From contig NZ_GG694006.1 in the NCBI RefSeq assembly GCF_000160695.1, positions 976,336 through 1,040,335 of the forward strand: a DNA stretch of 64,000 nt, given 5' to 3'. Of this stretch, positions 1 to 64,000 are shown piece by piece. Numbering within the stretch: position 1 is the stretch's first letter; each line of letters starts with the position of its first letter. The position numbers and the translations under genes are program-made. The notes beneath the pieces were generated by a model, which ran no database searches, was not told where the DNA came from, and was given only the letters and a program-made list of their open reading frames with translations. This stretch comes from Centipeda flueggei ATCC 43531 (GTDB lineage Bacteria > Bacillota > Negativicutes > Selenomonadales > Selenomonadaceae).

Positions 1-781
1 GCGCACCATGCTGCATACGTGGGAGGAGCCATGTCTTGTGGGAGCGCACGGCGCAGGGGCGGTGTTCTTCTCCCACTGCACACTCCGCTGTGTCTACTGC
101 CAGAACCACGAGATCAGCCACGAGGGACACGGCAGAGAGGTGACGGAGGAGGAGCTTGCGGCGGCATTCCTCGCGCTGCAGGCGCAGGGCGCCGCCACCC
201 TCGATCTCGTGACGCCGACACACTACACGCCGCAGATTCTCGCTGCACTCGCGCGTGCACGATCGAACGGGCTGGCCATTCCTGTCGTCTGGAATACGGG
301 CGGCTATGAGACGGAGGAAAACATCGCACGCCTTGCGGGAGCGGTGGACATCTACCTGCCCGACCTCAAGTACAATACGGAGGAGAGCGGACGGCTCTAC
401 TCTGCTGCTCCCGATTACGCAGCAGCCGCATTTGCCGCGCTTCGTGCCATGGCTGCACAGATCGGTGCACTGCAGTTTGCCGAGGACGGTCGTCTCCTGC
501 GCGGCGTCCTCGTCCGCCATCTCGTTCTGCCGGGACACCGCCGCGAGAGCATTGCCCTCGTCCAGCGTCTCTGGGAGGAGTTCGGTGACCGCATACAGCT
601 CAGTCTTATGCGGCAATATACCCCGCTCTATCGTGCGGCGGAGTTCCCGCCTCTCCATCGTCGGCTCACGACCTTCGAGTACGAGTCCGTTGTCGATGCC
701 GCACGCGATCTTGGCATGACGCAGGTCTATGTACAGGGTGCGGAGGCGGTCGGCACGGAGTATGTGCCGGATTTTAGATAA
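1..781 (+). CDS. Radical SAM protein of the PflA-like family (5' end outside window)
   Basis: Radical S-adenosylmethionine enzyme; the reaction is not assignable. The Cx3Cx2C cluster motif is visible as CTLRCVYC, preceded by HTWEEP and a Gly-rich stretch typical of the pyruvate formate-lyase activase-like group (COG1313). The frame is open to the left edge, and family members normally carry an N-terminal CxLCPR-type cysteine region that is missing here. The ATG at 8 is therefore probably internal and the gene begins upstream of the window. It converges on the cation ATPase gene, leaving only 46 bp between the two stops. Confidence 0.8.
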   Translation, partial: RTMLHTWEEPCLVGAHGAGAVFFSHCTLRCVYCQNHEISHEGHGREVTEEELAAAFLALQAQGAATLDLVTPTHYTPQILAALARARSNGLAIPVVWNTGGYETEENIARLAGAVDIYLPDLKYNTEESGRLYSAAPDYAAAAFAALRAMAAQIGALQFAEDGRLLRGVLVRHLVLPGHRRESIALVQRLWEEFGDRIQLSLMRQYTPLYRAAEFPPLHRRLTTFEYESVVDAARDLGMTQVYVQGAEAVGTEYVPDFR

Positions 782-827
782 TGGAACAATGCGGCCTTGT
801 GCCCCCACACACAGTGCGTATCGCCCT

Positions 828-3488
828 TCACCGCAGGCCGCGTACCATCATCGCCTTGCGGAGGAGATCGACGGGGAGCATCGTTGCGGCGAGGAGGAAG
901 GCGAGCACCCAGCCGCCTGCATGGATGGGCGTGCAGCTGAACATTGCACCGATCCACGCGCCGACCTCATGCGGGAGAAGCGGTGCATTGATGATGGCCG
1001 CCATGATGAGGACGACGCCGCCCCAAACCCGCAGAAATCCCGGATTTGCCCCGAGATCGAGGAAGATGCCGAAGCCGCCCGACCGCACATTGAACCCGTT
1101 CATCAGCGAGGCCAGCACGAACAGCAGGAAGTACGCCGTGTACTGCTCCGCCTGCCCTGCAAAGCATGCGGCAAAAATTGGCTGTGTGAGGAAGGCAAAG
1201 CTGAGCAGCACCAGCCACGTCCCCATCCAGAGAATCTGTGCCGCCATCGCGGGGCTGATGATGCTCGCGTCGCGGCGGCGCGGCTTCTCGTGCATATAGC
1301 TCTCATGGGCGGGCTCGTTGCCGAGCATGATCGCCCCGAGGCTGTCCATGACGAGGTTAATGAAGAGCAGATGCGTCACCCGCAGCGGCTCCATGATGCC
1401 GAAGAACGGCGCGAGTGCGCTGACGACAACGGCGGCAATGTTGATGACGAGCTGAAAGCGGCAGAACTTCAGGATGTTGTTGTAGATCGTGCGTCCATAG
1501 AGGATCGCGTCCTTGATTGAGCGGAAATTATCGTCGAGGATAACGATGTCGCCCGCATCCCGCGCCGCCTCTGTGCCGCTCCCCATTGCAAAGCCGACAT
1601 CGGCGCGCCGCAGGGCAGGCGAGTCATTGACCCCGTCTCCCGTCATGCCGACGACGAGATTCATCTGCTGTGCGAGGCGCACGATGCGCGACTTGTCTGT
1701 CGGCAGGGCACGCGCAATCACGCGCAGCTGCGGCAGGACGCGCTGCACGGCAGCATCGTCCATCTGCGCGAGGTCGCTGCTCGTCAAAACGAGCTCCCCG
1801 TCCGCACGCAGGAGACCTGCATCACGTGCGATCGCGACCGCTGTCTCGCGGCGATCGCCCGTCACCATGACGACCTGGATGCCCGCCGCCTGCACCTCGG
1901 CGATCGCCGCACGCGCCTCGGGGCGTACATCGTCGCGAATCGCGGCAAAGCCGATGAGCACGGTGTCCGCATTCACCTCATTCGTGCAGAATGCCGATGC
2001 AGAATACCCGAACGCAAGGACGCGCATGGCGCGCGCGGCGTAGGCGTTGATCGTCTCCGTCAGGGCGCCGGCATCGTAGGGTACGACATTTCCCGCCGCA
2101 TTGAGTGCATACTGTGCGCGGGCAAGGAGCACCTCGGGGGCGCCCTTATAGACGACAACGCCGCGCGCGGGCAGCTCTGCCTGGCTGAATTTATTCACCG
2201 AGTTGAACGTCTGCCGCTGCCCCGTACGCGCGTTTTCATCCGCCTGCAGAGCACGATAGTATTTCTCCCCCAGGGCATACATGACCGCCTGATCGGTCGG
2301 ATTCCCGCCGACGACAGTCCCGCTCTCATCGTACATGGAGGCAGTGTTTCTGCCGATGGCAAGCCGCAGCTGCTCCGCGAGCGCCGTCTCTCCCGCGAGG
2401 AAATCTGTGCCGTACACCGCACCGTCCGCCGTAAAAAACTCGACCACCGAGAGCCGCCCGCCCGTGATCGTCCCCGTCTTGTCGCTGAAGAGGATGTTCA
2501 GCGCACCCGCCGTCTCGATGCCGACGGCACGGCGCACGAGCACGCCGCGCGAGAGCATGCGGCTCGTATTCTGCATCAGGACAATGGAGATCATGAGCGG
2601 CAGCCCCTCGGGCACGGCACAGACGATGATGAGGATGGCGAGCGAGACCGCCTCGATCACGTCCACGAGGATCTGTCCCCAGCCGAGGAGAATATACGAC
2701 TCGATGCCGCCTGCGCGCAGGGCGAAGAACATCATGTAGAGCGCGACGATCACGATGCCCGAGATATAGCCGAATGCCGAGATCTGATCGGCGAGCTTGG
2801 CGAGCTTGACCTGCAGTGGGGACGTGGGCTCACGCCCCTGCATCTCCGATGCCATCTGCCCCATCACGGTTGCCGTGCCGACACGGCACACCTTCAGTAC
2901 GCCCTCGCCGTCAAAGACGACGCTCCCGCGAAAGAGCGTCGTGCCATCGACAAAGGTATCCCCCGTCGTCTTCTCCGGAAATGCGGCAGCCGCATCGGCG
3001 CACTTATGACACTCTTCCGTTTCGCCGTTCAGCGCCGCGTTGCTCACGCGCAGATCACCGGCAATAAGTACTCCGTCGGCGGGGATCTTGTCGCCCCCCT
3101 GCAGGATGACGAGATCGCCCACCACGATCTCATCCACGGGCAGGACATGGAGTCCGCCGTCGCGGCGCAGTTTTGCCCTGTCCTTTGTCGTACGCGCGCG
3201 CAGCGCATGGTATTCGCCGTCGCTCGTCAGGCTCGTTCGCGCGGTCACCGTCGCCACGATGAGCACTGTGACAATCGTACCGACCGGTTCATAGATCTCC
3301 GCATAGCCGACGAAGTACATCGCGACCATGAGTGCGACCATCACGAGCAGGATGCGGATCATCGGATCGAGGAATGTCTCCAAAAACGCCTGCCCGAAGG
3401 TCAGCCGCGCCGGCTCCGGCAGTACATTCGCCCCATGGATGCGGCGCGACGCCTCCGCCTCCGCCGTTGTCAGTCCTCTATGCGTCAA
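828..3488 (-). CDS. Calcium/cation-translocating P-type ATPase (P2 type)
   Basis: Membrane pump of 886 aa that couples ATP hydrolysis to cation export, most likely Ca2+. Visible features are the actuator loop with NGETEE, the membrane motif AVPEGLP, the phosphorylation site SDKTGTITGG, the TGDRRET and TGDGVNDSPALRRADVG hinge motifs, and about ten hydrophobic segments including a C-terminal cation-ATPase block. The start is a TTG at 3488 placed after a strong GGAGGAGG ribosome site. It follows the PepSY gene by 46 bp in the same direction, so the two may be cotranscribed. The ion is inferred from overall similarity to SERCA/PMCA-like bacterial pumps, not proven. Confidence 0.88.
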   Translation of the reverse strand: MTHRGLTTAEAEASRRIHGANVLPEPARLTFGQAFLETFLDPMIRILLVMVALMVAMYFVGYAEIYEPVGTIVTVLIVATVTARTSLTSDGEYHALRARTTKDRAKLRRDGGLHVLPVDEIVVGDLVILQGGDKIPADGVLIAGDLRVSNAALNGETEECHKCADAAAAFPEKTTGDTFVDGTTLFRGSVVFDGEGVLKVCRVGTATVMGQMASEMQGREPTSPLQVKLAKLADQISAFGYISGIVIVALYMMFFALRAGGIESYILLGWGQILVDVIEAVSLAILIIVCAVPEGLPLMISIVLMQNTSRMLSRGVLVRRAVGIETAGALNILFSDKTGTITGGRLSVVEFFTADGAVYGTDFLAGETALAEQLRLAIGRNTASMYDESGTVVGGNPTDQAVMYALGEKYYRALQADENARTGQRQTFNSVNKFSQAELPARGVVVYKGAPEVLLARAQYALNAAGNVVPYDAGALTETINAYAARAMRVLAFGYSASAFCTNEVNADTVLIGFAAIRDDVRPEARAAIAEVQAAGIQVVMVTGDRRETAVAIARDAGLLRADGELVLTSSDLAQMDDAAVQRVLPQLRVIARALPTDKSRIVRLAQQMNLVVGMTGDGVNDSPALRRADVGFAMGSGTEAARDAGDIVILDDNFRSIKDAILYGRTIYNNILKFCRFQLVINIAAVVVSALAPFFGIMEPLRVTHLLFINLVMDSLGAIMLGNEPAHESYMHEKPRRRDASIISPAMAAQILWMGTWLVLLSFAFLTQPIFAACFAGQAEQYTAYFLLFVLASLMNGFNVRSGGFGIFLDLGANPGFLRVWGGVVLIMAAIINAPLLPHEVGAWIGAMFSCTPIHAGGWVLAFLLAATMLPVDLLRKAMMVRGLR

Positions 3489-3534
3489 CGCTGTCCTCCT
3501 CCCCGATGCAGCGCCGCCTCACAGCGGCAAACGA

Positions 3535-4830
3535 TCATCTGCGCACGGCGCGTACGAAATACACGATAAGGTACGCACTGAGTACAAGTGCCAGTCCCTC
3601 GCCTGCCCATCCGCCGTAAATCGGCGCGATGAAGATCACAAGGCTCACCAATGCGACGCGTGCGGGCTCCTCCCACGATGCATTGGAGCGTTTCTGCACG
3701 GCGATCTCAGCGGCCGCCGCGATGCACCTCTGCCAGCGCGTCAGCCAGAGCACAATGCCCGTGACAATCATCGCCGCCGTCATGAGGATCAGCAGCCCCC
3801 AGAAAATCTTTACGGCAAAGAGCTCATGATTGTGGATGTGAATGTTCAAAAAGAACGGCGCCGCCTTCATCCACGCCGGCACGGGGACAGTGAACGGCGT
3901 GCCGCCGCCCGCCGGAAGATAGACCTGCTCGCCCAGCACAAAGTCCGTCGCGCGCACAGGCGGATCGGCGGTCTGAAAGACGTAGAAGGGATATGACGCT
4001 GTCGGCAGCTGCATGGAGATCACATCCCGCGCGGGACTGCTCTCCTCTGCGAGTGCCAGTGCATCTGCGGGACGGAGCGTCTCCGCCTGCTGCTCCTGCG
4101 CGGCAAAATGCTCCATCGCCGCAATATGCGCCGTGCGGTGATAATCCCGCATCCCGACCGAGTAGAGGACGATCACAATCCCGCTCACGCACATGACCGT
4201 CGCCCATGTTCCCGCGAAGATCGACGTGATCTTGTGCCAGTCCGACCAAAACACGCGGCCGGTCCTGCGCCGGTGTGTACCGAACGCCATGCTCTTCATC
4301 ATCGGCAGATAGAGATAGATGCCCGTCACAATGGAGGCGACCGAGAGGGCGCACATCAGAGCGAGAAAGTCACGCCCGCCCTCCTCCAGCCCCATGCGGA
4401 CATGAAGGATGTGCATCGTGTGCATAAAGGTCTGTACACCCTCAGAGCGATAGATGCGTTCCTTGCGGTCAAATGTCGTATGCGTACGCACATCGTACAT
4501 GATCTGCTCGCCGCCCATGCGCATGTGGGAACGCCCTGCCGCGCCGCCGCGCTCCACGACGCGGAAATAGAGCGTCCCATCCGTGTCGTCCGGCGTCACT
4601 GCCAGGATATCCTTCGTCGGATACGCCGCACGCACCGCAGCCTCTCCTTCGGGCAGTGCCTGCCAGAGCTTCGCCATCGGCATGGGCTCCCCGCTCTGCG
4701 GCATATTCACCGTGTTCCACGCATTGATCTCCCCGCGAAAGAGGAGCGGCAGCCCCGTCAGCGTCAGCAGCAGCAAAAAGAGCGCACAAATCAGACTTAC
4801 CCACTGGTGAACGGCATAGATTCTTCGCAT
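3535..4830 (-). CDS. PepSY-associated transmembrane protein
   Basis: Inner-membrane protein of 431 aa. It has the N-terminal MRRIYAVHQWVSL segment, a long periplasmic domain, a cluster of helices around residues 170-250 (ALSVASIVTGIYLYLP, then DWHKITSIFAGTWATVM) and further helices at the C-terminus, the layout of PepSY_TM proteins. Conserved histidines in the helices (HTMHILHVRMG, DWHK) suggest haem or iron-linked electron transfer, as in siderophore-reductase relatives. The ribosome site AGGAGG lies upstream of the ATG. The function in iron uptake is inference only; no TonB receptor is adjacent. Confidence 0.75.
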   Translation of the reverse strand: MRRIYAVHQWVSLICALFLLLLTLTGLPLLFRGEINAWNTVNMPQSGEPMPMAKLWQALPEGEAAVRAAYPTKDILAVTPDDTDGTLYFRVVERGGAAGRSHMRMGGEQIMYDVRTHTTFDRKERIYRSEGVQTFMHTMHILHVRMGLEEGGRDFLALMCALSVASIVTGIYLYLPMMKSMAFGTHRRRTGRVFWSDWHKITSIFAGTWATVMCVSGIVIVLYSVGMRDYHRTAHIAAMEHFAAQEQQAETLRPADALALAEESSPARDVISMQLPTASYPFYVFQTADPPVRATDFVLGEQVYLPAGGGTPFTVPVPAWMKAAPFFLNIHIHNHELFAVKIFWGLLILMTAAMIVTGIVLWLTRWQRCIAAAAEIAVQKRSNASWEEPARVALVSLVIFIAPIYGGWAGEGLALVLSAYLIVYFVRAVRR

Positions 4831-4884
4831 CGTTTCCTCCTATTCCAATGGCTGCATTATAGCACATCTGTCGAAAAGGGACAG

Positions 4885-4912
4885 CAAAAAGGACGACCGC
4901 AGCCGTCCTTTT
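4885..4912 (-). terminator. Intrinsic terminator after hpf
   Basis: On the minus strand AAAAGGACG pairs with CGTCCTTTT across an 8-nt loop, followed by a T-run. It lies just after the hpf stop. Confidence 0.8.
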
Positions 4913-4933
4913 CCTCAGAATCCGATCGCGCGA

Positions 4934-5479
4934 TCAGCCCTCTTCGACCTCGATCAGCGCATACTTTCCATCGTGACGCCCGTAGACAATGTTGACCTCC
5001 TCCGACTCCGCGTTGCGGAACACGAAGAAATGATGGTTGAGGAGATTCATCTGCATGATCGCCTCCTGCACATCCATCGGCTGGAGCGTGAAACGCTTCG
5101 TCTTGACAACGGGGTAGAGCTCATCCTCCTCCGGAATCGGCTGGGCAAACGTCTCGACCGCCTCTGCCTTGAACCCGCCCTGACGGAAACGCCGCGCAAG
5201 CTTCGTTTTCTGTTTGCGAATCTGACGCTCAAGCTTCTCGATGACCAGATCAATGGAGCTGTACATATCCTCTGAATGCTCCTCGCCGCGCAGCAGGATA
5301 CCACGTGCGACGGGGGCAGTCACTTCCACCTTGTGATGCTTCCCTTCTACAGAGAGCAGAACCGCAATCTCACCGACATTATCGAAGTACTTCGTGATCT
5401 TGCCGACGCGCTTTTCCACATAGTCGCGCAGGGCGGGGGTAACCTCGACATTCTTTCCTCGAATCGTGAATGCAGCCAT
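4934..5479 (-). CDS. hpf: Long-form ribosome hibernation promoting factor
   Basis: Cytoplasmic 181-aa protein that dimerises 70S ribosomes into inactive 100S particles when growth slows. Residues 1-100 form the S30AE/HPF domain (MAAFTIRGKNVEVTPALRDY). The C-terminal 60 residues match the dimerisation domain of the long form, with the VKTKRFTLQPMDVQEAI and LNHHFFVFRN motifs. The start was set at 5479 because of the family N-terminus and the AAAGGGG ribosome site; the open frame upstream of it is not conserved-looking. It is monocistronic: a terminator follows it and the csp terminator lies upstream. Confidence 0.95.
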   Translation of the reverse strand: MAAFTIRGKNVEVTPALRDYVEKRVGKITKYFDNVGEIAVLLSVEGKHHKVEVTAPVARGILLRGEEHSEDMYSSIDLVIEKLERQIRKQKTKLARRFRQGGFKAEAVETFAQPIPEEDELYPVVKTKRFTLQPMDVQEAIMQMNLLNHHFFVFRNAESEEVNIVYGRHDGKYALIEVEEG

Positions 5480-5630
5480 GAAACACAGCCCCTTTCTATC
5501 TACGGGAGCAGGAACTCCCTCTTTTACCTGTTTAGTTCGACATAAAGGAGAAAATACCTGCAAAAAAATCGCGCTCACTTCGTTAAATTCAGATTTTTCC
5601 CAGGATTTTTCTCATCCATCGTCAAAGGAA

Positions 5631-5656
5631 AAAGCCCGCTGTGTAAGCCGGGCTTT
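5631..5656 (-). terminator. Intrinsic terminator after csp
   Basis: AAAGCCCG and CGGGCTTT form a perfect 8-bp stem with a T-rich tail on the minus strand, directly after the cold-shock gene. Confidence 0.85.
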
Positions 5657-5670
5657 TCAGATCTTTTGTC

Positions 5671-5871
5671 TTATTCCTTTTTGACCACATTGTCCGCCTG
5701 CGGACCGCGTGCTCCCTCAACAATGTCGAACTCCACTTCCTGCCCTTCGCTCAGCGTCTTATATCCCTCACCCTGAATCGAAGAAAAGTGGACGAACACA
5801 TCATCGCCGTCCTCGCGGGAGATAAATCCATATCCCTTGTCCGCACTGAACCATTTTACTTTTCCCGTCAT
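5671..5871 (-). CDS. Cold-shock protein
   Basis: Single cold-shock domain of 66 aa; a nucleic-acid chaperone that melts RNA structure. RNP1 (KGYGFI) and RNP2 (VFVHF) are intact, and the protein begins with [13 protein letters not shown]. The start at 5871 has an AAAGGAG ribosome site; a longer open frame upstream is not part of the family. It is monocistronic, with its own promoter about 80 bp upstream and its own terminator, leaving an untranslated leader of about 70 nt. Confidence 0.96.
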
Positions 5872-5948
5872 GTCGGCTCTCCTTTCCATGATAGAATCAT
5901 CGTGCAAAAAAGGCAGAATCCTTCCCCATTTACACATAACCTGTCTTT

Positions 5949-5977
5949 ATTATAAAAGCCGCCGAAACATCTGTCAA
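5949..5977 (-). promoter_or_regulatory. Sigma-A type promoter of csp
   Basis: Minus strand TTGACA, 17 nt, TATAAT: a perfect consensus match, 78 bp upstream of the csp start. Confidence 0.85.
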
Positions 5978-6043
5978 TCATTATCCAAAGTCACAGCGAA
6001 GAGCAATTATTCATACTCTTTGACATGCCGCAGATGCATAATC

Positions 6044-6084
6044 AAAAAAGCTGCTGTCTTTCCCTGTGAAAAACAACAGCTTTT
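6044..6084 (-). terminator. Terminator of the glycosyltransferase operon
   Basis: On the minus strand AAGCTGTTGT pairs with ACAGCAGCTT (one T-G wobble) and is followed by TTTTTT. It lies just beyond the stop of the last gene of the operon. Confidence 0.8.
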
Positions 6085-6095
6085 CTATCGTTATG

Positions 6096-8834
6096 TTACA
6101 GATGGGGAAAAAACTCCGCCACACGCCGCAGCCGCTCCCGTTCCAGCTCCTCCCTGCGGTCAAAGAGTTCCCGATAGACATTCATGTATTCATCAAGATG
6201 CCCTGCGAGAAGCCGATGCTCTGCCACATAGCGGTAAGCATTCTCCGCGAGCGTGCGCCTGAGATCAGCGCGGCGGATCAGGAGGTCGAGCTTCTGTGCG
6301 AACTCCTTTGGACTGCGGTAGATCAGCCCCGTCTCTCCGTCGCGCACCGTCGCCGCGTAGACCGTCGGCGCGGCAAGCACCGCCGCACCGTTTCCTGCCG
6401 CCTCGATGAACTTGAGGTCGGACTTGGCGCGGTTGAACTCCGTATCATTAAGCGGCAGGAGAGCGATATCTGAGGAGCGGAGCGCCGCCATATAACGGTC
6501 ATACGACACAAAAACATAGCCGGACTGTATGCCGCTGATGAATTGTTTTTCCTCCGTCTGCAGGGCCTCATAGAATCCATAATCTGATACCACCATGAAT
6601 CGGAGTCGTTCTCCATGTTTATGGATGGCCTCATTGATCAACGGCATCAAGGGCTCCCAGTCCGCGCGGCGGTTCAGCGCCCCGAAGAAAATCGTTGTCT
6701 GCGGGGCGTTCTCATCATAGCTGCGTACGGGCGGCAGCTCCGCCAATTGGTTCTCAAAGAGATAGATATACGGATTGAACTGCCGCAGCTGATCCACCAA
6801 ATACTTCGTGGAGGTTTGTATCGCAGAGACAGCACGGAATGAGAAAAAGTTCCGTGCGGCAAGATCCCCGATTGCCGACGGATGATCATCAACTTCCTGG
6901 AGAAAAATATTATGGCGTTCCCCCAACTTCTTCATAATGGCGCAGACAGCCGCATCTGGCCTCACATCGCCGCGTTCCAACACGATAAGTGTATCCCGAC
7001 AATCCGCAAAATCATAGAAATCAAGTGCCGCATCGCCCTCCCGCACGGCTCCGCTCAGAAAAATATCGCCGCGCCGCTCCAACGCGCCAAGCGGTGCATC
7101 GAGGCGAATGCTCGTACATGCCTCGACACGATTCATGATCATCATGGGCAGTGGATACACATCCTGCTCGTATGACTTCCGCAGTTTTGCAGATACCGAA
7201 GGAAGCAGGGGAGCAATGATACTTTGCTCCTCCGCCATCCGTGCAAGAACAATCCGATAATCCTGCTCCTGCGTAATAAAGATGCGCTTATGCCAATATT
7301 CTTCGACCAGGCGGCGCCACTCCACGCGGCTGCGCACGATAACCTCTGCCTGTGCACCCTCCTGCCCCTCATGGCGGCGGTAGAGACTGAGAGGGCGCGC
7401 AAAGATGACTGCATCGCCGCGCTCCATGAGCTCCAGCCACATGGCACAGTCCGAAATGGTCTGATAGCCGCGCGCCTGTGCCCGCCAATAGTGGTGCGTG
7501 AGATCACTGCGCCGAAAGAGTACAGCAGATGGCTCACCGAGGAAATTCGAGCGGTCCATCAGCGTCGCCCGGCCGACTGCTGCACCGCGATAGCACTCGT
7601 ACATCCCGTGTACCGGCACGTTCCCCTGCCATAGTCCGAGATAATTTCCGCCGCCGTCGACAACGCCGCGCAGCGACGTGACCAGAGTAATGCCCGGCTC
7701 ACGCAGGAAGGCATCCATCATGCGCGTGATCTTGTCGGGCAGGAGGATGTCATCGTCCATGCACCACTGCAGATACTCCCCCTGTGCCAGGCGCTCGAAT
7801 GGCATAAAATTCTCTGCCTTTGTCCGCGCCGCGCGATTGCGCACATAGCGGATGCGTACATCGTCCCCATAGGCCTGCATCAGCTCCGCCGTCCGCTCGT
7901 CCGTGCTGTTGTCGCAGACGATGATCTCGATGTTCGGATAGGTCTGTGCGCGGGCAGATTCGAGTGTCTCACGAAAATAATCGGGACGATTATAGGTCGG
8001 AATCATGATGCTGACAAGCGGTGCGTGCAGAGCCGCACTGCGGCAGGTCGCACGCACGAGGGCAGGATCCCACGCCTCACCGATGCCGTCGAGCGCTCTC
8101 TGCCAGAGCATCTCCGGCACACCGACATCCAGTCCCCATTGCTCCAAGAGCAGTGGACGCATGGCGGTCAGCGTCAGATCCCAGAGCTCACACTTTCCCG
8201 CTGCACGGTGCGCGGCATAGGCAGGCACACGCAGGAGTGTATATCCTGCGCAGCGCAGGCGGAACGAGAGATCAATATCGGCGCCGCTGCCCCCCTCAAA
8301 TGCTTCATCAAATTTTCCGTGCCGGAAAAACGCCGCACGCCGCACAAGAAGTGCAAAGCCTTCAAGGAACGCACTCACCGTGGTTTCCTTGTGATGCTCA
8401 CGCACCCACGCTTCCGGATCTGCGCCCTCTGCGGCGATGCTTTCGGCGTTGATATACTGCCATGAAAAGGTCGTGTGACCGCTATAGGGACCAACTGCAG
8501 CAACGCGCTCATCAAAGAAGAATACGCGCTCCATCGTCCCCAGACTTTCGGCAGTAAAGATCACGCCCTCCTGCAGAAAGAGCAGAAGATCGCCCGCAGC
8601 TGTCTCTGCGCCGCGATTGTTCCATGCAGCAGGATGCTCCTCCGCCACAGGGAGAATACGGCAGGGCAGGTCATGGAGCTCCGCCCGCACGGCGTCCTCC
8701 GCTCCCTGCGGAACCGGGATGATCACTTCTGCCGCAACATTCGCCGCAGACGCTGCCGCAAGGGCGGACTCTGCTGTCTCTCGCAGATATTCCCCCGCCT
8801 CCGTCAGCGTAAGAACAATGCTGAGCGTGCTCAT
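6096..8834 (-). CDS. Three-domain glycosyltransferase (GT2-GT2-GT4-like)
   Basis: Cytoplasmic 912-aa protein that looks like three transferases in one chain. Residues about 1-250 form a divergent GT2 fold with a WNNRGAE-type acceptor motif. Residues about 275-560 are a clear GT2 domain (VSIMIPTYNRPDY, then WCMDDDIL as the DxD metal site). Residues about 620-890 resemble a GT-B (GT4-type) nucleotide-binding half (IFFGALNRRADW, IALLPLNDTEFN, KFIEAAGNGAAVLA). It is the last gene of the operon and overlaps the TPR gene by ATGA (8831-8834). Substrate unknown; flagellin is the inferred acceptor from context. Confidence 0.8.
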   Translation of the reverse strand: MSTLSIVLTLTEAGEYLRETAESALAAASAANVAAEVIIPVPQGAEDAVRAELHDLPCRILPVAEEHPAAWNNRGAETAAGDLLLFLQEGVIFTAESLGTMERVFFFDERVAAVGPYSGHTTFSWQYINAESIAAEGADPEAWVREHHKETTVSAFLEGFALLVRRAAFFRHGKFDEAFEGGSGADIDLSFRLRCAGYTLLRVPAYAAHRAAGKCELWDLTLTAMRPLLLEQWGLDVGVPEMLWQRALDGIGEAWDPALVRATCRSAALHAPLVSIMIPTYNRPDYFRETLESARAQTYPNIEIIVCDNSTDERTAELMQAYGDDVRIRYVRNRAARTKAENFMPFERLAQGEYLQWCMDDDILLPDKITRMMDAFLREPGITLVTSLRGVVDGGGNYLGLWQGNVPVHGMYECYRGAAVGRATLMDRSNFLGEPSAVLFRRSDLTHHYWRAQARGYQTISDCAMWLELMERGDAVIFARPLSLYRRHEGQEGAQAEVIVRSRVEWRRLVEEYWHKRIFITQEQDYRIVLARMAEEQSIIAPLLPSVSAKLRKSYEQDVYPLPMMIMNRVEACTSIRLDAPLGALERRGDIFLSGAVREGDAALDFYDFADCRDTLIVLERGDVRPDAAVCAIMKKLGERHNIFLQEVDDHPSAIGDLAARNFFSFRAVSAIQTSTKYLVDQLRQFNPYIYLFENQLAELPPVRSYDENAPQTTIFFGALNRRADWEPLMPLINEAIHKHGERLRFMVVSDYGFYEALQTEEKQFISGIQSGYVFVSYDRYMAALRSSDIALLPLNDTEFNRAKSDLKFIEAAGNGAAVLAAPTVYAATVRDGETGLIYRSPKEFAQKLDLLIRRADLRRTLAENAYRYVAEHRLLAGHLDEYMNVYRELFDRREELERERLRRVAEFFPHL

Positions 8835-9730
8835 GCTTTCAGCGTGCGCAGGAGCATGAAGTCCGTCTGCCCCATCTTTGCCGCGACCTGAAGAGCCTTT
8901 TCCCGCTCGCCAATCTCATGCAGGAGGAGTGCCATATTGCGCAGTGTCATATCACAGCCGGGATCAAGCTCAAGTGCCGCCGTCAGAAGTTCCCGTGCGC
9001 CCGCATAGTCATCCTGCACGTATGCCGCACCGGCAAAGGCATTGAGTGCCGCCGTCTTCTCGGCTGGGCGGATGGGCTGCGCCATGATCTGCGCTGCCTG
9101 TGCCTTTGCATCACCGGAGGGCCGAGATGCCGGCGCAGCAGGAACGGAGCCCGGCAAGGCACTGTTCATCGGTGCCGTCGGCGCAGCGGCAGACGCTGTC
9201 GGAGCAGCGGCAAGTCCCAAGAGCGCCGCGAGATGCGGATACTCTGCACGCGTTCTATCCTGCGTGAGGCGCGCATCGAGTCCCGCACGCCGCTCGATCT
9301 CTGCGCGCTGTGCGTCCGTAAGCACTGCCTGATGCAGGGAAAGGATATTCTCGTAGAGCTTCAGCGCATCATCCGTCCGCTTCTCCCGCTGGCAGATCCG
9401 CGCGAGCAGAATGCGGACATCGACATCGTCCGCATTGATGGAGAGTGCATTCGAGATCCAGTCTGCCGCACGCTTGTAATCTCCCATCTCGAAGTAGGCA
9501 TGTGCCACGTCTCCATAGCACTCCTTCGGCGGCTCTCCCTGAGCAAGGGCATCGGCAAAGGCATTGATCGCCTCTGCGTACTTCTCCTTCTTTACATACG
9601 CATGAATCTGCTCTGCCGTAATGATTTTCTTCTCTGCCATCGTCATCGTCCCTTTCATCTGCCGTTTCTCTTCCCGCCGCGCACGTTTTCGGCGTGCACG
9701 CTCTGCGCGGTTTCTCTTACGTTTTTTCAT
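8831..9730 (-). CDS. TPR-repeat protein of the glycosylation operon
   Basis: Up to 299 aa. The N-terminus is extremely basic (MKKRKRNRAERARRKRARR), followed by TPR-like helices around residues 40-140, an Ala/Pro-rich linker around 175-215, and more TPR-like helices to the end. No catalytic domain is visible, so a scaffold or acceptor-binding role is inferred. The start is uncertain: 9730 gives a 14-bp overlap with the upstream gene, whereas an ATG at 9640 has a better AAAGGGA ribosome site and would remove the basic tail. It is coupled to the next gene by ATGA. Confidence 0.7.
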   Translation of the reverse strand: MKKRKRNRAERARRKRARREEKRQMKGTMTMAEKKIITAEQIHAYVKKEKYAEAINAFADALAQGEPPKECYGDVAHAYFEMGDYKRAADWISNALSINADDVDVRILLARICQREKRTDDALKLYENILSLHQAVLTDAQRAEIERRAGLDARLTQDRTRAEYPHLAALLGLAAAPTASAAAPTAPMNSALPGSVPAAPASRPSGDAKAQAAQIMAQPIRPAEKTAALNAFAGAAYVQDDYAGARELLTAALELDPGCDMTLRNMALLLHEIGEREKALQVAAKMGQTDFMLLRTLKA

Positions 9731-11231
9731 GAAGACACCGCTCCCATATCATCTCATACGCGTCCTCCATCGCGCGGACATAGCCCATGCCGTTCATCAG
9801 CGGAGAAGCGCGCATCATCCGCGGAATCGCCGTCTGCAGGGCACCGAGCAGCGTCCTGTCACGCGCCAGCAAAACGGCTCGTTCGATATACTCCTCCGTA
9901 CTGCCCGCAATTAACTCGGAAAGCCCTGCATTGTGCAGGAGACTCACGCCGAACCGTGCGCCATGGCGCGTCCCTGCCCGCACAACGACAGGAAGCCCCA
10001 TACAAAGAGCCTCACACGTCGTCCCGCCGCCCTGATACGGAAACGTGTCCAGAATCACATCTGCATCCAGATAGTCCGCAAGGTAGTCCTTTGACCCCGG
10101 CCGCAGCTCAAGCCGCGCCGGATCAATGCCCGCCTGCACGGCGCGCTTCTTCATCCGCGTCAGCGTTTCCTTCAGCGGATGCACATTCTTCAGCAGGAGC
10201 CGCGCCATGGGAACAGCGCGCAGGATCTCCCCCCATGCCGTCAGCATCGCATCCGTGATCTTTGCGAAGTTGTTGAAACTGGCAAAGACGACGTTCTCAT
10301 GCGGGGTGCGCTGCAGGTGCTCATAGGGACGGAACCGCTCCGACGGGGTAAAGCACAGATGTGTCTGCGGTAGACGCAGAATCTGCTCTGTGAAATGCAC
10401 TTCTTCCCCCGGAGGATCACAGAATGGATCACCCAGGAAGTAATCCATCGCAGAGAGGCCCGTCGTATTGAAGTACCCGATGCCTGAGAGCTGTACGGGG
10501 GCAGGCTTATGCGCCGCAATCATCAGCGTCTTCCCGCCTGCCGAATGTCCCGCGAGGTCAAAGAGGATGTCGATCTCATCCGCATGAATACGTGCCGCCG
10601 CCTCCTGCGGACAGCACTTGGAGAGATCTGTGTAACCATCCACCATGCCGGCGACCCAATCTGTCGTCTCACATTGGAGCGTTCCTATGTCGTAGAGACG
10701 AACCTCATATCGACTGCGGTTATAGGCAGAAAAAAGCTGTATCGCAAAGTTCAGAACAATATGGTCGGTCAGATTCGGTGAGAGATACCCAATTCTCAGT
10801 TTTCCGTGTTTGCGTACCGTGTGGGAAAACAGCGGCAGAGATCCGAGCATTTTCGCATAGGCGGCATGAGCATCACACATCATCTCATCCGTGACTCCAT
10901 CCGCATAGTGGAGATACATGAGATAGTTGCTCAGTGCAGCAAGGCGATCGGCATAATGCTCGCGCGGCAGTTCCCACGCCAGCCGCAGATGCGGCAGAGC
11001 CGCAGGAAGATCCGCCAGCCAGTAGAGTGCCTGTCCCATGAGGTCATGCAGTTCCCACCGGCGTTCCGCCGGGAACAAACGCTCCTGCTCCATCTCTCGC
11101 AGGAGGTTCAGCCCCTTCCCTAGATGACCGGCACCTAACTCCCGTTTTACACGACGATATGCCTGCTGAAAGGCCTTTGTTTTCGCTCTCCCACTTTGCC
11201 CAGATGGCACGATAGCATTCCTCCATTTCAC
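9717..11231 (-). CDS. OGT/SPINDLY-like glycosyltransferase (GT41)
   Basis: About 504 aa. A short helical N-terminal part is followed by a GT41 catalytic region: KLRIGYLSPNLTDH, DEIDILFDLAGHSAGG (catalytic-type His near residue 229), KPAPVQLSGIGYFNTTGL, and LDTFPYQGGGTTCEALCMG as the UDP-sugar site near residue 400. Such enzymes transfer a sugar to Ser/Thr of proteins. The frame as drawn begins at a GTG and overlaps the upstream GT41 gene by 188 bp out of frame. An ATG at 11093 is another possible start. The overlap suggests that the upstream gene lost its original stop (see findings). Confidence 0.82.
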   Translation of the reverse strand: MKWRNAIVPSGQSGRAKTKAFQQAYRRVKRELGAGHLGKGLNLLREMEQERLFPAERRWELHDLMGQALYWLADLPAALPHLRLAWELPREHYADRLAALSNYLMYLHYADGVTDEMMCDAHAAYAKMLGSLPLFSHTVRKHGKLRIGYLSPNLTDHIVLNFAIQLFSAYNRSRYEVRLYDIGTLQCETTDWVAGMVDGYTDLSKCCPQEAAARIHADEIDILFDLAGHSAGGKTLMIAAHKPAPVQLSGIGYFNTTGLSAMDYFLGDPFCDPPGEEVHFTEQILRLPQTHLCFTPSERFRPYEHLQRTPHENVVFASFNNFAKITDAMLTAWGEILRAVPMARLLLKNVHPLKETLTRMKKRAVQAGIDPARLELRPGSKDYLADYLDADVILDTFPYQGGGTTCEALCMGLPVVVRAGTRHGARFGVSLLHNAGLSELIAGSTEEYIERAVLLARDRTLLGALQTAIPRMMRASPLMNGMGYVRAMEDAYEMIWERCLHEKT

Positions 11232-13884
11232 GGATATACCCCGCCTGATCCATGACGGGCGATGCCTTCATCCGATCGCGAAGCTCACGATGCAGGGCAT
11301 CGAGGAGGTCGAGATTCCCCGCCAGAGCCACGGCTGTCTCGACATAGTCCGAGAGGCTGGTCGATGCGAGATCGGAGAGTCCAATGTTTGCCAGAATACT
11401 GTACGTGAAACGCGTACTGTGTCGCTCCGTATAATAGGATATGACAGGGACGCCCATGTAGAGCGCATCGCAGGTCGTCCCGCCGCCCGGCCACGGAAAG
11501 GTGTCGAGCGCAATATCCACATCGAGATAGCGATTCATATAATCCCGTGAGGCCTGCTCAAACTGCACACGGTTCATATCAAAGCCAAGCTGCTGCAGTC
11601 GCTCGTACGCCGACTGCACCACCCCCGGTCTCGAATAGGCATTGTTTTTGAGGAGAAGCCGCGCCTGCGGCACACGTTCCATAATCTCCTGCCACGCACG
11701 CAGCACGGGATCACGGAATTTTTGATACTGGTTGAAGGATGCAAACTGGATATAGCCGCGCCCCCGTGCCGGCGTCCCCGTCGATGCAGGGAGGTGCGTA
11801 TACCCATTATAGCAGAACTGACTCGTCAGGCGCAGAAGTTTTTCCACATAGAACGCCTCGCTGCCGCTTCCCTCGGGGTCGCAGCAGTGATCCGTCACGA
11901 AGTAGTCCACCGTCCGGAGCCCCGTCGTTGCCATGTAGCCAAGCCCCGAGAGCTGGACAGGTGCCGGCTTCCAGGCGAGAGCAGCAAGCCCTGTGCCCGC
12001 CGTATGTCCCGCCAGATCGAATAGGATATCCACCTCATCCGCATGGATCTCCTGCGCAATCCGCTCCATATCCCGCTCATGCGCTGAAAGATCACGCCAC
12101 CGCGTCACGAGTGTCTTAAAGAAGTCTGTATACTGATCCGACTTCCCAAGACTGTATACGTAAACGTCAAACGCACTTGCATCATATCCGGCAAGAAACG
12201 GCCATACAAAGTACTGCATGACATGCTGACGAAAGTCCCCGGAGATATAGCCGATGCGAATCTTATCCTTTTTTCGCCGTTCCTGATGCGTGCAGGGCCG
12301 CACATCAGCAAAGAGTGCACCATAGCCTAGGCTCTTCTCATAGACCTCCTGCGCACTGACATCGGCCGCATTGAGCTTCAGAAGTCCGGCACCATAGTAA
12401 ACGCGTTGGAGAAACGGATCTGCCGCCTCACGCGCATAGGCAATCGCACACTGCGATGCCAGTTCCGCATCACTGTCCGCAGGCGCATGATCTGCATATG
12501 CCTTCAGCAGCGCTGCCCGAACCTCCGCTACAACGGAGAGGCCTTCTTCGATACGCTTAAGCCCATGCTGTACACGTTCAAACACGCCATTCTGTGTTCC
12601 CGGCACAATCCCCGAAACCGAGAGGTAGAGCCGCGCCCCCTCACGATCCGCGGGAAGCCCCTGTGCAGACATTGCCCACCGTGCCGCCAGCGGGGCAGCA
12701 CCGCCGAAGTGATAGCCCCATGCAAGGCTCATGCACTGCTCCGCAGAGAGTGCATCATGCCCATCCAGTTGATGTGCAGCAGTGAGAACCGCATTCCAGT
12801 CTTGACGGGAGGCGGCACGGGCAAGTTCATCACTCAGCGCAGCGGAAGAGCGCCCGTCTCCCTGTGCAAGGACGCGCTCGTAGGCACGCTCAAGTACAAA
12901 TTGAAGCATCCCCGCATCGCAAAAATCAATCAGCCGCCAGCGCAGCAGTCCATGACACGCTGACAATCGTTCACGGTCAGCGCACAGAGCCAGGCACGCA
13001 GCTGCCGCTTCTTGTACGTCGCATCGTGGGGGAAGCTCCAGTTGACAGAGCAGATGTTTCGCATAGCGGTCCCGCACTAGATGTTCGGCGGTAATCAAGG
13101 GAATTCCATGCTCTGCTGCATGGCAGACATCGATGAGATCGACCGACATGCCAAGCACGACATCCAGTGTATCGTATGAGAGATCATCCACGAAGTCAAG
13201 GGACGACCCCGCACTGCCGCGCGCAGCAATCTGCTCGATATCCTCTGCGCTCAGCCCCCCCGCAATGGATGCGGGCAAAACGAGATGTACATCGCCGATC
13301 GCGGGCAGCAGGCACGACAGGAGTTCCAAGAAATGGGAGGATTCGCCTGCCGTCATCCTGCCGCACATGCCGATGGCCGGAATGCCCGCATCGAGCAGCG
13401 GTGCACGATAGGTATATGCCGCATCCTGCTCGATCTGCGTATAGCAGTAGGGGAAGACCTCCTGCCCATCGACCATCGGAAGGCGCATGGCAAGCCCCTC
13501 GGGAACATGCTCTGCGAGCGACACGATATGCTCTGCCGGTCTCTGCCGCATCACCGCAGCATGATGCTCGCTGACCGCATCAAGCGAGAGATCGACGAGC
13601 AGGTCGAGATGATCACGGCGAATGAGCTCTGCTGCTCCTTCAGGCGTACACGTACCGACCTCACGTACCGTCGCCTTCTCAGCAAAACGTGACGAATCGC
13701 CGCCGATCTCTGTATGATAGGCATAAATTTCATAGCGAAAGGCATCATACGCCATAAAGAACATGGGCAGCAATTCGCGCAGGCGGCCTTGTCCGAGATC
13801 CGCAGAAAGATAGCCCAGCCGAATCTTCTGCACCTTGCGGCGTTTTGCCGCATGTGCCTTCTGCTTTTTCTTCTTTTTCATCAT
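11044..13884 (-). CDS. Dual GT41 protein with a degenerate first module
   Basis: 946 aa, beginning with a lysine-rich tail (MMKKKKKQKAHAAKRRK). Residues about 20-320 align by eye with a GT41 catalytic domain (KIRLGYLSADLGQG) but the DLAGHTAG motif has become DLSLDAVSE near residue 98, so the key His is gone. Residues about 420-560 are helical, and about 570-900 form an intact GT41 domain (KIRIGYISGDFRQHV, DLAGHTAG, KPAPVQLSGLGYMATTGL, GGGTTCDALYMG). The start at 13884 overlaps the upstream stop as ATGA. The last 45 or so residues, after AIWAKWESEN, are low-complexity and look like out-of-frame read-through. Confidence 0.82.
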   Translation of the reverse strand: MMKKKKKQKAHAAKRRKVQKIRLGYLSADLGQGRLRELLPMFFMAYDAFRYEIYAYHTEIGGDSSRFAEKATVREVGTCTPEGAAELIRRDHLDLLVDLSLDAVSEHHAAVMRQRPAEHIVSLAEHVPEGLAMRLPMVDGQEVFPYCYTQIEQDAAYTYRAPLLDAGIPAIGMCGRMTAGESSHFLELLSCLLPAIGDVHLVLPASIAGGLSAEDIEQIAARGSAGSSLDFVDDLSYDTLDVVLGMSVDLIDVCHAAEHGIPLITAEHLVRDRYAKHLLCQLELPPRCDVQEAAAACLALCADRERLSACHGLLRWRLIDFCDAGMLQFVLERAYERVLAQGDGRSSAALSDELARAASRQDWNAVLTAAHQLDGHDALSAEQCMSLAWGYHFGGAAPLAARWAMSAQGLPADREGARLYLSVSGIVPGTQNGVFERVQHGLKRIEEGLSVVAEVRAALLKAYADHAPADSDAELASQCAIAYAREAADPFLQRVYYGAGLLKLNAADVSAQEVYEKSLGYGALFADVRPCTHQERRKKDKIRIGYISGDFRQHVMQYFVWPFLAGYDASAFDVYVYSLGKSDQYTDFFKTLVTRWRDLSAHERDMERIAQEIHADEVDILFDLAGHTAGTGLAALAWKPAPVQLSGLGYMATTGLRTVDYFVTDHCCDPEGSGSEAFYVEKLLRLTSQFCYNGYTHLPASTGTPARGRGYIQFASFNQYQKFRDPVLRAWQEIMERVPQARLLLKNNAYSRPGVVQSAYERLQQLGFDMNRVQFEQASRDYMNRYLDVDIALDTFPWPGGGTTCDALYMGVPVISYYTERHSTRFTYSILANIGLSDLASTSLSDYVETAVALAGNLDLLDALHRELRDRMKASPVMDQAGYIREMEECYRAIWAKWESENKGLSAGISSCKTGVRCRSSREGAEPPARDGAGAFVPGGTPVGTA

Positions 13885-16800
13885 AGCCCCTGTCCGACAT
13901 TTCTCAATGCCATGATATAAGCCTCTTCCAGCGCACGCATATAATCCGCCTGATCCATGAGCGGAGATGTCTCCATCTTCCTGCGCAGCGTGCAGTGTAT
14001 CCCGTCCAAACGATCCAGATCCTCCGCCAGTGAGACGGCACAGGAGATGTATGCCGAGGCAGATGCGACCGCCAGCTCCTCCGCACCGACGAGGTGCAGC
14101 ATCGCATAGGAAAAGCGCGTGCTGCGCCGCGTACCGTACATCGTTACCACGGGTACGCCCATATAGAGCGCATCGCAGGTCGTCCCGCCGCCCGTCCACG
14201 GATAGGTATCGAGCGCAATATCCACATCAAGATAGCGCTCCATATAGTCCGTCGTCGCAGGTTCCAGCAGGATGCGGTCAAGATCAAATCCCAGCCGTGC
14301 AAGGCGTTCCTCTGCCGCTCTCCGCATCGCAGCGGCAAAAAACACCTGCGACTTCAGCAGCAGTTTGGACTGCGGTACGCGTTCCAAAATCTCCCGCCAT
14401 ACACAGAGCATCTCGTCGGTCCACTTGCGGTACTGGTTGAACACCCCAAAGAGGATCGCTCCACGCTGACGCGCGGGCGTCCCCGTCGGCACGGGCAGCT
14501 CCGCGCGCGGCACATAGACGAATTGGCTCGGCAGGCGGATCAGCTGCTCTGTGAAATACCGTTCCCGCTCACCATCAAGGGGATCGCACAGCGCATCCGT
14601 GAGAAAGTAATCGACGGCAGAGAGCCCTGATGTCGCCATATAGCCGAGCCCCATCATCTGCACGGGGGCGGGGCGTCGTGCGAGCACGGGCAAGGCGCCG
14701 CCCGCCGCGTGTCCCGCCAGATCGACGAGAATATCCACCTCATCCGCATGGATCTGTTCAGCGATCTCCTCCGCCGTGCGTCCGCCCATCTCCCGCCACT
14801 GATCCGCATGAGGACGCAGCGCCGCCGTCACCTCATCCGGCTGCTCCGCCGTGCTGTATACATAGACCGCAAAGCGCGTGCGGTCATACATCGTCAGAAA
14901 GGGCTGTACGAAATGCTGCAGAACATTGCGGCGAAAATCCGGTGAAATATAGCCCACGCGAATCTTTTGATGTGCGTATGGGGTTCGGCAGTCATACTGC
15001 GGCACATGGGCGAAGAGATCACCGTAGGCACAATGCGCCCGAAAGAGTTCCTTCTCGTCCACATCCTGTGCATTCTGCGCCAAGAGGAAGGAACTATACA
15101 GAGAAGGATCCGACGGCTCCTCCTCGTAGGCGCAGCGATAGAACTCCGCCGCCCGCACATCCCCCATCCGATAGGCGACGGCAGCACGCAGCCGCATGAA
15201 CTCATGGCGCAGTGCACTGCGCCCCGTGCTCAGATACTCCTCCGCAAGAGCCATCGCGCGCGGCAGATCTCCCTGCCGCTCCACAGCATAGGTATAGAGA
15301 TAGCACAGCATATCGTCCTGCCCGCCCGCAGCAATGGCGCGTTCCGCGATCTCCTGTGCCGCAGCATACTGCTCCGCGCCGAGCAGAGCAAACATACGGC
15401 CGCGCAGGGCCTTACTGTCCTTATACATACTATCGTCATGATGGTCGATGGACTTTAGCTGCTCACTGTGCCGGCCATACGCCGCCCATACTTCTTCGTA
15501 AGCGGCTCCGACTGCCGCTCCATACCCTGCGGCATCCATCACAGGCGACTGCGCCAGCATCTGACGCAGCCCCGTGTGCAGTGCATCCAGCATCGATGCA
15601 TCCCCTGCAAGAGAGACGGCCAAGGCGATGTACTCCTCTTCCGTATGAGCGATCAGTGCCTCTGCCCCGATGTTCGTGAGGAGCGATGCACCAAAGCGGC
15701 TGCCAAGTGTCTCTCCTGAAAGCGTCACGACGGGCACCCCCATATAGAGCGCATCACAGGTCGTCCCGCCGCCGGGATAGGGGAAGGGATCCAGTGCAAT
15801 ATCCATACGATTGTATGCGGCGAGATAGTCCGGAGAATTCCCCTCTGTATCCACGCGGCTGAGTGAGATGCCTGCCGCCGCAATCCGCGTCAGCATCTCT
15901 GCGCGTGCATCCTCTTCGGAAAAAACCGCCGCTTTGAGAAAGAGGCGGCTCTCCGGCACACGGCGCAGGATCTCTGCCCATACGCGCAGGACATGGTCAT
16001 TGATCTTGGTAAAGTTATTAAAGCTGCCGAACACAATACTGCGCCCTGCCGTCGGAGCGTGGGCGGGGGCAGGGGCAGGTTGGAGCGGCTGCCAGCAGAA
16101 ATGCGTCGCAGGGAGGACGAGCAGTTCCTCGGTAAAGCCCTGCTCCGCATCCCCTGCGGCAAGAATGGGATCGGCAAGGAAGTAATCCACGGTTCTGAGA
16201 CCTGTGGAGGCGAAATAGCCGATGCCCGAAATCTGGACGGGCGCGGGACGATAGGCGAGAATCGGCAGGGTGCTGCCTGCCGTATGCCCTGCGAGATCCA
16301 CGAGAATATCGATGCCGTCACGATAAATCGCGTATGCCGCCTCCTCAGGCGTGATGCGTGAGAGATTGCGGAACCCCTGCACCGAACGCTTGACCTGCTC
16401 CGTATAGTCATCCTCCGTGCCGAGCGCATAGGCCGTCACCGTAAAGCGCGCAGGGTCGAGCGCCGTCATCAGCGCATACGAAAACGAGAGCACCACATGC
16501 TCTCTGACATCGGGAGAGAGATAACCGATGCGGAGCCGCTGCCCTCGTCGGTGTGCACAGTGATCGAACGTCCGGATCTGCGCAAAGAGCGCCCCGTACT
16601 CCTCTGCCGCCCGCTTCTCCTCGGCAGGTGCCGCAGGAAGATAGTGGCGGTTAAAGAGCACATTGCTCGCATTGAGCGCACGCAGCGTGAGATCTGGCGC
16701 AGCATCGCGCGCACGCGCATAGAACTCCACCGCCTTTTCCGCAGCCCCAAGAAAGCGGGCACACTGCCCCGCGAGATTATAGACCTTCTCCGCGACCTCC

Positions 16801-17114
16801 GCAGACATGGGCGCGCCGAAAAGAGGGGTCAGGACACGCAGTGCCGCCCTGCGCTCTCCCATAAGGAGGTGGATGCGTGCACGCAGGAAGATCGTATAGG
16901 GATCATGCGGCGCACGCACCCTGCACTCCTGCCATGCCTTCAGGGCCCCCTTCGCATCCCTCTCCTCAATGCAGAGCGCCGTCAAGAGACTTGCCGCTTC
17001 CGCCGGCTCATAGCGACGCAGCTTCTCGATGCTGCGCCGCGCTTCTCTCACGGCTCCGCGCTCAAGCGCCGCAAAGATACGGTCACGCAGTGCCTCAAGC
17101 TTCTGCCCGTTCAT
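13881..17114 (-). CDS. Tandem double GT41 glycosyltransferase
   Basis: 1077 aa with two complete SPINDLY/OGT-like units in one chain. Unit 1 (about 1-555) has TPR-like helices, then RLRIGYLSPDVREH, DLAGHTAG near 275 and DPFPYPGGGTTCDAL near 448. Unit 2 (about 570-1077) repeats the order: TPR helices, KIRVGYISPDFRRN, DLAGHAAGG near 798 and LDTYPWTGGGTTCDAL near 976. Both retain the RPAPVQ motif and the glycine-rich UDP site, so both look active. The start at 17114 is fixed by an ATGA overlap with the upstream gene; the 53-codon open extension further up is a shadow of that gene. Confidence 0.86.
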   Translation of the reverse strand: MNGQKLEALRDRIFAALERGAVREARRSIEKLRRYEPAEAASLLTALCIEERDAKGALKAWQECRVRAPHDPYTIFLRARIHLLMGERRAALRVLTPLFGAPMSAEVAEKVYNLAGQCARFLGAAEKAVEFYARARDAAPDLTLRALNASNVLFNRHYLPAAPAEEKRAAEEYGALFAQIRTFDHCAHRRGQRLRIGYLSPDVREHVVLSFSYALMTALDPARFTVTAYALGTEDDYTEQVKRSVQGFRNLSRITPEEAAYAIYRDGIDILVDLAGHTAGSTLPILAYRPAPVQISGIGYFASTGLRTVDYFLADPILAAGDAEQGFTEELLVLPATHFCWQPLQPAPAPAHAPTAGRSIVFGSFNNFTKINDHVLRVWAEILRRVPESRLFLKAAVFSEEDARAEMLTRIAAAGISLSRVDTEGNSPDYLAAYNRMDIALDPFPYPGGGTTCDALYMGVPVVTLSGETLGSRFGASLLTNIGAEALIAHTEEEYIALAVSLAGDASMLDALHTGLRQMLAQSPVMDAAGYGAAVGAAYEEVWAAYGRHSEQLKSIDHHDDSMYKDSKALRGRMFALLGAEQYAAAQEIAERAIAAGGQDDMLCYLYTYAVERQGDLPRAMALAEEYLSTGRSALRHEFMRLRAAVAYRMGDVRAAEFYRCAYEEEPSDPSLYSSFLLAQNAQDVDEKELFRAHCAYGDLFAHVPQYDCRTPYAHQKIRVGYISPDFRRNVLQHFVQPFLTMYDRTRFAVYVYSTAEQPDEVTAALRPHADQWREMGGRTAEEIAEQIHADEVDILVDLAGHAAGGALPVLARRPAPVQMMGLGYMATSGLSAVDYFLTDALCDPLDGERERYFTEQLIRLPSQFVYVPRAELPVPTGTPARQRGAILFGVFNQYRKWTDEMLCVWREILERVPQSKLLLKSQVFFAAAMRRAAEERLARLGFDLDRILLEPATTDYMERYLDVDIALDTYPWTGGGTTCDALYMGVPVVTMYGTRRSTRFSYAMLHLVGAEELAVASASAYISCAVSLAEDLDRLDGIHCTLRRKMETSPLMDQADYMRALEEAYIMALRNVGQGL

Positions 17115-18589
17115 TGCCGCACCTCCGCCAGCCGCGCAATTCTCCGCAGCATCTGCTGTGCTTCGGGTGCTGCGAGAACCTCGGTACAGGAACGCGGCAG
17201 GAGGACGGAAAGAGCCCCCTGCTGCTCTGCAGAAAATCCTGTTCCACAGGCTGCACCGACGGCAGCAGCACACTCCATTTCCTCGATGAGCGATGCCGCC
17301 GCCGCATTCGCATCCCCCGCGAGCAGAAAACGGCGGCGCGGCGGAAACTTCACGGCACTGCGCCGATCATAGTAAAGTGCCGCGAGGGGAAAATCTGCTC
17401 CGGCAAGTACCGAGGCAAGAAAGGCCGCGTCTGCCTCGCGGTCATACATGCCGTTCAAAATCTCAATCAGCGCAGCATCGTCTGCTCCGACCGCCGCCAT
17501 GATCCGCAGAAACGCCGCAAGGAGCGGTGCATGGCGCGGATTCAGGCGAAGTGCATGCTCCGCCGATAGGATTGCCTCCTCCTTCGCATTACGCAGCAGT
17601 GCTGCCTCACCAAGGCGCATATACGCCGTTGGAAGAAGCACGGCGGAGAAGTCCCCTTCACGGTAGTATTCCTCATGCAGGCGGATCCCCTCCGCGTAGG
17701 CGGCACACGCCGTCATAATATACGACTGATCCCACGCATACGTCCCGTAGATCAGCGGATAGTCCGCTTTCTCCGGAAGTGCCGCGCGCGCCGCATCATA
17801 CCCCTCTCGAATCTCCGCATCCGATGCCCCCATCAGAATAAGAGACTGCAGGAGAACCGCATGGGGGCGATTCTCCGAACCGACCGGCCGGTCTGCACTG
17901 TCCCGTGCGAGCCGTGCATAGTGTGCTGCCTGCGGATAGTCCTCAAGCGTATAATAGCAGTCCATCAGATGGTATTCGTCGAGTTTCGCGTACTCTCCGC
18001 GTGCACGGCGCGCAAGGAGGAGCTCCAGATCACGCTGCGACTTGCCCTTGATGATGCGCGGCGAGTAGCCCGTGTGATAAAGCGTCAGTCCGGGCGCGAT
18101 CATCATCTGCCGCGCCGTATCGCCGCTGAGATTCTCTATGTGTTCATGAATGCTGCCCACAAAGCGGATGTGCGGTGCGCGGCGGAAGATGCGCTGCACC
18201 TCAGCACTTGTCCCGAGAAGCGCCCCCGTATCCACGTCGATATTGACGAGATGCACGATGAAGCCGTCAAGATACGGATGTGCGTCGTACTCCTCAAGCA
18301 GAGGGCGCACGCGCGGATTGCTCTCCTCCGTAAAGTACTCATCGGCATCGGGGAAGACGATCCAGTCGCCCGTCGCCGCATCGAGCGCAAAATTTTTCGC
18401 TGCGGAAAAATCGTTGATCCAGTCGAAATGGAGCACCCGTGCACCGCCTGCACGTGCGACCTCCACACTGCGATCCGTCGAGCCCGTATCGACGACAATC
18501 ATCTCGTCGGCAAAACTGCGCATCGAGGTGAGCCAGCGCGGAAGGTTCTCCGCCTCATTCTTGACAATGACACACGCTGAGATTTTCAT
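17111..18589 (-). CDS. GT2 glycosyltransferase with TPR tail
   Basis: 492 aa. The N-terminal 210 residues are a GT2 domain ([29 protein letters not shown], and FPDADEYF as the DxD metal-binding site), followed by TPR-like helices to the end. This is the single-module version of the three units found in the neighbouring 1304-aa protein. The start at 18589 forms an ATGA overlap with the upstream stop, and its own stop overlaps the next start in the same way. It probably adds the first or an extending sugar to a protein acceptor; the donor is unknown. Confidence 0.86.
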
Positions 18590-21500
18590 CCGATCCACTC
18601 CATCAATTCCCTCGCCTTGCGATGTGCAGGAGCCGTCGTCAGCGCCTGCATGAGATACTCACGTCCTGCGTCCGCATCGCCCATGCGCATGGCACAGAGC
18701 CCTGCCCCGTAGAGTGCCTCCGCGCCGCCCTGCTGCGCGCAGAGTTCCCATGCAGTACGCGCCTCCGCATCGCGTCCCGCCGTCATATAGGCATCGGCAG
18801 CGGCGTACAGCTCCTCGGCACCGTATGATGCCGCAGCGCGCAAAAAACGTTCGGCCTGATCCGTATCCGCATAGCGTACAAACGCCTCGCGCACGAGATG
18901 CAGCCCCTCCGTACTCTGCGGGCGCGGGACGGCATCCGGCTCATCATAATGCCGCCAGAACTCCTGTATCGCACGCGGCAGAAGGCTGCGCAGCCGTTCA
19001 TAGAGGCGCAGACGCCCTGCGTGCGTGGATTGTTCGAGACGGAGCAATACCTCGGGCATCTCCCGTACGTCTCCCGCAAGCGCTCCAACAATATGCTGCC
19101 CCAGTTCCACGGGCGCATCCGAACGCATCCACTGATAGGGCAGAGGCTCTGGAAACTCCGTGCCCGTCTCCTGCTGATACGCATCACGTGCCGCCTCACC
19201 CAAATGCAGCCAGCCGTAACTGTCAGCAAAACGGATAAGATAAGAAAGGACTTCGCGATCCCTGCCGAGCCGCTCCCGCAGTGCTGTGAGCAGCGCGCCC
19301 GTATCCATACCGCGATGCAGTTCCATAAAGGCATCCAGGGTCTCCTCACGCGCCGTCCCAAGAGAGAATGCACGTGAAAGTTCTTCCGCTGCTGCCGCAC
19401 GTTCCCCTGCGGCGGCAAGAAGACGCGCACGCGCTGCGGATACCGTCCCTGCCCATGCAGAAAATGCCGACGCCTCGCCTTCTGTCTCCTCGGGCTGGTC
19501 ATAGAGCTCCATCGCACGCGTCAGTTCCGATAATGCCGCCTCTCCGGCAGCATCCAAAAGCAGTCCAAGCCGCCCATGAAAATCCGGCAGGTGCGGGAAG
19601 GCCTCACATGCTGTGCGTGCCGCTGCGATCTGCTCGGCAAGCGGCGTGTTTTCCTTCTCCATCACATCAAGCAGAAGGTGATGCAGATGACTCTGTGCAC
19701 CAACCGATATGACATGATCTTCCCGTGCGGCACGTGCATAGAGCAGTGCCGCCGCATACTGTCCGAGGCCATAGTAAGTATCGGCAAGGTAACGATAATC
19801 CCCGGGGCGGATTCCCTCCTCGCTGATGCGCCGCTCCATCAAGGCAAGATTGCGCACGTGCTTCGCGTACATCCGCCCTGTCGAGTACCCCACATGACGG
19901 ATGGAAAGGGCGGCGATTTCATGATAGATCTGTGGCTCACCGTTCTTCTTCCGCAGTGCCTCATGCACCCTTCCCTCGTAGAAAAGCCCACGGCCCATCC
20001 GCAGGAGGCGGATGTGCGGCGCACGCCCGATCTCATGGTCATCATCATCCTCATCCACATGCACAATCGGCAGAAGGACAGCATCTTTATGCGGCATCAC
20101 GACATCCATCATGGCAAGATAGGACCGCAGTTCCGACGGATCGAAGAAACTCTCATCCGCATCGAGCACCGCGGCCCAGTCAGCATCCACGTGCGCAAGA
20201 GAAGCATTTCGTGCGGCGGCAAAATCGTCCTGCCACGTGAAATCATAAACTCTTGCCCCTGCACGTTCCGCCAGTGCCCGCATGCCGTCTGTCGACCCGG
20301 TATCAATCACGATGCATTCATCTGCATAGGCCGCGGCATTTTCAAGCCAGCGCTCCATATCCTGACGGTCATTGCGTGCAAAGACGCATGCTGCAATGCG
20401 GATCTCATGTGTGTGGGCATCGATACGCTGCCAGATCTCCGCACGGCGCTGCAGCTCCGCTCTCATCTCATCCGTAAAAAGGGACTGCTCCGTTCCCGTG
20501 GGGGACGCCAGCTCCAGTGCTGGTGCAGCTGCCTCAACTGCCGCGCCGTAACGATGAAATGCAGCAAGAGCCTCCGCATACTCCGCATGCATCTCGGGCA
20601 GCTCCGGGAATGCCTTCACTGCCTTCTCTGCAATATCGAGGTAGTTATCCCGCCGCATTGGCTGCATCCCATAGATACGCAGCAGAATACGCCAGCAGCG
20701 GCTCGCATAGACGACACTGCGCCGTCCGAGTGCCACATCTTTGCGTGCGTAGTACTCCGCATGATGAACATCACCCAGATTGTCATAAGTCTCCGCGAGA
20801 TAGCCCCAAATCCGCTCCGGCTCCTTTGTCTCAGCGAGCTCTGCCAGCAGAATGCGCAGATTGCGTTCTCCTTTCTCACGTGTAAGCACGGCAGAGTACC
20901 CCGTGTGCACGAGAGTCAAAAGATTCGGAGCGACCGTATTTGCCTTCGGTGCTGCACCATCCGCATCACGCAGCTCTTCATGAATGTGCCCGATGTAGTG
21001 TCGCCCTGCACGGCGGCGGAAAATCCGCGGCGCATAAGAGTCAAGCAGTGTTTCACCCGTCATCTCATCAATATTGTGCCAGGGAACGAGAAGCACCTCA
21101 CCGTCATCCGCGTCAGCCATCTCGATCGCCGTGCGAAGATTCCCCCGCGTCTCCGCGGAGAAATATTCATCTGCATCGATGAATATGACCCAATCGCCCG
21201 TCACGTGGGAAAGTGCCGCGTTGCGCGCCGCAGCAAAGTCATCTGTCCATGCTGCTTCGTACACAGCCGCTCCATAGGATTTCGCTGCAGCTACGGTATC
21301 ATCGCGCGACCCCGTATCGACAACAATAAGCTCATCCACGGCAGCCTTCAGGCTCTCGATTGATTTTTTCAGATGTACGGCATCATCGCGCACAATATAG
21401 CAGGCACTGATGCGAATATCCTCTCCGATTTCATCAGAAGTTCCCTGCATATATGCCCTTTCTCTCTCCTGCCATGACTTTGCTTGTACTTCATCCCCCA

Positions 21501-22500
21501 GATGCATATAGATCTGAGCGAGACGCGCCGCCACTCGCGCGGCCACCATGGAGTTAAAGAAGCTCGAATCGTGAAGTTCTGAAAAACCATGATCAAATTT
21601 ATCCAGTGCTGTCATCAGGCTCTCTGCTGCCTCAGGATATCGTGACAGTCCGCAGAGGATCATCCCGCGCTGCGCATAAAAATCGGGAAGATCCGGATAC
21701 TTCGCAAGAGCCTCGTCGGCAAGAGCAAGCATTTGCAAATCAGAATAGTGCAGTGCACGCATCGACTCAAGCATCTGATGATAGATCTTGCTCCCTGCGC
21801 CAACAAGGATGACATCGCTTTCCAGCACCCTGTGCGACAGGGAAAGAACACGCGGATAATCCTGCAGTCCGAAATAGCAGTCCGCAAGATAAGCATCGTG
21901 CATCGTCGTATGCCCATGCCGCGCCGCATCCTCCTCCAGCATGGCAATATTGCGTTTTATCTTCTCCGGTCCGCGTTCTGAAAGATATCCCGTATGCCCA
22001 AGAGAAAGCTCCTCGTCTGCATAGACGAGAATTTGCTCCTCCCCGTCGTCACGCAGCGGCTGTTCATGAATCATTCCCTCGTAGTGCATCCCCGGCATTC
22101 GAAAAATACGCGGGGATCTCTCGTAATGTGCATCTTGTCCAGAAGCACTCCAATAACTGTATAGACCGACCATGGCGATATCCCACTGTGTATAACCATG
22201 AACAATCTCTGTGATCGCCGAACGTACATTACGCGGATGAAGAAAATATTCATCTGCGTCCAAAAAAATAACGATATTTCCCGTTACATGCTGCAGCGCC
22301 TCATTGCGGGCAAGCGAGAAATCGTTCTGCCATGCGAAGTCATGGACTTCGGCCGAAAACTCTGCGCACACATCCCGCACCACAGGACTCCCGGCTGTCG
22401 ATACAACGATGATTTCATCTGCCGCAGCTCGTACAGAGGCAAGAGAGCGACGCAGTTCCTCCGCCTCGTCCTTGACAATATAGCACGCAGATACCCTCAT
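18586..22500 (-). CDS. Triple-module GT2/TPR glycosyltransferase
   Basis: 1304 aa, first gene of the operon. Three GT2 domains follow one another, each with TPR-like helices: module 1 about 1-360 ([26 protein letters not shown]), module 2 about 362-699 ([19 protein letters not shown]), module 3 about 700-1040 ([20 protein letters not shown]), then a C-terminal TPR-like region. Each keeps a DxD-type motif. The start at 22500 has a strong GAGGGGGG ribosome site and matches the start of the other modules. The open frame continuing upstream into the flagellin gene is a shadow. A sigma-A type promoter lies 25 bp upstream. Confidence 0.87.
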
Positions 22501-22524
22501 GCAGCCCCCCCTCTCTTTGCTCTC

Positions 22525-22553
22525 ATTATAAGCGATAGAAACGTTTTTGGCAA
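22525..22553 (-). promoter_or_regulatory. Sigma-A type promoter of the glycosyltransferase operon
   Basis: Minus strand TTGCCA, 17 nt, TATAAT, partly overlapping the T-tail of the flagellin terminator. It would give a leader of about 19 nt before the start at 22500. Confidence 0.75.
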
Positions 22554-22583
22554 AAAAAGAACCCCTCCCCGAGGGGAGGGATT
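22552..22583 (-). terminator. Flagellin terminator
   Basis: CCCTCCCC and GGGGAGGG form a GC-rich stem followed on the minus strand by a long T-run, directly after the flagellin stop at 22614. Confidence 0.9.
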
Positions 22584-22613
22584 CCTGAATTCCGTATAAA
22601 TCGCCGCAGCGAA

Positions 22614-23939
22614 TTAGCGGAGGAGCGAAAGGACAGCGGAGCTGTTCTGGTTCGCCTGTGCGAGCATCGACTGAGCAGCCTGAAGAAGAACATTGTTCTT
22701 CGTGTACTCCGTCATCTCCTTTGCCATATCCGCATCGCGAATCGTGGACTCGGAGTTCTGGACGTTCTCGGAAGCCGTCGTGAGGTTGGAGCTCGTGTAA
22801 CGGAGACGTGTCTGAACAGCACCGATGTTGGCCTGCTCGTCGAGCGCCTTCTGGAGAGCAGAGTCGATCGAGTTGATCGCAGCGTTTGCCTTCTCCTGGG
22901 TCTGGACGCTGATGACGGAACCATCCGTGCCCTTCATGCCGAGTGCGAGCGAACGCATATCCGTCATGCTGACCTTGATCGCCTGGTTGGCTCTCACACC
23001 CGTCTGGAGAACGAGAGCGTTGTCCTCGGACTTGTTCTCTGCACGGATGCGCTCGTTGAACGCATCGAGTGCCGTGTTCGCCGTCTTGCGGAGAGCACCC
23101 GTGTTGTCCGTGATGCCGATCGTGAACGCCGAGATCTGGAACGTCGTACCAGCACCAGCAGCATTGACCGAGAGTGCCGTCTTGTTGTCCGCTGTGTAGA
23201 CGCTGTTGCCGGCCTTGTCGAAACCGATCCACGCGCCCTGCGTCGAGCCGCCGACGAGATCCGAGCCTTTCACGGAATCCGAGCCGTTGAACGCCGTCTT
23301 GCCGATAATGTCCGAAAGAGTGTTCGTGCCTACGGAGAAGGTCGTCGTGTAGGTCTTGCCCTGACGGACATAGGAAACCGTGACGTTATCCGTCGACTGG
23401 ATGTTGAGGCTTTCGTTCTGACGGCTCTGGAGTGCCGTCAGCGCAGAACCCCATGCCGCAGCCGTGCTCAGGGCGCTGTTCGACAGCGTCGTGCAGGTTG
23501 CCGTTCCGACGCTGTTGCGCGAACCATCAACGAGGTACTTGCCGTTGTACGTAGCAAGCGCATTGTCGTCGATCTGGTCAACCATCTGGTTGATCTCTTT
23601 CTGGATCGTGCGGCGATCCTCGTCCGTGTTCGTGTCGTTCGCGGCGTTGATTGCCTTTTCCTTCAGGGTCTTGAGGATCTCAACCGTGCTGGCGACAGCG
23701 CCCTCAGCGGTCTTCATCATGCTGTTGCCGTTCTGCGTGTTCTGGTTGTCCTGATCGAGCGAACGGATCTGGACGCGCATACGCTCGGAAATAGCATAGC
23801 CCGAAGCATCATCGCCGGCATCGTTGATCTTCATGCCCGAGGAGACCTTCTGAAGGCTCTTCGCAAGAGCCGACTGGTTCTTGTTCAGGATGTTGAGCGT
23901 GTTGACCGCCGACATGTTGTTCTTAACTACCATTGCCAT
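22614..23939 (-). CDS. fliC: Flagellin
   Basis: Filament subunit of 441 aa, exported by the flagellar type III system. The conserved N-terminus ([35 protein letters not shown]) forms D0/D1, and the C-terminus ends in the usual coiled coil ([17 protein letters not shown]). The middle (about 170-340) is variable and rich in Ser/Thr, a plausible O-glycosylation target for the operon immediately downstream. The start has a GGGAGG ribosome site. Expression appears to depend on a sigma-28 type promoter about 170 bp upstream and on a structured leader. The chaperone FliS and CsrA/FliW are encoded upstream. Confidence 0.96.
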
Positions 23940-23994
23940 GTGAAAATTCCTCCCTGGTGTGTTCCCGGCTATGCCGGAATCTTAACTTTTATGT

Positions 23995-24012
23995 GCGGAC
24001 ATCCATGCCCGC
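23995..24012 (-). promoter_or_regulatory. Candidate CsrA-binding hairpin in flagellin leader
   Basis: In the mRNA, GCGG and CCGC close a loop containing CAUGGAUGU, close to the CsrA consensus ACARGGAUGU with GGA in the loop. A second GGA lies in the ribosome site (AGGGAGGA) 40-50 nt downstream, the two-site layout known for the B. subtilis hag leader. Confidence 0.6.
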
Positions 24013-24043
24013 TGTATAATAAGCAAGTGACGCGTCTATCCTG

Positions 24044-24066
24044 GATGGCTGCTAGCTAGCCATCCA
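24044..24066 (-). promoter_or_regulatory. Strong hairpin in flagellin leader
   Basis: GGATGGCT and AGCCATCC form an 8-bp stem with a 7-nt loop, about 40 nt into the predicted transcript. Possible mRNA-stabilising or regulatory structure. An alternative pairing uses GGCTGC with GCAGCC. Confidence 0.5.
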
Positions 24067-24108
24067 TGGCAGCCGCACCGCTTGCATATTACCCTGTTAC
24101 ATATAATA

Positions 24109-24135
24109 TATCGTCCAAACGGGGACGTTCTTAAG
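24109..24135 (-). promoter_or_regulatory. Sigma-28 type promoter of flagellin
   Basis: Minus strand TTAA, 15 nt, GACGATAT, close to the sigma-28 consensus TAAA-N15-GCCGATAA. It fits the presence of flgM (anti-sigma-28) in the same cluster. Confidence 0.65.
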
Positions 24136-24203
24136 TGGTTTTCATAAAATAGTTTACTTTTTTTCTGCCGTCTTGTCAAGAGGCAGAAGAAAAGCATTTT
24201 ATC

Positions 24204-24367
24204 TTAAGGAATCACGAATAAACGCAGCTCCATCATCTTGACGCATCTTCTTTGCCCGCACTTTGGCAGGAAATCCTCCGCAGAGCATCAGGCTGCGCCC
24301 GGTTCTTCCCCTTGTTCAGGCGAAACATCTGCGCCAATCCAAGAGACTTTTATTGGTGCCCCCTTAA
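24204..24367. repeat. MITE-like palindromic repeat, copy 1
   Basis: About 164 bp, from TTAAGGAATCACGAATAAA to a mirrored end TTTTATTGGTGCCCCCTTAA. It shares its order of internal blocks (CGCATCTTCTTTGCCCGCAC, then TTCTTCCCC, ATCTGCGCCAA) with the copy at 56250. It overlaps the stop codon of the FliT-like gene and sits just upstream of the flagellin promoter. Confidence 0.7.
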
Positions 24368-24708
24368 TGCCGTCGATTGAGATTCCCGCCCACAGGGCTG
24401 ACATCTCCCATATCGTAACTGTGGACAGCAGCATTGCGGCGGCGCGAGCGGTTCAGCCAGGCGCGGGCCTTGTACTGGATCTGCATCTCGAGCGGACGAA
24501 GTTCCGCATCAAGTGCGGCAAAATCCGTACTGCCCCGATAGGGATCCGACGGGAGCGCCTGCAGCATCTCGACTACCTGCCCACGCTGATCGACGAGCGC
24601 GAGGAAGGTATCGACCTCCTCCTCATCGATGAACTTCATAAGCTCATGGGTCAGCATGCGGTACTTTTCCCAGAGGGAACGCGCCTCTTCGTAGACGTTA
24701 TCCGGCAT
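24364..24708 (-). CDS. FliT-like small flagellar protein
   Basis: 114 aa, mostly helical and charged (VYEEARSLWEKYRMLTHELMKFIDEEE), directly after fliS with an 11-bp overlap. Size, helix content and position fit FliT-type export chaperones, which bind FliD; sequence similarity cannot be judged by eye. The stop codon lies inside the terminal repeat of the MITE-like element, so the last residues (after SYDMGDVSP) may have been changed by its insertion. Confidence 0.6.
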   Translation of the reverse strand: MPDNVYEEARSLWEKYRMLTHELMKFIDEEEVDTFLALVDQRGQVVEMLQALPSDPYRGSTDFAALDAELRPLEMQIQYKARAWLNRSRRRNAAVHSYDMGDVSPVGGNLNRRH

Positions 24709-25114
24709 AGACGCCGCTCCCTTCTGTTCCCTGCCGGCCCTTTTCCTCCCGCGCCTTTTTCATCGCCTGTGCCCACGCATCGCGAAGCTCGGTGATGATG
24801 TCCGTTGCCTCCTTGATCGCGTCGAAATTGTTGTCGAGATTTCCCTCGACCAGACGGTCATAGGCATAGTTGTAGAGGGGCATAAGCTGGTGCGAGATCT
24901 CATAGTCCATATTCAGCGTAACGCGGAACTCGGAGATGATGTTCTGTGCCTTCTGGAGCGATATGTTCGCCGCCTCATAGTTCTTCTCTGCAAGTGCATC
25001 GCTGCCCTCCTTGATGAACTTCAGACAGCCATTGTAGAGCATAAGAGTCAGCGCCTCGGGCGTTGCCGTAAGGATCTGCTGCTTCTTATAGGCCTCCGCG
25101 GCACTGTTTACCAT
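24698..25114 (-). CDS. fliS: Flagellin export chaperone FliS
   Basis: Cytoplasmic four-helix chaperone of 138 aa that binds the C-terminal helix of flagellin and prevents early polymerisation. The family N-terminus is clear (AAEAYKKQQILTATPEALTL, MLYNGCLKFI), as is the LMPLYNYAYDRLVEGN motif. The C-terminal tail (REEKGRQGTEGSG) is poorly conserved. It lies between fliD and the FliT-like gene, in the usual order. Confidence 0.95.
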   Translation of the reverse strand: MVNSAAEAYKKQQILTATPEALTLMLYNGCLKFIKEGSDALAEKNYEAANISLQKAQNIISEFRVTLNMDYEISHQLMPLYNYAYDRLVEGNLDNNFDAIKEATDIITELRDAWAQAMKKAREEKGRQGTEGSGVYAG

Positions 25115-25135
25115 GTGAGAATCCCCCCTATAGCG

Positions 25136-26779
25136 TTACTGTCTGGAGAAGAAGCCAAACTGCGTGGAAAGGCGCGAGATTGCTTCCTCCATCGCGTTGT
25201 ATTTTTTGTAAAGCTGGTTCTCAAAGGAGCTCATGAGCTTCTTGAAATCGCTCATCTGCTTCTCATATTCTTGGATGAGCTTACCGAGCTCACTGCGGTC
25301 GGACTTGTCCGCCGTCATGCCCGCGTGGCTCTTGAGCGACTCCATGCGCTTGCCGAGCCGCTCAGAAAGGCGGGTCGCAACACCATTGTCACTATAATTG
25401 TCATCCTCGTCCGTATGGGAAAAAATCTGTTTGACCGCATCCGGCTCTGCGGCAATCGCATTGCGCAGCTTCGTCTCGTCGAGCTTCAGATGCCCGCTCT
25501 GATCCTTTGAGGTAATGCCGATCGATGCGAGGTTGTTGTAGCGTCCCGGCGCCGAGCCGACGCGGTTCGTCACGGCATCACGCATGTCGCTGATGATTGA
25601 ACGGACATAGTCGTTGCGGTAGAGCAGTCCGGCCTTGGCACGCTCGTTCCACTTGTCGACCTGTTCACGCGACATCCCGGCCTCCTGCTCCTTCGTCAGA
25701 ACGCCGTAGTCCGGATACTTATTGTTGTTATAGCGTCCATGAAGATCATCGAGGAGCTTATTGTAATCCTCGACAAATTTCTTGACGTTCTCAACGAGTT
25801 TTTCCTGATCCTGTGCGATCGTAACCTGTGCCGGCGTCCCTACAGGCGTTGCTTTCTTAAAGGTGTAAGTGACGCCGTTGACCTGCAGCTTATTGTCCTG
25901 CAGATTCGTATACGTACGTCCATCGACCTTGACACTCGCATTCGTGCCCGCTGCCTCAAGCTTGGCCGTCGTGCCCGAAATCGTAAATGAAAGCGGTGCG
26001 CTGATGGTGCCGCCGCTGACCTGCCCGAGCTTCAAGTTGTTGAGCAGCGCTGTCGTGTACGTTGCCGAGGACGCCCCCGTATCCATGGAGAGACTGACCT
26101 TGTTGTTGGTGCCCGACTGCGTATTCACGATGGAAAATGCATCGGACACGGCATCGTAGCTCGCCGTTATGTTGAGCGCCGATTTCTTGCCGTCGCTGCC
26201 AATAAAGCGTGCATTGTTGATGCGCGTCGCAAGATCATTGAGCGTGAGATTCTTTGTGAATACCTCCTCCGCCGTAAACTTGATCTCCGTCGTGCCCGTC
26301 CCGTTTGAAAGTTTGAAGCTGAGCGCCGTATCGGTGCTCGTCATGCCTGCCGGCATCGTGCCGCCCGCAAAGGCAATATCCTTCAGTGCGACGCTCGTGG
26401 GAGCTGCCGTGTTTGTACGTGCCACCTTCTGCCCCGACGTCGTCATCAAATAGGCATTTGATGCTGCCTGTGTGACTTCAACGGTATGCGACATCACGCC
26501 GGCATTTGCATTTGCCGTTGCCGTCACAGCATCTGAGAGGGAACTTGTCGCCGTCATTGGCTTTGTCTTCGAGCTCAGGCGCATATCTGACATATTGCTG
26601 CGGAATGCATTCACCTCGCTGTATACGTCAGCAAACGCTTCCTTGCGCCACTCCGTCTCTACTTCCTTCTTATAGATGCGGTCATATTTCTTCTGCTCGG
26701 ACATCATGCCGACCTTGACCAGCGACTCTACATCAATCCCCGAACCCGAAAGTCCGTAAATGCCTCTTGCTCCTGCCAT
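25136..26779 (-). CDS. fliD: Flagellar filament cap FliD (HAP2)
   Basis: 547-aa cap protein that sits at the filament tip and guides flagellin assembly. The N-terminal motif (GIYGLSGSGIDVESLVKVGM) and the C-terminal coiled-coil (YEKQMSDFKKLMSSFENQLY, then KYNAMEEAIS) are typical FliD_N and FliD_C features. The central part is Thr/Ala/Ser-rich and variable. It is followed by fliS 21 bp later and preceded by flaG 18 bp away, so the three form one transcript. Confidence 0.95.
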   Translation of the reverse strand: MAGARGIYGLSGSGIDVESLVKVGMMSEQKKYDRIYKKEVETEWRKEAFADVYSEVNAFRSNMSDMRLSSKTKPMTATSSLSDAVTATANANAGVMSHTVEVTQAASNAYLMTTSGQKVARTNTAAPTSVALKDIAFAGGTMPAGMTSTDTALSFKLSNGTGTTEIKFTAEEVFTKNLTLNDLATRINNARFIGSDGKKSALNITASYDAVSDAFSIVNTQSGTNNKVSLSMDTGASSATYTTALLNNLKLGQVSGGTISAPLSFTISGTTAKLEAAGTNASVKVDGRTYTNLQDNKLQVNGVTYTFKKATPVGTPAQVTIAQDQEKLVENVKKFVEDYNKLLDDLHGRYNNNKYPDYGVLTKEQEAGMSREQVDKWNERAKAGLLYRNDYVRSIISDMRDAVTNRVGSAPGRYNNLASIGITSKDQSGHLKLDETKLRNAIAAEPDAVKQIFSHTDEDDNYSDNGVATRLSERLGKRMESLKSHAGMTADKSDRSELGKLIQEYEKQMSDFKKLMSSFENQLYKKYNAMEEAISRLSTQFGFFSRQ

Positions 26780-26797
26780 AATTTCCTCCTTATCGCC

Positions 26798-27211
26798 TTA
26801 TGCCATCTTGTCCAGGAATGCGCCGATCCAATCACGCGCCTTGATCATGTGATCAATCATGGACGCGGCAGGAATCTCGCGCAGCAGTTCCCCCGTCTTC
26901 TTGTCCAGCATACGCACCGACATGACGTTGACCTCTTTGTGGTACTGGAAATTGAGGTTCACATCAATACGGCGCATGATCTCGTTGAGCTGCTTCGTAA
27001 TGTATGCCGCCTGAGCCTCGGAGACCGGCTTCTGCTTCTCTCGCGCGTCATCATTCTCCTGCCGTGCCTGCTGCACGGCGTCGGATGCAGAGGCCGGCAG
27101 AGACTCACCGCCCCTGCCGGCCGGCAATGGCTGGGGCACATCGCTTCCATCCTGCATGCTGTTGACGGCAAACGCCGCCACCATATAATCCTGAACACTT
27201 GCTACTGCCAT
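26798..27211 (-). CDS. flaG: FlaG family protein
   Basis: 137 aa. The conserved C-terminal half (LNFQYHKEVNVMSVRMLDKK, TGELLREIPAASMIDHM) defines the FlaG family, which influences filament length. The N-terminal half is low-complexity. The ribosome site GGAGGG stands 11 bp before the ATG. First gene after the csrA-flaG gap and probably cotranscribed with fliD. Confidence 0.9.
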   Translation of the reverse strand: MAVASVQDYMVAAFAVNSMQDGSDVPQPLPAGRGGESLPASASDAVQQARQENDDAREKQKPVSEAQAAYITKQLNEIMRRIDVNLNFQYHKEVNVMSVRMLDKKTGELLREIPAASMIDHMIKARDWIGAFLDKMA

Positions 27212-27346
27212 AAGGCATCATCCCTCCATGTGTGTAGGGAGTGCATCCTGCGCTCCCTTTATCCTTCCTTGAAATTGGTTGGTTATGCCGACAAGTCCAT
27301 CCGTATTATTTTTGTACGGATTGTATTGGCTCGGCAATGCCTGTAT

Positions 27347-27571
27347 TTATGATAAATGCTTGGGCAATGCACTGAGGTCAATCGACTGCGGCGCTGCCGC
27401 ACGCTGGTTCTCCTCCTGTATTGCCCGGTAGATTTCACCGCGATATATCTTGACGCTGCGCGGCGCATCGATGGCAATGCGCACATTGTCGCCCTGAACC
27501 TCCACAATGTTGACAACGATGTTGTCGCCGATCATGATCTGTTGTCTTGGTTTCCGTGTGAGTACGAGCAT
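27347..27571 (-). CDS. csrA: Carbon storage regulator CsrA
   Basis: RNA-binding dimer of 74 aa that blocks translation by covering GGA motifs at ribosome sites. The MLVLTRKPRQQIMIGDNI start and VRIAIDAPRSVKIYRGEIY core are canonical. The C-terminal tail is longer than in E. coli, which in FliW-containing bacteria is the FliW contact region. Its start overlaps the fliW stop by one base, so the pair is translationally coupled. A likely target is the flagellin leader. Confidence 0.97.
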   Translation of the reverse strand: MLVLTRKPRQQIMIGDNIVVNIVEVQGDNVRIAIDAPRSVKIYRGEIYRAIQEENQRAAAPQSIDLSALPKHLS

Positions 27572-28017
27572 TACTTTTCCTCCGGATCTGCAGGAAACAG
27601 GCGATGCTTCGTCGTATACGGGCTGCGGTCGAGCACAATCTGCTTTCCCTTGCGGGTTTTGGCATTGATGACGATCGGTGCGATGAGGTTCGCCGTCAAA
27701 TCGCGAATCTCTTTGCCCGAGAGGGTCAGTACCGTATAGATCAGCACATCGTCAGGCGAGGTGAGCTCGAGCTCCCGCTCCACATCGTCATCAATGGTGA
27801 ACTCGTAGTCCGGAAAAAACGTGAGCGGCATCGTCATCAAGAAGGCGAGATCCGGCGTCTTCACCGACTGGAGAAAGACATAGGTTCCATCCTCGCCATA
27901 CGGAATGATGAGGAACTCATGCTCCTCCTCAAATGCGGGAATCCCCGCCGAAAAATGGATGACCGCATCATCCTCCACATCGATCTCACCGAAGCGGCTG
28001 GTCATAATTTTCTTCAT
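27571..28017 (-). CDS. fliW: Flagellar assembly factor FliW
   Basis: 148-aa protein that binds flagellin or CsrA. When flagellin is secreted, FliW is freed and sequesters CsrA, relieving repression of flagellin mRNA. Family motifs are visible (SRFGEIDVEDDAVIHFSAGI, FLIIPYGED, LTANLIAPIVIN). It is located directly before csrA as in B. subtilis. Confidence 0.96.
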   Translation of the reverse strand: MKKIMTSRFGEIDVEDDAVIHFSAGIPAFEEEHEFLIIPYGEDGTYVFLQSVKTPDLAFLMTMPLTFFPDYEFTIDDDVERELELTSPDDVLIYTVLTLSGKEIRDLTANLIAPIVINAKTRKGKQIVLDRSPYTTKHRLFPADPEEK

Positions 28018-28029
28018 CAGAGACTCCTG

Positions 28030-28608
28030 TTACGCAAGTATATCATATTTTCCTTCGCTGACCCACGCGCGGATCTCACCCTTCCGCTGCAAGTAGGTTT
28101 CGATGCTGCCGCGGTGGTACTCGATGCGTGCCCGGCTTGTCACATTCCAATGCGGCGTCGTGTGCCCGATGGTCGGCTCACCGCCTGCCTCACCAACGTC
28201 AAAGTGAACCTCCGGATCGGGAATGGCCTGCGCGACGAACTGTCGGTTCTGATCGGCAATGCTCATCATCTCGCTGTAAATCTGTTCGATGGCTACCTGA
28301 CGTCCCGGTTTTGGCCCATCCTCGGCAAGCGACCACGCCATCTGCGTGTGCTTCGAGGTCCCCTCCTGAACCCCTTCAAAGCCCCGCTCCATATTCTCGC
28401 GGGCAAAATCCGAATCGCTGGTGCAGCCATAGCTATGCCGGCTCGGATAGCTGTCAATGAAAAGCTTCGGCTGGGTCGAGCCACGATTGGAGCGTGCCGT
28501 CTGCGTCTCCTGATCGTACTGCGGCTGCTGAATGCCGGAGTCCAGTGTATTCTTCTGCGACTGTATCCCGATCATCGGGAGTGTATGACGCACATTGAGG
28601 TAGAGCAT
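28030..28608 (-). CDS. DUF6470 (YviE-like) flagellar cluster protein
   Basis: About 192 aa, function unknown. It begins MLYLNVRHTLPMIGIQSQ, the usual N-terminus of the DUF6470 family, which lies between flgL and fliW in many Firmicutes. The start was set at 28608 because AAAGG stands nine bases before it; another ATG at 28617 is too close to that site. The gap to fliW is 12 bp. Confidence 0.8.
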   Translation of the reverse strand: MLYLNVRHTLPMIGIQSQKNTLDSGIQQPQYDQETQTARSNRGSTQPKLFIDSYPSRHSYGCTSDSDFARENMERGFEGVQEGTSKHTQMAWSLAEDGPKPGRQVAIEQIYSEMMSIADQNRQFVAQAIPDPEVHFDVGEAGGEPTIGHTTPHWNVTSRARIEYHRGSIETYLQRKGEIRAWVSEGKYDILA

Positions 28609-28649
28609 CAAGGGCATCCTTTCCCATCACTGCTTCGGTTCAGCGGCTC

Positions 28650-29999
28650 TTACCGCAGGTAATCCACAAGCGAAAGCGGCAAAATACGCGCACCCATCGA
28701 GAGCGACATGCTCATGATCGTCTGCTGCTGCATCATCTTCATCGCAAGTTCGGCCACATCCGCCGAGGAGACGTTTGTGATGTCACGCGTGATGTTTTCC
28801 TTATGATCCGTGAGGACCTCCGTCATGTTCTTGTAGAGCTGTGTGCGTGCCCCCGTCTCCGTATGCGCCTGCAGGGTCACCTGATTTGCCGTGTCCGCCA
28901 GCGTGATGCCGTCCGAGCTGAGCCAATGGGGATCGGCGGCATTGGTCTTGGCATAGACCGTCAGCATATTGTTGAGCATTGCCGTCCCCGACGGCTCGTT
29001 GCCCGAGTTCTTATCATCAAAGAGGTCGCGGCCAAAGACATCCAGCCCCGTCTTGTTGACGGTATCTGCCGTCGGCTCGGTCGAGCCGTTCTGCTTGACC
29101 ATCGAGATGTAGCGGAAATCGCCGTTGTAGGAAGCGATCTGCTGGCGTACCGTCGAGAACTTCAGCGTCACGCCTGCGACTGCCGTCGTATCTGACCAGT
29201 TTGCACCAAGACCGGGGGCAGCGGCAGGATCGTCGATGATCTCCCCCGTATTCTTAAAGTTATTCTTAATGAAGTTCGTGCCTGTGGTGATATTTCCGAC
29301 ACGATCCGCTGCTGACACTGTCGAGCGCCCCTGCGTGATGACGTCCTTGTATCCTTCCTGCACAAACTGTTTCGTGTAGATATCCCCCGTCAGCGTATTG
29401 AGGTAGTAAGTCTTGCCGTCACTGCCGTCAAGCGAGAGCATCTGATGCAGGAAATCTGCACTGTTTCCGTTGCTCACATCATTGAAGAAAGCCGCCTGGC
29501 GGTCGTCCAGTGTCTTGGCGAGGCCGCGGCTGAGCGGCTTTTTCTCGTCAGACAGGGAGAACGGCTGACGAAGATCTGCCTGTCCGGAGAATACATAACG
29601 GTCACCGAGCTGTGTATTGCCGAGCGAGACAATCTGTTGAATCTGTGCTTTCATCTCACGGGCAATCGCGGGCCAGTCGCCGCTGTGCTCGTCCTTATCG
29701 TCGTTCGCTCCCTGAATGGTCTTTGCCTTGAACGTCTTCTGAATGTCTTCCATCGAACTGAGTGCTGTCTGGGTTGTGTTCATCCATGAGATGCCCGCCT
29801 TGACACTCTCCTGATAGCGGTCGTTCTCACCCTCAGAGACGTTGTAGCGCAGATAGCGGGAGTAGTCCACGGAGTTGTCCGAGGGGCGGTGGAGCTTTTT
29901 CCCGTCGCCCTGCTCCATGAGCTTTGCTTTCGTGTAGTCCAGCTCATTCAGGTCTTTCTGATAGCGCTGCACACTGTAATTACTGCTGATGCGAATCAT
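28650..29999 (-). CDS. flgL: Flagellar hook-filament junction protein FlgL (HAP3)
   Basis: 449 aa. The N-terminus MIRISSNYSVQRYQKDLN and the NTTQTALSSMEDI motif, plus the flagellin-like C-terminus (ADVAELAMKMMQQQTIMSMS), identify the second junction protein between hook and filament. The central domain is unusually long compared with B. subtilis FlgL (about 300 aa). It directly follows flgK (13-bp gap). Confidence 0.93.
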   Translation of the reverse strand: MIRISSNYSVQRYQKDLNELDYTKAKLMEQGDGKKLHRPSDNSVDYSRYLRYNVSEGENDRYQESVKAGISWMNTTQTALSSMEDIQKTFKAKTIQGANDDKDEHSGDWPAIAREMKAQIQQIVSLGNTQLGDRYVFSGQADLRQPFSLSDEKKPLSRGLAKTLDDRQAAFFNDVSNGNSADFLHQMLSLDGSDGKTYYLNTLTGDIYTKQFVQEGYKDVITQGRSTVSAADRVGNITTGTNFIKNNFKNTGEIIDDPAAAPGLGANWSDTTAVAGVTLKFSTVRQQIASYNGDFRYISMVKQNGSTEPTADTVNKTGLDVFGRDLFDDKNSGNEPSGTAMLNNMLTVYAKTNAADPHWLSSDGITLADTANQVTLQAHTETGARTQLYKNMTEVLTDHKENITRDITNVSSADVAELAMKMMQQQTIMSMSLSMGARILPLSLVDYLR

Positions 30000-30012
30000 C
30001 GTCTATCCTCCC

Positions 30013-31782
30013 TTACCTTCCCACAACGCCCGTGCTGTTGATGAGGCGGTCCAGGATCTCATCCATCGACGTGAGGACACGTGAGCATGCTCCATACCCC
30101 GTCTGGAACTTGAGCATATTCGAAAGCTCTTCGTTCCAGTCAACCCCTGCCGTGGACTGACGCCACTGGGTGATCTGCACCATGAGGTCATCCTGCTGCT
30201 TCATCTTCTTGTTGAGGTTCTCGGCATCTGCGCCGAGCTTATTCATAACGCCGTTATAGTACTGGTTGATGGAGACGGTTCCGACGGCGCGCTCGCACTC
30301 ATTCGCCGGCAGGCCGATAAGCTTTGCCACATTGATCGTATTTCCCTGATCCATGTTGAAGAACTTGCTCAGCTCAACGGCCATCGTCCCATCTGCCGTG
30401 CCGTTCATATTGGCGAATGTATAGGTGTACGTAATGGTGCCGGGAGAGACCGTCGGCAGCACCTTGCCGATGGGGTTCGTCGGTGAGATCGGGGCCGGGT
30501 TCTGAATCTGGCGTGCGGCGACAAGGTTCTGTCCCCCCTGCGCCGTCAGCTCATCGCTGACCTTGAGCGCTTTGATGATCTGCATGGAGCGCATCTCATG
30601 GATGTCGGCGGCGTTGCTCGTATCGACTGCCGTCACTGTCGCCCCTGTGGCAGTCGCCGTGCGCGTCACGCCCTGTGCCGTCGCCGTCATCCAGCGGTCA
30701 CCCGTCGTCGGATCGACGTGCCACACATAACGCTCACCCGTATAGTTGTTCCCCGTTGCATCGCTGTGGAATGCATTGCGTCCGAAGAAATTCGTCCATG
30801 TCGTCGCATCGTTATCGATGCCTGCACCGAGCTTATGCACATCATTGAATGTCGTCATGAGTGTCGCCGAGATGTCGGCAAGATTGTCGATGTACTTCTT
30901 GTCCTGAACGATCGTATCCTGCAGAGCCTTCAGTACGCCGCCCTGCGGAACATACCCCATGCCGCCCGCCTCCTTGATGCGGAGCGTGTAGTCATTGATG
31001 CCGTAACGCTCGTTGTTGATCGGCGGACTCATCTCAATGGTAAGATTGCTGTCGCGCTGCACGAGCGTCATGCCGTTCGAGACGACGGTGTACTGTCCGG
31101 TTGCATCCTCATAGACGTTGACATTCGTGATCTCCGAGAGCTTGTCTACGAGAAGATCGCGCTGGTCGCGCAGGTCGTTTGCCTTGCCGCCGTTCGTTTC
31201 CGCAAGCATGATGTTTTTGTTGAGGACGGCAATCTTCTCCGTGATGCTGTTTGCCTTATTCACCTGAATCCGCATCTCGTCGTACTGTGCGTTGATCTGA
31301 TCCTGCAGCTGGCGTGCCCCCGTCTTGATGCGGTCCACGAGGTTGTTGCCCTTCTGCACGACCGCCGTACGGGACGCGGCATCACTCGCATAGTCGGAGA
31401 GGTTGACCCATGCGCTGTAGAACTGCTTCATCGCGTCGAGGACGCCGGTCTCCTTGGCATCGTTGAAGACTGCCTCTGCCTTGTCGTAGTTCGTCTTGTA
31501 GGTCTTGTAGAGGGTCTGTGTCGAGCTCTCCGACCAGAACTGCTTGTCTGCGTAAATATTGCGTGCACGATTGAGCGCCACAACATCGACGCCGCCGCCG
31601 ACATAAACGCCGCCATAGAGAGACGGGCGTTCCTGATAGTTGGTCGCCGCCGAGTCAACACGCTGACGCGAGTACCCCTCCGTCGAAGCATTCGTAATGT
31701 TGTGTCCGGTCGTATCGAGCGAAAGCTGATTGTTCTGGATGCCCCGCACCATGGTATTAAGACCGGCAAATGTTGACCGCAT
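30013..31782 (-). CDS. flgK: Flagellar hook-associated protein FlgK (HAP1)
   Basis: 589-aa junction protein next to the hook. Typical features: MRSTFAGLNTMVRGIQNNQL and TTGHNITNASTEGYSRQRV at the N-terminus, and the C-terminal coil SGVDWNEELSNMLKFQTGY-like block with ACSRVLTSMDEILDRLIN. It is in the standard order flgM-flgN-flgK-flgL. Confidence 0.95.
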   Translation of the reverse strand: MRSTFAGLNTMVRGIQNNQLSLDTTGHNITNASTEGYSRQRVDSAATNYQERPSLYGGVYVGGGVDVVALNRARNIYADKQFWSESSTQTLYKTYKTNYDKAEAVFNDAKETGVLDAMKQFYSAWVNLSDYASDAASRTAVVQKGNNLVDRIKTGARQLQDQINAQYDEMRIQVNKANSITEKIAVLNKNIMLAETNGGKANDLRDQRDLLVDKLSEITNVNVYEDATGQYTVVSNGMTLVQRDSNLTIEMSPPINNERYGINDYTLRIKEAGGMGYVPQGGVLKALQDTIVQDKKYIDNLADISATLMTTFNDVHKLGAGIDNDATTWTNFFGRNAFHSDATGNNYTGERYVWHVDPTTGDRWMTATAQGVTRTATATGATVTAVDTSNAADIHEMRSMQIIKALKVSDELTAQGGQNLVAARQIQNPAPISPTNPIGKVLPTVSPGTITYTYTFANMNGTADGTMAVELSKFFNMDQGNTINVAKLIGLPANECERAVGTVSINQYYNGVMNKLGADAENLNKKMKQQDDLMVQITQWRQSTAGVDWNEELSNMLKFQTGYGACSRVLTSMDEILDRLINSTGVVGR

Positions 31783-31821
31783 ATTCCCTCACTCTTTCCC
31801 TGACACTGTCCTGTGATCCAT

Positions 31822-32313
31822 TTATACATCTGCATCAAACATCGCAATCTCGCGCCGCACGCCGGCACCGGGTCCCGCCACAGGCTGAGAATGCCCGTAT
31901 GTATCGTCCGCCGCCGTACCGGAGATCACGTTGAGCTGATAGCTGATAAAGTCCGCGCTCTGCCGAAGCAGCCGATCCGCCGAACGCACCCGCTCACGCA
32001 GTGCTTCGTGACGCGTCCGAACGGCGTGCAGCGCACGTACAGCAGCAAAACGTTCCCGTGGATTCGGCTCACGTGCAATGACGGCAGAGAGATCCTCCGC
32101 CCGCACCGTTTTCAAGTATTCCGTCTGCCGCCGTGCAAGTGCACGTACGGCGGAGAGGCTTTTCTCCGCAGCCGCCGTCGGCGCTCCGATCCCCGCGCCG
32201 AAAGCGCTGTGCTGCAGCGCAGCGACAAGGGCATCGAAGGAGGCAAGTGCCTCCTCGGCAGCAGCCATCTCTTCCTTTAAAAGCACGAGTGCTGCGCGGG
32301 TCTCATTCGTCAT
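31822..32313 (-). CDS. FlgN-like helical protein
   Basis: 163 aa, largely helical with heptad-like Leu/Ala spacing (LLKEEMAAAEEALASFDALV, KSLSAVRALARRQTEYLK). It lies between flgN and flgK with a 6-bp gap after flgN. Its helix pattern and size resemble FlgN-type chaperones, so it may be a second chaperone, perhaps specialised for FlgK or FlgL; it could also be an unrelated coiled-coil protein. Confidence 0.55.
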   Translation of the reverse strand: MTNETRAALVLLKEEMAAAEEALASFDALVAALQHSAFGAGIGAPTAAAEKSLSAVRALARRQTEYLKTVRAEDLSAVIAREPNPRERFAAVRALHAVRTRHEALRERVRSADRLLRQSADFISYQLNVISGTAADDTYGHSQPVAGPGAGVRREIAMFDADV

Positions 32314-32319
32314 TGCCGT

Positions 32320-32808
32320 TCACGCCTTATAGTCCAGATTCTTGCGCAGGTGCCTCACCTGCTCCGTGCCGCCGCTTCCGTACACAGGGTCGACCACTGC
32401 GCCGCCGATACGCCCAAGCTGTCGATTCACTGCCATAAGGGCCGCCTCGATGAGAAGGGCATTGCCGTCACGGAGTTCCTCCGTCTCCTTGACAATCTTG
32501 CTCAGCCGACGGCTCGCTGCAAGCACGCTGCGATGTACAGAATCGCTCGGTGCGAGAAGCGCAAGTTCTTCCATATTTGTCTTGGCACTCACGCCCGGCG
32601 TTGCTTCTGCGATGCTGGCCAGATGGGCGAGGCGGTCTGTCTCAAGACGCTCCACCGCACGTGCGAGGAAATCCTCCTCCGCCGTCACCTTTTCAAGGGC
32701 CTCCAGATCGAGCGCAGCGAGAATTCCGCGCTTCTTTTTCTGCAGCGTACAGATCTTCTCATATTGGTGCGAGAGCTCCTCAAGCGTCGCTGTGAATGCA
32801 TCCCACAT
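32320..32808 (-). CDS. flgN: Flagellar export chaperone FlgN
   Basis: About 162 aa, helical chaperone for FlgK/FlgL. The pattern LEELSHQYEKICTLQKKKR, then ALEKVTAEEDFLARAVERLE fits FlgN. The ATG at 32808 was chosen because GGAG is positioned 6 bases upstream; a TTG 12 bases earlier is an alternative. It directly follows flgM, the normal order. Confidence 0.8.
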   Translation of the reverse strand: MWDAFTATLEELSHQYEKICTLQKKKRGILAALDLEALEKVTAEEDFLARAVERLETDRLAHLASIAEATPGVSAKTNMEELALLAPSDSVHRSVLAASRRLSKIVKETEELRDGNALLIEAALMAVNRQLGRIGGAVVDPVYGSGGTEQVRHLRKNLDYKA

Positions 32809-32820
32809 AGTCTGCTCCAA

Positions 32821-33102
32821 TCAGTACCGCATCGCGAGCATCTTTGCCGCAATATCCGACGCAGCAGGCGCATACGCATCATTCTGCACGCACGCAGAAA
32901 GAGTCTCTACGCGGGCCTTGCGCACATCATCCATGCCGCGCAGCTGCTGCAAAATATCGCCAAAGCTCTGCACCTCACCCGAAAGTTCGAGTGCGTCCGG
33001 TGCCTGCACGGCACCCGCCGCATCCACGCGGCGCGTTCCCGTCACCTGAGCGCCGGCGTAGAGTCTGCTCACTGCTGAAATTGCCTGATTCCTAATCAAC
33101 AT
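32821..33102 (-). CDS. flgM: Anti-sigma-28 factor FlgM
   Basis: 93 aa. The C-terminal half contains the sigma-28 binding pattern (DALELSGEVQSFGDILQQL, DDVRKARVETLSACVQN, then SDIAAKMLAMRY). FlgM holds sigma-28 inactive until it is exported through the finished hook. The start at 33102 is preceded by a GGTGGTGAAAG site. A terminator separates it from yvyF, so it needs its own promoter in the 33103-33206 interval, where a weak TAAA-N15-TCGAACAG and a GCCGCA/TGCGGC hairpin were seen. Confidence 0.85.
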   Translation of the reverse strand: MLIRNQAISAVSRLYAGAQVTGTRRVDAAGAVQAPDALELSGEVQSFGDILQQLRGMDDVRKARVETLSACVQNDAYAPAASDIAAKMLAMRY

Positions 33103-33206
33103 ATCTTTCACCACCTGTGTATGTGAAAACACCGCCGCAGCCCTGCGGCGCACCCGTGTCTCATCTATTCGCGATTTCTGTTCGAAATCCTTTCACCTTC
33201 TTTATC

Positions 33207-33252
33207 GAAAAAAAAAGAGACGCACTTAAGATTTTTTTCTTGCGTGCGTCTC
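33207..33252 (-). terminator. Terminator after yvyF
   Basis: GAGACGCAC pairs with GTGCGTCTC (9 bp) and is followed on the minus strand by nine T. It isolates yvyF from the flgM operon. Confidence 0.88.
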
Positions 33253-33267
33253 CGTTATGTGCTTCCT

Positions 33268-33684
33268 TTATTTGCCGCCAAGCGTCACATAGCCGCGGCG
33301 GCCGCTGCCGTCCTTGGCAGTGCGCATTCCCGAGGCGCTCTGTTTGCCAATCGCAGCCTGCAGCTCTTCGCGCATCTCCTTCTGACACTTGTCGCAGTAC
33401 TGGCCCTTCTGGATGGGCGAGCCGCATTTTTCACACGGGTAAAAGAGCTCCACATTGCTCGAAAGAAACCGCCCTTCCCGGATCATGCGGCGGATGATAG
33501 GCTCCTGTACGCCTGTTGCCTCGACGATCTCCGGGATCTGGCTCTTCGGATGCTCGCGCACATACTCGATGATCTCTTTCTCCCACTGCTCTTCCTTCTC
33601 GCGGCAGTCCGGGCAGACGCGGGAATTGTTGATCGCGATGAACACCTTGCCGCAGCTTGAGCAGTTCTTCATCTTTCCAGCCAT
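33268..33684 (-). CDS. YvyF-like flagellar operon protein with zinc ribbons
   Basis: 138 aa. An N-terminal zinc ribbon (CSSCGK, CPDC), a helix-turn-helix-like middle (SQIPEIVEATGVQEPIIRRM), and a second ribbon (CEKCG, CDKC) match the YvyF family that precedes flgM in Firmicutes. Its role is not settled; DNA or protein binding is likely. The ATG at 33684 with GGAGAG upstream was chosen over a TTG six bases earlier. Confidence 0.85.
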   Translation of the reverse strand: MAGKMKNCSSCGKVFIAINNSRVCPDCREKEEQWEKEIIEYVREHPKSQIPEIVEATGVQEPIIRRMIREGRFLSSNVELFYPCEKCGSPIQKGQYCDKCQKEMREELQAAIGKQSASGMRTAKDGSGRRGYVTLGGK

Positions 33685-33756
33685 GGACAAAACTCTCCTC
33701 TCAAAATAGCGGATCGGTATTCATGGATCCGTCTTGTTTTCCATGTACATACCCAT

Positions 33757-33785
33757 ATTTTACAACAGGATAATGGAAAAATCAA
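33757..33785 (-). promoter_or_regulatory. Sigma-A type promoter of yvyF
   Basis: Minus strand TTGATT, 17 nt, TAAAAT, about 75 bp upstream of yvyF and just downstream of the metal-ATPase stop. Confidence 0.6.
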
Positions 33786-33804
33786 CCGATCGTCATGTGC
33801 CGTT

Positions 33805-35919
33805 CTACTTTGTCATCTTCCGTGCAAACATACCGCCCTCGGGCGTCAGAATGCGGCAGCTGTTCAGCACCACCGCGAGCGTCGCTGTATTATGGATCGC
33901 GGCCGCCGCGAGCGGGCTGATCGCGCCGAGTGCGCCGAGCAGCATCGCCGACGAGTTGACGAGCAGCGTCGCCTTGAAATTCTGATGCACGAGATGCATC
34001 GTCCGCCGTCCGAGGCGCAGCGCCTCCACGAGGCGGATTGGATCCTCCCCGTGAATTGTCACCGCCGAGGACTCGGCCGCAATATCCGTCTGGCGTCCGC
34101 CGAGGGAAACGCCGACATCGGCGAAGGCGAGTGCGGGCGCATCGTTGATGCCGTCGCCGACCATCATCACTGTCCCGCGCTGCTTCAGCTCGTTCACATA
34201 GCGCGACTTGTCCTCGGGCAGAATCTCCGCATGATAGGAGTCCACATCCATATCGCGCGCCACCTCTGCCGCGACCGCCTTAGAGTCGCCCGTCAGCATG
34301 ACGATCTCATCCACACCGCAGCGGCGCAGCTGATTCAGCGTCTTCTTCATCTTTGGACGGATGGGATCCTCAATCCCGATCACACCGATGAGGCGCGTGT
34401 CGCGCGCAACAAAGAGCACATTTTTGCCGGATGTCGACGCGGCGAGATCCTCCGGATCCGTCACGCCGTTCTCCTGCAGAAAACGGCGGCTGCCGACGCG
34501 GATCGTTCCGCCCGTAAAGCCCTCAAAATCCGGCACCTCAGCGAGCATTCCGCGCGCCACGATGGTCTTAGAGGAGCGGTGCTGCGGTGCCTGCCACGCC
34601 TTTTCCTCCACATACTTCTGGATTGCCACGGCGAGCGGATGCACGGAGTGCTCCTCAGCGGATGCCGCGAGCAGAATCATCTCCTTCTCCGTCACCCCTG
34701 ATGCCGTACGGATGAACGTGATCTCTGGGATGCCGACCGTCAGTGTGCCCGTCTTGTCGAGCACGACCGTATCCGTGCGTGCCAGCGCCTCGATGTAGTT
34801 GCCGCCCTTCACGAGAATCCCGCGCTTGGCCGCCGCTGCAATCGCCGCCGACATCGCCGTCGCCGTTGAGAGCTTCAGCCCGCAGGAAAAGTCGATGAAG
34901 AGCAGATTCAGCACACGTCCCCAATCGCGCGTCGCCCCGTAGACAATCGCCGCCCCGAGGAAGGACACGGGCACGAGATAGTTCGCCATCTGATCGGCAA
35001 AATTCTGCACGGGTGCGCGGCGCGTCTGCGCCTCCTCGACGAGGTGTACGATGTGTGCGAGCGACGTATCGCTGCCCACCTTCTCCACGGCGATCACAAG
35101 CTCGCCTGCCTCGACCACGCTGCCCGCGTAGACCGGAGTGCCCTCCTTCTTCATCGCAGGGGCAGACTCGCCCGTCACGGACGCCTGCGTCACCGCCGCA
35201 TTGCCGCGCAGAACGCGGCCGTCGATGACGATTTTCTCTCCCGCGTGCACAGCGATCGTATCGCCGGGACGCACCTCCTCCACGGGAACCTTGCGCTCCA
35301 CCTCGCCCTTCGGTGTCTTTTCGACCAGCCAGACATCACGCTGCCCAAGGGACAGCAGCCCCGAGATGTGCGTACGCGCCTTCTCTGCCGCATAGCTGGT
35401 CAGCATCTCCGCACCATTGCTGAGTGCAAGGAGCATGAGGCTCGACTCTGGTTTCCCCGCGAGCACTGAGGCAATCACCGCCGTCGTCGTGAGCGTATCC
35501 GCATTCGGCTGACGCTCCTCGATCAGACCGCCGATGCCCGTTTTGATAAAGTTGCGCGAAATGGCCAGGACGAGCAGTGAGCGCAGCACCTTCACCGAAG
35601 CAAAGAGTTCGGGGGCACCGCGCCGCAGGAGCTCCATCGCGGCAAAACTGGCAAGGGAGATCACTGCATCGCGGCGGAACTCCGCCAGTCGCTCCGTCGG
35701 CGTCACTGTCTTCTCTGCCGCCGACCGCACGGCACGCTCTGCCGCCATGAGAACGCGCGCCGTCGGGATCGTCCCCACATGCCAAAGATCTACCCATTTC
35801 TCATTGGCGGATACCGCCATCACCGCGGGAAAGCGGCGCAGGCGCGCTGCGAGCCGCAGCGCATCCTCGCGCGGCAGGGCCGCACGAAGGCGGATCCGCT
35901 TGTGCAGCAGCTTTGTCAT
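33805..35919 (-). CDS. P1B-type metal ATPase with SCG membrane motif (FezB-like)
   Basis: 704-aa metal pump. Residues about 1-65 resemble an HMA domain but lack CxxC. The actuator (VTGESAPAMKKEG), phosphorylation site (VVLDKTGTLTVG, near 385) and hinge (MVGDGINDAPALAFADVG) are intact. In the metal-binding helix (near 345) the usual CPC is replaced by FSCGLKLSTATAM; SC-type motifs define the P1B-6 group, whose members include the ferrosome iron ATPase FezB. The start at 35919 forms an ATGA overlap with the upstream HMA gene. Iron as substrate is inference. Confidence 0.8.
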   Translation of the reverse strand: MTKLLHKRIRLRAALPREDALRLAARLRRFPAVMAVSANEKWVDLWHVGTIPTARVLMAAERAVRSAAEKTVTPTERLAEFRRDAVISLASFAAMELLRRGAPELFASVKVLRSLLVLAISRNFIKTGIGGLIEERQPNADTLTTTAVIASVLAGKPESSLMLLALSNGAEMLTSYAAEKARTHISGLLSLGQRDVWLVEKTPKGEVERKVPVEEVRPGDTIAVHAGEKIVIDGRVLRGNAAVTQASVTGESAPAMKKEGTPVYAGSVVEAGELVIAVEKVGSDTSLAHIVHLVEEAQTRRAPVQNFADQMANYLVPVSFLGAAIVYGATRDWGRVLNLLFIDFSCGLKLSTATAMSAAIAAAAKRGILVKGGNYIEALARTDTVVLDKTGTLTVGIPEITFIRTASGVTEKEMILLAASAEEHSVHPLAVAIQKYVEEKAWQAPQHRSSKTIVARGMLAEVPDFEGFTGGTIRVGSRRFLQENGVTDPEDLAASTSGKNVLFVARDTRLIGVIGIEDPIRPKMKKTLNQLRRCGVDEIVMLTGDSKAVAAEVARDMDVDSYHAEILPEDKSRYVNELKQRGTVMMVGDGINDAPALAFADVGVSLGGRQTDIAAESSAVTIHGEDPIRLVEALRLGRRTMHLVHQNFKATLLVNSSAMLLGALGAISPLAAAAIHNTATLAVVLNSCRILTPEGGMFARKMTK

Positions 35920-36587
35920 ACCTTCCATCCCCTCATCAGCGACAGCGCCCACCAGAGCATCTGCGAGCCCGAGGGCGTATTATTGGAAATCACCAGCTGA
36001 CGTATGCCGCGCATAATGAAAATCCCGGCAACCAACGAGCTGAGATCCAGTGCCCCGCCCGTATTGCGCTGAATCCATCCACTAAGCGTCTCCACTGAAC
36101 GGCGCACACTCTTGGCAAACGTCGCGGGCGGCTGAACCTTGCCCTCGGCAAAGATGGCACTCAGCCCCTCCGCCAGGACGAGTACATGCGCCTCATCCTC
36201 CGGCGCATAGATAAGCAGAATGCTGCCCGAAGCCACATTGGTACGAACCGCACGGATGAACGGCAGACGAAGGAGACGTTCCTCCAGCACAGCGGCAAAT
36301 GACTCCGTCAAATACGGCGTACGGTAGCGGCGGCGTCCCGGTGATGCATGAACACAGGAAAAAACAGCCGTCGGCACCGCACAGGAAACCGGCGCAGCGG
36401 GCTGCTCGGCCGTATGCGCCAAGGCATGTGAACTCTTCCCGCGCGGGCGCTCCGGTGCAGCAAACAGGCCGCTGCCCAGTCCGTGCAGCATACGGCCCTC
36501 AGCAGAATGTCCTCCCGTCCCGAGAATCATCTGGCGGGCCATATTTGCCAATGAAGCGCCGAGCATCAGCCCCGACAGGTACGTCAT
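35916..36587 (-). CDS. HMA-like membrane-associated protein of the metal ATPase operon
   Basis: 223 aa. A hydrophobic N-terminus (YLSGLMLGASLANMARQM), a Pro/Ala-rich linker, a central ferredoxin-like HMA segment (RLLRLPFIRAVRTNVASGSI, LLIYAPEDEAH) without CxxC, and a C-terminal hydrophobic segment (DLSSLVAGIFIMRGIRQLV). It resembles the heavy-metal-associated-domain proteins encoded beside P1B-6 ATPases (FezC-like). It overlaps both neighbours by ATGA, so it is made together with the pump. Confidence 0.65.
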   Translation of the reverse strand: MTYLSGLMLGASLANMARQMILGTGGHSAEGRMLHGLGSGLFAAPERPRGKSSHALAHTAEQPAAPVSCAVPTAVFSCVHASPGRRRYRTPYLTESFAAVLEERLLRLPFIRAVRTNVASGSILLIYAPEDEAHVLVLAEGLSAIFAEGKVQPPATFAKSVRRSVETLSGWIQRNTGGALDLSSLVAGIFIMRGIRQLVISNNTPSGSQMLWWALSLMRGWKV

Positions 36588-36895
36588 GATGCCCGCCTCC
36601 TCGCATGTTTACGCATATAGTCCTCCACACGCCGCAGCTCCGCATTCGCACGCAGACGCTCCGGCTCATACGTGATGAGGATCGATCCTGTTGCAATATT
36701 CGTATCCACGCACTCGATCTCAGCGAGTGCGTTCAGCCGCTCATGCACCTGCTGTTCGAGTGAAGCATTGTTCACGAGCTGCTTGCTGTAGAGACGCACG
36801 CGTCCCGGCATATAGGAAGCGACATCCGTCGAGCGGATGAACAGATCCAGCGCTGAGTGCGGAATCGCATTTTTTATCGCAGCGAAAATACTCAT
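36584..36895 (-). CDS. Small HMA-domain protein of the metal ATPase operon
   Basis: 103 aa with a single ferredoxin-like HMA fold (VRLYSKQLVNNASLEQQVHE, ECVDTNIATGSILITYEP) lacking the CxxC metal site. The same VNxxTGSILI-type pattern occurs in the next protein, so the two are probably paralogous. The ribosome site AAAGAAAGGGG is clear. An intrinsic terminator-like hairpin stands between it and the small upstream gene. Confidence 0.65.
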   Translation of the reverse strand: MSIFAAIKNAIPHSALDLFIRSTDVASYMPGRVRLYSKQLVNNASLEQQVHERLNALAEIECVDTNIATGSILITYEPERLRANAELRRVEDYMRKHARRRAS

Positions 36896-36924
36896 TGAAA
36901 CCCCTTTCTTTTTTATATCTGTTG

Positions 36925-36958
36925 AAAAAGGGCTGCGCGCAGAGATGCGCAGCAGCCC
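36925..36958 (-). terminator. Internal terminator-like hairpin in metal ATPase operon
   Basis: On the minus strand GGGCTGC pairs with GCAGCCC, with a nested GCGC pairing in the loop, followed by TTTTT. It sits between the 66-aa gene and the HMA genes and would let only part of the transcripts continue. Confidence 0.65.
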
Positions 36959-36974
36959 CCGTGTTGTGGTTTTC

Positions 36975-37175
36975 TCACTTCTCCGATGCAGCCTGTGCCG
37001 CGATCAGATCCTCGAGCTCCTCCTTCTGGCGCTGGAGCTCAGCGAGCGAGAGATCCGCCGAGCCGGCCTCAAGCGCCGCCAGCTGCTGTGTGCGCTCCTG
37101 CATGAAACGATAGCCGAAAATACCGGCGACCGCGCCAACCGCAAGGCCAATCCAAAAATCTGTCTTCGAGAACAT
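36975..37175 (-). CDS. Small membrane-anchored coiled-coil protein (FezA-like candidate)
   Basis: 66 aa. A Gly-rich hydrophobic helix (DFWIGLAVGAVAGIFGYRF) is followed by a short amphipathic coiled coil (DLSLAELQRQKEELEDLIAA). The ATG at 37175 has an excellent GGAGGA ribosome site. The frame is open for another 59 codons upstream (from 37352) without a good ribosome site; that part overlaps a hairpin and is taken as leader. First gene of the operon. The combination with a P1B-6 type ATPase recalls FezA, but the assignment is by context. Confidence 0.7.
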   Translation of the reverse strand: MFSKTDFWIGLAVGAVAGIFGYRFMQERTQQLAALEAGSADLSLAELQRQKEELEDLIAAQAASEK

Positions 37176-37316
37176 ACTGTTTCCTCCTTCACTATATCGC
37201 TTTCCCGCGCATGCCGATTCTCCCTCCGCAGCCCGGTGAAAGCCCCCTTTATCCTTGGCGCTTTGCCGCATCATAGAGCGACCGATCCCCTGTACAGAAA
37301 CACCTATGACAAAGAA

Positions 37317-37337
37317 AAGCTGCCCAATGGCAGCCTT
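37317..37337 (-). promoter_or_regulatory. Terminator-like hairpin in the leader of the metal ATPase operon
   Basis: On the minus strand GCTGCC, a short loop and GGCAGC are followed by TTTTCTTT. It lies about 80 nt into the predicted 245-nt leader and could act as an attenuator. No known riboswitch was recognised around it. Confidence 0.45.
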
Positions 37338-37420
37338 GATGGATCGCTCCATGAGACGATGACAATTCCTGCGCCGTGAGGTGCGGCAATGCCGCCATCC
37401 TCTCTGGAATCATCTCGTTG

Positions 37421-37454
37421 TTCTCAGTATATGTGAGAATGACTCATCTGTCAA
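37421..37454 (-). promoter_or_regulatory. Promoter and candidate operator of the metal ATPase operon
   Basis: Minus strand TTGACA (37449-37454), 17 nt, TATACT (37426-37431). An inverted repeat TTCTCA-N7-TGAGAA (37421-37439) covers the -10 element, and GAGAATGA lies in the spacer. Placement fits a metal-responsive repressor such as Fur or a DtxR relative; which one cannot be told. Confidence 0.6.
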
Positions 37455-37567
37455 TAGCTCTTACATAATCAAGAATAACTATTGAAATCACCTTTACTTC
37501 ATGCGATAATATATAGAAATCATGTGATTATTCACAGGAGTTTATCGTTGATCAAAAGGAGTTCACC

Positions 37568-38701
37568 ATGAAACATCGCCCCCGCCGCTTGCCGCATCTC
37601 CTCATTGCAGTCCTCTCCGTCATCCTCTTCTGCGCTGTCCTCACGCATCTGCCCGCAGGTGAAGAAGATGACCCGCCGACCTACAAGGCGGAAATTCTCC
37701 ACGTGGAGAACGCAGCGGGCGGCATCACCTCCTTTGCGCCGGACAGCGCCGCATACACGGTTCGCATTCATCTCAACTCCGGCCCTGCGGAGGGAACAGA
37801 GGAGACAATTCTCCACCATACCTTCAATAACCCTGCCTTTGACATTCATCCGGAGGAGGGCGAACACATCCTCGTCCGTCCTGCGGGCGAAAGCTATGCT
37901 ATTGTCGACTACGACCGCCTTCCCGCCATGCTCCTCCTGCTCGCCATCTTTGCCGCACTCCTCATCTTCTTCGGCGGCATAACGGGCGCGAAGGCCCTCC
38001 TGGTTCTCCTCTTTGCCGTCATTCTCATCGCAAAGGGACTCATTTCCTTTATCCTCTACGCGCCCTCGCACATCATCTTCGCAACGCTTTGCATCGGCAG
38101 CATCATCGCTCTCGCCACCCAGCTCATCGTGAGCGGGCGCAGCGTCAAGGCGGCGGGTGCCATCATCGGCACCATCGGCGGCATCCTTATCGCGGGACTC
38201 CTCGCCGTCATTGCTATCCACGGCACCTACCTCACGGGCATCGCTGAGGAACAGGCGGGCATGCTTAAGGCACTCTATCTGCAGGAGGTGGACTTCCGTG
38301 AACTGCTCTTTGCCGGCATCGTTCTCGGTGCGCTCGGTGCCGTCATGGACGTCGCCGTCTCCATCGCTTCCGCGCAGTACGAAATGAAGCAGCTCGCCCC
38401 CAAGACGAAGTTCGAGGCACTCGTCTCCTCGGGCATGAGCGTCGGCCGCGACGTCATGGGCACCATGGCGAACACCCTTGTCCTCGCCTACATCGGCGGT
38501 GCACTCCCGCTCATCCTCCTCATCTCCGCCCAGCCCGACCTCCCGCTCCGCCACGTCCTGAATCTCAACATGATTGCCACGGAGATCGTCCGCTCCCTCG
38601 TCGGCAGCATCGGTCTCCTCTGTGCCATTCCCATCACCGCTTACGTCACCGCTCTCCTCATCACCATCCGTCCACGCCGTAAAAAAAGAGCGGAAGCATA
38701 A
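37568..38701 (+). CDS. YibE/F family membrane protein
   Basis: 377 aa. An N-terminal signal-anchor helix, an extracytoplasmic domain (about 35-120), then seven or so helices (AMLLLLAIFAALLIFFGGI onward) with the family block GALGAVMDVAVSIASAQYE and a GTMANTLVLAYIGGALP motif. The family is predicted to be transporters, but the substrate is unknown. It is divergent from the metal ATPase operon across a 390-bp region holding the latter's promoter. The gene ends inside a hairpin shared with rfbH. Confidence 0.85.
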   Translation: MKHRPRRLPHLLIAVLSVILFCAVLTHLPAGEEDDPPTYKAEILHVENAAGGITSFAPDSAAYTVRIHLNSGPAEGTEETILHHTFNNPAFDIHPEEGEHILVRPAGESYAIVDYDRLPAMLLLLAIFAALLIFFGGITGAKALLVLLFAVILIAKGLISFILYAPSHIIFATLCIGSIIALATQLIVSGRSVKAAGAIIGTIGGILIAGLLAVIAIHGTYLTGIAEEQAGMLKALYLQEVDFRELLFAGIVLGALGAVMDVAVSIASAQYEMKQLAPKTKFEALVSSGMSVGRDVMGTMANTLVLAYIGGALPLILLISAQPDLPLRHVLNLNMIATEIVRSLVGSIGLLCAIPITAYVTALLITIRPRRKKRAEA

Positions 38702-38708
38702 CTTCCGC
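38681..38708 (-). terminator. Terminator after rfbH
   Basis: GCGGAAG and CTTCCGC with a 5-nt loop, followed on the minus strand by CTTTTTTT-like T-run. It overlaps the stop of the convergent YibE/F gene. Confidence 0.8.
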
Positions 38709-38728
38709 CCACCGGCTTCATGCCTGTA

Positions 38729-40063
38729 CTACCGCGCCGCGTGCACGGCATCCCGTACGACCTGTGCCATATAATCGATCTTCGCATCCGTCAGCCCGGG
38801 GTAGACACCGAGCCAGAACGTGTCGTTCATAATGCGGTCGGTCGACGCGAGCGTCCCCGCCACACGGTAGCCCTCGCCCGAGGCGCGCATGGCATCAAAA
38901 CAGGGGTGCTTCGTCAGATTCCCCGCGAAGAGCATGCGCGTCTGGATGCCCCGCCCCTCGATGTACGGCACAATCTTTGCACGATCCACGCCGTCACGAC
39001 AGGTCAGCAAAAAGCCGAACCAGCTGGGATTCGCGTGCTCCGTTGCCTCCGGCAGGACAAATGCATCGCCCAGATCGGCGAGTGCCGCGCGGAGCCGCGC
39101 AAAGTTATGCCGGCGACGCGCGACAAAGGACGGCAGTTTTTTCAGCTGAGCGACACCGACGGCCGCCTGCATATCCGTCGCCTTGAGGTTGTAGCCGAAA
39201 TGCGAGTAGACGTATTTGTGATCGTACCCGTGCGGCAGTGCACCGTACTGCCCGTCGAAGCGATGTCCGCAGCGGTTGTCCTGCCCCGACGCGCAGACGC
39301 AGTCGCGTCCCCAGTCGCGCAGGGAGCGCACGATGCGGTGGAGGAGCCCATCATTCGTATAGACCGCGCCGCCCTCGCCCATCGTCATGTGGTGCGGCGG
39401 ATAGAAGCTCGACGTGCCGATATCACCGATCGTTCCCGTACAGCGCGTCTCTCCGTCGATCGTATACTGCGCGCCGAGCGCGTCGCAGTTGTCCTCAACG
39501 AGCCAGAGGCTGTGCTTTTGGCAGAACGTCTTGACCGCCGCCAGATCGAACGGATTGCCGAGCGTATGCGCAATCATGACTGCCTTCGTCCGTGCGGAGA
39601 GAGCCCCCTCGAGAAGTGACACATCCACATTGTACGTCGGCAGGCTCACATCGACGAATACGGGCACTGCACCGTACTGGATGATCGGTGCAACCGTCGT
39701 CGGAAAGCCCGCCGCCACCGTGATGACCTCATCGCCGCGCCCGACGGCACGCGCCCCGAGGAGCGGCGACGTGAGCGCCATAAAGGCGAGCAGATTCGCC
39801 GACGAGCCCGAGTTCACGAGCGAGCAGTGCTTGACCCCAAGATAGGCCGCCAGCCCGCGCTCGAACTCCTCCGTGTAGTGCCCCGCCGTCAGCCAGAACT
39901 CAAGCGCACTCGCGACGAGATTCTCCATCTCCTCATGATCGTAGACGCGCGCCGCGTACGGCAGACGATCGCCCGGGGAGAAATCCTCCTTTGGTGCATG
40001 ATACTTCTCACAGTACGCCCGTACAAGCGCGAGTATCTCCCCGCGCATCTCCTGCTCACTCAT
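38729..40063 (-). CDS. rfbH: CDP-4-keto-6-deoxyglucose-3-dehydrase (E1)
   Basis: 444-aa PMP- and [2Fe-2S]-dependent enzyme that removes the C3 hydroxyl of CDP-4-keto-6-deoxy-D-glucose on the way to CDP-3,6-dideoxyhexoses. The aminotransferase fold is clear (NSGSSANLLAFMAL, EDNCDALGAQY), and FYPPHHMTMGEGGAV has His in place of the PLP-binding Lys, the hallmark of E1. Cys residues near DCVCASGQDNRCGH would bind the cluster. The start overlaps the rfbG stop by ATGA. Confidence 0.93.
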   Translation of the reverse strand: MSEQEMRGEILALVRAYCEKYHAPKEDFSPGDRLPYAARVYDHEEMENLVASALEFWLTAGHYTEEFERGLAAYLGVKHCSLVNSGSSANLLAFMALTSPLLGARAVGRGDEVITVAAGFPTTVAPIIQYGAVPVFVDVSLPTYNVDVSLLEGALSARTKAVMIAHTLGNPFDLAAVKTFCQKHSLWLVEDNCDALGAQYTIDGETRCTGTIGDIGTSSFYPPHHMTMGEGGAVYTNDGLLHRIVRSLRDWGRDCVCASGQDNRCGHRFDGQYGALPHGYDHKYVYSHFGYNLKATDMQAAVGVAQLKKLPSFVARRRHNFARLRAALADLGDAFVLPEATEHANPSWFGFLLTCRDGVDRAKIVPYIEGRGIQTRMLFAGNLTKHPCFDAMRASGEGYRVAGTLASTDRIMNDTFWLGVYPGLTDAKIDYMAQVVRDAVHAAR

Positions 40064-41148
40064 CCGATTTCTCTCCCTGCTCTATGATCCCCCGCGAAAA
40101 ACACCTCGATCTGTTCCTCGGTCAGCGCACGCATATCCGCACCTTCCTCCCATGCCTTTGCCCATTCCACCGTTTTCTCCACGGCCTCGGCGATATGCCA
40201 GTGCGGCCTCCACCCGAGCGCCGACTTAACCTTCGAGCAGTCGAGCTTCAAAAAATGCGCCTCGTGCGGACCGCCGTCCGCGTGCGTCTCCCACCGTGTA
40301 CCCGCACCCCACGCCTGGCAGAAGAGATCGGCAAGCTCTCCCGTCGTCACGCAGTCCGCATCGTCGGGGCCGACGTTCCATGCCCCGACCAGCGCGGCAT
40401 GCTCCGCCTGCCGCGCCGCGAGCATCAGATACACAGAGAGCGGCTCCAGCACATGCTGATAGGGGCGCGTTGAATACGGATTGCGGATGTCGATCACCCG
40501 CCCGCGCACGGCGGCACGAATACAGTCGGGAATGATGCGGTCAGGGGCAAAGTCACCGCCCCCGATCACGTTGCCCGCACGCGCCGTCGAAAGCCGCACG
40601 CCGCCGTCCGCGAAAAAACTCTGCCGATAGCTGTATACCGCGATCTCCGCACAGCTCTTGCTCGCCGCATACGGATCATAGCCCAAGAGCGGCTCATTCT
40701 CGCGATAGCCCCACGGCCACTCCTTATTCTCATAGACCTTGTCTGTCGTCACAATGAGGGCAGAGCGCACCGTATCCGACGTGCGAATGCATTCGAGGAC
40801 GTTGACTGTCCCCATCACATTCACCGCGAACGTCTCCACGGGCTGACGGTAGCTTGTGCGCACAATTGGCTGTGCCGCGAGGTGAAAGACAACCTCAGGG
40901 CGCGCCGCAGCGAACGCACGCCCGAGAGCGTCTGCATCACGCACATCCCCGCGCAGATCGCAAAGTTCCTTTAGAATCCCGAGACGATCCAGCGCCGCCC
41001 GTCCCCCCTCCGTCGGCGCATCGAGCGCGAACCCCGTTACCTCTGCTCCCGCCCTGAGAAGCAGAAGAGCAAGCCACATCCCCTTAAAGCCTGTATGCCC
41101 TGTAAGGAGCACACGCTTTCCCCGATAGAAGTTCAAGCCATCCTTCAT
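40060..41148 (-). CDS. rfbG: CDP-glucose 4,6-dehydratase
   Basis: 362-aa NAD-dependent short-chain dehydrogenase that makes CDP-4-keto-6-deoxyglucose, the substrate of RfbH. The nucleotide motif LLTGHTGFKGMWLA, the HLAAQPIVRTSYRQP block and the catalytic YDPYAASKSCAE (YxxxK) are present. Coupled to rfbH. The preceding step, glucose-1-phosphate cytidylyltransferase (rfbF), is not in this window. The product sugar could serve O-antigen or flagellin glycans. Confidence 0.93.
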   Translation of the reverse strand: MKDGLNFYRGKRVLLTGHTGFKGMWLALLLLRAGAEVTGFALDAPTEGGRAALDRLGILKELCDLRGDVRDADALGRAFAAARPEVVFHLAAQPIVRTSYRQPVETFAVNVMGTVNVLECIRTSDTVRSALIVTTDKVYENKEWPWGYRENEPLLGYDPYAASKSCAEIAVYSYRQSFFADGGVRLSTARAGNVIGGGDFAPDRIIPDCIRAAVRGRVIDIRNPYSTRPYQHVLEPLSVYLMLAARQAEHAALVGAWNVGPDDADCVTTGELADLFCQAWGAGTRWETHADGGPHEAHFLKLDCSKVKSALGWRPHWHIAEAVEKTVEWAKAWEEGADMRALTEEQIEVFFAGDHRAGREIG

Positions 41149-41244
41149 AATCTCTCCCTCGTCCTATGTCTTTCGTTTCGGCCAATGTGATGCAGACGGT
41201 TCGTTCCGCGCAAACACGTTGGCAGGGTATGCGGTTCGACTTCC

Positions 41245-42183
41245 CTAGTGAATCGCTTTCTTCTTGAATCGCCCGCCCACGATGTCGTGCACGGCATTGA
41301 TTGTGACGAAGGCACGCTCGTCCTTGTCAAGGACGATCTCCTTCAGCTTGTCCAGTTCGAGGCGTGTGACGACACAGTAAAGGATTTCCTTTGCATCGCC
41401 CGTGTAGCCGCCCGCGCCGTGGAGCAGTGTCACGCCGCGTCCGAGCCGCTCGTTGAGGGCGGCGGTGACCTCCTCGTGCTCGTTCGTGACGATCATGACG
41501 GCATACGACTCATCGAGCCCTTTCAGCACGACGTCAATCATCTTTGCGATGACGAAGTAGGCAAAAAGCGAGTACATCGCCTTGTCCCAGCCGTAGAGCA
41601 GGCCCGCCGAGGAGAGGATAAAGAGGTTGATGAACATAACCACCTCGCCGACGGAGAACTGCGTCCGCGCATCCATGATGATCGCGACGATCTCTGTCCC
41701 GTCGAAGCAGCCGCCCGTACGCATGACGATACCGACGCCGAGCCCCGTCACCACGCCGCCGAAGATCGCAGCGAGGAACGGGTCATTCGTCACCTGCGGT
41801 ACGTCGTGAAGCACACTCGACCAGATCGAGAGCATGATGATGGCAAAGACCGTCGAGAGCGCGAAACTCTTGCCGATCTGTTTGTACCCCATAAAGACAA
41901 AGGGAATATTATAGAGCACGAGAAACACACCGAGACTCATGCCCGTGATGGTCTGCGACATGATCGACAGACCCACAACACCACCGTCGATGACATTGTT
42001 CGGGATGAGGAAAAGATCGAGTCCTACGGCAGTGATGAAGGCACCGATAATGAGCCGCAGGCATTTTTTGATGTAGAAAAATGCCCCCTTCGGAGCTGCC
42101 TTCTTGGGGCGCGGCGTCGGTGCTGGCTTTTCCTGTGCCTCCACAATAATCTGCTCGGTACTGCTGTCTACGATTTCGTTCAT
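41245..42183 (-). CDS. YitT family membrane protein
   Basis: 312 aa with five or six hydrophobic helices (LRLIIGAFITAVGLDLFLIP, NNVIDGGVVGLSIMSQ) followed by a cytoplasmic DUF2179 domain (SYAVMIVTNEHEEV, GYTGDAKEILYCVVTRLE, FVTINAVHDIVGG). Widespread in Firmicutes, molecular role unknown. The start at 42183 is preceded by GGGAGG, and a sigma-A type promoter lies about 45 bp upstream. It transcribes toward rfbG across a 96-bp gap with no obvious terminator. Confidence 0.9.
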   Translation of the reverse strand: MNEIVDSSTEQIIVEAQEKPAPTPRPKKAAPKGAFFYIKKCLRLIIGAFITAVGLDLFLIPNNVIDGGVVGLSIMSQTITGMSLGVFLVLYNIPFVFMGYKQIGKSFALSTVFAIIMLSIWSSVLHDVPQVTNDPFLAAIFGGVVTGLGVGIVMRTGGCFDGTEIVAIIMDARTQFSVGEVVMFINLFILSSAGLLYGWDKAMYSLFAYFVIAKMIDVVLKGLDESYAVMIVTNEHEEVTAALNERLGRGVTLLHGAGGYTGDAKEILYCVVTRLELDKLKEIVLDKDERAFVTINAVHDIVGGRFKKKAIH

Positions 42184-42224
42184 ACGTCCTCCCATTCCCC
42201 AAAAACGCTGTACCTTTCTTTTTT

Positions 42225-42253
42225 ATTATAGAGGAAAGAAAATCCGCTGACAA
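42225..42253 (-). promoter_or_regulatory. Sigma-A type promoter of the YitT gene
   Basis: Minus strand TTGTCA, 17 nt, TATAAT, 40 bp upstream of the YitT start. Confidence 0.7.
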
Positions 42254-42278
42254 GTCCACCGCTATGAGAACGACTTTC

Positions 42279-42307
42279 TTGACTTTACTGTGCCTGCATT
42301 ATATGAT
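42279..42307 (+). promoter_or_regulatory. Sigma-A type promoter of fruK
   Basis: Plus strand TTGACT, 17 nt, TATGAT, about 50 bp upstream of the fruK start. Confidence 0.7.
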
Positions 42308-42355
42308 GGCAATATTGGAAAGAGATTCATCTGTAATGGGACAGGAGGGATGTAT

Positions 42356-43264
42356 ATGATCTACACGGTCACCTTCAATCCGTCGATTGACTACATCGTC
42401 CGATTGGAGCAGTTCACCCCGGGCGAGATCAACCGCGTGAACTATGAGCAGATCCTGCCGGGAGGCAAGGGCATCAATGTCGCCATCGTACTGAAAAATC
42501 TCGGGCATGATGCAACGGCACTCGGCTTCCTCGCGGGATTCACAGGTACAGCGATGCAGCAGCAGCTCCGCTCATTCAATGTGACGGAGGACTTCGTACA
42601 TCTCGACGAAGGGTTCTCACGCATCAACGTCAAGATCAAGGCGGAGCGTGAGACGGAGATCAACGGGCAGGGGCCGAAGATTCCGCCCGAAGCGCAGCGC
42701 GCCCTCTTTGAAAAGCTCGATCGTCTCTCACATGGTGACACCCTCGTCCTCGCAGGGTCGATTCCGAATACCCTGCCCGACGATATCTATGAGCGCATCA
42801 TGGAACACCTCGACGGGCGCGGCATCCGCATTGTCGTGGATGCGACGAAGAACCTTCTGCGGCGTGTGCTGAAATATCACCCGTTCCTCATCAAGCCGAA
42901 CAATCACGAGCTTGGCGAGATGTTCGGCGTAACATTGAACACAGACGACGAGATCATCGAGCATGCGAAACGCCTGCAGGACGAGGGCGCGACAAACGTC
43001 CTCATCTCCATGGCGGGCGACGGTGCGATCCTCCTCACCGAGGAGGGCGTATTCTATCGCTCTGCCGCGCCGAAGGGCACACTCGTCAACTCTGTCGGCG
43101 CAGGCGACTCAATGGTCGCAGGCTTCCTCGCAGGCTATATGGAGTCGGACGGCGACTACGAGCGCGCCTTCTACATGGGCGTTGCGACCGGCTCCGCCTC
43201 GGCATTCTCCGAGAACCTTGCCACGCGCGAGGAGGCTCTCGCGCTGCTGAAAACAATCGCGTGA
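42356..43264 (+). CDS. fruK: 1-phosphofructokinase
   Basis: 302-aa PfkB-family kinase that phosphorylates fructose-1-phosphate, the product of the FruA transporter, to fructose-1,6-bisphosphate. TFNPSIDYIV, the GGKGINVA substrate loop, the IKPNNHELGEMFG motif and the GAGDSMVAGF anion hole/catalytic Asp are all visible. The start at 42356 follows AGGAGGGATGTAT; two upstream in-frame ATGs lack a suitable site. fruA follows 362 bp downstream, after a repeat region. Confidence 0.94.
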   Translation: MIYTVTFNPSIDYIVRLEQFTPGEINRVNYEQILPGGKGINVAIVLKNLGHDATALGFLAGFTGTAMQQQLRSFNVTEDFVHLDEGFSRINVKIKAERETEINGQGPKIPPEAQRALFEKLDRLSHGDTLVLAGSIPNTLPDDIYERIMEHLDGRGIRIVVDATKNLLRRVLKYHPFLIKPNNHELGEMFGVTLNTDDEIIEHAKRLQDEGATNVLISMAGDGAILLTEEGVFYRSAAPKGTLVNSVGAGDSMVAGFLAGYMESDGDYERAFYMGVATGSASAFSENLATREEALALLKTIA

Positions 43265-43275
43265 TGTAAGAGCGG

Positions 43276-43398
43276 CGTGCGTCCTGCGTGTATGAACGTA
43301 AACCTATCGCAGCTGTGCAATCCCATGTGGCGTGTGTCCTGCGTGTATGAACGTAAACCTATCGCAGCTGTGCAATCCCATGTGGCGTGTGTCCTGCG
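43276..43398 (+). repeat. 55-bp tandem repeat between fruK and fruA
   Basis: Two identical copies of a 55-bp unit start at 43281 and 43336, and the first 8 bases (GTCCTGCG) recur at 43391. The unit contains TATGAACGTAAACC. There is no coding potential and no homology recognised. Confidence 0.9.
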
Positions 43399-43444
43399 CA
43401 GAACCCTCGTTACGCAAGCGGTCGTGTGTTCGTCCGCCAAAATA

Positions 43445-43491
43445 CCTGCGGATTCCAAACGCGCTGCGCTTGAACGATTAAAATCCGCAGG
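43445..43491 (+). repeat. Long inverted repeat upstream of fruA
   Basis: CCTGCGGATT and AATCCGCAGG form a perfect 10-bp stem around a 27-nt loop. There is no T-run after it, so it is not a standard terminator. The rest of 43265-43626 holds only the ribosome site AAGGAGGG before fruA. Confidence 0.65.
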
Positions 43492-43626
43492 GGGCGGGCC
43501 GCACACTCTGTGCCGCTTGCTCCACTAGGGTTTGCTAAAGGACTGCACGCCACGCCAAACAATGCGGATATTTTCAAGGAATATTGCACAGCAGATACAA
43601 CACAATGAAAAAGGAGGGTTTTCCCT

Positions 43627-45528
43627 TTGCATATCAACGACCTTCTTAACCCCAAGAGCATTGCCCTCGGCGTCTCCGCCCCCGCCTCCAAGGAGGCAGC
43701 CATCCGCCTGCTCGCGGACTGCATGGAAAAGGGCGGAAACCTCAGTGACAAGGAACAGTACGTCAAAGACGTACTCGCACGTGAGGCGAGCGGCACGACG
43801 GGCCTCGGCGACGGCATTGCAACCCCGCACGCCAAGAGCGACGGCGTAAAGGCAGCAGGGCTCGCCGCCATGACCATCCCCGACGGCATGGACTTTGCCG
43901 CGATGGACGGCAATCCGAGCCGCCTCTTCTTCATGATTGCCGCACCGAACGGCGCAAACGACGAGCACCTCACCATTCTCTCCAGCCTTGCGACCATGAT
44001 TATGGATCCCGACTTCAAGGAAGCACTCATCGCCGCCAAGACCGTCGAGGAATTCCGCGGCCTCATCGATGCGAAGGAAAACGGCACCTTCACCGCGCCG
44101 AGCGCCGCGGAGGAGAGCACGGAGAGCGCACCTGCCGCCGACCACATCCAGCTCCTCGCCGTCACCGCCTGCCCCACGGGCATCGCGCACACCTTTATGG
44201 CGGCAGAGAGCCTGGAACAGCACGCGAAGAAACGCGGCATCTCCATCAAGGTGGAGACGAACGGATCGGCGGGCGTGAAGAACATCCTCACACCGGAGGA
44301 GATCGCCGCTGCCGACGGCATCATCGTTGCGGCGGACAAGAACGTCGCCATGTCGCGCTTTGACGGACACCGCGTCGTCATCACGAAGGTTGCGGACGGC
44401 ATCAACAAGGCAGATGAGCTCATCGACCGTGCTCTCGCGGGCTCTGCCCCCGTCTATCACGCGAGCGGTGCGGATACGGCAGAGGGGGCGGATGCATCCG
44501 AGGAGGAAAGTCTCGGGCGCCAGATCTACAAGCACCTTATGAACGGCGTCTCGCACATGCTCCCGTTCGTCGTCGGCGGCGGCATCCTCATCGCCCTTGC
44601 CTTTCTCTTTGATGACTACAGCATCGATCCGTCGAAATTCGGCTCGAACACCCCGCTCGCAAAGTTCTTCATGGACGTCGGCGGCGCATCGTTCGGCTTT
44701 ATGCTTCCCGTTCTTGCGGGCTTCATCGCAATGTCCATCGCCGACCGCCCCGGTCTCGCCGTTGGCTTCGTTGGCGGCGCGCTCGCGGGTGCACACGGCA
44801 CGGGCTTCCTCGGTGCACTCCTCGCAGGATTTATCGGCGGCTATTCCGTCAACTTGCTGAAGAAGGGCTTTGCGGGACTGCCCGCCGCACTCGACGGAAT
44901 CAAGCCCGTCCTGCTCTATCCGTTCTTCGGCATCCTCATCATCGGCTTTATCACCCTTTTCATCATCACGCCGCCCGTCGCCGCCATCAACACATGGATG
45001 GTCGCAACACTCGGCAGCATGGATCCCTCAGCGCGCGTCCTTATGGGCATTGTCGTCGGCGGCATGATGGCAATCGACATGGGCGGCCCAATCAACAAGG
45101 CGGCCTACGTCACGGGCACGGGACTTCTCGCCTCGGGCGAGTATCATGTCATGGCAGCAGTTATGGCGGGCGGCATGGTACCGCCGCTCGCGATCGCCCT
45201 CGCGACCACTCTCTTTAAGAACCGCTTCACTGAGAGCCAGCGCAAGGCGGGCATCACGAACTACGTCATGGGACTCTCCTTCATTACGGAGGGTGCCATT
45301 CCCTTCGCGGCGGCAGACCCTGTGCGCGTCATCCCCTCGATGGTCGTCGGCTCCGCCCTCGCGGGCGCACTCACCATGGTCTTTGACTGCACGCTGCGTG
45401 CGCCCCACGGCGGCATCTTCGTCGTCCCGACCATCGGCAATCCGCTCATGTATCTCGTGAGCATCATCATCGGCGCCATCGTCGGCGCCGTCATCCTGTC
45501 GATGCTCAAAAAACCGATCAAAGAATAA
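43627..45528 (+). CDS. fruA: Fructose PTS transporter, EIIABC
   Basis: 633-aa membrane permease that imports fructose and phosphorylates it at C1 with phosphate from HPr. EIIA spans about 1-145 (phospho-acceptor His68 in GIATPHAK), EIIB about 165-265 (Cys182 in VTACPTGIAHTFMAA), and EIIC about 290-633 with eight or more helices (HMLPFVVGGGILIALAF onward). The start is a TTG after AAGGAGGG. It forms a pathway with fruK; no fruR regulator lies nearby. Confidence 0.94.
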   Translation: MHINDLLNPKSIALGVSAPASKEAAIRLLADCMEKGGNLSDKEQYVKDVLAREASGTTGLGDGIATPHAKSDGVKAAGLAAMTIPDGMDFAAMDGNPSRLFFMIAAPNGANDEHLTILSSLATMIMDPDFKEALIAAKTVEEFRGLIDAKENGTFTAPSAAEESTESAPAADHIQLLAVTACPTGIAHTFMAAESLEQHAKKRGISIKVETNGSAGVKNILTPEEIAAADGIIVAADKNVAMSRFDGHRVVITKVADGINKADELIDRALAGSAPVYHASGADTAEGADASEEESLGRQIYKHLMNGVSHMLPFVVGGGILIALAFLFDDYSIDPSKFGSNTPLAKFFMDVGGASFGFMLPVLAGFIAMSIADRPGLAVGFVGGALAGAHGTGFLGALLAGFIGGYSVNLLKKGFAGLPAALDGIKPVLLYPFFGILIIGFITLFIITPPVAAINTWMVATLGSMDPSARVLMGIVVGGMMAIDMGGPINKAAYVTGTGLLASGEYHVMAAVMAGGMVPPLAIALATTLFKNRFTESQRKAGITNYVMGLSFITEGAIPFAAADPVRVIPSMVVGSALAGALTMVFDCTLRAPHGGIFVVPTIGNPLMYLVSIIIGAIVGAVILSMLKKPIKE

Positions 45529-45537
45529 CGGCATAGA

Positions 45538-45578
45538 AAAATACCGCCGCACCGAGATCCTCGGCACGGCGGTATTTT
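45538..45578 (+). terminator. Bidirectional terminator between fruA and Dyp peroxidase
   Basis: AAAATACCGCCG and CGGCGGTATTTT form a perfect 12-bp stem, with a nested CCGAG/CTCGG pairing in the loop; it has T-runs in both directions. Confidence 0.9.
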
Positions 45579-45583
45579 GCGTT

Positions 45584-46528
45584 TTAGAACAACTCTCCCT
45601 CGGCGATGCGCCCCATGAGCTCCTTCGACGGGATGAAGAAGAGCTGTCCCTTCAGTGCCGTCGAGTACTCGAGCAGGCGATCGTCCTGCGTAAACATATT
45701 GATGACCATCTTGTGCGTCACATCCCAGTGGCGTGCATAGCCGATAAAGTAGGTGCCGCGCACGCCCTCGCCCGGATTCGCATAGACGACGTTCATGCGC
45801 ACGATCTTGTGTTCCTCGTCGTCGCGGTTATCCTGCGAGATGATGTTGTGTGCGCGCGGGTCCTTCTCGTCATCGTCGAGCTCCAGATCGCTGTACTTCC
45901 GACGGCCGATGTACTTTTCCTGCACCTCGGTCGGCAGGGCGCGCCACGCATCGAGATCGTGAACATACTTCTGTGCGAAGGCATAGGAGCCATTGATGAA
46001 GTCGGGATCCTCCGCGCCAATGATCGCCCACTCCTTCGCCTCCTCACCGACGGGATTCTCCGTCCCGTCGATAAAGTCGATGATGGCGCGTCCCTCGCGA
46101 TAGTGGAAGCCGTGCGTCTCATCCACAACATCCACGATGGGGCGCAGGAAGCCCATGATCTGATCGACGACGAGATAGGTCGTCGATGCCTCATCTGCAC
46201 GTACGTGCAGGAAGAGATCGGCAGGCGTTGTCGGGGCCTGATGGTTCTTCCCATTGACGCCCTTGAAATCCTCTAATTCCTTCGGTTTCGCGGCATGCGG
46301 GAAAAGATACTCCCATGCGCGGTTGCTGAAGCCGAAGGTGAGCTTCACCGTCTCCGGTGCAACGCGGATGTTCATCGAACGCTGAATTGCTTCGATGCGA
46401 TCCGCCATATCGGCGATGATCTCACATTCCTTGTCTCTGTCCTCACGTTTCAGTGACAGCATGAGGAAAATGACGCTCTCCCCTGCGTCCTTAAACACGT
46501 CCTGTGCCAGATTTGCATTGACCTCCAT
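45584..46528 (-). CDS. Dyp-type peroxidase
   Basis: 314-aa haem peroxidase. The signature DFIDGTENP (GxxDG-like) and the C-terminal block NPGEGVRGTYFIGYARHW are present; the distal Asp of the GxxDG motif is intact. There is no signal peptide, so it should be cytoplasmic and may help detoxify peroxides. The ATG at 46528 with AAAGGAG was chosen over an upstream frame extension. It is monocistronic. Confidence 0.9.
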   Translation of the reverse strand: MEVNANLAQDVFKDAGESVIFLMLSLKREDRDKECEIIADMADRIEAIQRSMNIRVAPETVKLTFGFSNRAWEYLFPHAAKPKELEDFKGVNGKNHQAPTTPADLFLHVRADEASTTYLVVDQIMGFLRPIVDVVDETHGFHYREGRAIIDFIDGTENPVGEEAKEWAIIGAEDPDFINGSYAFAQKYVHDLDAWRALPTEVQEKYIGRRKYSDLELDDDEKDPRAHNIISQDNRDDEEHKIVRMNVVYANPGEGVRGTYFIGYARHWDVTHKMVINMFTQDDRLLEYSTALKGQLFFIPSKELMGRIAEGELF

Positions 46529-46571
46529 GGGACTCTCCTTTCTTGTCATACACAGCGATACACTACTATTT

Positions 46572-46650
46572 AGAAAGCACTGATAAATCCAGCACCGCCG
46601 TCTTCGTACATCTTTTTTGCCCGCACTTCAGCGGCAGACGCTCATATATG
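46572..46650. repeat. MITE-like repeat, copy 2 (half element)
   Basis: Begins AGAAAGCACTGATAAATC and continues CAGCACCGCCGTCTTCG, then TTTTTTGCCCGCACTT, matching the left half of the copy at 56250. The right half is missing. It lies right after the stop of the truncated chemoreceptor. Confidence 0.65.
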
Positions 46651-46653
46651 TGT

Positions 46654-47856
46654 TTATACCTTGAATCGCCCAACAAGCTCATCCAAATTGGCGGCAAGCC
46701 CCTTGAGATGCTCCGCCGTGGCGGCAAAGGCATCGAGGGAGGCGGTCTCCTGCTCGATGGCAGCTGCCGAGTCCTCCGTGAGACCCGTAATTTTTTTCGA
46801 CGCTGCGGCGACATCCTGCGCTGCCGCCGCAGCGACCTGCGCACAAGCACGCACCGCCTCGACGGAGGAGAGAAGCCCGGCGCGATCCGCACTCTCCGCA
46901 GGTATGAGCTTATGAATTTCCTGCATCTGTGCACAGATACCGCTGATGCTCGATGTGAGCATCTGAATCTCGTCATTCTGCTCGTTCGCACTCGCGGCAA
47001 CATTGGTAATGGCAACAGCGTTGTATTCAACTGCCCGGCTGTTCTCGACACTCGCCTGCCAGAGGTTGTCAGAGAGTCCCGAGACTTCCGCAGCACACGC
47101 CTGCGCCCGCTGCATAAGTTGGCGCAGATCACTGACAAAGCTGTTGAAGGAGCACACGATGCGTCCGATCTCATCATAACGCTCCGCCTCAAGCTGCTGC
47201 GTGAGATCTCCCTCCTTGCCGGCGACCTCACGAAAGGAGACGGTCAGAGCGGCAAGCGGGTGCAGAATATGTCGGATCATAACATAGGAGGAGCCAATAA
47301 AGATAAGCACGGACAGAACGATAACCACAAGTTCAATTCGCTTGGAGACGGCTATCTTTGCCTGACTGGCTTGGTCATACGCCGTAACGAGCTTGTCCAC
47401 CTCAGCCACATAGGCGGTCACACTGTCGGAAAGTGCCCTGTTTGCTGCATATTGATCCGCCGCAGTTTCCGCTCCCAAAACAGAAAGCACCTGACTTCGG
47501 TAGTTCTCCCACAGAGACCGAACCGTCTGGAGCTGTGCTGCAACGGCGGGATCAGCGGCAGGACGAATGCCCGCATCCGCACTCCCCTCGGCAAGCCCCG
47601 CAAGGATGTGATCATATTCCTCGATCTGCGCACGCATCGTCTGCCGAATGAGCATCTCCTCCTCCCCTTCTGCCGGCACAAGGCGCGCCGAGAGCCATGA
47701 AAGCTGATACGCACGCATGCGGAGAGAGCCGGAGGCATTGACGGCAGGAGAATCCCCCTCAATCTGGGCAAAAGTGAAAAAGTTCAGTCCGACAAGCCCG
47801 ATAATGAAGACGAAAAGGGCGACGAGTGTGATTCGCAGTTTATTATGAATGGACAT
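46654..47856 (-). CDS. Chemoreceptor paralogue lacking the signalling tip
   Basis: 400 aa. It is very similar to the neighbouring 554-aa receptor through the first helix ([15 protein letters not shown]), the PilJ-type ligand region ([15 protein letters not shown]), the second helix (about 178-198) and the HAMP domain. The cytoplasmic part then stops matching: the conserved hairpin tip ([19 protein letters not shown] in the neighbour) is absent, and the chain rejoins the neighbour only in the last 60 residues ([20 protein letters not shown]). About 150 residues are missing, so CheA/CheW control is unlikely. Confidence 0.85.
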   Translation of the reverse strand: MSIHNKLRITLVALFVFIIGLVGLNFFTFAQIEGDSPAVNASGSLRMRAYQLSWLSARLVPAEGEEEMLIRQTMRAQIEEYDHILAGLAEGSADAGIRPAADPAVAAQLQTVRSLWENYRSQVLSVLGAETAADQYAANRALSDSVTAYVAEVDKLVTAYDQASQAKIAVSKRIELVVIVLSVLIFIGSSYVMIRHILHPLAALTVSFREVAGKEGDLTQQLEAERYDEIGRIVCSFNSFVSDLRQLMQRAQACAAEVSGLSDNLWQASVENSRAVEYNAVAITNVAASANEQNDEIQMLTSSISGICAQMQEIHKLIPAESADRAGLLSSVEAVRACAQVAAAAAQDVAAASKKITGLTEDSAAAIEQETASLDAFAATAEHLKGLAANLDELVGRFKV

Positions 47857-47943
47857 AGTTCCCCTCTCGTTTCAACAGAAAAGTCCTCTCCGCTGGTATA
47901 TCGCAGGAAGAACGCGGCGCAATCCCCCATCTGATACATCCGC

Positions 47944-48103
47944 ATAAGAAATCGCTGAGGAAATAACCGCCGGTCGGTCGGTGCAGATTTTCCCTTCCAA
48001 GGAAAAAGTCCGACGCCCAGCAAAGGCTGTGCGGAAGATTGTTGACACAGGCCGGACGAAAAAAGATGCGCCAAGGAGCACACACGAATTTTATCCGCCC
48101 CCA
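47944..48103. repeat. MITE-like repeat, copy 3 (reverse orientation)
   Basis: On the minus strand it shares CCTGTGTCAACAA, TTTTCCTTGG, AATCTGCACC and CAGCGATT in the same order and spacing as the copy at 56250, about 160 bp long. It fills most of the gap between the two chemoreceptor genes. Confidence 0.65.
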
Positions 48104-48133
48104 TAAACATGGCATAACGGCGTCTCACTGGAG

Positions 48134-49798
48134 TCAGGTCTTGAACTTTCCGACGAGGCCGTCCAGCTTCGCCGACAGGCCGGACAAGTGCTCTGCGGCA
48201 GTGACGACCTGCTCCATGGTCGCGCTCTGCTCCTCGATGGCAGCTGCCGAGTCCTCGGTGAGCCCCGCAATCTGTTTTGCCGCTGACGCGACATTCCCAG
48301 ACGTATGCGCGACGTTCTGTGCGCCTGCCGATGCCGTCTGATTCAGCTGCACGATTTCAGCCGCCGCGCGGCGGCTCTCCTCGGAACTTGCGGCGATGGC
48401 ATTCAGTGAGGCACGCACCGCAGCGACCGCCTCCGTGATCTTCTCGAGATCACCGACCAGCTCTTGATTTGCACTGTGCGTCTCATGCACCTGCTGACGA
48501 ATGCCGGTCATCTTCTCCGTGACATCGTCCGCCGCAAGGCTCGAGCTCTCAGCGAGCTTGCGCACCTCCTCCGCGACGACAGCAAAACCACGTCCGCTCT
48601 CCCCTGCACGTGCAGCTTCGATCGCGGCGTTGAGCGCGAGCAGATTCGTCTGCTCCGAGATGCCCTTAATGAGCTCGATGATCTGATTGATGTCCTCCGC
48701 GTACTGTGTGAGCGTCTGCACATTCCGATCCATCGCCATGACAATATCGCGCAGGCCATCGGTCTGTGATGCGACACGTACCGCACCATCCCGGCCATCC
48801 GCTGCCTTTTCCTCAGAATCCGCCGAGAGTGCGGCAGAGCGTTTGGCAGCTGCGAGCATCTGCGCCATGTGCTCCGCGATCTGTGCCACATGGTCCGCGA
48901 GGGCCTGCATATCCGTATTCTGTTCATTCGCCCGCCCTGCGACATCGGTGACGGAGCCGGCGACCACTTCGACGGCCTTACTGCTCTCACCGCTTGCCTG
49001 CGAAAGTGCACCGGAGAGCTGTGCGACCTCCGCTGCGCTCTCCTGTGCACCGCGTATGATCGTACGCAGTTTCCCGATGAAGGTGTTGAAGTAGAGGACG
49101 ATCCGTCCGATTTCATCATCGCGCTCTGCGTGAAGCTGCTGCGTCAGATCCCCCTCGCCCTCGGAAATGCCGTGAAACGAGTCCGTCAGCGCCGCCAGCG
49201 GACGCAGAATCTGTGTAAGAATCAGCCAGAGTGCACCGCCCACCACGAGAACAGCAAGCAGGATCACGCCGAGCTGGATGTCCTTGGACCTCTCGATCTT
49301 CGCCTGTCCGGCGGCATCGTAGGCAGCGACCAGCTTGTTGACCTCCGCCACAAAGGGCGCAACCTCTTTTGCAGCCTTTGCCTCTGCGGCGCGGCGCGCC
49401 TCCTCGTCCGTTTCCTCGGCAGCGGCACGGATATCAGCACGATACGCCTCCCACAGCGGCTTCACAACGCCGAGCTGCCGCTGCACCGCCTCATCCGCGG
49501 GTGCCGTCAGCCCCATCGCCGCATCGCCCTGCTCCAGTCCCTTCAGAATACGATCGTAGTCCTCCAGATTCTTCTGCATCGCCGCACGCAGCGTCTGTGC
49601 GTCGCCCTCATCTGCCGACACGAGCCGTGCTGCCCCCCACGAGAGCTGATAGGCGCGCATCCGCAGCGAGCCGGAAGCGTTGACCGCGGGCGCGTCCCCC
49701 TTGAGTTCATTGAACGTAAAGAAGTTCAGCCCGACCAATCCGACAATGAAGACAAACAGCAAAACCAGAATCGACTGCAGTTTCGTGCGTATGCTCAT
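48134..49798 (-). CDS. Methyl-accepting chemotaxis protein (PilJ-type sensor)
   Basis: 554-aa transmembrane receptor. TM1 about 10-30, a periplasmic PilJ-type domain ([20 protein letters not shown]), TM2 about 185-205, HAMP, and a complete signalling domain with the tip [20 protein letters not shown] and [18 protein letters not shown]. PilJ-type sensors are related to the nitrate-sensing NarX fold; the ligand is unknown. A possible extended -10 promoter (TGCTATAAT) lies at 49876-49884. The next gene downstream is its truncated paralogue. Confidence 0.92.
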
Positions 49799-49923
49799 CC
49801 CCGTCTCCCCCTTGCTGTGCAGCGCAAAGCTCCGTCGCGCGCTGCAAGCCTCTGAAAGTGTATTTGATACTATGAATTATAGCATAAGACATTCGGGAGA
49901 GCCATGAAAATTATCCATTATTT

Positions 49924-49966
49924 AAAAAAGGTCTGCTGCACGAAGTTTTCGCTTCATGCAGCAGAC
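49924..49966 (-). terminator. Terminator after the MsrA-like gene
   Basis: A 15-bp stem (GTCTGCTGCATGAAG with CTTCGTGCAGCAGAC, one wobble) with a 6-nt loop is followed on the minus strand by TTTTTT. It closes the mutAB-meaB operon. Confidence 0.9.
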
Positions 49967-49970
49967 ACAT

Positions 49971-50528
49971 TCACAATTTGACAAGTTCACGCAGGCGGGC
50001 GAGATCAATGTAGGTCTTTGCCTCCGGATGCCGCTGCAGATAGCCCTGATGCTTCTCCTCTGCCGGCTGGAAAGAGGTCAGCCGCTCCATCGTTGCGTGC
50101 ATAACGCGCCGTGCTGCCGCACTGCTGTTTGGGTCATTGAGTGTCAGGTGCTCCCCCGTCGCGGGGCAACGTCCCTTGCCTGCGAGAAAGGTGAGGTAGA
50201 GCGCGATCTGCGGCTCGTCCTCTGCGCTCTCGTAGAAGATGCCCGCGCGGTACATAGGGCCGCGCACATAGCCCTGCCCGTCGATGCTGTACGGCGTAAC
50301 GACAGAAAAATGCAGGTCGAGAAGCTGTGAGATGTCCGTCTTTTTGGGATCGTAAACGATCTCAACGCCCACACGACCGCCCGACGCGCCTGTCAGCGCA
50401 TCCTCGTGCGCGGTCTGCGGCGCAGCGTTGATGTAGCCCGTGCGGACGGAGACGATGCCGCGCCGTCCGCGAAACACCTCCTCGAGCTCGTACATATCCG
50501 CACCCGAAAGGCAGATGCGTTTCGTCAT
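49971..50528 (-). CDS. MsrA-like protein without catalytic cysteine
   Basis: 185 aa with the overall MsrA fold pattern (LEEVFRGRRGIVSVRTGYIN, RAGIFYES, QPAEEKHQGYLQRHP). The active-site GCFW motif, normally near residue 10, reads SGADMYE, so the catalytic Cys is Ala, and the usual GDRG Asp is replaced in YVRGPMYR. It is therefore unlikely to reduce methionine sulfoxide by the known mechanism. It is the last gene after meaB (12-bp gap), suggesting cotranscription with the mutase genes. Role unknown: binding protein or decaying gene. Confidence 0.8.
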   Translation of the reverse strand: MTKRICLSGADMYELEEVFRGRRGIVSVRTGYINAAPQTAHEDALTGASGGRVGVEIVYDPKKTDISQLLDLHFSVVTPYSIDGQGYVRGPMYRAGIFYESAEDEPQIALYLTFLAGKGRCPATGEHLTLNDPNSSAAARRVMHATMERLTSFQPAEEKHQGYLQRHPEAKTYIDLARLRELVKL

Positions 50529-50540
50529 GGGTACACCTCC

Positions 50541-51719
50541 TCAATTCGTAAAGAGGTCGACCTGCCGTCCCGCCGCACGGTGCACATCGAATACACTGAG
50601 CAGCTCCGCAACTGCCTGGGTCGGTGAGATGCCGCCCGAGAGGACCGCATCCTTTACCTCGGGCATACGCCCGCGCACAACGGCATCGTCGAAGAACAGG
50701 TTGTGCAGATGCTCGTCGATCATGCTGTTCATCCAGTCGAGCAGCTGCCCGTCGCGCCGCTTCTTCCACACGCCGCTCTTCGTGGTCTTCTCGCGAAAGA
50801 TGCGGATGATCTCCCACAGCTCGGCAAGTCCTGTCTTCTCGATCGCGGAGGCAAGGTAAGCGTGCGTCTCCCAGCCCGGTGTCGCGGGGCGGATAAACTC
50901 GATCATGCGCTCGTACTGCCCGCGTGCGACCTTCGCCTTGATGAGGTTGTCCCCGTCCGCCTTGTTGATGACGATCGCATCCGCAAGCTCCATGATGCCC
51001 TTCTTGATGCCTTGGAGTTCATCGCCCGCGCCCGTCAGCACGACGAGCAGGAAAAAGTCAACCATGGAGCGCACCGTCGTCTCGGACTGCCCGACGCCGA
51101 CGGTCTCGATGATGATAACGTCGTAGCCGGCCGCCTCGCAGAGCAGCATGGTCTCACGGCTCTTGCGCGCAACGCCGCCGAGTGTGCCGCCCGCAGGAGA
51201 GGGGCGGATGAATGCCTCGGGACGGCGCGAGAGGGTTCCCATACGTGTCTTGTCGCCGAGGATCGAGCCCTTCGTGACAGAACTTGTGGGATCAACGGTG
51301 AGCACAGCGACACGGTGTCCCGCATCGCAGAGCATATTGCCGAACGCCTCGATCATCGTGGACTTGCCTGCCCCCGGCACGCCTGTGATGCCGATGCGCA
51401 GAGCATTGCCCGTCTTCGGCAGCAGGCGCTGAAGCACGCGCTGGGCACGCTTGAAGTGCTTGCTGCTGTTGCTCTCGATGAGCGTGATCGCACGAGAAAG
51501 CGTCATGCGGTCGCCGCGGGCCACGCCCTCAACATAGTCATCTTCACTGAGGACAAGTTTGCGGTGGGACATCCCTGTCCCGTTCAGCAATTTCGGATTG
51601 ATGTTTCCGACGGTCAGATCCTTGATGCCCTCGATGCCGCCCATGACGCTCGTCGTAAACTTCGCATCGGCGTCCTCGGGTACCCAGTCGGGCCGTTCTG
51701 TGGTATATTTTTCGCTCAT
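50541..51719 (-). CDS. meaB: Methylmalonyl-CoA mutase-associated GTPase MeaB
   Basis: 392-aa G3E-family GTPase that gates cobalamin loading and protects the mutase. The P-loop GVPGAGKST, the Walker-B-like VDPTSSVTKGSILGDKTRM region, IETVGVGQSE and the base-specificity NKAD motif are visible. The start at 51719 has an AAAGGAGG site. It lies directly downstream of mutB, separated by a hairpin, and is a classic partner. Confidence 0.95.
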   Translation of the reverse strand: MSEKYTTERPDWVPEDADAKFTTSVMGGIEGIKDLTVGNINPKLLNGTGMSHRKLVLSEDDYVEGVARGDRMTLSRAITLIESNSSKHFKRAQRVLQRLLPKTGNALRIGITGVPGAGKSTMIEAFGNMLCDAGHRVAVLTVDPTSSVTKGSILGDKTRMGTLSRRPEAFIRPSPAGGTLGGVARKSRETMLLCEAAGYDVIIIETVGVGQSETTVRSMVDFFLLVVLTGAGDELQGIKKGIMELADAIVINKADGDNLIKAKVARGQYERMIEFIRPATPGWETHAYLASAIEKTGLAELWEIIRIFREKTTKSGVWKKRRDGQLLDWMNSMIDEHLHNLFFDDAVVRGRMPEVKDAVLSGGISPTQAVAELLSVFDVHRAAGRQVDLFTN

Positions 51720-51740
51720 AAAGCCTCCTTTCGTATGGCA

Positions 51741-51768
51741 AAACGCCGCCCTCTTGTTTGAGGGCGGC
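51741..51768 (-). terminator. Intercistronic hairpin between mutB and meaB
   Basis: GCCGCCCTC and GAGGGCGGC with a 6-nt loop, then GTTTTG on the minus strand. A weak T-run suggests partial termination or protection of the mutAB mRNA. Confidence 0.6.
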
Positions 51769-51781
51769 GCCATTGTATACC

Positions 51782-53980
51782 TTAACCTGCGGCCTCTTCC
51801 TTCGCGCGTGCGATGAGAAGGGTCAGGAGCTTGATGCCCGCCTCGGGGATGTTCGTACCCGGTGCGAAGATCGCAACCGCGCCGTGCTCGTAGAGGTTGT
51901 CATAGTCCTGCACGGGGATGACGCCGCCGATGCAGACCATGATGTCATCGCGGCCGAGCTTCTTCAGTTCATCGACGAGCTGCGGCAGGAGCGTGTTGTG
52001 TCCCGCTGCGAGGGAGCTGAACCCGACCATGTGCACGTCGTTGTCGACCGCGTCCTGCGCCGTCTCGGCGGGCGTCTGGAACAGGGGCCCCACGTCGACG
52101 TCCCAGCCCATGTCGGCGAAGGAGGATGCGATGACTTTCTGCCCGCGGTCGTGTCCGTCCTGTCCCATCTTCGCGACGAAGATACGCGGACGGCGGCCCG
52201 TGAGTTCCTCGAACTCGTCCGCCATCTCACGGGCGCGGTCAAGCTCGGTCTTGTCCGTAAACTCGGAGGAGTAAACGCCAGAAATCGTATGAATGACCGC
52301 CTGGAAGCGTCCCGAGACCTTCTCCACCGCATCGGAGATCTCGCCGAGCGAGGCGCGTGCGCGTGCCGCATCGACGGCCGCCTCGAGGAGGTTGCCGTTG
52401 TCGCGGCTCTCTGCCGCCTTCGTGATGCCCTCAAGGCAGCGGCGCACGTCGTCTGCGTTGCGCTCTGCGCGCAGTTTTTCGAGACGTTCCACCTGTGCCT
52501 GGCGCACCGCTGTATTGTCGATCGCGAGGATCTGCAGGGGATCTTCCTTTTCGAGGCGATACTTGTTCACGCCGACAATGCTCTCCAGCCCAGAGTCAAT
52601 CTGCGCCTGACGGCGTGCCGCCGCCTCCTCGATGCGCATCTTCGGCAGTCCCGTCGAGATCGCCTTTGCCATGCCGCCGAGGGACTCGACCTCCTGGATG
52701 TGTGCCCAAGCACGGCGAATGATCTCGTTTGTGAGTGACTCGACGTAGTAGGAGCCGCCCCACGGGTCGATGATCTTGCAGACGCTCGTCTCGTCCTGAA
52801 TGTAAAGCTGCGTGTTGCGTGCGATGCGTGCCGAGAAGTCCGTCGGCAGGGCGATCGCCTCATCGAGCGCATTCGTATGGAGCGACTGTGTGTGCCCGAG
52901 TGCCGCTCCCATCGCCTCCATCGCCGTGCGCGCGATATTGTTGAACGGATCCTGCGCTGTGAGTGACCAGCCCGAGGTCTGGCTGTGCGTGCGGAGCGCC
53001 ATCGATTTGTCGTTCTTCGCGCCGAAGGACTTGACAATCTTCGCCCAGAGAACGCGCGCCGCACGCATCTTGGCAACCTCCATAAAGTAGTTCTTGCCGA
53101 TCGCCCAGAAGAATGAGAGACGCTTCGCGAAGTCGTCAACGGCAAGTCCCGCCTTGATGCCCGTGCGGATGTACTCAAGACCGTCCGCGAGCGTGTAGCC
53201 CAGCTCGATGTCCGCCGGCGCACCGGCCTCCTGCATGTGGTAGCCGGAGATGGAGATGCTGTTGAACTTCGGCATATACTTCGTCGTGTACTCGAAGATG
53301 TCGCCGATGATGCGCATGGACATCTCCGGCGGGTAGATGTAGGTATTGCGCACCATGAACTCTTTCAGAATATCGTTCTGAATCGTGCCCGCCATGATCT
53401 TCTTATCGACGCCCTGTTCTTCGCCCGAAACGATGAAGAACGCGAGGATCGGCAGCACTGCGCCGTTCATCGTCATGGAAACGGACATCTGGTCGAGCGG
53501 AATGCCCGAGAACAGGATGTTCATGTCCAGCATGGAGCAGACCGAGACGCCTGCCTTGCCCACGTCGCCGACCACGCGCGGATTGTCCGCATCATAGCCG
53601 CGGTGCGTCGGGAGGTCAAATGCGATCGAGAGGCCCTTCTGCCCGGCGGCGAGGTTGCGCCGATAGAAGGCGTTCGACTCCTCGGCCGTCGAGAACCCCG
53701 CGTACTGGCGCACCGTCCACGGACGGAACACGTACATCGTGGAGTAGGGTCCGCGCAGGCAGGGCGGAATCCCGCTCGCAAAGTCGAGGTGGTTCATGTG
53801 CGCATAGACATCGTGATCGTAGAACGGTTTCACGGGGATGCGCTCCATCGTCTTGTGTGTGAGTGCCTCAAACGTCCGTCCCGTACCGCCTTCGAAAAGG
53901 GCGCGCCATTCCTTGGAGTCTGCGGACGGGCTTTCGCCGAGGCTCATGCCCGTGAAATCCGGGTTCGTAAAGCCTGCCAT
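51782..53980 (-). CDS. mutB: Methylmalonyl-CoA mutase, large (catalytic) subunit
   Basis: 732 aa, adenosylcobalamin-dependent; interconverts succinyl-CoA and methylmalonyl-CoA in propionate formation. The TIM-barrel domain spans about 1-560 ([20 protein letters not shown], then [16 protein letters not shown]). The C-terminal B12 domain has the DxHxxG motif in GQDGHDRG with cobalt-ligand His610, and [10 protein letters not shown] plus GGVIPVQDY. It overlaps the mutA stop by one base, giving an alpha-beta pair. Confidence 0.97.
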
Positions 53981-56163
53981 TACGCAATCATCCCTTTCTG
54001 TTTCTGGAGACCCTCGAGGATCTCATAGCAGTTCGCGCGGACGGAGATATATTCGTCAATGCCCGCTTCCTTGTATGTCTCAAGCAGATCCTTCGGAGCG
54101 GCGCCTGCGAGAAAAACACGTGCCTGCGGCAGCACCTTGTGGAGCTTTGGTGCGAGGGCAGGGACGATCTCGGGATAGGTCGCATCCGTGGAGCAGATGA
54201 CGACGGCATCCGCACCGCTTGCACGTGCCGCCTCCGCTGCCTCATCGACGGTCTTAAAGCCGTCGTTGCCGAGTACCTCGAATGCACCGACCTGCAGGAA
54301 GCCTGTGGTAAAATCCGCGCGCGCCTTGTGCTGCGGGATGGGGCCCATGTTCGCGAGGAAGATCTTCACATTGTCGTCCTTCGCCGCCTTATAGTCCTCT
54401 GTGCGCCGGCGCAGCGCCTCAAAGCGTTCGCTCCAGCGATGCGGGGCAATCGCCGCGACCATCTCCGCACCTTTCCCCGCTGTGAGCGCCGCCATCAGCT
54501 CGGCAATCGTCGCCCCCGCAAGCGCCGCCTCAACAGCATTCTGAACGGAACCATCTGCCTTGAACGCCGCAAGTGTCTCGTCGCGGTGCTTTGTGTCGAT
54601 GTCGGAGAGATATGCTTCGATATCTTTCGTGCGCTGTGCCTTGAGTGCCGCCGTATCCTCGGCGCGTGTCTCGAGCAGCGTCTCCGTCATGTTCGGATAC
54701 ATGTTGTTGCCGACAATGCGGTCGCGGCGCAGATCGGCATTCTTAAAGCGGTCGGCGAGCACCTTCGCGATGCCCTCCTGAACCGTGCCTGCACGCAGTG
54801 CCGCAACGATGCCGCCCTCTTTCTCGATGCCTTGGAACGCCGCCCAGATTTTTTCCTTCATCTGGCGCGTCAGCGTCTCAACCGCCCACGAGCCGCCGGC
54901 GGGGTCGATCGGCTGCAGGAGACCGAATTCCTCCTGGAGCATGATCTGGACGTTGCGCGCAATGCGGCGCGAAAACTCATCGCCCTTGCGGATGGGTTCA
55001 TCAAACGGCGCACTCTCGAAGGAGTCGATGCCGCCGACAACGCCCGAGAAGATCTCCGTTGTGTTGCGGAGCATATTGACGTAGGGATCGTAGATGGTCT
55101 TGAAGAAGAGTGCGGGGCGCGCATGGATGCGCATCTTCTGCGCCTCGGCATTCCCGCCGAAGGCCTTCACGATCTGTGCCCAGAGCGGGCGCACAGCGCG
55201 CAGCTTAGCGATCTGCAGGAAGAAGTTTGCCCCCATTGATAACGCAAAGGCAATCTGCGATGCCGCCGCATCGATCGTGAGGCCCCGCTCACAGAGGGCA
55301 CGCAGATACGCCGTCGCCGCGGCGAGAACTGCCGCAACCTCCTGTACATCGTTCGCCCCGCCGCTGCTGTAGACGTCGCTGCGCACGAATACCGTACGCA
55401 GATGCGGTGCGTTCACCGTCGCCCAGCGCGCCGCCGCCGCGAGACTGTCATAGTATGAGTCAAGGGACGCAGGCAGTTTTCCGTCTGTCACAAGAGCGCC
55501 GATGGGATCTGCACCGACAATGCCACGCACATTCTTCATATCCTCGCCTGCTGCACGGCGTGCCGCCGCGACGAGCGCGAGCAGGGGCACGGCATTTGCG
55601 CCCGTGTAGACGTAGAGGGGGAACTTCGCGAGGTCAAGTCCCGTGAGGAGGACGTGCATGTCCTCGACCGTCGTCACACTCGTCCCCGTGTCGCCGACCT
55701 TCTCCGCCTGACGCGCATCCACACCGGCGCGCGACGCCGTATCGAGCACAATGTGGTAGATCGTTGCGCCCTTGTCGTTCTCATGGCGCAGGAGTTCGTT
55801 GTTCTCCGCCGGGAGCGTCTCGTCACACGCCTGCGCGATGCCCCACGGCTTGCCGATGTAGCCCGCCGCATCCACGCCGCGCAGATAGTCCCCCATGCCG
55901 GGCATAACTCCCTTCGGCAGGATGTCCTCCGTATGCTTCCGCGTGTACATGGGGTCAAAGGTGATCCCCTCATAGGTCTTCGTGAACATCTTCTTTTCGA
56001 ACGGCGCGCCCTTCAGGAGTGCCTCACAGGCGGCTTTCCACTCCTCATCCGTGGGCGGCGTGAATTCATCGAGCGGAACATCGGGGAAATCCTCGACATC
56101 CGCCGATTTCTTCAGAAGCTTCTGAAGTTCCTCGTCGCTCGACCGCTCTTTTTCTTCCGGCAT
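53980..56163 (-). CDS. mutA: Methylmalonyl-CoA mutase, small subunit
   Basis: 727 aa, homologous to MutB but non-catalytic. The barrel domain is present ([34 protein letters not shown]), but the C-terminal domain has [17 protein letters not shown] in place of DxHxxG, so the cobalt ligand is absent as expected of a small subunit. The ribosome site is AGGAGG. Its leader has an 8-bp hairpin at 56200-56222. No convincing promoter was found between it and the repeat at 56250-56412. Confidence 0.95.
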
Positions 56164-56199
56164 AGTACGTCCTCCTTTAATTTATTCCGGGAAGGCTCT

Positions 56200-56222
56200 G
56201 TCAGTTCAATGGATGAACTGAC
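56200..56222 (-). promoter_or_regulatory. Hairpin in the mutA leader
   Basis: GTCAGTTC and GAACTGAC form a perfect 8-bp inverted repeat with a 7-nt loop, 37 bp before the mutA start and without a T-run. Operator or RNA structure; cannot be told apart. Confidence 0.5.
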
Positions 56223-56249
56223 GTAGAAAAAAGCAATTCTGTGCGGGTT

Positions 56250-56412
56250 AGGGAAGCACTGATAAATTCAGCACCGCCATCTTAGCGCATTCTTTTCGCC
56301 CTGCCTGTGTCAACAAACCTCCACAGAGTACCACTCTGCGTCCGGTTTGTTTCCTTGGCAGGACAAAAATTCTGCACCAATCTGACGGACTTCATTTTAT
56401 CAGCGATTCCCT
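56250..56412. repeat. MITE-like palindromic repeat, copy 4 (most complete)
   Basis: About 163 bp. The ends AGGGAAGCACTGATAAAT and ATTTTATCAGCGATTCCCT are near-perfect inverted repeats. Inside, CCTGCC/GGCAGG, AACAAACC/GGTTTGTT and CAGAGT/ACTCTG pair in nested order, so the whole element can fold into one long hairpin. No open frame. It lies between the riboswitch region and mutA. Confidence 0.75.
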
Positions 56413-56522
56413 GAATTTTTGCCGCTGTCAATGAGATGTGCCGAACGCGTAGAAGGAACTACGTGGAGGCGCAGCGAAGCAGAGAGCGGCAAAAAGATAA
56501 ACGCGCGGAATTGCATTCCTTG

Positions 56523-56557
56523 AAAAAAAATCGCCCTGAGCTTCCACCCTCAGAGCG
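56523..56557 (-). terminator. Terminator closing the riboswitch transcript
   Basis: CGCTCTGAG and CTCAGGGCG (one wobble) form a 9-bp stem followed on the minus strand by eight T. It would stop transcription from the riboswitch before mutA. Confidence 0.8.
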
Positions 56558-56640
56558 TTCCCTCATCACGAGGGAAAAACGAGAACTGAAAAGATGAGCA
56601 ATGTTTCCCCAAGGAGCAATGCTCCTTCATCCCGGGGAAA
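56558..56640 (-). other. Structured non-coding segment downstream of riboswitch
   Basis: Two strong hairpins: TTCCCTC/GAGGGAA at 56558-56576, and a two-tier stem at 56604-56640 in which TTTCCCC/GGGGAAA encloses AAGGAGC/GCTCCTT. No T-runs follow them. No supported gene lies in the riboswitch-to-terminator interval. Confidence 0.55.
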
Positions 56641-56709
56641 TCTCTGCGCATGTTCCCATACGTGCGCACAGATCTCCGCAGGATCGCGCAGGGAATCGAG
56701 CCTTGCATA

Positions 56710-56748
56710 GAAAAAGCCCATCCCGCAGCAGCAGAATGGGTCTTTTTC
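56710..56748 (-). terminator. Terminator-like hairpin after the cobalamin riboswitch
   Basis: On the minus strand AAAGACCCAT and ATGGGCTTT pair (one bulge) and are followed by TTTTT, about 120 nt after the B12 box. It is a plausible expression platform. Confidence 0.65.
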
Positions 56749-56865
56749 GGTATCGTCACTCAGTTCTCGTGTCGTTTGGTCGCAGCTGCGCCAAACTTTA
56801 TATCAAGCGAACGAATCCGCAAAATCTCCATCCCCATCACTCGCAGGTCAATCGGTGATTGTTAA

Positions 56866-57060
56866 TCAAGCAGGTCTCCTGGCTCCAGTTCATCGCTCCT
56901 TCGCATCTTCCCGGGGGCTTCCCCAGTGACTGCCGGCTCGCGCTGGCGTGCGAATTTGCTCACTGTTACAGTGGCGTGACCGCTCCGGCTTATGAGATCA
57001 TACTCTCCCTACCGGATTCCCTATGAAGCATTAAGGCTTTGCACAGCAAAACCTCTGCAC
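56866..57060 (-). ncRNA. Cobalamin riboswitch
   Basis: The minus strand carries the standard aptamer landmarks in order: GGGAATCCGGT, then GAGCGGTCACGCCACTG, and the B12 box AGCCAGGAGACCTGC at 56870-56884. A sigma-A type promoter lies just upstream. Such RNAs normally switch off cobalamin synthesis or uptake genes when B12 is plentiful. Here no such gene follows: downstream come hairpins, two terminators and a repeat, then mutA about 700 bp away. Confidence 0.92.
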
Positions 57061-57100
57061 TTGATCCAATTTCTATATGTAATTTTTATGGTACGATAGA

Positions 57101-57129
57101 ATAGTACCACTGAAAGCACTTCTTGTCAA
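57101..57129 (-). promoter_or_regulatory. Sigma-A type promoter of the riboswitch transcript
   Basis: Minus strand TTGACA, 17 nt, TACTAT, 40-60 bp upstream of the aptamer. Confidence 0.7.
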
Positions 57130-57130
57130 T

Positions 57131-57169
57131 AAAAAAGAATCACTGTGTGAATAATTCCACAGTGATTCT
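57131..57169 (-). terminator. Terminator after the 3D-domain gene
   Basis: AGAATCACTGTG and CACAGTGATTCT form a perfect 12-bp stem followed on the minus strand by TTTTT. It isolates the riboswitch promoter from upstream transcription. Confidence 0.9.
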
Positions 57170-57177
57170 CTCTTTTG

Positions 57178-57987
57178 TTACTCGAGGACGTAGACCTCAA
57201 CCGAGCGCCGGCCGAACTGGATTGCCTCGTCATAGCTCTCCATGCAGAGGTCAATCGTGTTGCCGACGATCGCCCCGCCCGTATCCGCAGCGATTGCCTC
57301 GCCGTAGCCCGGGATATAGAGCCGCGAGCCGAGCGGAATGACGTTCGGATCGACGGCGACAACACCGCGGCGCGCCGCCATGCCGGTCGCCGTAATGCCG
57401 CTGCCGCCCCCGTCACTCGGGAGATAGGCGGATGCGTGCATTGTATAGGCTGCACGATAGCGGGGAATCCCCCGACTTACGCGTTCGGCCTCGCGCTCAC
57501 GCGCGCGCCGCTGCTCCGCCGCCTGCTCATTCTCTGTGAGCTGTATTGCAAGGTTTGCGGTGACTGGTGTATCAACACCGGGGTTCACATCAACCTCGTT
57601 CATATTGTAGCCATACTCTGCCACAACGTCGCCGACGGTATGTCCGCTCGTCATAACCTGCTGCGTATCGTCCCAGAAGGAGATGGTGACGGGCACGGCG
57701 CGCCGTACGGAGATGTCCGTACGCGGCGGATCCTTGCTCTCCTGCACCTCGTAGGTGTCCTTCTCGCCGAGCGTAACGCCAAGTTTTGCAAAAATATCGT
57801 TAGGCTGCGTCTGCACCGTCATGTCGTTGATCGTCTCTCCATCGACATGCACACTCACGCGGTGCATATTCTTCGGCAAGCCGTTCATCGTGAAGCCGCT
57901 GGACATCAGCATCATGCCCGCCAGCGCCGCACAGAGCACCGTGTTCTTCTTGGATTGGATGTATTTTCCTACACTTTTCCACTGCAT
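57178..57987 (-). CDS. 3D-domain, YabE-like cell-wall protein
   Basis: 269 aa. An N-terminal hydrophobic signal/anchor (NTVLCAALAGMMLMSSGF), a ubiquitin-like DUF348 region (VSVHVDGETINDMTVQTQ, GVTLGEKDTYEV) and a C-terminal 3D domain with its three Asp (VVAVDPNVIPLGSRLYIPG, AADTGG, GNTIDL). 3D domains form the catalytic barrel of lytic transglycosylases related to Rpf/MltA, so a peptidoglycan-remodelling role is likely. The start at 57987 has an AAAGGGGG site. Confidence 0.85.
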   Translation of the reverse strand: MQWKSVGKYIQSKKNTVLCAALAGMMLMSSGFTMNGLPKNMHRVSVHVDGETINDMTVQTQPNDIFAKLGVTLGEKDTYEVQESKDPPRTDISVRRAVPVTISFWDDTQQVMTSGHTVGDVVAEYGYNMNEVDVNPGVDTPVTANLAIQLTENEQAAEQRRAREREAERVSRGIPRYRAAYTMHASAYLPSDGGGSGITATGMAARRGVVAVDPNVIPLGSRLYIPGYGEAIAADTGGAIVGNTIDLCMESYDEAIQFGRRSVEVYVLE

Positions 57988-58221
57988 AGAATTCCCCCTT
58001 TGTTGACGGTATTTTCCCACTGAGAACTGAATTTTTCATGAAAAATGGGATTCAGTATAAAATTGATAGGCATTTTCTAACTTAGCTCTCCACTTTTAGG
58101 GAATTCGTCCTATGTAAAAGCCCTGCGTGCAGAGGATTTTTCTGCACACAGGGCGATAAATTGCGTGAAAACAATAGTATTTGGTTTTCTGCAGGAACCT
58201 GCTGTTCCTGCGCGGTGTCTA

Positions 58222-58995
58222 TCACAGCTTTGGATAGAGCCTCTGTGCATTCTCTGTCGTATAACGCGCAACTTCCTCGAATGCTTCACCACGAATCTCG
58301 GCGATCTTGGCGACGATATGCGTGACGCAGGCGGGCTCGTTGCGCTTGCCGCGCAGGGGGACGGGAGCGAGGTAGGGGCAGTCCGTCTCGACGAGGAGTT
58401 TATCCGCAGGGGCTTCGCGGACGATGTCCGGCAGTTTCGCCGCATTCTTGTACGTGAGCGGCCCGTCAATGCCAATGTACCAACCCATCTTCCACAGTTC
58501 ACGTGCCATTTCAAGACTGCCCGAGTAGCAGTGGAGAACGCCCGTGAGCCCCGCCCCCTCAGCACGCAGCATGGCGAGCGTGTCGCCGTGCGCCTCGCGG
58601 TCATGGATGCAGACGGGAAGACCCGCCTCGCGTGCGAGGTCAAGCTGCGCTGCAAGGAGGTCACGCTGCAGGGCGCGGCGCGACGCGTCCTTTTCCCAGT
58701 AGTAGTCGAGTCCGATCTCGCCGATGGCGACGACCTTCGGATGCTGTGCCCATGTGAGGAGCTGACGGCGCATCTCGTCCGTCAGCACACACGCGCTCTC
58801 GGGGTGGATCCCGACAGCGGCATAGAGTGCAGGATATTCCTCCGCATCCTGCACCACCTGCGCGGATGCCGCCATCGTATCGCCCATGCTGATGATCTTC
58901 GTTACGCCCGCCTCATGCGCGCGTGCGATCACGTCGATGCGGTCATCGTCGAATTTTTCGTCGCAGAGGTGGGCGTGCGTGTCGATGAGTGTCAT
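58222..58995 (-). CDS. tatD: TatD family metal-dependent hydrolase
   Basis: 257-aa TIM-barrel nuclease. Metal-ligand motifs are visible: DTHAHL at the N-terminus, AIGEIGLDYYW, PVCIHDREAH and LVETDCPYLAP. Members act as DNA 3'-5' exonucleases or D-aminoacyl-tRNA deacylases. Its start overlaps the metG stop (ATGA), a frequent metG-tatD pairing in Firmicutes. Between its stop and the 3D gene lie about 230 bp with no gene. Confidence 0.94.
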   Translation of the reverse strand: MTLIDTHAHLCDEKFDDDRIDVIARAHEAGVTKIISMGDTMAASAQVVQDAEEYPALYAAVGIHPESACVLTDEMRRQLLTWAQHPKVVAIGEIGLDYYWEKDASRRALQRDLLAAQLDLAREAGLPVCIHDREAHGDTLAMLRAEGAGLTGVLHCYSGSLEMARELWKMGWYIGIDGPLTYKNAAKLPDIVREAPADKLLVETDCPYLAPVPLRGKRNEPACVTHIVAKIAEIRGEAFEEVARYTTENAQRLYPKL

Positions 58996-60542
58996 GCCTT
59001 CTCGACCTCGATGCGCGGGAAGAGCTGCTCTGCCGTGCCGACCGTATGCCCGTCAGGCGTTGTGCCCCATGCGGCGATGTCCGCCAGCTGCACGCCGTCA
59101 AAGTCCGCATGGAAGCCGAGCTGCTTGTGGATGCGGCGTGCCGTCGTCGGCATGAACGGCGCGATGAGGACGCTGACGATGTGCAGCGTCTCGACAAGGT
59201 GATAGAGCACAGCGTCAAGCTGCGCCGCCTTCGCTTCGTCCTTGGCGAGCGTCCACGGCGCAGTTTCGTCGATGTATTTGTTCGTACGCGAGATCAGCGC
59301 CCAGACGGTCTTTACTGCGGCGGAGAGCTCCATCGCGTCCATCTGCTCCGTATAGTCGCGCACCGTCGCCGCCGTCATCGTTTCGAGTGCCGCGTCGAAG
59401 TCCGTGCGCCCTTCACCCTTTGTGACAACGCCCTTCCGATATTTTTTTGCCATGGAGAGCGTGCGGTGAAGCAGGTTGCCGAGATCGTTCGCCAGATCGG
59501 AGTTGATGCGTCCGATGAGCGCATCGCGCGAGATATTGCCGTCCTGTCCGAGTGCGATCTCGCGCAGGAGAAAGTAGCGGATGGCGTCCGCGCCGAACTC
59601 CTCGATGAGGGCGACGGGGTCGACGACGTTGCCGACCGACTTCGACATCTTGGCACCGTTGACGATGAGCCAGCCGTGGCCGTAGACTTTTTTCGGCAGG
59701 TCAAGCCCGAGCGCCATAAGCATACAGCCCCAGATGATCGTGTGAAAGCGCACGATTTCCTTGCCGACGAGATGCACGTCCGCCGGCCAGTATTTATGGA
59801 ACATTTCCTTGTCATGGAGGTAGCCGATCGGCGTGAGATAGTTCGTCAGTGCGTCGAACCAAACGTAGACGACGTGCTTTGGGTCAAACGGCACGGGGAT
59901 GCCCCAGTCGAACGAAGTGCGCGAGACGCACAGATCCTCCAGCCCCTGCTCGATGAAGGCGATCATCTCGTTGCGGCGCGAGACGGGCTGGATGAAGTCG
60001 GGATGTTCGTTGATGTAGGCGAGCAGACGATCCGCATACTTGCTCATGCGGAAGAAGTATGCCTCCTCGGAGACCTCCTGCACGGGGCGGTGGCAGTCGG
60101 GGCAGCAGCCGTTCTCGTCGAGCTGCAGCCTCGTCCAGTAGCTCTCGCACGGCGTGCAGTAGAGTCCCTTGTACTCACCCTTGTAGATGTCGCCCTGATC
60201 GTAGATGCGCTGGAAGATATCCTGCACGAGTTCATAGTGGCGCGGCTGCGTCGTGCGGATGAAGTCATCGTAGGAGATGCCGAGCAGCCGCCACAGCTCT
60301 TGAAAGCTCGCAACGATGCGGTCGACGTACTGGATGGGCGTGATACCCTCCTTCTCCGCCGCCTGCTGGATCTTCTGCCCATGTTCATCCGAGCCGGTCA
60401 GGAAGAACACGTCGAAGCCTGCGAGCCGCTTGTAGCGCGCAATGGTATCCGCGACCGTCGTGCAGTACGCGTGCCCGATGTGGAGCTTCGCGCTCGGGTA
60501 GTAAATCGGTGTTGTAATGTAAAATGGAGTCTTTCCGCTCAT
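58992..60542 (-). CDS. metG: Methionyl-tRNA synthetase
   Basis: 516-aa class I synthetase that charges tRNA-Met. The HIGH motif (LHIGHAYCTT), the zinc-binding CTPCES and CCPDCHRP knuckles, and KMSKS (AKMSKSVGN) are intact, followed by the anticodon-binding helical domain. It is shorter than forms of about 640 aa that carry a C-terminal EMAP/Trbp111 tRNA-binding domain, which is absent here. A sigma-A type promoter lies 35-60 bp upstream. Confidence 0.96.
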   Translation of the reverse strand: MSGKTPFYITTPIYYPSAKLHIGHAYCTTVADTIARYKRLAGFDVFFLTGSDEHGQKIQQAAEKEGITPIQYVDRIVASFQELWRLLGISYDDFIRTTQPRHYELVQDIFQRIYDQGDIYKGEYKGLYCTPCESYWTRLQLDENGCCPDCHRPVQEVSEEAYFFRMSKYADRLLAYINEHPDFIQPVSRRNEMIAFIEQGLEDLCVSRTSFDWGIPVPFDPKHVVYVWFDALTNYLTPIGYLHDKEMFHKYWPADVHLVGKEIVRFHTIIWGCMLMALGLDLPKKVYGHGWLIVNGAKMSKSVGNVVDPVALIEEFGADAIRYFLLREIALGQDGNISRDALIGRINSDLANDLGNLLHRTLSMAKKYRKGVVTKGEGRTDFDAALETMTAATVRDYTEQMDAMELSAAVKTVWALISRTNKYIDETAPWTLAKDEAKAAQLDAVLYHLVETLHIVSVLIAPFMPTTARRIHKQLGFHADFDGVQLADIAAWGTTPDGHTVGTAEQLFPRIEVEKA

Positions 60543-60576
60543 AAATCATGCCTCGTTTCGATATAATTTCCTGTAT

Positions 60577-60605
60577 ATAGTAGCACAGAGTGTGCGGGGT
60601 GACAA
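60577..60605 (-). promoter_or_regulatory. Sigma-A type promoter of metG
   Basis: Minus strand TTGTCA, 17 nt, TACTAT. The rest of the 60543-60788 gap shows no gene; at 60729 a short AGGAAAGCACGGATA resembles the end of the MITE-like repeat but has no partner. Confidence 0.6.
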
Positions 60606-60788
60606 CTGCGGCGGCATTCATATACACAGAGAACTGTATTTATCATATCTACTTTTACAAGAACGATGTGCTCTGGACGAACATCTCCATCAGCATCCGT
60701 GCCGCTGCGGACAATCGTCTCCGCTAGGAAAGCACGGATACATTTCTGTATCGGGGATAAGCGGCGGTGTCTGTATGTATCGGCATGG

Positions 60789-61106
60789 TCAATCGGCGAC
60801 ATTTTTGATCGCGTGAATGACCTTGTCTGCAACCGCCCGATACACTGCCCAACCGCGATCATAGTGATTGCACTCACAGCAGACATAGCCAATAAACCCT
60901 GCCAACTCATCAGGAGCAGGGGCATTCCGCCACGGGGGACACGCCTCCAGCCGCTTGCAGATCAAGTGAACCTCATGCTCATATTCGTCTGGCGGCGCAG
61001 ATGGAAACAAATGCAGGGGGTCCCATTCGTCTATGACCTTTTTCACGGCGAGAAAGGTCTCCAACTGCGGCACTGATGCTCTTAAATACAGATTCATGTA
61101 TCGCAT
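60789..61106 (-). CDS. DUF1871 family protein
   Basis: 105 aa. The segment VKKVIDEWDPLHLFPSAPPD, then EYEHEVHLI matches the DUF1871 pattern (helical, with a WDP-LFP-APxDEY motif). Function unknown. The start at 61106 has a GGGGGAG site and overlaps the end of rsmI by 13 bp, so it is probably cotranscribed. Two Cys (YVCCECNH) near residue 75 are of note. Confidence 0.8.
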   Translation of the reverse strand: MRYMNLYLRASVPQLETFLAVKKVIDEWDPLHLFPSAPPDEYEHEVHLICKRLEACPPWRNAPAPDELAGFIGYVCCECNHYDRGWAVYRAVADKVIHAIKNVAD

Positions 61107-61948
61107 AATTTCTCCCCCAGTATTGCCTGATATACCTCCCTGCGCGAGATGCCGAGTTCCTGCGCGGTGCGGCGCATGGCTTCCTTCTTGTCGAGCCCTG
61201 CGGCGATATGTGCTGCATAACGTTCCGTGAGGGACATCTCCGCCCCATCATCCACAGCGACATTCTCATCTGCGCCCGCGACGACGATCACGAACTCGCC
61301 GCGCGGCTCGTTCTCTCGGTAGTAGTCTGAGAGTTCGCCGAGCGGCGCACGGCGAAACTCCTCGAATTTCTTCGTCAGTTCGCGCGCGGCGCATGCCTGC
61401 CGCTCTTTTCCAAGGCACTCTGCGAGAGCATCAAGCGTCTCACGCAGACGGTGCGGCGCCTCGTAGAAGATGAGCGTCTCGGGATAGGCGGCGACGCGTG
61501 CCAGCACCTCGCGCCGTTTCTTTTCCTTGCGCGGGAGAAAGCCGACGAAGGTGAATCCTTCGAGCGGGAGTCCCGCGCAGATGAGCGCGGAGAGTGCGGC
61601 GTTCGCCCCCGGCAGCGGGGTGACGGGAATGCCTGCGGCGACGGCGCGTCGTGCAAGATCGCCGCCGGGGTCGGCGATGCCGGGAAGTCCCGCATCGCTG
61701 ACGCAGACGATGGTCTCCCCCGCCTGCATCCGTGCGATGAGTTCGGGGCCCTTGGCATCCTTGTTGTGCTCATGGTAGCTGGTCATGGGCGTATGGATGT
61801 CGTAATGCGCGAGCAGCCCGCGCGTATGGCGCGTATCCTCGGCGGCGATGAGATCCGCCGTGCGCAGCATCTCAACGGCACGGCAGGTGATGTCGCCGAG
61901 ATTGCCGATGGGCGTTGCACAGAGATAGAGCCGTCCCGTTTCGTTCAC
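61094..61948 (-). CDS. rsmI: 16S rRNA (cytidine-1402-2'-O)-methyltransferase
   Basis: 284-aa SAM-dependent enzyme that methylates C1402 of 16S rRNA at the decoding site. The N-terminus (GRLYLCATPIGNLGDITCRA), AEDTRHTRGLLAHYDI, VSDAGLPGIADPGGDL and FYEAPHRLRETL are standard RsmI motifs, with the C-terminal helical extension (LTERYAAHIAAGLDKKEAMR). Followed by the DUF1871 gene. Confidence 0.95.
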   Translation of the reverse strand: MNETGRLYLCATPIGNLGDITCRAVEMLRTADLIAAEDTRHTRGLLAHYDIHTPMTSYHEHNKDAKGPELIARMQAGETIVCVSDAGLPGIADPGGDLARRAVAAGIPVTPLPGANAALSALICAGLPLEGFTFVGFLPRKEKKRREVLARVAAYPETLIFYEAPHRLRETLDALAECLGKERQACAARELTKKFEEFRRAPLGELSDYYRENEPRGEFVIVVAGADENVAVDDGAEMSLTERYAAHIAAGLDKKEAMRRTAQELGISRREVYQAILGEKLCDT

Positions 61949-62038
61949 GGTGATCCCCCCTCACGATCGTTCACATGCTTCCTTTATACGGAACAGACGG
62001 CAGGTTGTCAAGAAAAACAAGAGCAGCATCCTCCTTTC

Positions 62039-62107
62039 TTTAAGGAATCCCTGATAAAATGAATCCCGTCAAGGCAGAGGTACTGAATTTATCCGTGCTT
62101 CCTTAAA
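62039..62107. repeat. MITE-like repeat, copy 5 (short form)
   Basis: 69 bp consisting almost only of the terminal inverted repeats: TTTAAGGAATCCCTGATAAA on the left and TTTATCCGTGCTTCCTTAAA on the right, with a short core. It lies in the 250-bp gap upstream of the response regulator. Confidence 0.65.
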
Positions 62108-62200
62108 AGTTCGATTATATTTTTCTCTTTTGCCTTTTCATTTTTCTTTTGTTCATATATAGTAGTAGCATCGTTAAGGGATGATTTGAGGTGTTGTATT

Positions 62201-62887
62201 ATGGATGAAAAAACACATGTCCTCATCGTGGAGGATGAGACACGCATTGCACGTTTTTTGCAGATGGAGCTGGAACACGAAGGATTTACAGCAGAAATCG
62301 AAGGCAATGGGACGCGTGCCTATGAGCGCATCATTCAGGAGAACTTTGATATTATACTGCTCGATGTAATGCTCCCCGGCATGGACGGCATTGAAATCTG
62401 CCGCCGTGTACGCACCGTGTCGAACGTGCCCATCATCATGCTGACGGCACGCGATGCCGTTGAGGACAGAGTCGAGGGGCTGGACATCGGCGCGGACGAT
62501 TACATCACGAAGCCGTTTGCTGTGCCGGAGCTGATCGCACGCGTACGCAATGCCCTGCGCCGCCGCGATATATCGACGGACGATGCGTCCGACCGCCTGA
62601 CGGTAAAGAACCTCATCATGTTCCTCTCACGCTACGAGGTGCAGGTAGACGGGGAGACGGTGGCTCTCACGAAGCGGGAGTACGATCTTCTCGAGTATCT
62701 CCTGCGCAACAAACGCACGGTGCTGACGCGCGACCAGATCCTGCAGGAGGTATGGGGATTCGACTACACGGGCGAGACCAACGTTGTCGATGTCTACATC
62801 CGCTACCTGCGCGCCAAACTTGATGACCGCTTCCACAAGAAGTACATCTATACGGTGCGCGGCGTCGGCTATGTGGTCCGCGATTAG
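62201..62887 (+). CDS. OmpR/PhoB-family response regulator
   Basis: 228-aa two-component regulator. The receiver domain (about 1-120) has the acidic pair ED at 11-12, phospho-acceptor Asp55 in IILLDVMLPGMDG and Lys in YITKPFAVPELI. The C-terminal winged helix (about 130-228) is of OmpR type (LTKREYDLLEYLLRNKRTVL, DVYIRYLRAKLDD). The start at 62201 was chosen over an ATG 15 bases upstream by the family N-terminus and the GAGGTG site. It overlaps the kinase gene by 17 bp. Confidence 0.95.
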   Translation: MDEKTHVLIVEDETRIARFLQMELEHEGFTAEIEGNGTRAYERIIQENFDIILLDVMLPGMDGIEICRRVRTVSNVPIIMLTARDAVEDRVEGLDIGADDYITKPFAVPELIARVRNALRRRDISTDDASDRLTVKNLIMFLSRYEVQVDGETVALTKREYDLLEYLLRNKRTVLTRDQILQEVWGFDYTGETNVVDVYIRYLRAKLDDRFHKKYIYTVRGVGYVVRD

Positions 62888-64000
62888 GAAGAGAGCTGCC
62901 CGCTGGGCTGACCGCCATCTATACATCCGCATCTCGACCAAAATCACACTGATGTATGCCGCCATCCTCTTTTTCGTGCTCATTCTTTCAACGGCGATTC
63001 TGGGGATGGGTGCATACATCTTTTTTTATCGGCAGGCAGAGGTTGATCTCGACCGCAGTATCCGTCACGTGATGAATAATATCGAGAGCGGAAACGCCGC
63101 CGAAGCAAAATTTTGGTTTGAGGGTCCGGTCATTCCTGGGGTTATCGTGCGTATTACGGATGCCTCCGGTCGTGTCGTTCTCGATACAGATACACACTTC
63201 CCTTCCATTGAGGCAATTGAGAGAGGCCGTGTGCCGACGCCCTTCTGGGCGAACCCTGAGATGGAGGTCTCCGAGTTCCGCAACGGTGCGGTCTATCACG
63301 CGCGCCGTACCATTGAGTATGGCGGCATCTCCTATCAGATTCATTTCTTTCGCACGATCACGACAGAGAAGGATTTTTTTTACTCGCTGCAGCGGCTCCT
63401 CTTCTACACAGTTGCGATCTGCTTTGTGCTCGCCCTTGTTGCGGGTCATTTCATCAGCACGCGCATCCTGAACCCGATCCGTGCAATCACACGGACGGCA
63501 GGCAGCATCGAGGTGGAACGCCTTGGTCAGCGCCTCGATGTTCCGCGTGCACGCGATGAGCTGGCAGAGCTGGCACTCACGTTCAACCGCATGCTCGGAC
63601 GTCTGCAGGAAGGGTTCATGCTGCAGCAGCGCTTTGTCTCGGATGCTTCGCATGAACTGCGCACACCGCTGACGGTTATCCTTGGATACTCCGATATGCT
63701 CTCACGCTGGGGGCGCGAAGACAAGGACATTCTCGAGGAGGGCATCACGGCGATCCGTTCGGAGGCGGAGAATATGCAGCAGCTCATCGAAAAGCTGCTC
63801 TTCCTCGCACGTGCCGATCAGAAGCGGCAGGCCGTACACAAGGAGTCGGTCATCTTCACGGAGCTTCTCGCCGACACCATCGAAAAGATGCAGACCGTCA
63901 CGACCTCACATGAGGTGACGCTCGGGGAAAATGCCGAAGCAACGGTGTACGCCGATCCTGTTCTCCTGCGCCAGCTGCTGCGCATCTTCCTCGAGAATAG
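62871..64000 (+). CDS. Sensor histidine kinase (3' end outside window)
   Basis: Membrane kinase partner of the adjacent regulator. It has TM1 about 27-50 (LMYAAILFFVLILSTAILGM), an extracytoplasmic sensor of about 125 residues, TM2 about 178-200 (FYTVAICFVLALVAGHFIS), HAMP, and HisKA with phospho-acceptor His261 in SDASHELRTPLTV. The ATPase domain is entered but cut by the window edge, so no stop is seen. The start at 62871 overlaps the regulator; an internal ATG at 62952 is less likely because it would remove the positive cytoplasmic tail. Arrangement resembles ArlRS/CusRS-type systems; the signal is unknown. Confidence 0.9.
   Translation, partial: MWSAIRKRAARWADRHLYIRISTKITLMYAAILFFVLILSTAILGMGAYIFFYRQAEVDLDRSIRHVMNNIESGNAAEAKFWFEGPVIPGVIVRITDASGRVVLDTDTHFPSIEAIERGRVPTPFWANPEMEVSEFRNGAVYHARRTIEYGGISYQIHFFRTITTEKDFFYSLQRLLFYTVAICFVLALVAGHFISTRILNPIRAITRTAGSIEVERLGQRLDVPRARDELAELALTFNRMLGRLQEGFMLQQRFVSDASHELRTPLTVILGYSDMLSRWGREDKDILEEGITAIRSEAENMQQLIEKLLFLARADQKRQAVHKESVIFTELLADTIEKMQTVTTSHEVTLGENAEATVYADPVLLRQLLRIFLEN

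Follow-up and report, generated by a model that had tools for sequence, protein, structure and literature searches.

Several described systems resemble the locus analysed here in part. In Caulobacter, the TPR domain of FlmG binds flagellin (PMC7591256), and enterobacterial flagellin loci carry GT41 or GT2 genes, with one glycosyltransferase (GT) family per strain (PMC4875605). Among GT41 enzymes, a residue at the donor position tells OGT (Cys917) from SPINDLY (Tyr744) (PMC9715652). The flagellin of Selenomonas sputigena is heavily O-glycosylated (PMC13339959). This species lives in the mouth and has been linked to caries and periodontitis, and the literature searched gave no gene assignment for its flagellin glycans. 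The O-glycans were reportedly described by Rath et al. in 2018 using mass spectrometry, and are said to comprise mono- to hexasaccharides.

In Centipeda flueggei ATCC 43531 we analysed a stretch of 64,000 nucleotides (the window), in which seven overlapping genes (g1 to g7; 6096-22500, minus strand) lie behind a flagellin gene (22614-23939, minus strand; 441 aa; Pfam Flagellin_N/C). This locus is very probably an operon for the cytosolic O-glycosylation of flagellin, with an unusually large set of modules and with flagellin as the presumed acceptor in this species. The late flagellar region ends with the operon as its final element: fliS, fliD, flaG, fliW, flgL, flgK, and flgN stand 5' of flagellin in the same orientation, and genes for a ribosome hibernation factor, a PepSY protein, and a P-type ATPase follow 3' of the operon. 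A preliminary description of the DNA had proposed an overlapping seven-gene operon, and its coordinates proved exact. All six junctions overlap: the extent is 4 nt (ATGA type) at four of them, 14 nt at another, and about 167 nt at g4/g5; the last overlap measures about 50 nt in relatives, and is longer here because the g4 stop sits about 42 codons further downstream. The same description had set the operon between flagellin and a terminator, of which the position beside flagellin stood; the clear terminator, however, is in the flagellin/g1 gap, and the terminator scan found no strong one just behind g7. This intrinsic terminator (22557-22586, minus strand), located 3' of flagellin, is kept in relatives and is followed by a promoter, TTGCCA-17-TATAAT (22525-22553, minus strand), present likewise in 12 of the 14 genomes of the genus and at a constant distance from the flagellin stop in those 12. 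Since a conserved promoter stands behind the flagellin terminator, the operon most likely forms a separate transcription unit, into which flagellin transcripts may perhaps read through. No match to a strict sigma-28 pattern was present within the window. A perfect consensus promoter (TTGACA-17-TATAAT; 5949-5977, minus strand) was observed between g7 and the ribosome hibernation factor gene. Separately, a dispersed repeat, GAGGATTTNCNGCCNAANTGCGGGCA, has a copy upstream of flagellin (24253-24278), with 14 copies in the genome versus none for the reversed control; in one relative (G007, locus L037) a similar copy lies between the promoter and g1.

The first gene, g1 (18586-22500, minus strand), encodes 1304 aa with three GT2-TPR modules (about 22500-21418, 21417-20404, and 20403-18586), and g2 (17111-18589, minus strand; 492 aa) adds a fourth. 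Two TPR-GT41 modules, g3a and g3b (about 17114-15450 and 15449-13881), make up g3 (13881-17114, minus strand; 1077 aa), whereas g4 (11044-13884, minus strand; about 945 aa) joins an N-terminal domain with a GT41 fold and no catalytic residues (12850-13884), a putative pseudoenzyme, to an intact TPR-GT41 part, g4b (11044-12849). A further TPR-GT41 protein of about 497 aa is encoded by g5 (9717 to about 11210, minus strand), whose GTG start at 11210 is uncertain. The 299-aa product of g6 (8831-9730, minus strand) is a TPR protein with a basic N-terminus, and g7 (6096-8834, minus strand; 912 aa) reads GT2-GT2-GT4-like (about 8834-8040, 8039-7275, and 7274-6096); its structure model was weak (mean pLDDT 65, pTM 0.44) and was left out of the interpretation. 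Pfam matches to Glycos_transf_2 were found in g1 (3.6e-44), g2 (2.5e-20), and g7 (7.2e-27), and to Glyco_transf_41 in g3 (2.7e-93), g4 (4.7e-42), and g5 (1.8e-38); TPR matches were found in g6 and, weak but present, behind the GT2 modules. Module boundaries in g1, g3, and g4 come from self-comparison, which also bore out the tandem GT units claimed earlier for the 1077-aa and 1304-aa chains. Together with Pfam and active-site residues, it confirmed the preliminary counts of four intact GT2-TPR modules (three in g1, one in g2; the latter seen by all three approaches), four intact GT41 domains (two in g3, one each in g4 and g5), one degenerate GT41, and a three-domain transferase (GT2-GT2-GT4, in g7).

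The catalytic residues agree with this tally. DxD and HE are intact in all four GT2 modules here and in 116/116 GT2 modules of the family set, and the nearest solved structure to these modules is that of Listeria GmaR (2.6e-27), followed by SunS. Likewise, the essential Lys (OGT K842, SPY K665) and the GGGTT-type loop are kept in g3a, g3b, g4b, and g5; g3b carries Asn at the position of OGT His498 throughout the genus. The nearest solved structure to the GT41 modules is Arabidopsis SPINDLY (3.7e-81), with 276 bits versus about 135 for human OGT. At the donor position, g3a and g5 have Tyr, and g3b and g4b have Trp; the OGT-type Cys occurred in none of 116 family modules, nor in the four of the window. 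Finding Tyr or Trp, and never Cys, argues against UDP-GlcNAc as the GT41 donor, and the Tyr/Trp split suggests that the GT41 modules fall into two or more subtypes.

In each of the 14 genomes of the genus, the N-terminal domain of g4 no longer has the catalytic Lys, the counterpart of His498, or the GGGTT loop. Its dN/dS (0.17-0.31, versus 0.09-0.14 for the live GT41 neighbour) indicates purifying selection. A full GT41 fold is predicted for it (pLDDT mostly 80-95), and the model superposes on SPINDLY with Z 25.6 and rmsd 3.1 over 320 residues; residues 17-347 of the g4 model were interpreted, the C-terminal GT41 half being of low confidence. The dead domain is most likely a scaffold or binding domain, and the locus may offer a conserved dead GT41 next to a live one.

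A comparison across Selenomonadaceae found the operon linked to flagellin in most genomes, rather than away from flagellar genes and tied to surface polysaccharide. In 14/14 genomes of the genus it is found 3' of flagellin and shares its strand; we take the compared relatives in the genus to include C. periodontii, S. infelix, and S. noxia. Among 20 other genera of the family with both genes, transferases stand beside flagellin in 12: in nine of these GT41 follows at a short distance on the flagellin strand, and in the other three it adjoins flagellin in another orientation. In the remaining genera, flagellin and GT41 are on different or short contigs; in some drafts (G024, G026, and G036) GT41 clusters lie away from flagellin. 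The same layout, with other module numbers, recurs in S. ruminantium, Mitsuokella, Anaerovibrio, Pectinatus, and Megamonas, and is shared by one genome from another family of the class (G052). Outside these, five genes with seven GT41 modules in all come after a flagellin-like gene in a Phycisphaerae genome (L092 1526-16700), so that flagellin-linked GT41 arrays may have arisen elsewhere too. In Desulfonema magnum (L138 2-15560), a single open frame of at least 5186 aa holds seven or more GT41 modules.

Within the genus, the middle GT2 domain of g7 has been exchanged in two species; at L036 17274-19988 and L043 1397-4177 it is only about 40% identical to relatives, with flanks more alike, which resembles a domain swap. 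Moreover, g3b has been lost in three species, and g3 together with g5 in one. C. periodontii has neither g3b nor g5, S. noxia carries three GT2 modules, and in G002 both g3 and g5 are absent. From module loss and the g7 exchange, species-specific glycans are predicted, and such gain, loss, and swapping between close species would allow matched comparisons of enzymes and glycans. In pairs with one genome (G006), g5 is 67-80% identical. The operon-linked flagellin of that genome (L036 309-1759) is in two frames, through a frameshift or a sequencing error, as is g3b of another (G003; L033 9076-10729).

The link to S. sputigena bears directly on the acceptor. In the genome that we take to be S. 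sputigena ATCC 35185, the flagellin (437 aa) has T, S, T, T, and S at residues 149, 182, 199, 259, and 334, presumably the five published glycosylation sites; five Ser/Thr out of five would arise by chance at 5e-4 given 22% Ser/Thr, with the exact length match uncounted. Directly behind this gene lie a double GT2, a GT2-g7M gene, a 1689-aa triple GT41, a single GT41, and a TPR gene. In the window, flagellin residues S182, T199, and T338 align with sites 182, 199, and 334. Operon-linked flagellins of the genus keep Ser at site 182 in 13/14, Thr at 199 in 14/14, and Thr at 334 in 12/14, whereas, in the two genomes examined, an unlinked second flagellin carries Pro at site 182 and either Arg or Gly at site 199. 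This second flagellin (L062 11073-12497; also L067) is about 62% identical to the operon-linked one and lies in a region without operon-type modules; judging from these residues, it may be an unglycosylated paralogue. The operon, then, most likely builds a heavy sugar coat of the kind measured on the relative's flagellum, and it supplies candidate enzymes for a flagellin that ranks among the most heavily glycosylated on record.

This reading has to be weighed against others. Polysaccharide loci often encode GT2 and GT4 folds, and CDP-dideoxyhexose genes (38729-41148) and rmlD lie within about 42 kb, as would suit a surface polysaccharide or LPS operon placed beside flagellin by chance. We consider this highly improbable: the seven genes include no lipid-carrier sugar transferase, flippase, or polymerase, TPR-GT41 and GmaR/SunS-like GT2 modules are of protein-modifying types, and no clear membrane segments were found in the operon proteins by hydropathy (no segment above 1.6 except two marginal ones within the GT fold of g4). 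Synteny with flagellin speaks against it as well, and so does co-occurrence: among 189 family genomes, GT41 is present in 182/183 that bear flagellin and in 0/6 that lack it (Fisher 1.2e-10), the latter representing about three independent losses, because all six fall in three genera. The sole flagellin-bearing genome without GT41 (G083) has GT2-TPR genes behind flagellin. Elsewhere, lone GT41 genes adjoin DNA polymerase III and gyrase A; they belong to a clade of their own, and no polysaccharide locus was found around them. The tandem catalytic modules within single chains might instead recall a processive synthase that adds a single repeating polymer to flagellin, an idea that is hardly credible given that the module folds are unrelated, the active sites have diverged (Tyr or Trp at the donor position), polymerase features are absent, and the S. 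sputigena glycans are reportedly mono- to hexasaccharides; the membrane-embedded feature of processive polysaccharide synthases was not seen in the hydropathy of the operon proteins. Both readings were dropped on these respective grounds.

It is also very unlikely that other proteins, such as hook proteins or adhesins, are glycosylated besides or instead of flagellin; the many modules, the ability of GT41 enzymes to act on many substrates, and the single GT41 genes elsewhere in the genome speak for this, but the heavily glycosylated flagellin of S. sputigena adjoins a homologous operon (PMC13339959) and GT41 is lost along with flagellin. A mostly redundant tandem duplication, in which few modules matter, would agree with the losses of g3b, g3, and g5 and with one GT41 being dead. 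In a quick tree, however, GT41 modules from different genera cluster according to position (those in position 1 with g3a, those in position 3 with g3b and g4b, and a g5 clade), the second-position clade having been lost from this genus, and this grouping points to ancient divergence with order kept, which argues for distinct steps over redundancy or a processive enzyme. Purifying selection acts, moreover, on all modules (dN/dS 0.06-0.38 in the closest genome pair), and we regard redundancy as unlikely. The preliminary description had envisaged a processive, multi-step O-glycosylation of the filament. Its multi-step part is upheld by synteny, by the 189-genome co-occurrence, by the GmaR- and SPINDLY-like enzymes, and by the S. 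sputigena homologue; "processive" was given up, since the modules are distinct, anciently diverged, and kept in order, which suggests stepwise action.

In the flagellin O-glycosylation that we favour, a soluble cytosolic set of transferases would modify the flagellin encoded just upstream prior to its export, with TPR arms gripping flagellin or the glycan being built on it. GmaR/SunS-like GT2 modules would add a first sugar, most likely GlcNAc, to Ser/Thr of the central region, SPINDLY-like GT41 modules would add another first sugar, most likely a deoxyhexose (rhamnose), to Ser/Thr of the same region, and other GT2, GT41, and g7 modules would lengthen these into short oligosaccharides, with the dead GT41 of g4 as a possible scaffold or binding domain. 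In its fullest form, two unrelated kinds of O-glycosyltransferase would act on one flagellin, GT2 modules starting GlcNAc chains and GT41 modules, as new bacterial protein O-rhamnosyltransferases, starting rhamnose chains at other sites, with further ordered modules extending both and the pseudo-GT41 as scaffold; we hold this to be a doubtful possibility, which, if true, would account for both linkage kinds reported on S. sputigena flagellin. Regarding donors, rmlD was present in 6/6 genomes checked, and gmd, present in this genome, had no match over the cut-off in the closest relative, a genome with all four GT41 modules retained; dTDP-rhamnose consequently fits better than GDP-fucose, and the donor assignments are plausible but tentative. 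An RfbH-like dehydrase and a CDP-glucose 4,6-dehydratase (3,6-dideoxyhexose route) are encoded at the 38729-41148 genes, about 15 kb upstream of flagellin, and rmlD starts about 400 bp past the right end of the window; these are possible donor genes for flagellin or LPS.

In brief, the closest counterpart is the O-glycosylated flagellin of S. sputigena, which shares a homologous flagellin, with three of five sites kept in this genus, and a homologous operon behind it; there the glycans have been described, with no gene assignment in the literature searched. Listeria GmaR, a flagellin O-GlcNAc transferase, has the same GT2 plus TPR layout and is the best solved GT2 relative, but is a single module that also acts as MogR antirepressor, compared with three modules in one chain and one further gene here. 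SPINDLY, the plant protein O-fucosyltransferase, resembles the operon in its TPR-GT41 layout, its essential Lys, and its lack of the OGT-type Cys, and the operon departs from it in that single chains carry tandem modules, g3b and g4b have Trp at the donor position, and the acceptor is likely a bacterial flagellin; likeness to SPINDLY or GmaR leaves the donor unproven, and the operon may contain bacterial SPINDLY-like enzymes for which the protein acceptor is defined. Caulobacter FlmG is likewise a cytosolic TPR-GT enzyme (TPR plus GT-B), but it is a single module and transfers pseudaminic acid; here there are many modules and no evidence of such a donor. Finally, enterobacterial flagellin glycosylation islands have one GT family each, whereas GT2 and GT41 arrays occur here together. 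That GmaR-like and SPINDLY-like arrays are combined with a conserved pseudoenzyme is new, as is the link from genes to glycans in S. sputigena.

Follow-up and report, generated by a model that had tools for sequence, protein, structure and literature searches.

Upstream of mutA in Centipeda flueggei ATCC 43531, a cobalamin riboswitch leads into an untranslated structured stretch, here termed E2. We propose, at a probability of about 80%, that E2 is a trans-acting antisense RNA controlled by this riboswitch and that at low B12 it would silence mcmA, which encodes the large subunit of another B12-dependent methylmalonyl-CoA mutase. The proposal draws on the riboswitch, on the predicted alternative structures AT1 and T1, on the conservation of E2, on its two-part complementarity to the mcmA start region, on its recurrence in other genera, and on the changes found in its seed.

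Organization of the mutA Leader

The window is the whole 64,000-nt stretch of DNA that was analysed. On its minus strand, on which all window features given here lie, the order is promoter, cobalamin aptamer, terminator T1, E2, terminator T2, a repeat, and mutA (53980–56163). mutA encodes the small subunit of methylmalonyl-CoA mutase and is followed by mutB for the large subunit (51782–53980) and by the meaB GTPase gene of the mutAB operon (50541–51773). A sequence-only reading of this DNA had described a B12 aptamer, complete and supplied with a promoter, followed by two terminators with hairpins between them, all located before the repeat and mutA, and this description stands, as follows. 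The promoter, TTGACA-N17-TACTAT (57129–57101), matches the consensus and is conserved in 14/14 genomes of the genus. It is the only promoter-like site in the segment 56150–57200; since shuffled sequences give a mean of 0.9 such sites, the pattern by itself is weak, and the conservation is the better evidence. The aptamer (57079–56852) matches RF00174 over the full model, positions 1–189, with 88.8 bits (gathering cut-off 31.5 bits; E = 1.4e-20), and is one of three cobalamin riboswitches in the genome. Three terminator-like sites were found versus 1.0 expected, among them T1 (56710–56748; site scored at 56717–56740), which presumably responds to B12, and T2 (56523–56556; site scored at 56532–56557), where the small RNA presumably ends. 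A search for a promoter-like site between T2 and mutA found none, and thus mutA may share the riboswitch transcript.

The repeat (56250–56412) has near-palindromic ends, AGGGAAUCGCUGAUAAA and UUUAUCAGUGCUUCCCU. A similar copy is found at locus L009, and the repeat is missing from several relatives, among them L005 (S. felix). It looks like a small mobile element.

The switching platform begins with the P13 hairpin (56836–56860), the stem of which is invariant. Reading the sequence, we find that the P13 loop, L13 (UGACC), could form a kissing interaction with L5 (GGUCA). The purine-rich stretch that follows P13 (56810–56834) is the predicted 5′ strand of an antiterminator, AT1, the 3′ strand of which (56738–56757) overlaps the 5′ strand of T1. 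Between the AT1 strands are a hairpin that covaries in the genus alignment, GUUUGGC/GACCAAAC (56774–56796), and the segment GAGAACUGAG (56759–56768). Within the genus, the predicted energies are −18.6 to −23.7 kcal/mol for AT1 and −20.4 to −26.1 kcal/mol for T1. In a raw count, the predicted AT1 pairing is at least as strong as −10 kcal/mol at 17 of the 19 E2 loci examined; the two weak cases, L230 (−8.0) and L246 (−7.3), perhaps arise because the script picked another hairpin as T1. The layout resembles that of a repressing corrinoid riboswitch dissected in PMC10653944, as described in the accessible part of that paper, and E2 is therefore expected at low B12. Because P13 and AT1 share no bases, the block of AT1 by B12 and P13 is something that we infer rather than read from overlapping strands.

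Within E2, a hairpin (56639–56674) precedes the core. The core consists of a second hairpin (56604–56640), which presents the seed CAUUGCUCAU (56594–56603), followed by a second antisense segment, CUUUUCAGUUCUC (56581–56593). A small covarying hairpin (56559–56575) separates the latter from T2.

Conservation of E2 and Its Association with mutA

The unit is present at full length in 14/14 genomes of the genus, with 70–100% identity across about 600 nt. These are members of the oral Selenomonas/Centipeda group, the named relatives being S. felix, S. infelix, S. noxia, S. artemidis, and C. periodontii. All 14 carry an identical seed, and several blocks of the alignment are likewise invariant, foremost GGGGAAACAUUGCUCAUCUUUUCAGUUCUC. 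Conservation of the hairpins in related genomes, a check proposed in the sequence-only reading, was borne out: in the 14-sequence alignment the stems named here remain base-paired in 99.0% of cells, and 8 stem pairs are altered on both sides, versus 3.9 in shuffled alignments. Compared with the other 12 sequences, those of S. felix and the window species have lost one base from the E2 hairpin loop.

A DNA search across 189 genomes of the family gave matches confined to the 14 genus genomes. That E2 is a genus-only element was nevertheless ruled out by a search for the seed, which recovered diverged units outside the genus; DNA similarity is thus misleading for E2. A search of Rfam with E2 gave no noteworthy match at E values up to 5. 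A T-box identity was considered and dropped.

mutA lies downstream of the unit in 14/14 genus genomes, at 107–508 nt from the T2 loop to the mutA start; the distance varies because of inserted stretches, such as the window repeat. The comparison was widened to another 35 full-length mutA loci of this family and class; at 34 of them, a same-strand cobalamin riboswitch precedes the gene. The exception is L115, and at L124 another gene lies in between. It follows that the riboswitch belongs to mutA across the Negativicutes, and the earlier suggestion of an orphan riboswitch, the controlled gene of which had been deleted, falls. The same reading had found an off-switch before a B12-dependent mutase paradoxical. 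Such a switch has already been measured: the mutA riboswitch of Veillonella parvula, from the same bacterial class, is among 38 riboswitches that repress a reporter in B. subtilis, according to the available part of PMC9600662, which in that part does not mention an antisense RNA.

Two-Part Antisense Match to mcmA

The seed CAUUGCUCAU is complementary to AUGAGCAAUG, which includes the start codon of mcmA. The two are encoded 127 kb apart, E2 at C8:1032929 and the mcmA start at C8:905746, so that the small RNA is encoded apart from its proposed target. mcmA encodes a methylmalonyl-CoA mutase large chain of 548 residues (TIGR00641). It lies in a propionate operon, where it is preceded by a succinate CoA-transferase gene and followed by genes for a 131-residue B12-binding chain (TIGR00640), MeaB, an epimerase, and mmdA. 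None of the genome's three cobalamin riboswitches is near mcmA. The genome contains eight ATGAGCAATG sites, one of which is E2 itself; among the other seven, only the mcmA site opens a long gene that has a Shine-Dalgarno sequence.

The mcmA start region reads ...AAUGAGAACUGUAAAAGGUAAAGGAGAAGACUUUC-AUGAGCAAUGAAAAG..., and the match to it has two parts in the correct order. The seed faces the start codon, and within the second segment CAGUUCUC plus part of CUUUU faces GAGAACUG(U)AAAAG, located 5′ of the Shine-Dalgarno sequence. The second segment is also predicted to have an alternative partner within the leader, as CAGUUCUC may pair with GAGAACUGAG.

The pairing test drew its 84 start regions from the window plus a single 10.5-kb stretch. 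Among these, the mcmA start region ranks first with the 24-nt E2 core, at −27.4 kcal/mol. The next is at −21.4 kcal/mol, and the 83 others have a mean of −14.1 kcal/mol (sd 3.2). An ordered two-segment match of 18 nt, as at mcmA, is reached by 0/83 of the other start regions. When a 51-nt window of E2 is used, mcmA is not first (−31.4 kcal/mol versus −39.8 for the best background region). This outcome, which probably reflects chance partners of the GC-rich tail, is a genuine limit of the energy test. mcmA begins ATGAGCAATGA in 14/14 genus genomes. The MSNE start is also conserved as protein, and so the constancy of the target comes in part from something other than pairing.

E2-Like Units in Other Genomes

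Of 46 genomes examined, 29 have an E2-like unit with a fitting seed downstream of a cobalamin riboswitch, namely the 14 of the genus and 15 further ones (G195, G036, G020, G033, G015, G027, G171, G035, G019, G211, G079, G052, G048, G018, and G084). Each of the latter has a hairpin and a seed that is exactly antisense, over 9–12 nt, to the genome's own mcmA start. In G018 and G084 the match is just 9 nt, and the seed bases beyond it show no compensation. No unit was found in the remaining 17 genomes, in a search that covered part of their riboswitches. An exact match of at least 10 nt to the mcmA start occurs in 32 of 107 stretches downstream of riboswitches, a count that includes longest matches outside seeds (e.g., L195, L204, and L120), which we regard as chance; shuffled targets gave a mean of 2.6 and a maximum of 8 in 30 repeats.

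Two seeds have changed together with their targets. In G195, the seed GUUGCUCAU accompanies the mcmA start AUGAGCAAC, and in G036, the seed AUUACUCAU accompanies the mcmA start AUGAGUAAU; in a comparison of eight targets, each seed pairs best with that of its own genome. The G195 case also bears on which mutase gene is followed. The G195 mutA start reads AUGAGCAAU, with AAU where mcmA has AAC, and the seed matches AAC. Thus, the seed follows mcmA, not mutA. A third candidate, GTGCTCAT at L188 of G028, was rejected, as it has no surrounding unit and is apparently coding DNA. Exact matches of the second segment extend over 12 nt in G015, 11 nt in G195, 10 nt in G009 and G001, and 8 nt in G000 and G003; taken alone, the second-segment match is within chance length in most genomes.

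The riboswitch upstream and the seed are constant, and the downstream gene varies: it is mutA, a cbiK-like gene, or none that was seen. In G211, an additional riboswitch precedes the one that leads to mutA, and E2 follows the former; in G079 it is on the strand divergent from mutA. E2 units precede cbiK-like genes in G036, G015, and G171. In G019, there are three consecutive units behind one riboswitch and, behind another, two units that precede a cbiK-like gene. An E2 unit is also present in G020, where the MutA search gave only a McmA-type paralog; the antisense role would therefore be independent of having MutAB.

The leaders of cbiK-like genes at L246, L226, L235, and L207 contain E2 units. 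We presume these genes to be cbiK-like from the resemblance of their proteins to the anaerobic cobalt chelatase. In the G019 arrays (L061, reverse complement 1950–2400, and L246), some seeds are variants (CCUUGUUCAU, GUUGUUCAU, and CACUGCUCAU). A search for targets of these variants gave ten sites, two of which are the units themselves, and no clear B12 gene among them.

A Model for E2 Action

The proposed sequence of events is as follows. With B12 bound, the kissing loop would hold P13, AT1 would be absent, and transcription would stop at T1; no E2 would be made, and mcmA would be free. When B12 is scarce, AT1 would capture the 5′ strand of T1, and transcription would run through E2 to T2. 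The E2 RNA, which we infer to accumulate under this condition, would pair with the mcmA mRNA at the start codon and at the stretch before the Shine-Dalgarno sequence, the latter being looped out. This pairing would stop translation of the B12-dependent methylmalonyl-CoA mutase of the propionate operon.

On this model, the leader that holds the off-switch for mutA would also carry an inverter acting on the second B12-dependent mutase. We add a more tentative suggestion, to which we give somewhat less than even odds, that the two mutases are exchanged. That is, at low B12, E2 would shut McmA/B and read-through at T2 would raise MutAB, and at high B12 the reverse would occur. Scarce coenzyme would then go to MutAB, which would account for the placing of a B12 off-switch before a B12-dependent mutase.

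If the model is correct, the output of this riboswitch is a trans-acting, base-pairing small RNA, found in at least three families of Negativicutes, that shifts between leaders (mutA, cbiK-like, or stand-alone) with its target constant. The model would also offer a testable reason for the B12 repression of mutA. It predicts that B12 controls how oral, gut, and rumen bacteria form propionate, by way of an operon that lacks a riboswitch of its own in the window's genome.

Alternative Explanations

An unlikely alternative is that the unit is a plain, long mutA leader, an off-switch for mutAB only, in which E2 and T2 are passive or have some further cis-regulatory role, e.g., as a second sensor. 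The riboswitch before mutA in 14/14 genus genomes and at 34 of 35 other loci is what such a leader would show, as are the repression by the V. parvula mutA riboswitch in B. subtilis (PMC9600662, in the part available) and the lack of a promoter-like site between T2 and mutA. However, E2 is also found behind riboswitches with no mutA, or with no same-strand gene seen, and its seed tracks the mcmA start, the two compensated changes included. The leader role may also hold in addition to the antisense role. The sequence-only reading was right in kind in suggesting a riboswitch-controlled small RNA, yet the likeness that it drew to ANTAR-sequestering RNAs is unsupported, E2 carrying instead a two-part antisense to the start of mcmA. 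We consider it very unlikely that E2 sequesters an RNA-binding protein in the way that EutX/Rli55 does with EutV. E2 shares with those RNAs the upstream logic of B12 riboswitch, terminator, and structured RNA, and G019 has several tandem hairpin units; the conserved part of E2, however, is a single-stranded seed that fits one start codon rather than hexaloops, and the hairpin loops outside the genus are mostly about 8–10 nt. Dual hexaloops with A1 and G4 are not among the folded E2 loops, as judged by folding. A search of the genome for ANTAR proteins gave no matches, and the control search likewise gave none.

We give hardly any credence to E2 being a remnant, an RNA decaying after loss of the gene that it once controlled. 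In G211, the riboswitch–E2–terminator unit is followed, ahead of mutA, by another promoter-like site and another riboswitch, and the genus may therefore have lost a piece. Against decay, the E2 core is near-invariant in the 14 genomes despite overall identity down to 70%, and double changes preserve its stems. Least credible is a small peptide encoded by E2. The hairpins contain one ATG frame, which is open in 12 of the 14 sequences and reads LGETLLIFSVL in its middle part. But this single frame is shifted in the window species and in the relative closest to it, lacks a Shine-Dalgarno sequence, and has variable ends, in keeping with the earlier statement that no credible frame is present.

Relation to Known Regulatory RNAs

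Small RNAs of the RyhB type shut down cofactor-using enzymes when the cofactor is scarce and are under the control of a repressor protein. E2 would share their cofactor-sparing logic but would be controlled by a riboswitch.

Several riboswitch-linked RNAs are closer in design; the statements on them rest on the accessible portions of the papers cited. AspocR of Listeria monocytogenes, antisense on pocR, is, as E2 would be, controlled by a B12 riboswitch and lowers a B12-requiring function. Its full RNA is made only without B12, and it can inhibit pocR in trans, according to a review (PMC8079631). AspocR is, however, encoded opposite its target, whereas E2 lies 127 kb from mcmA and has two short pairing segments; the targets and sequences also differ. 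In Rli55/EutX, as is proposed for E2, a riboswitch terminator stands before a structured RNA that appears at low B12 (PMC8079631, PMC8934654), but its hexaloops bind the ANTAR protein EutV, where E2 has a base-pairing seed. SreA, from a Listeria SAM riboswitch, acts in trans on prfA and so is also a riboswitch leader regulating a distant mRNA (PMC8079631). It is the ligand-bound, terminated product, whereas E2 would be the ligand-absent product and its own module behind the riboswitch. Before its own survey, PMC9943018 counts only two antisense-acting riboswitches, both opposite their targets. What would be new in E2 is trans-encoded base pairing, the known relatives AspocR and Rli55/EutX being cis-encoded antisense RNAs or protein decoys. 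Searches of the open literature, which leaves out most subscription papers and all preprints, yielded no description of an RNA of this type from Negativicutes.

Other mutA Leaders

Several mutA leaders (L101, L107, L108, L112, and L114) have another conserved stretch between T1 and T2, about GGCCUGAAAACGAGCCCCAAUGC. At L092 (reverse complement 300–1480), two complete cobalamin riboswitches stand in tandem, each with a promoter-like site, one for E2 and the other for mutA.
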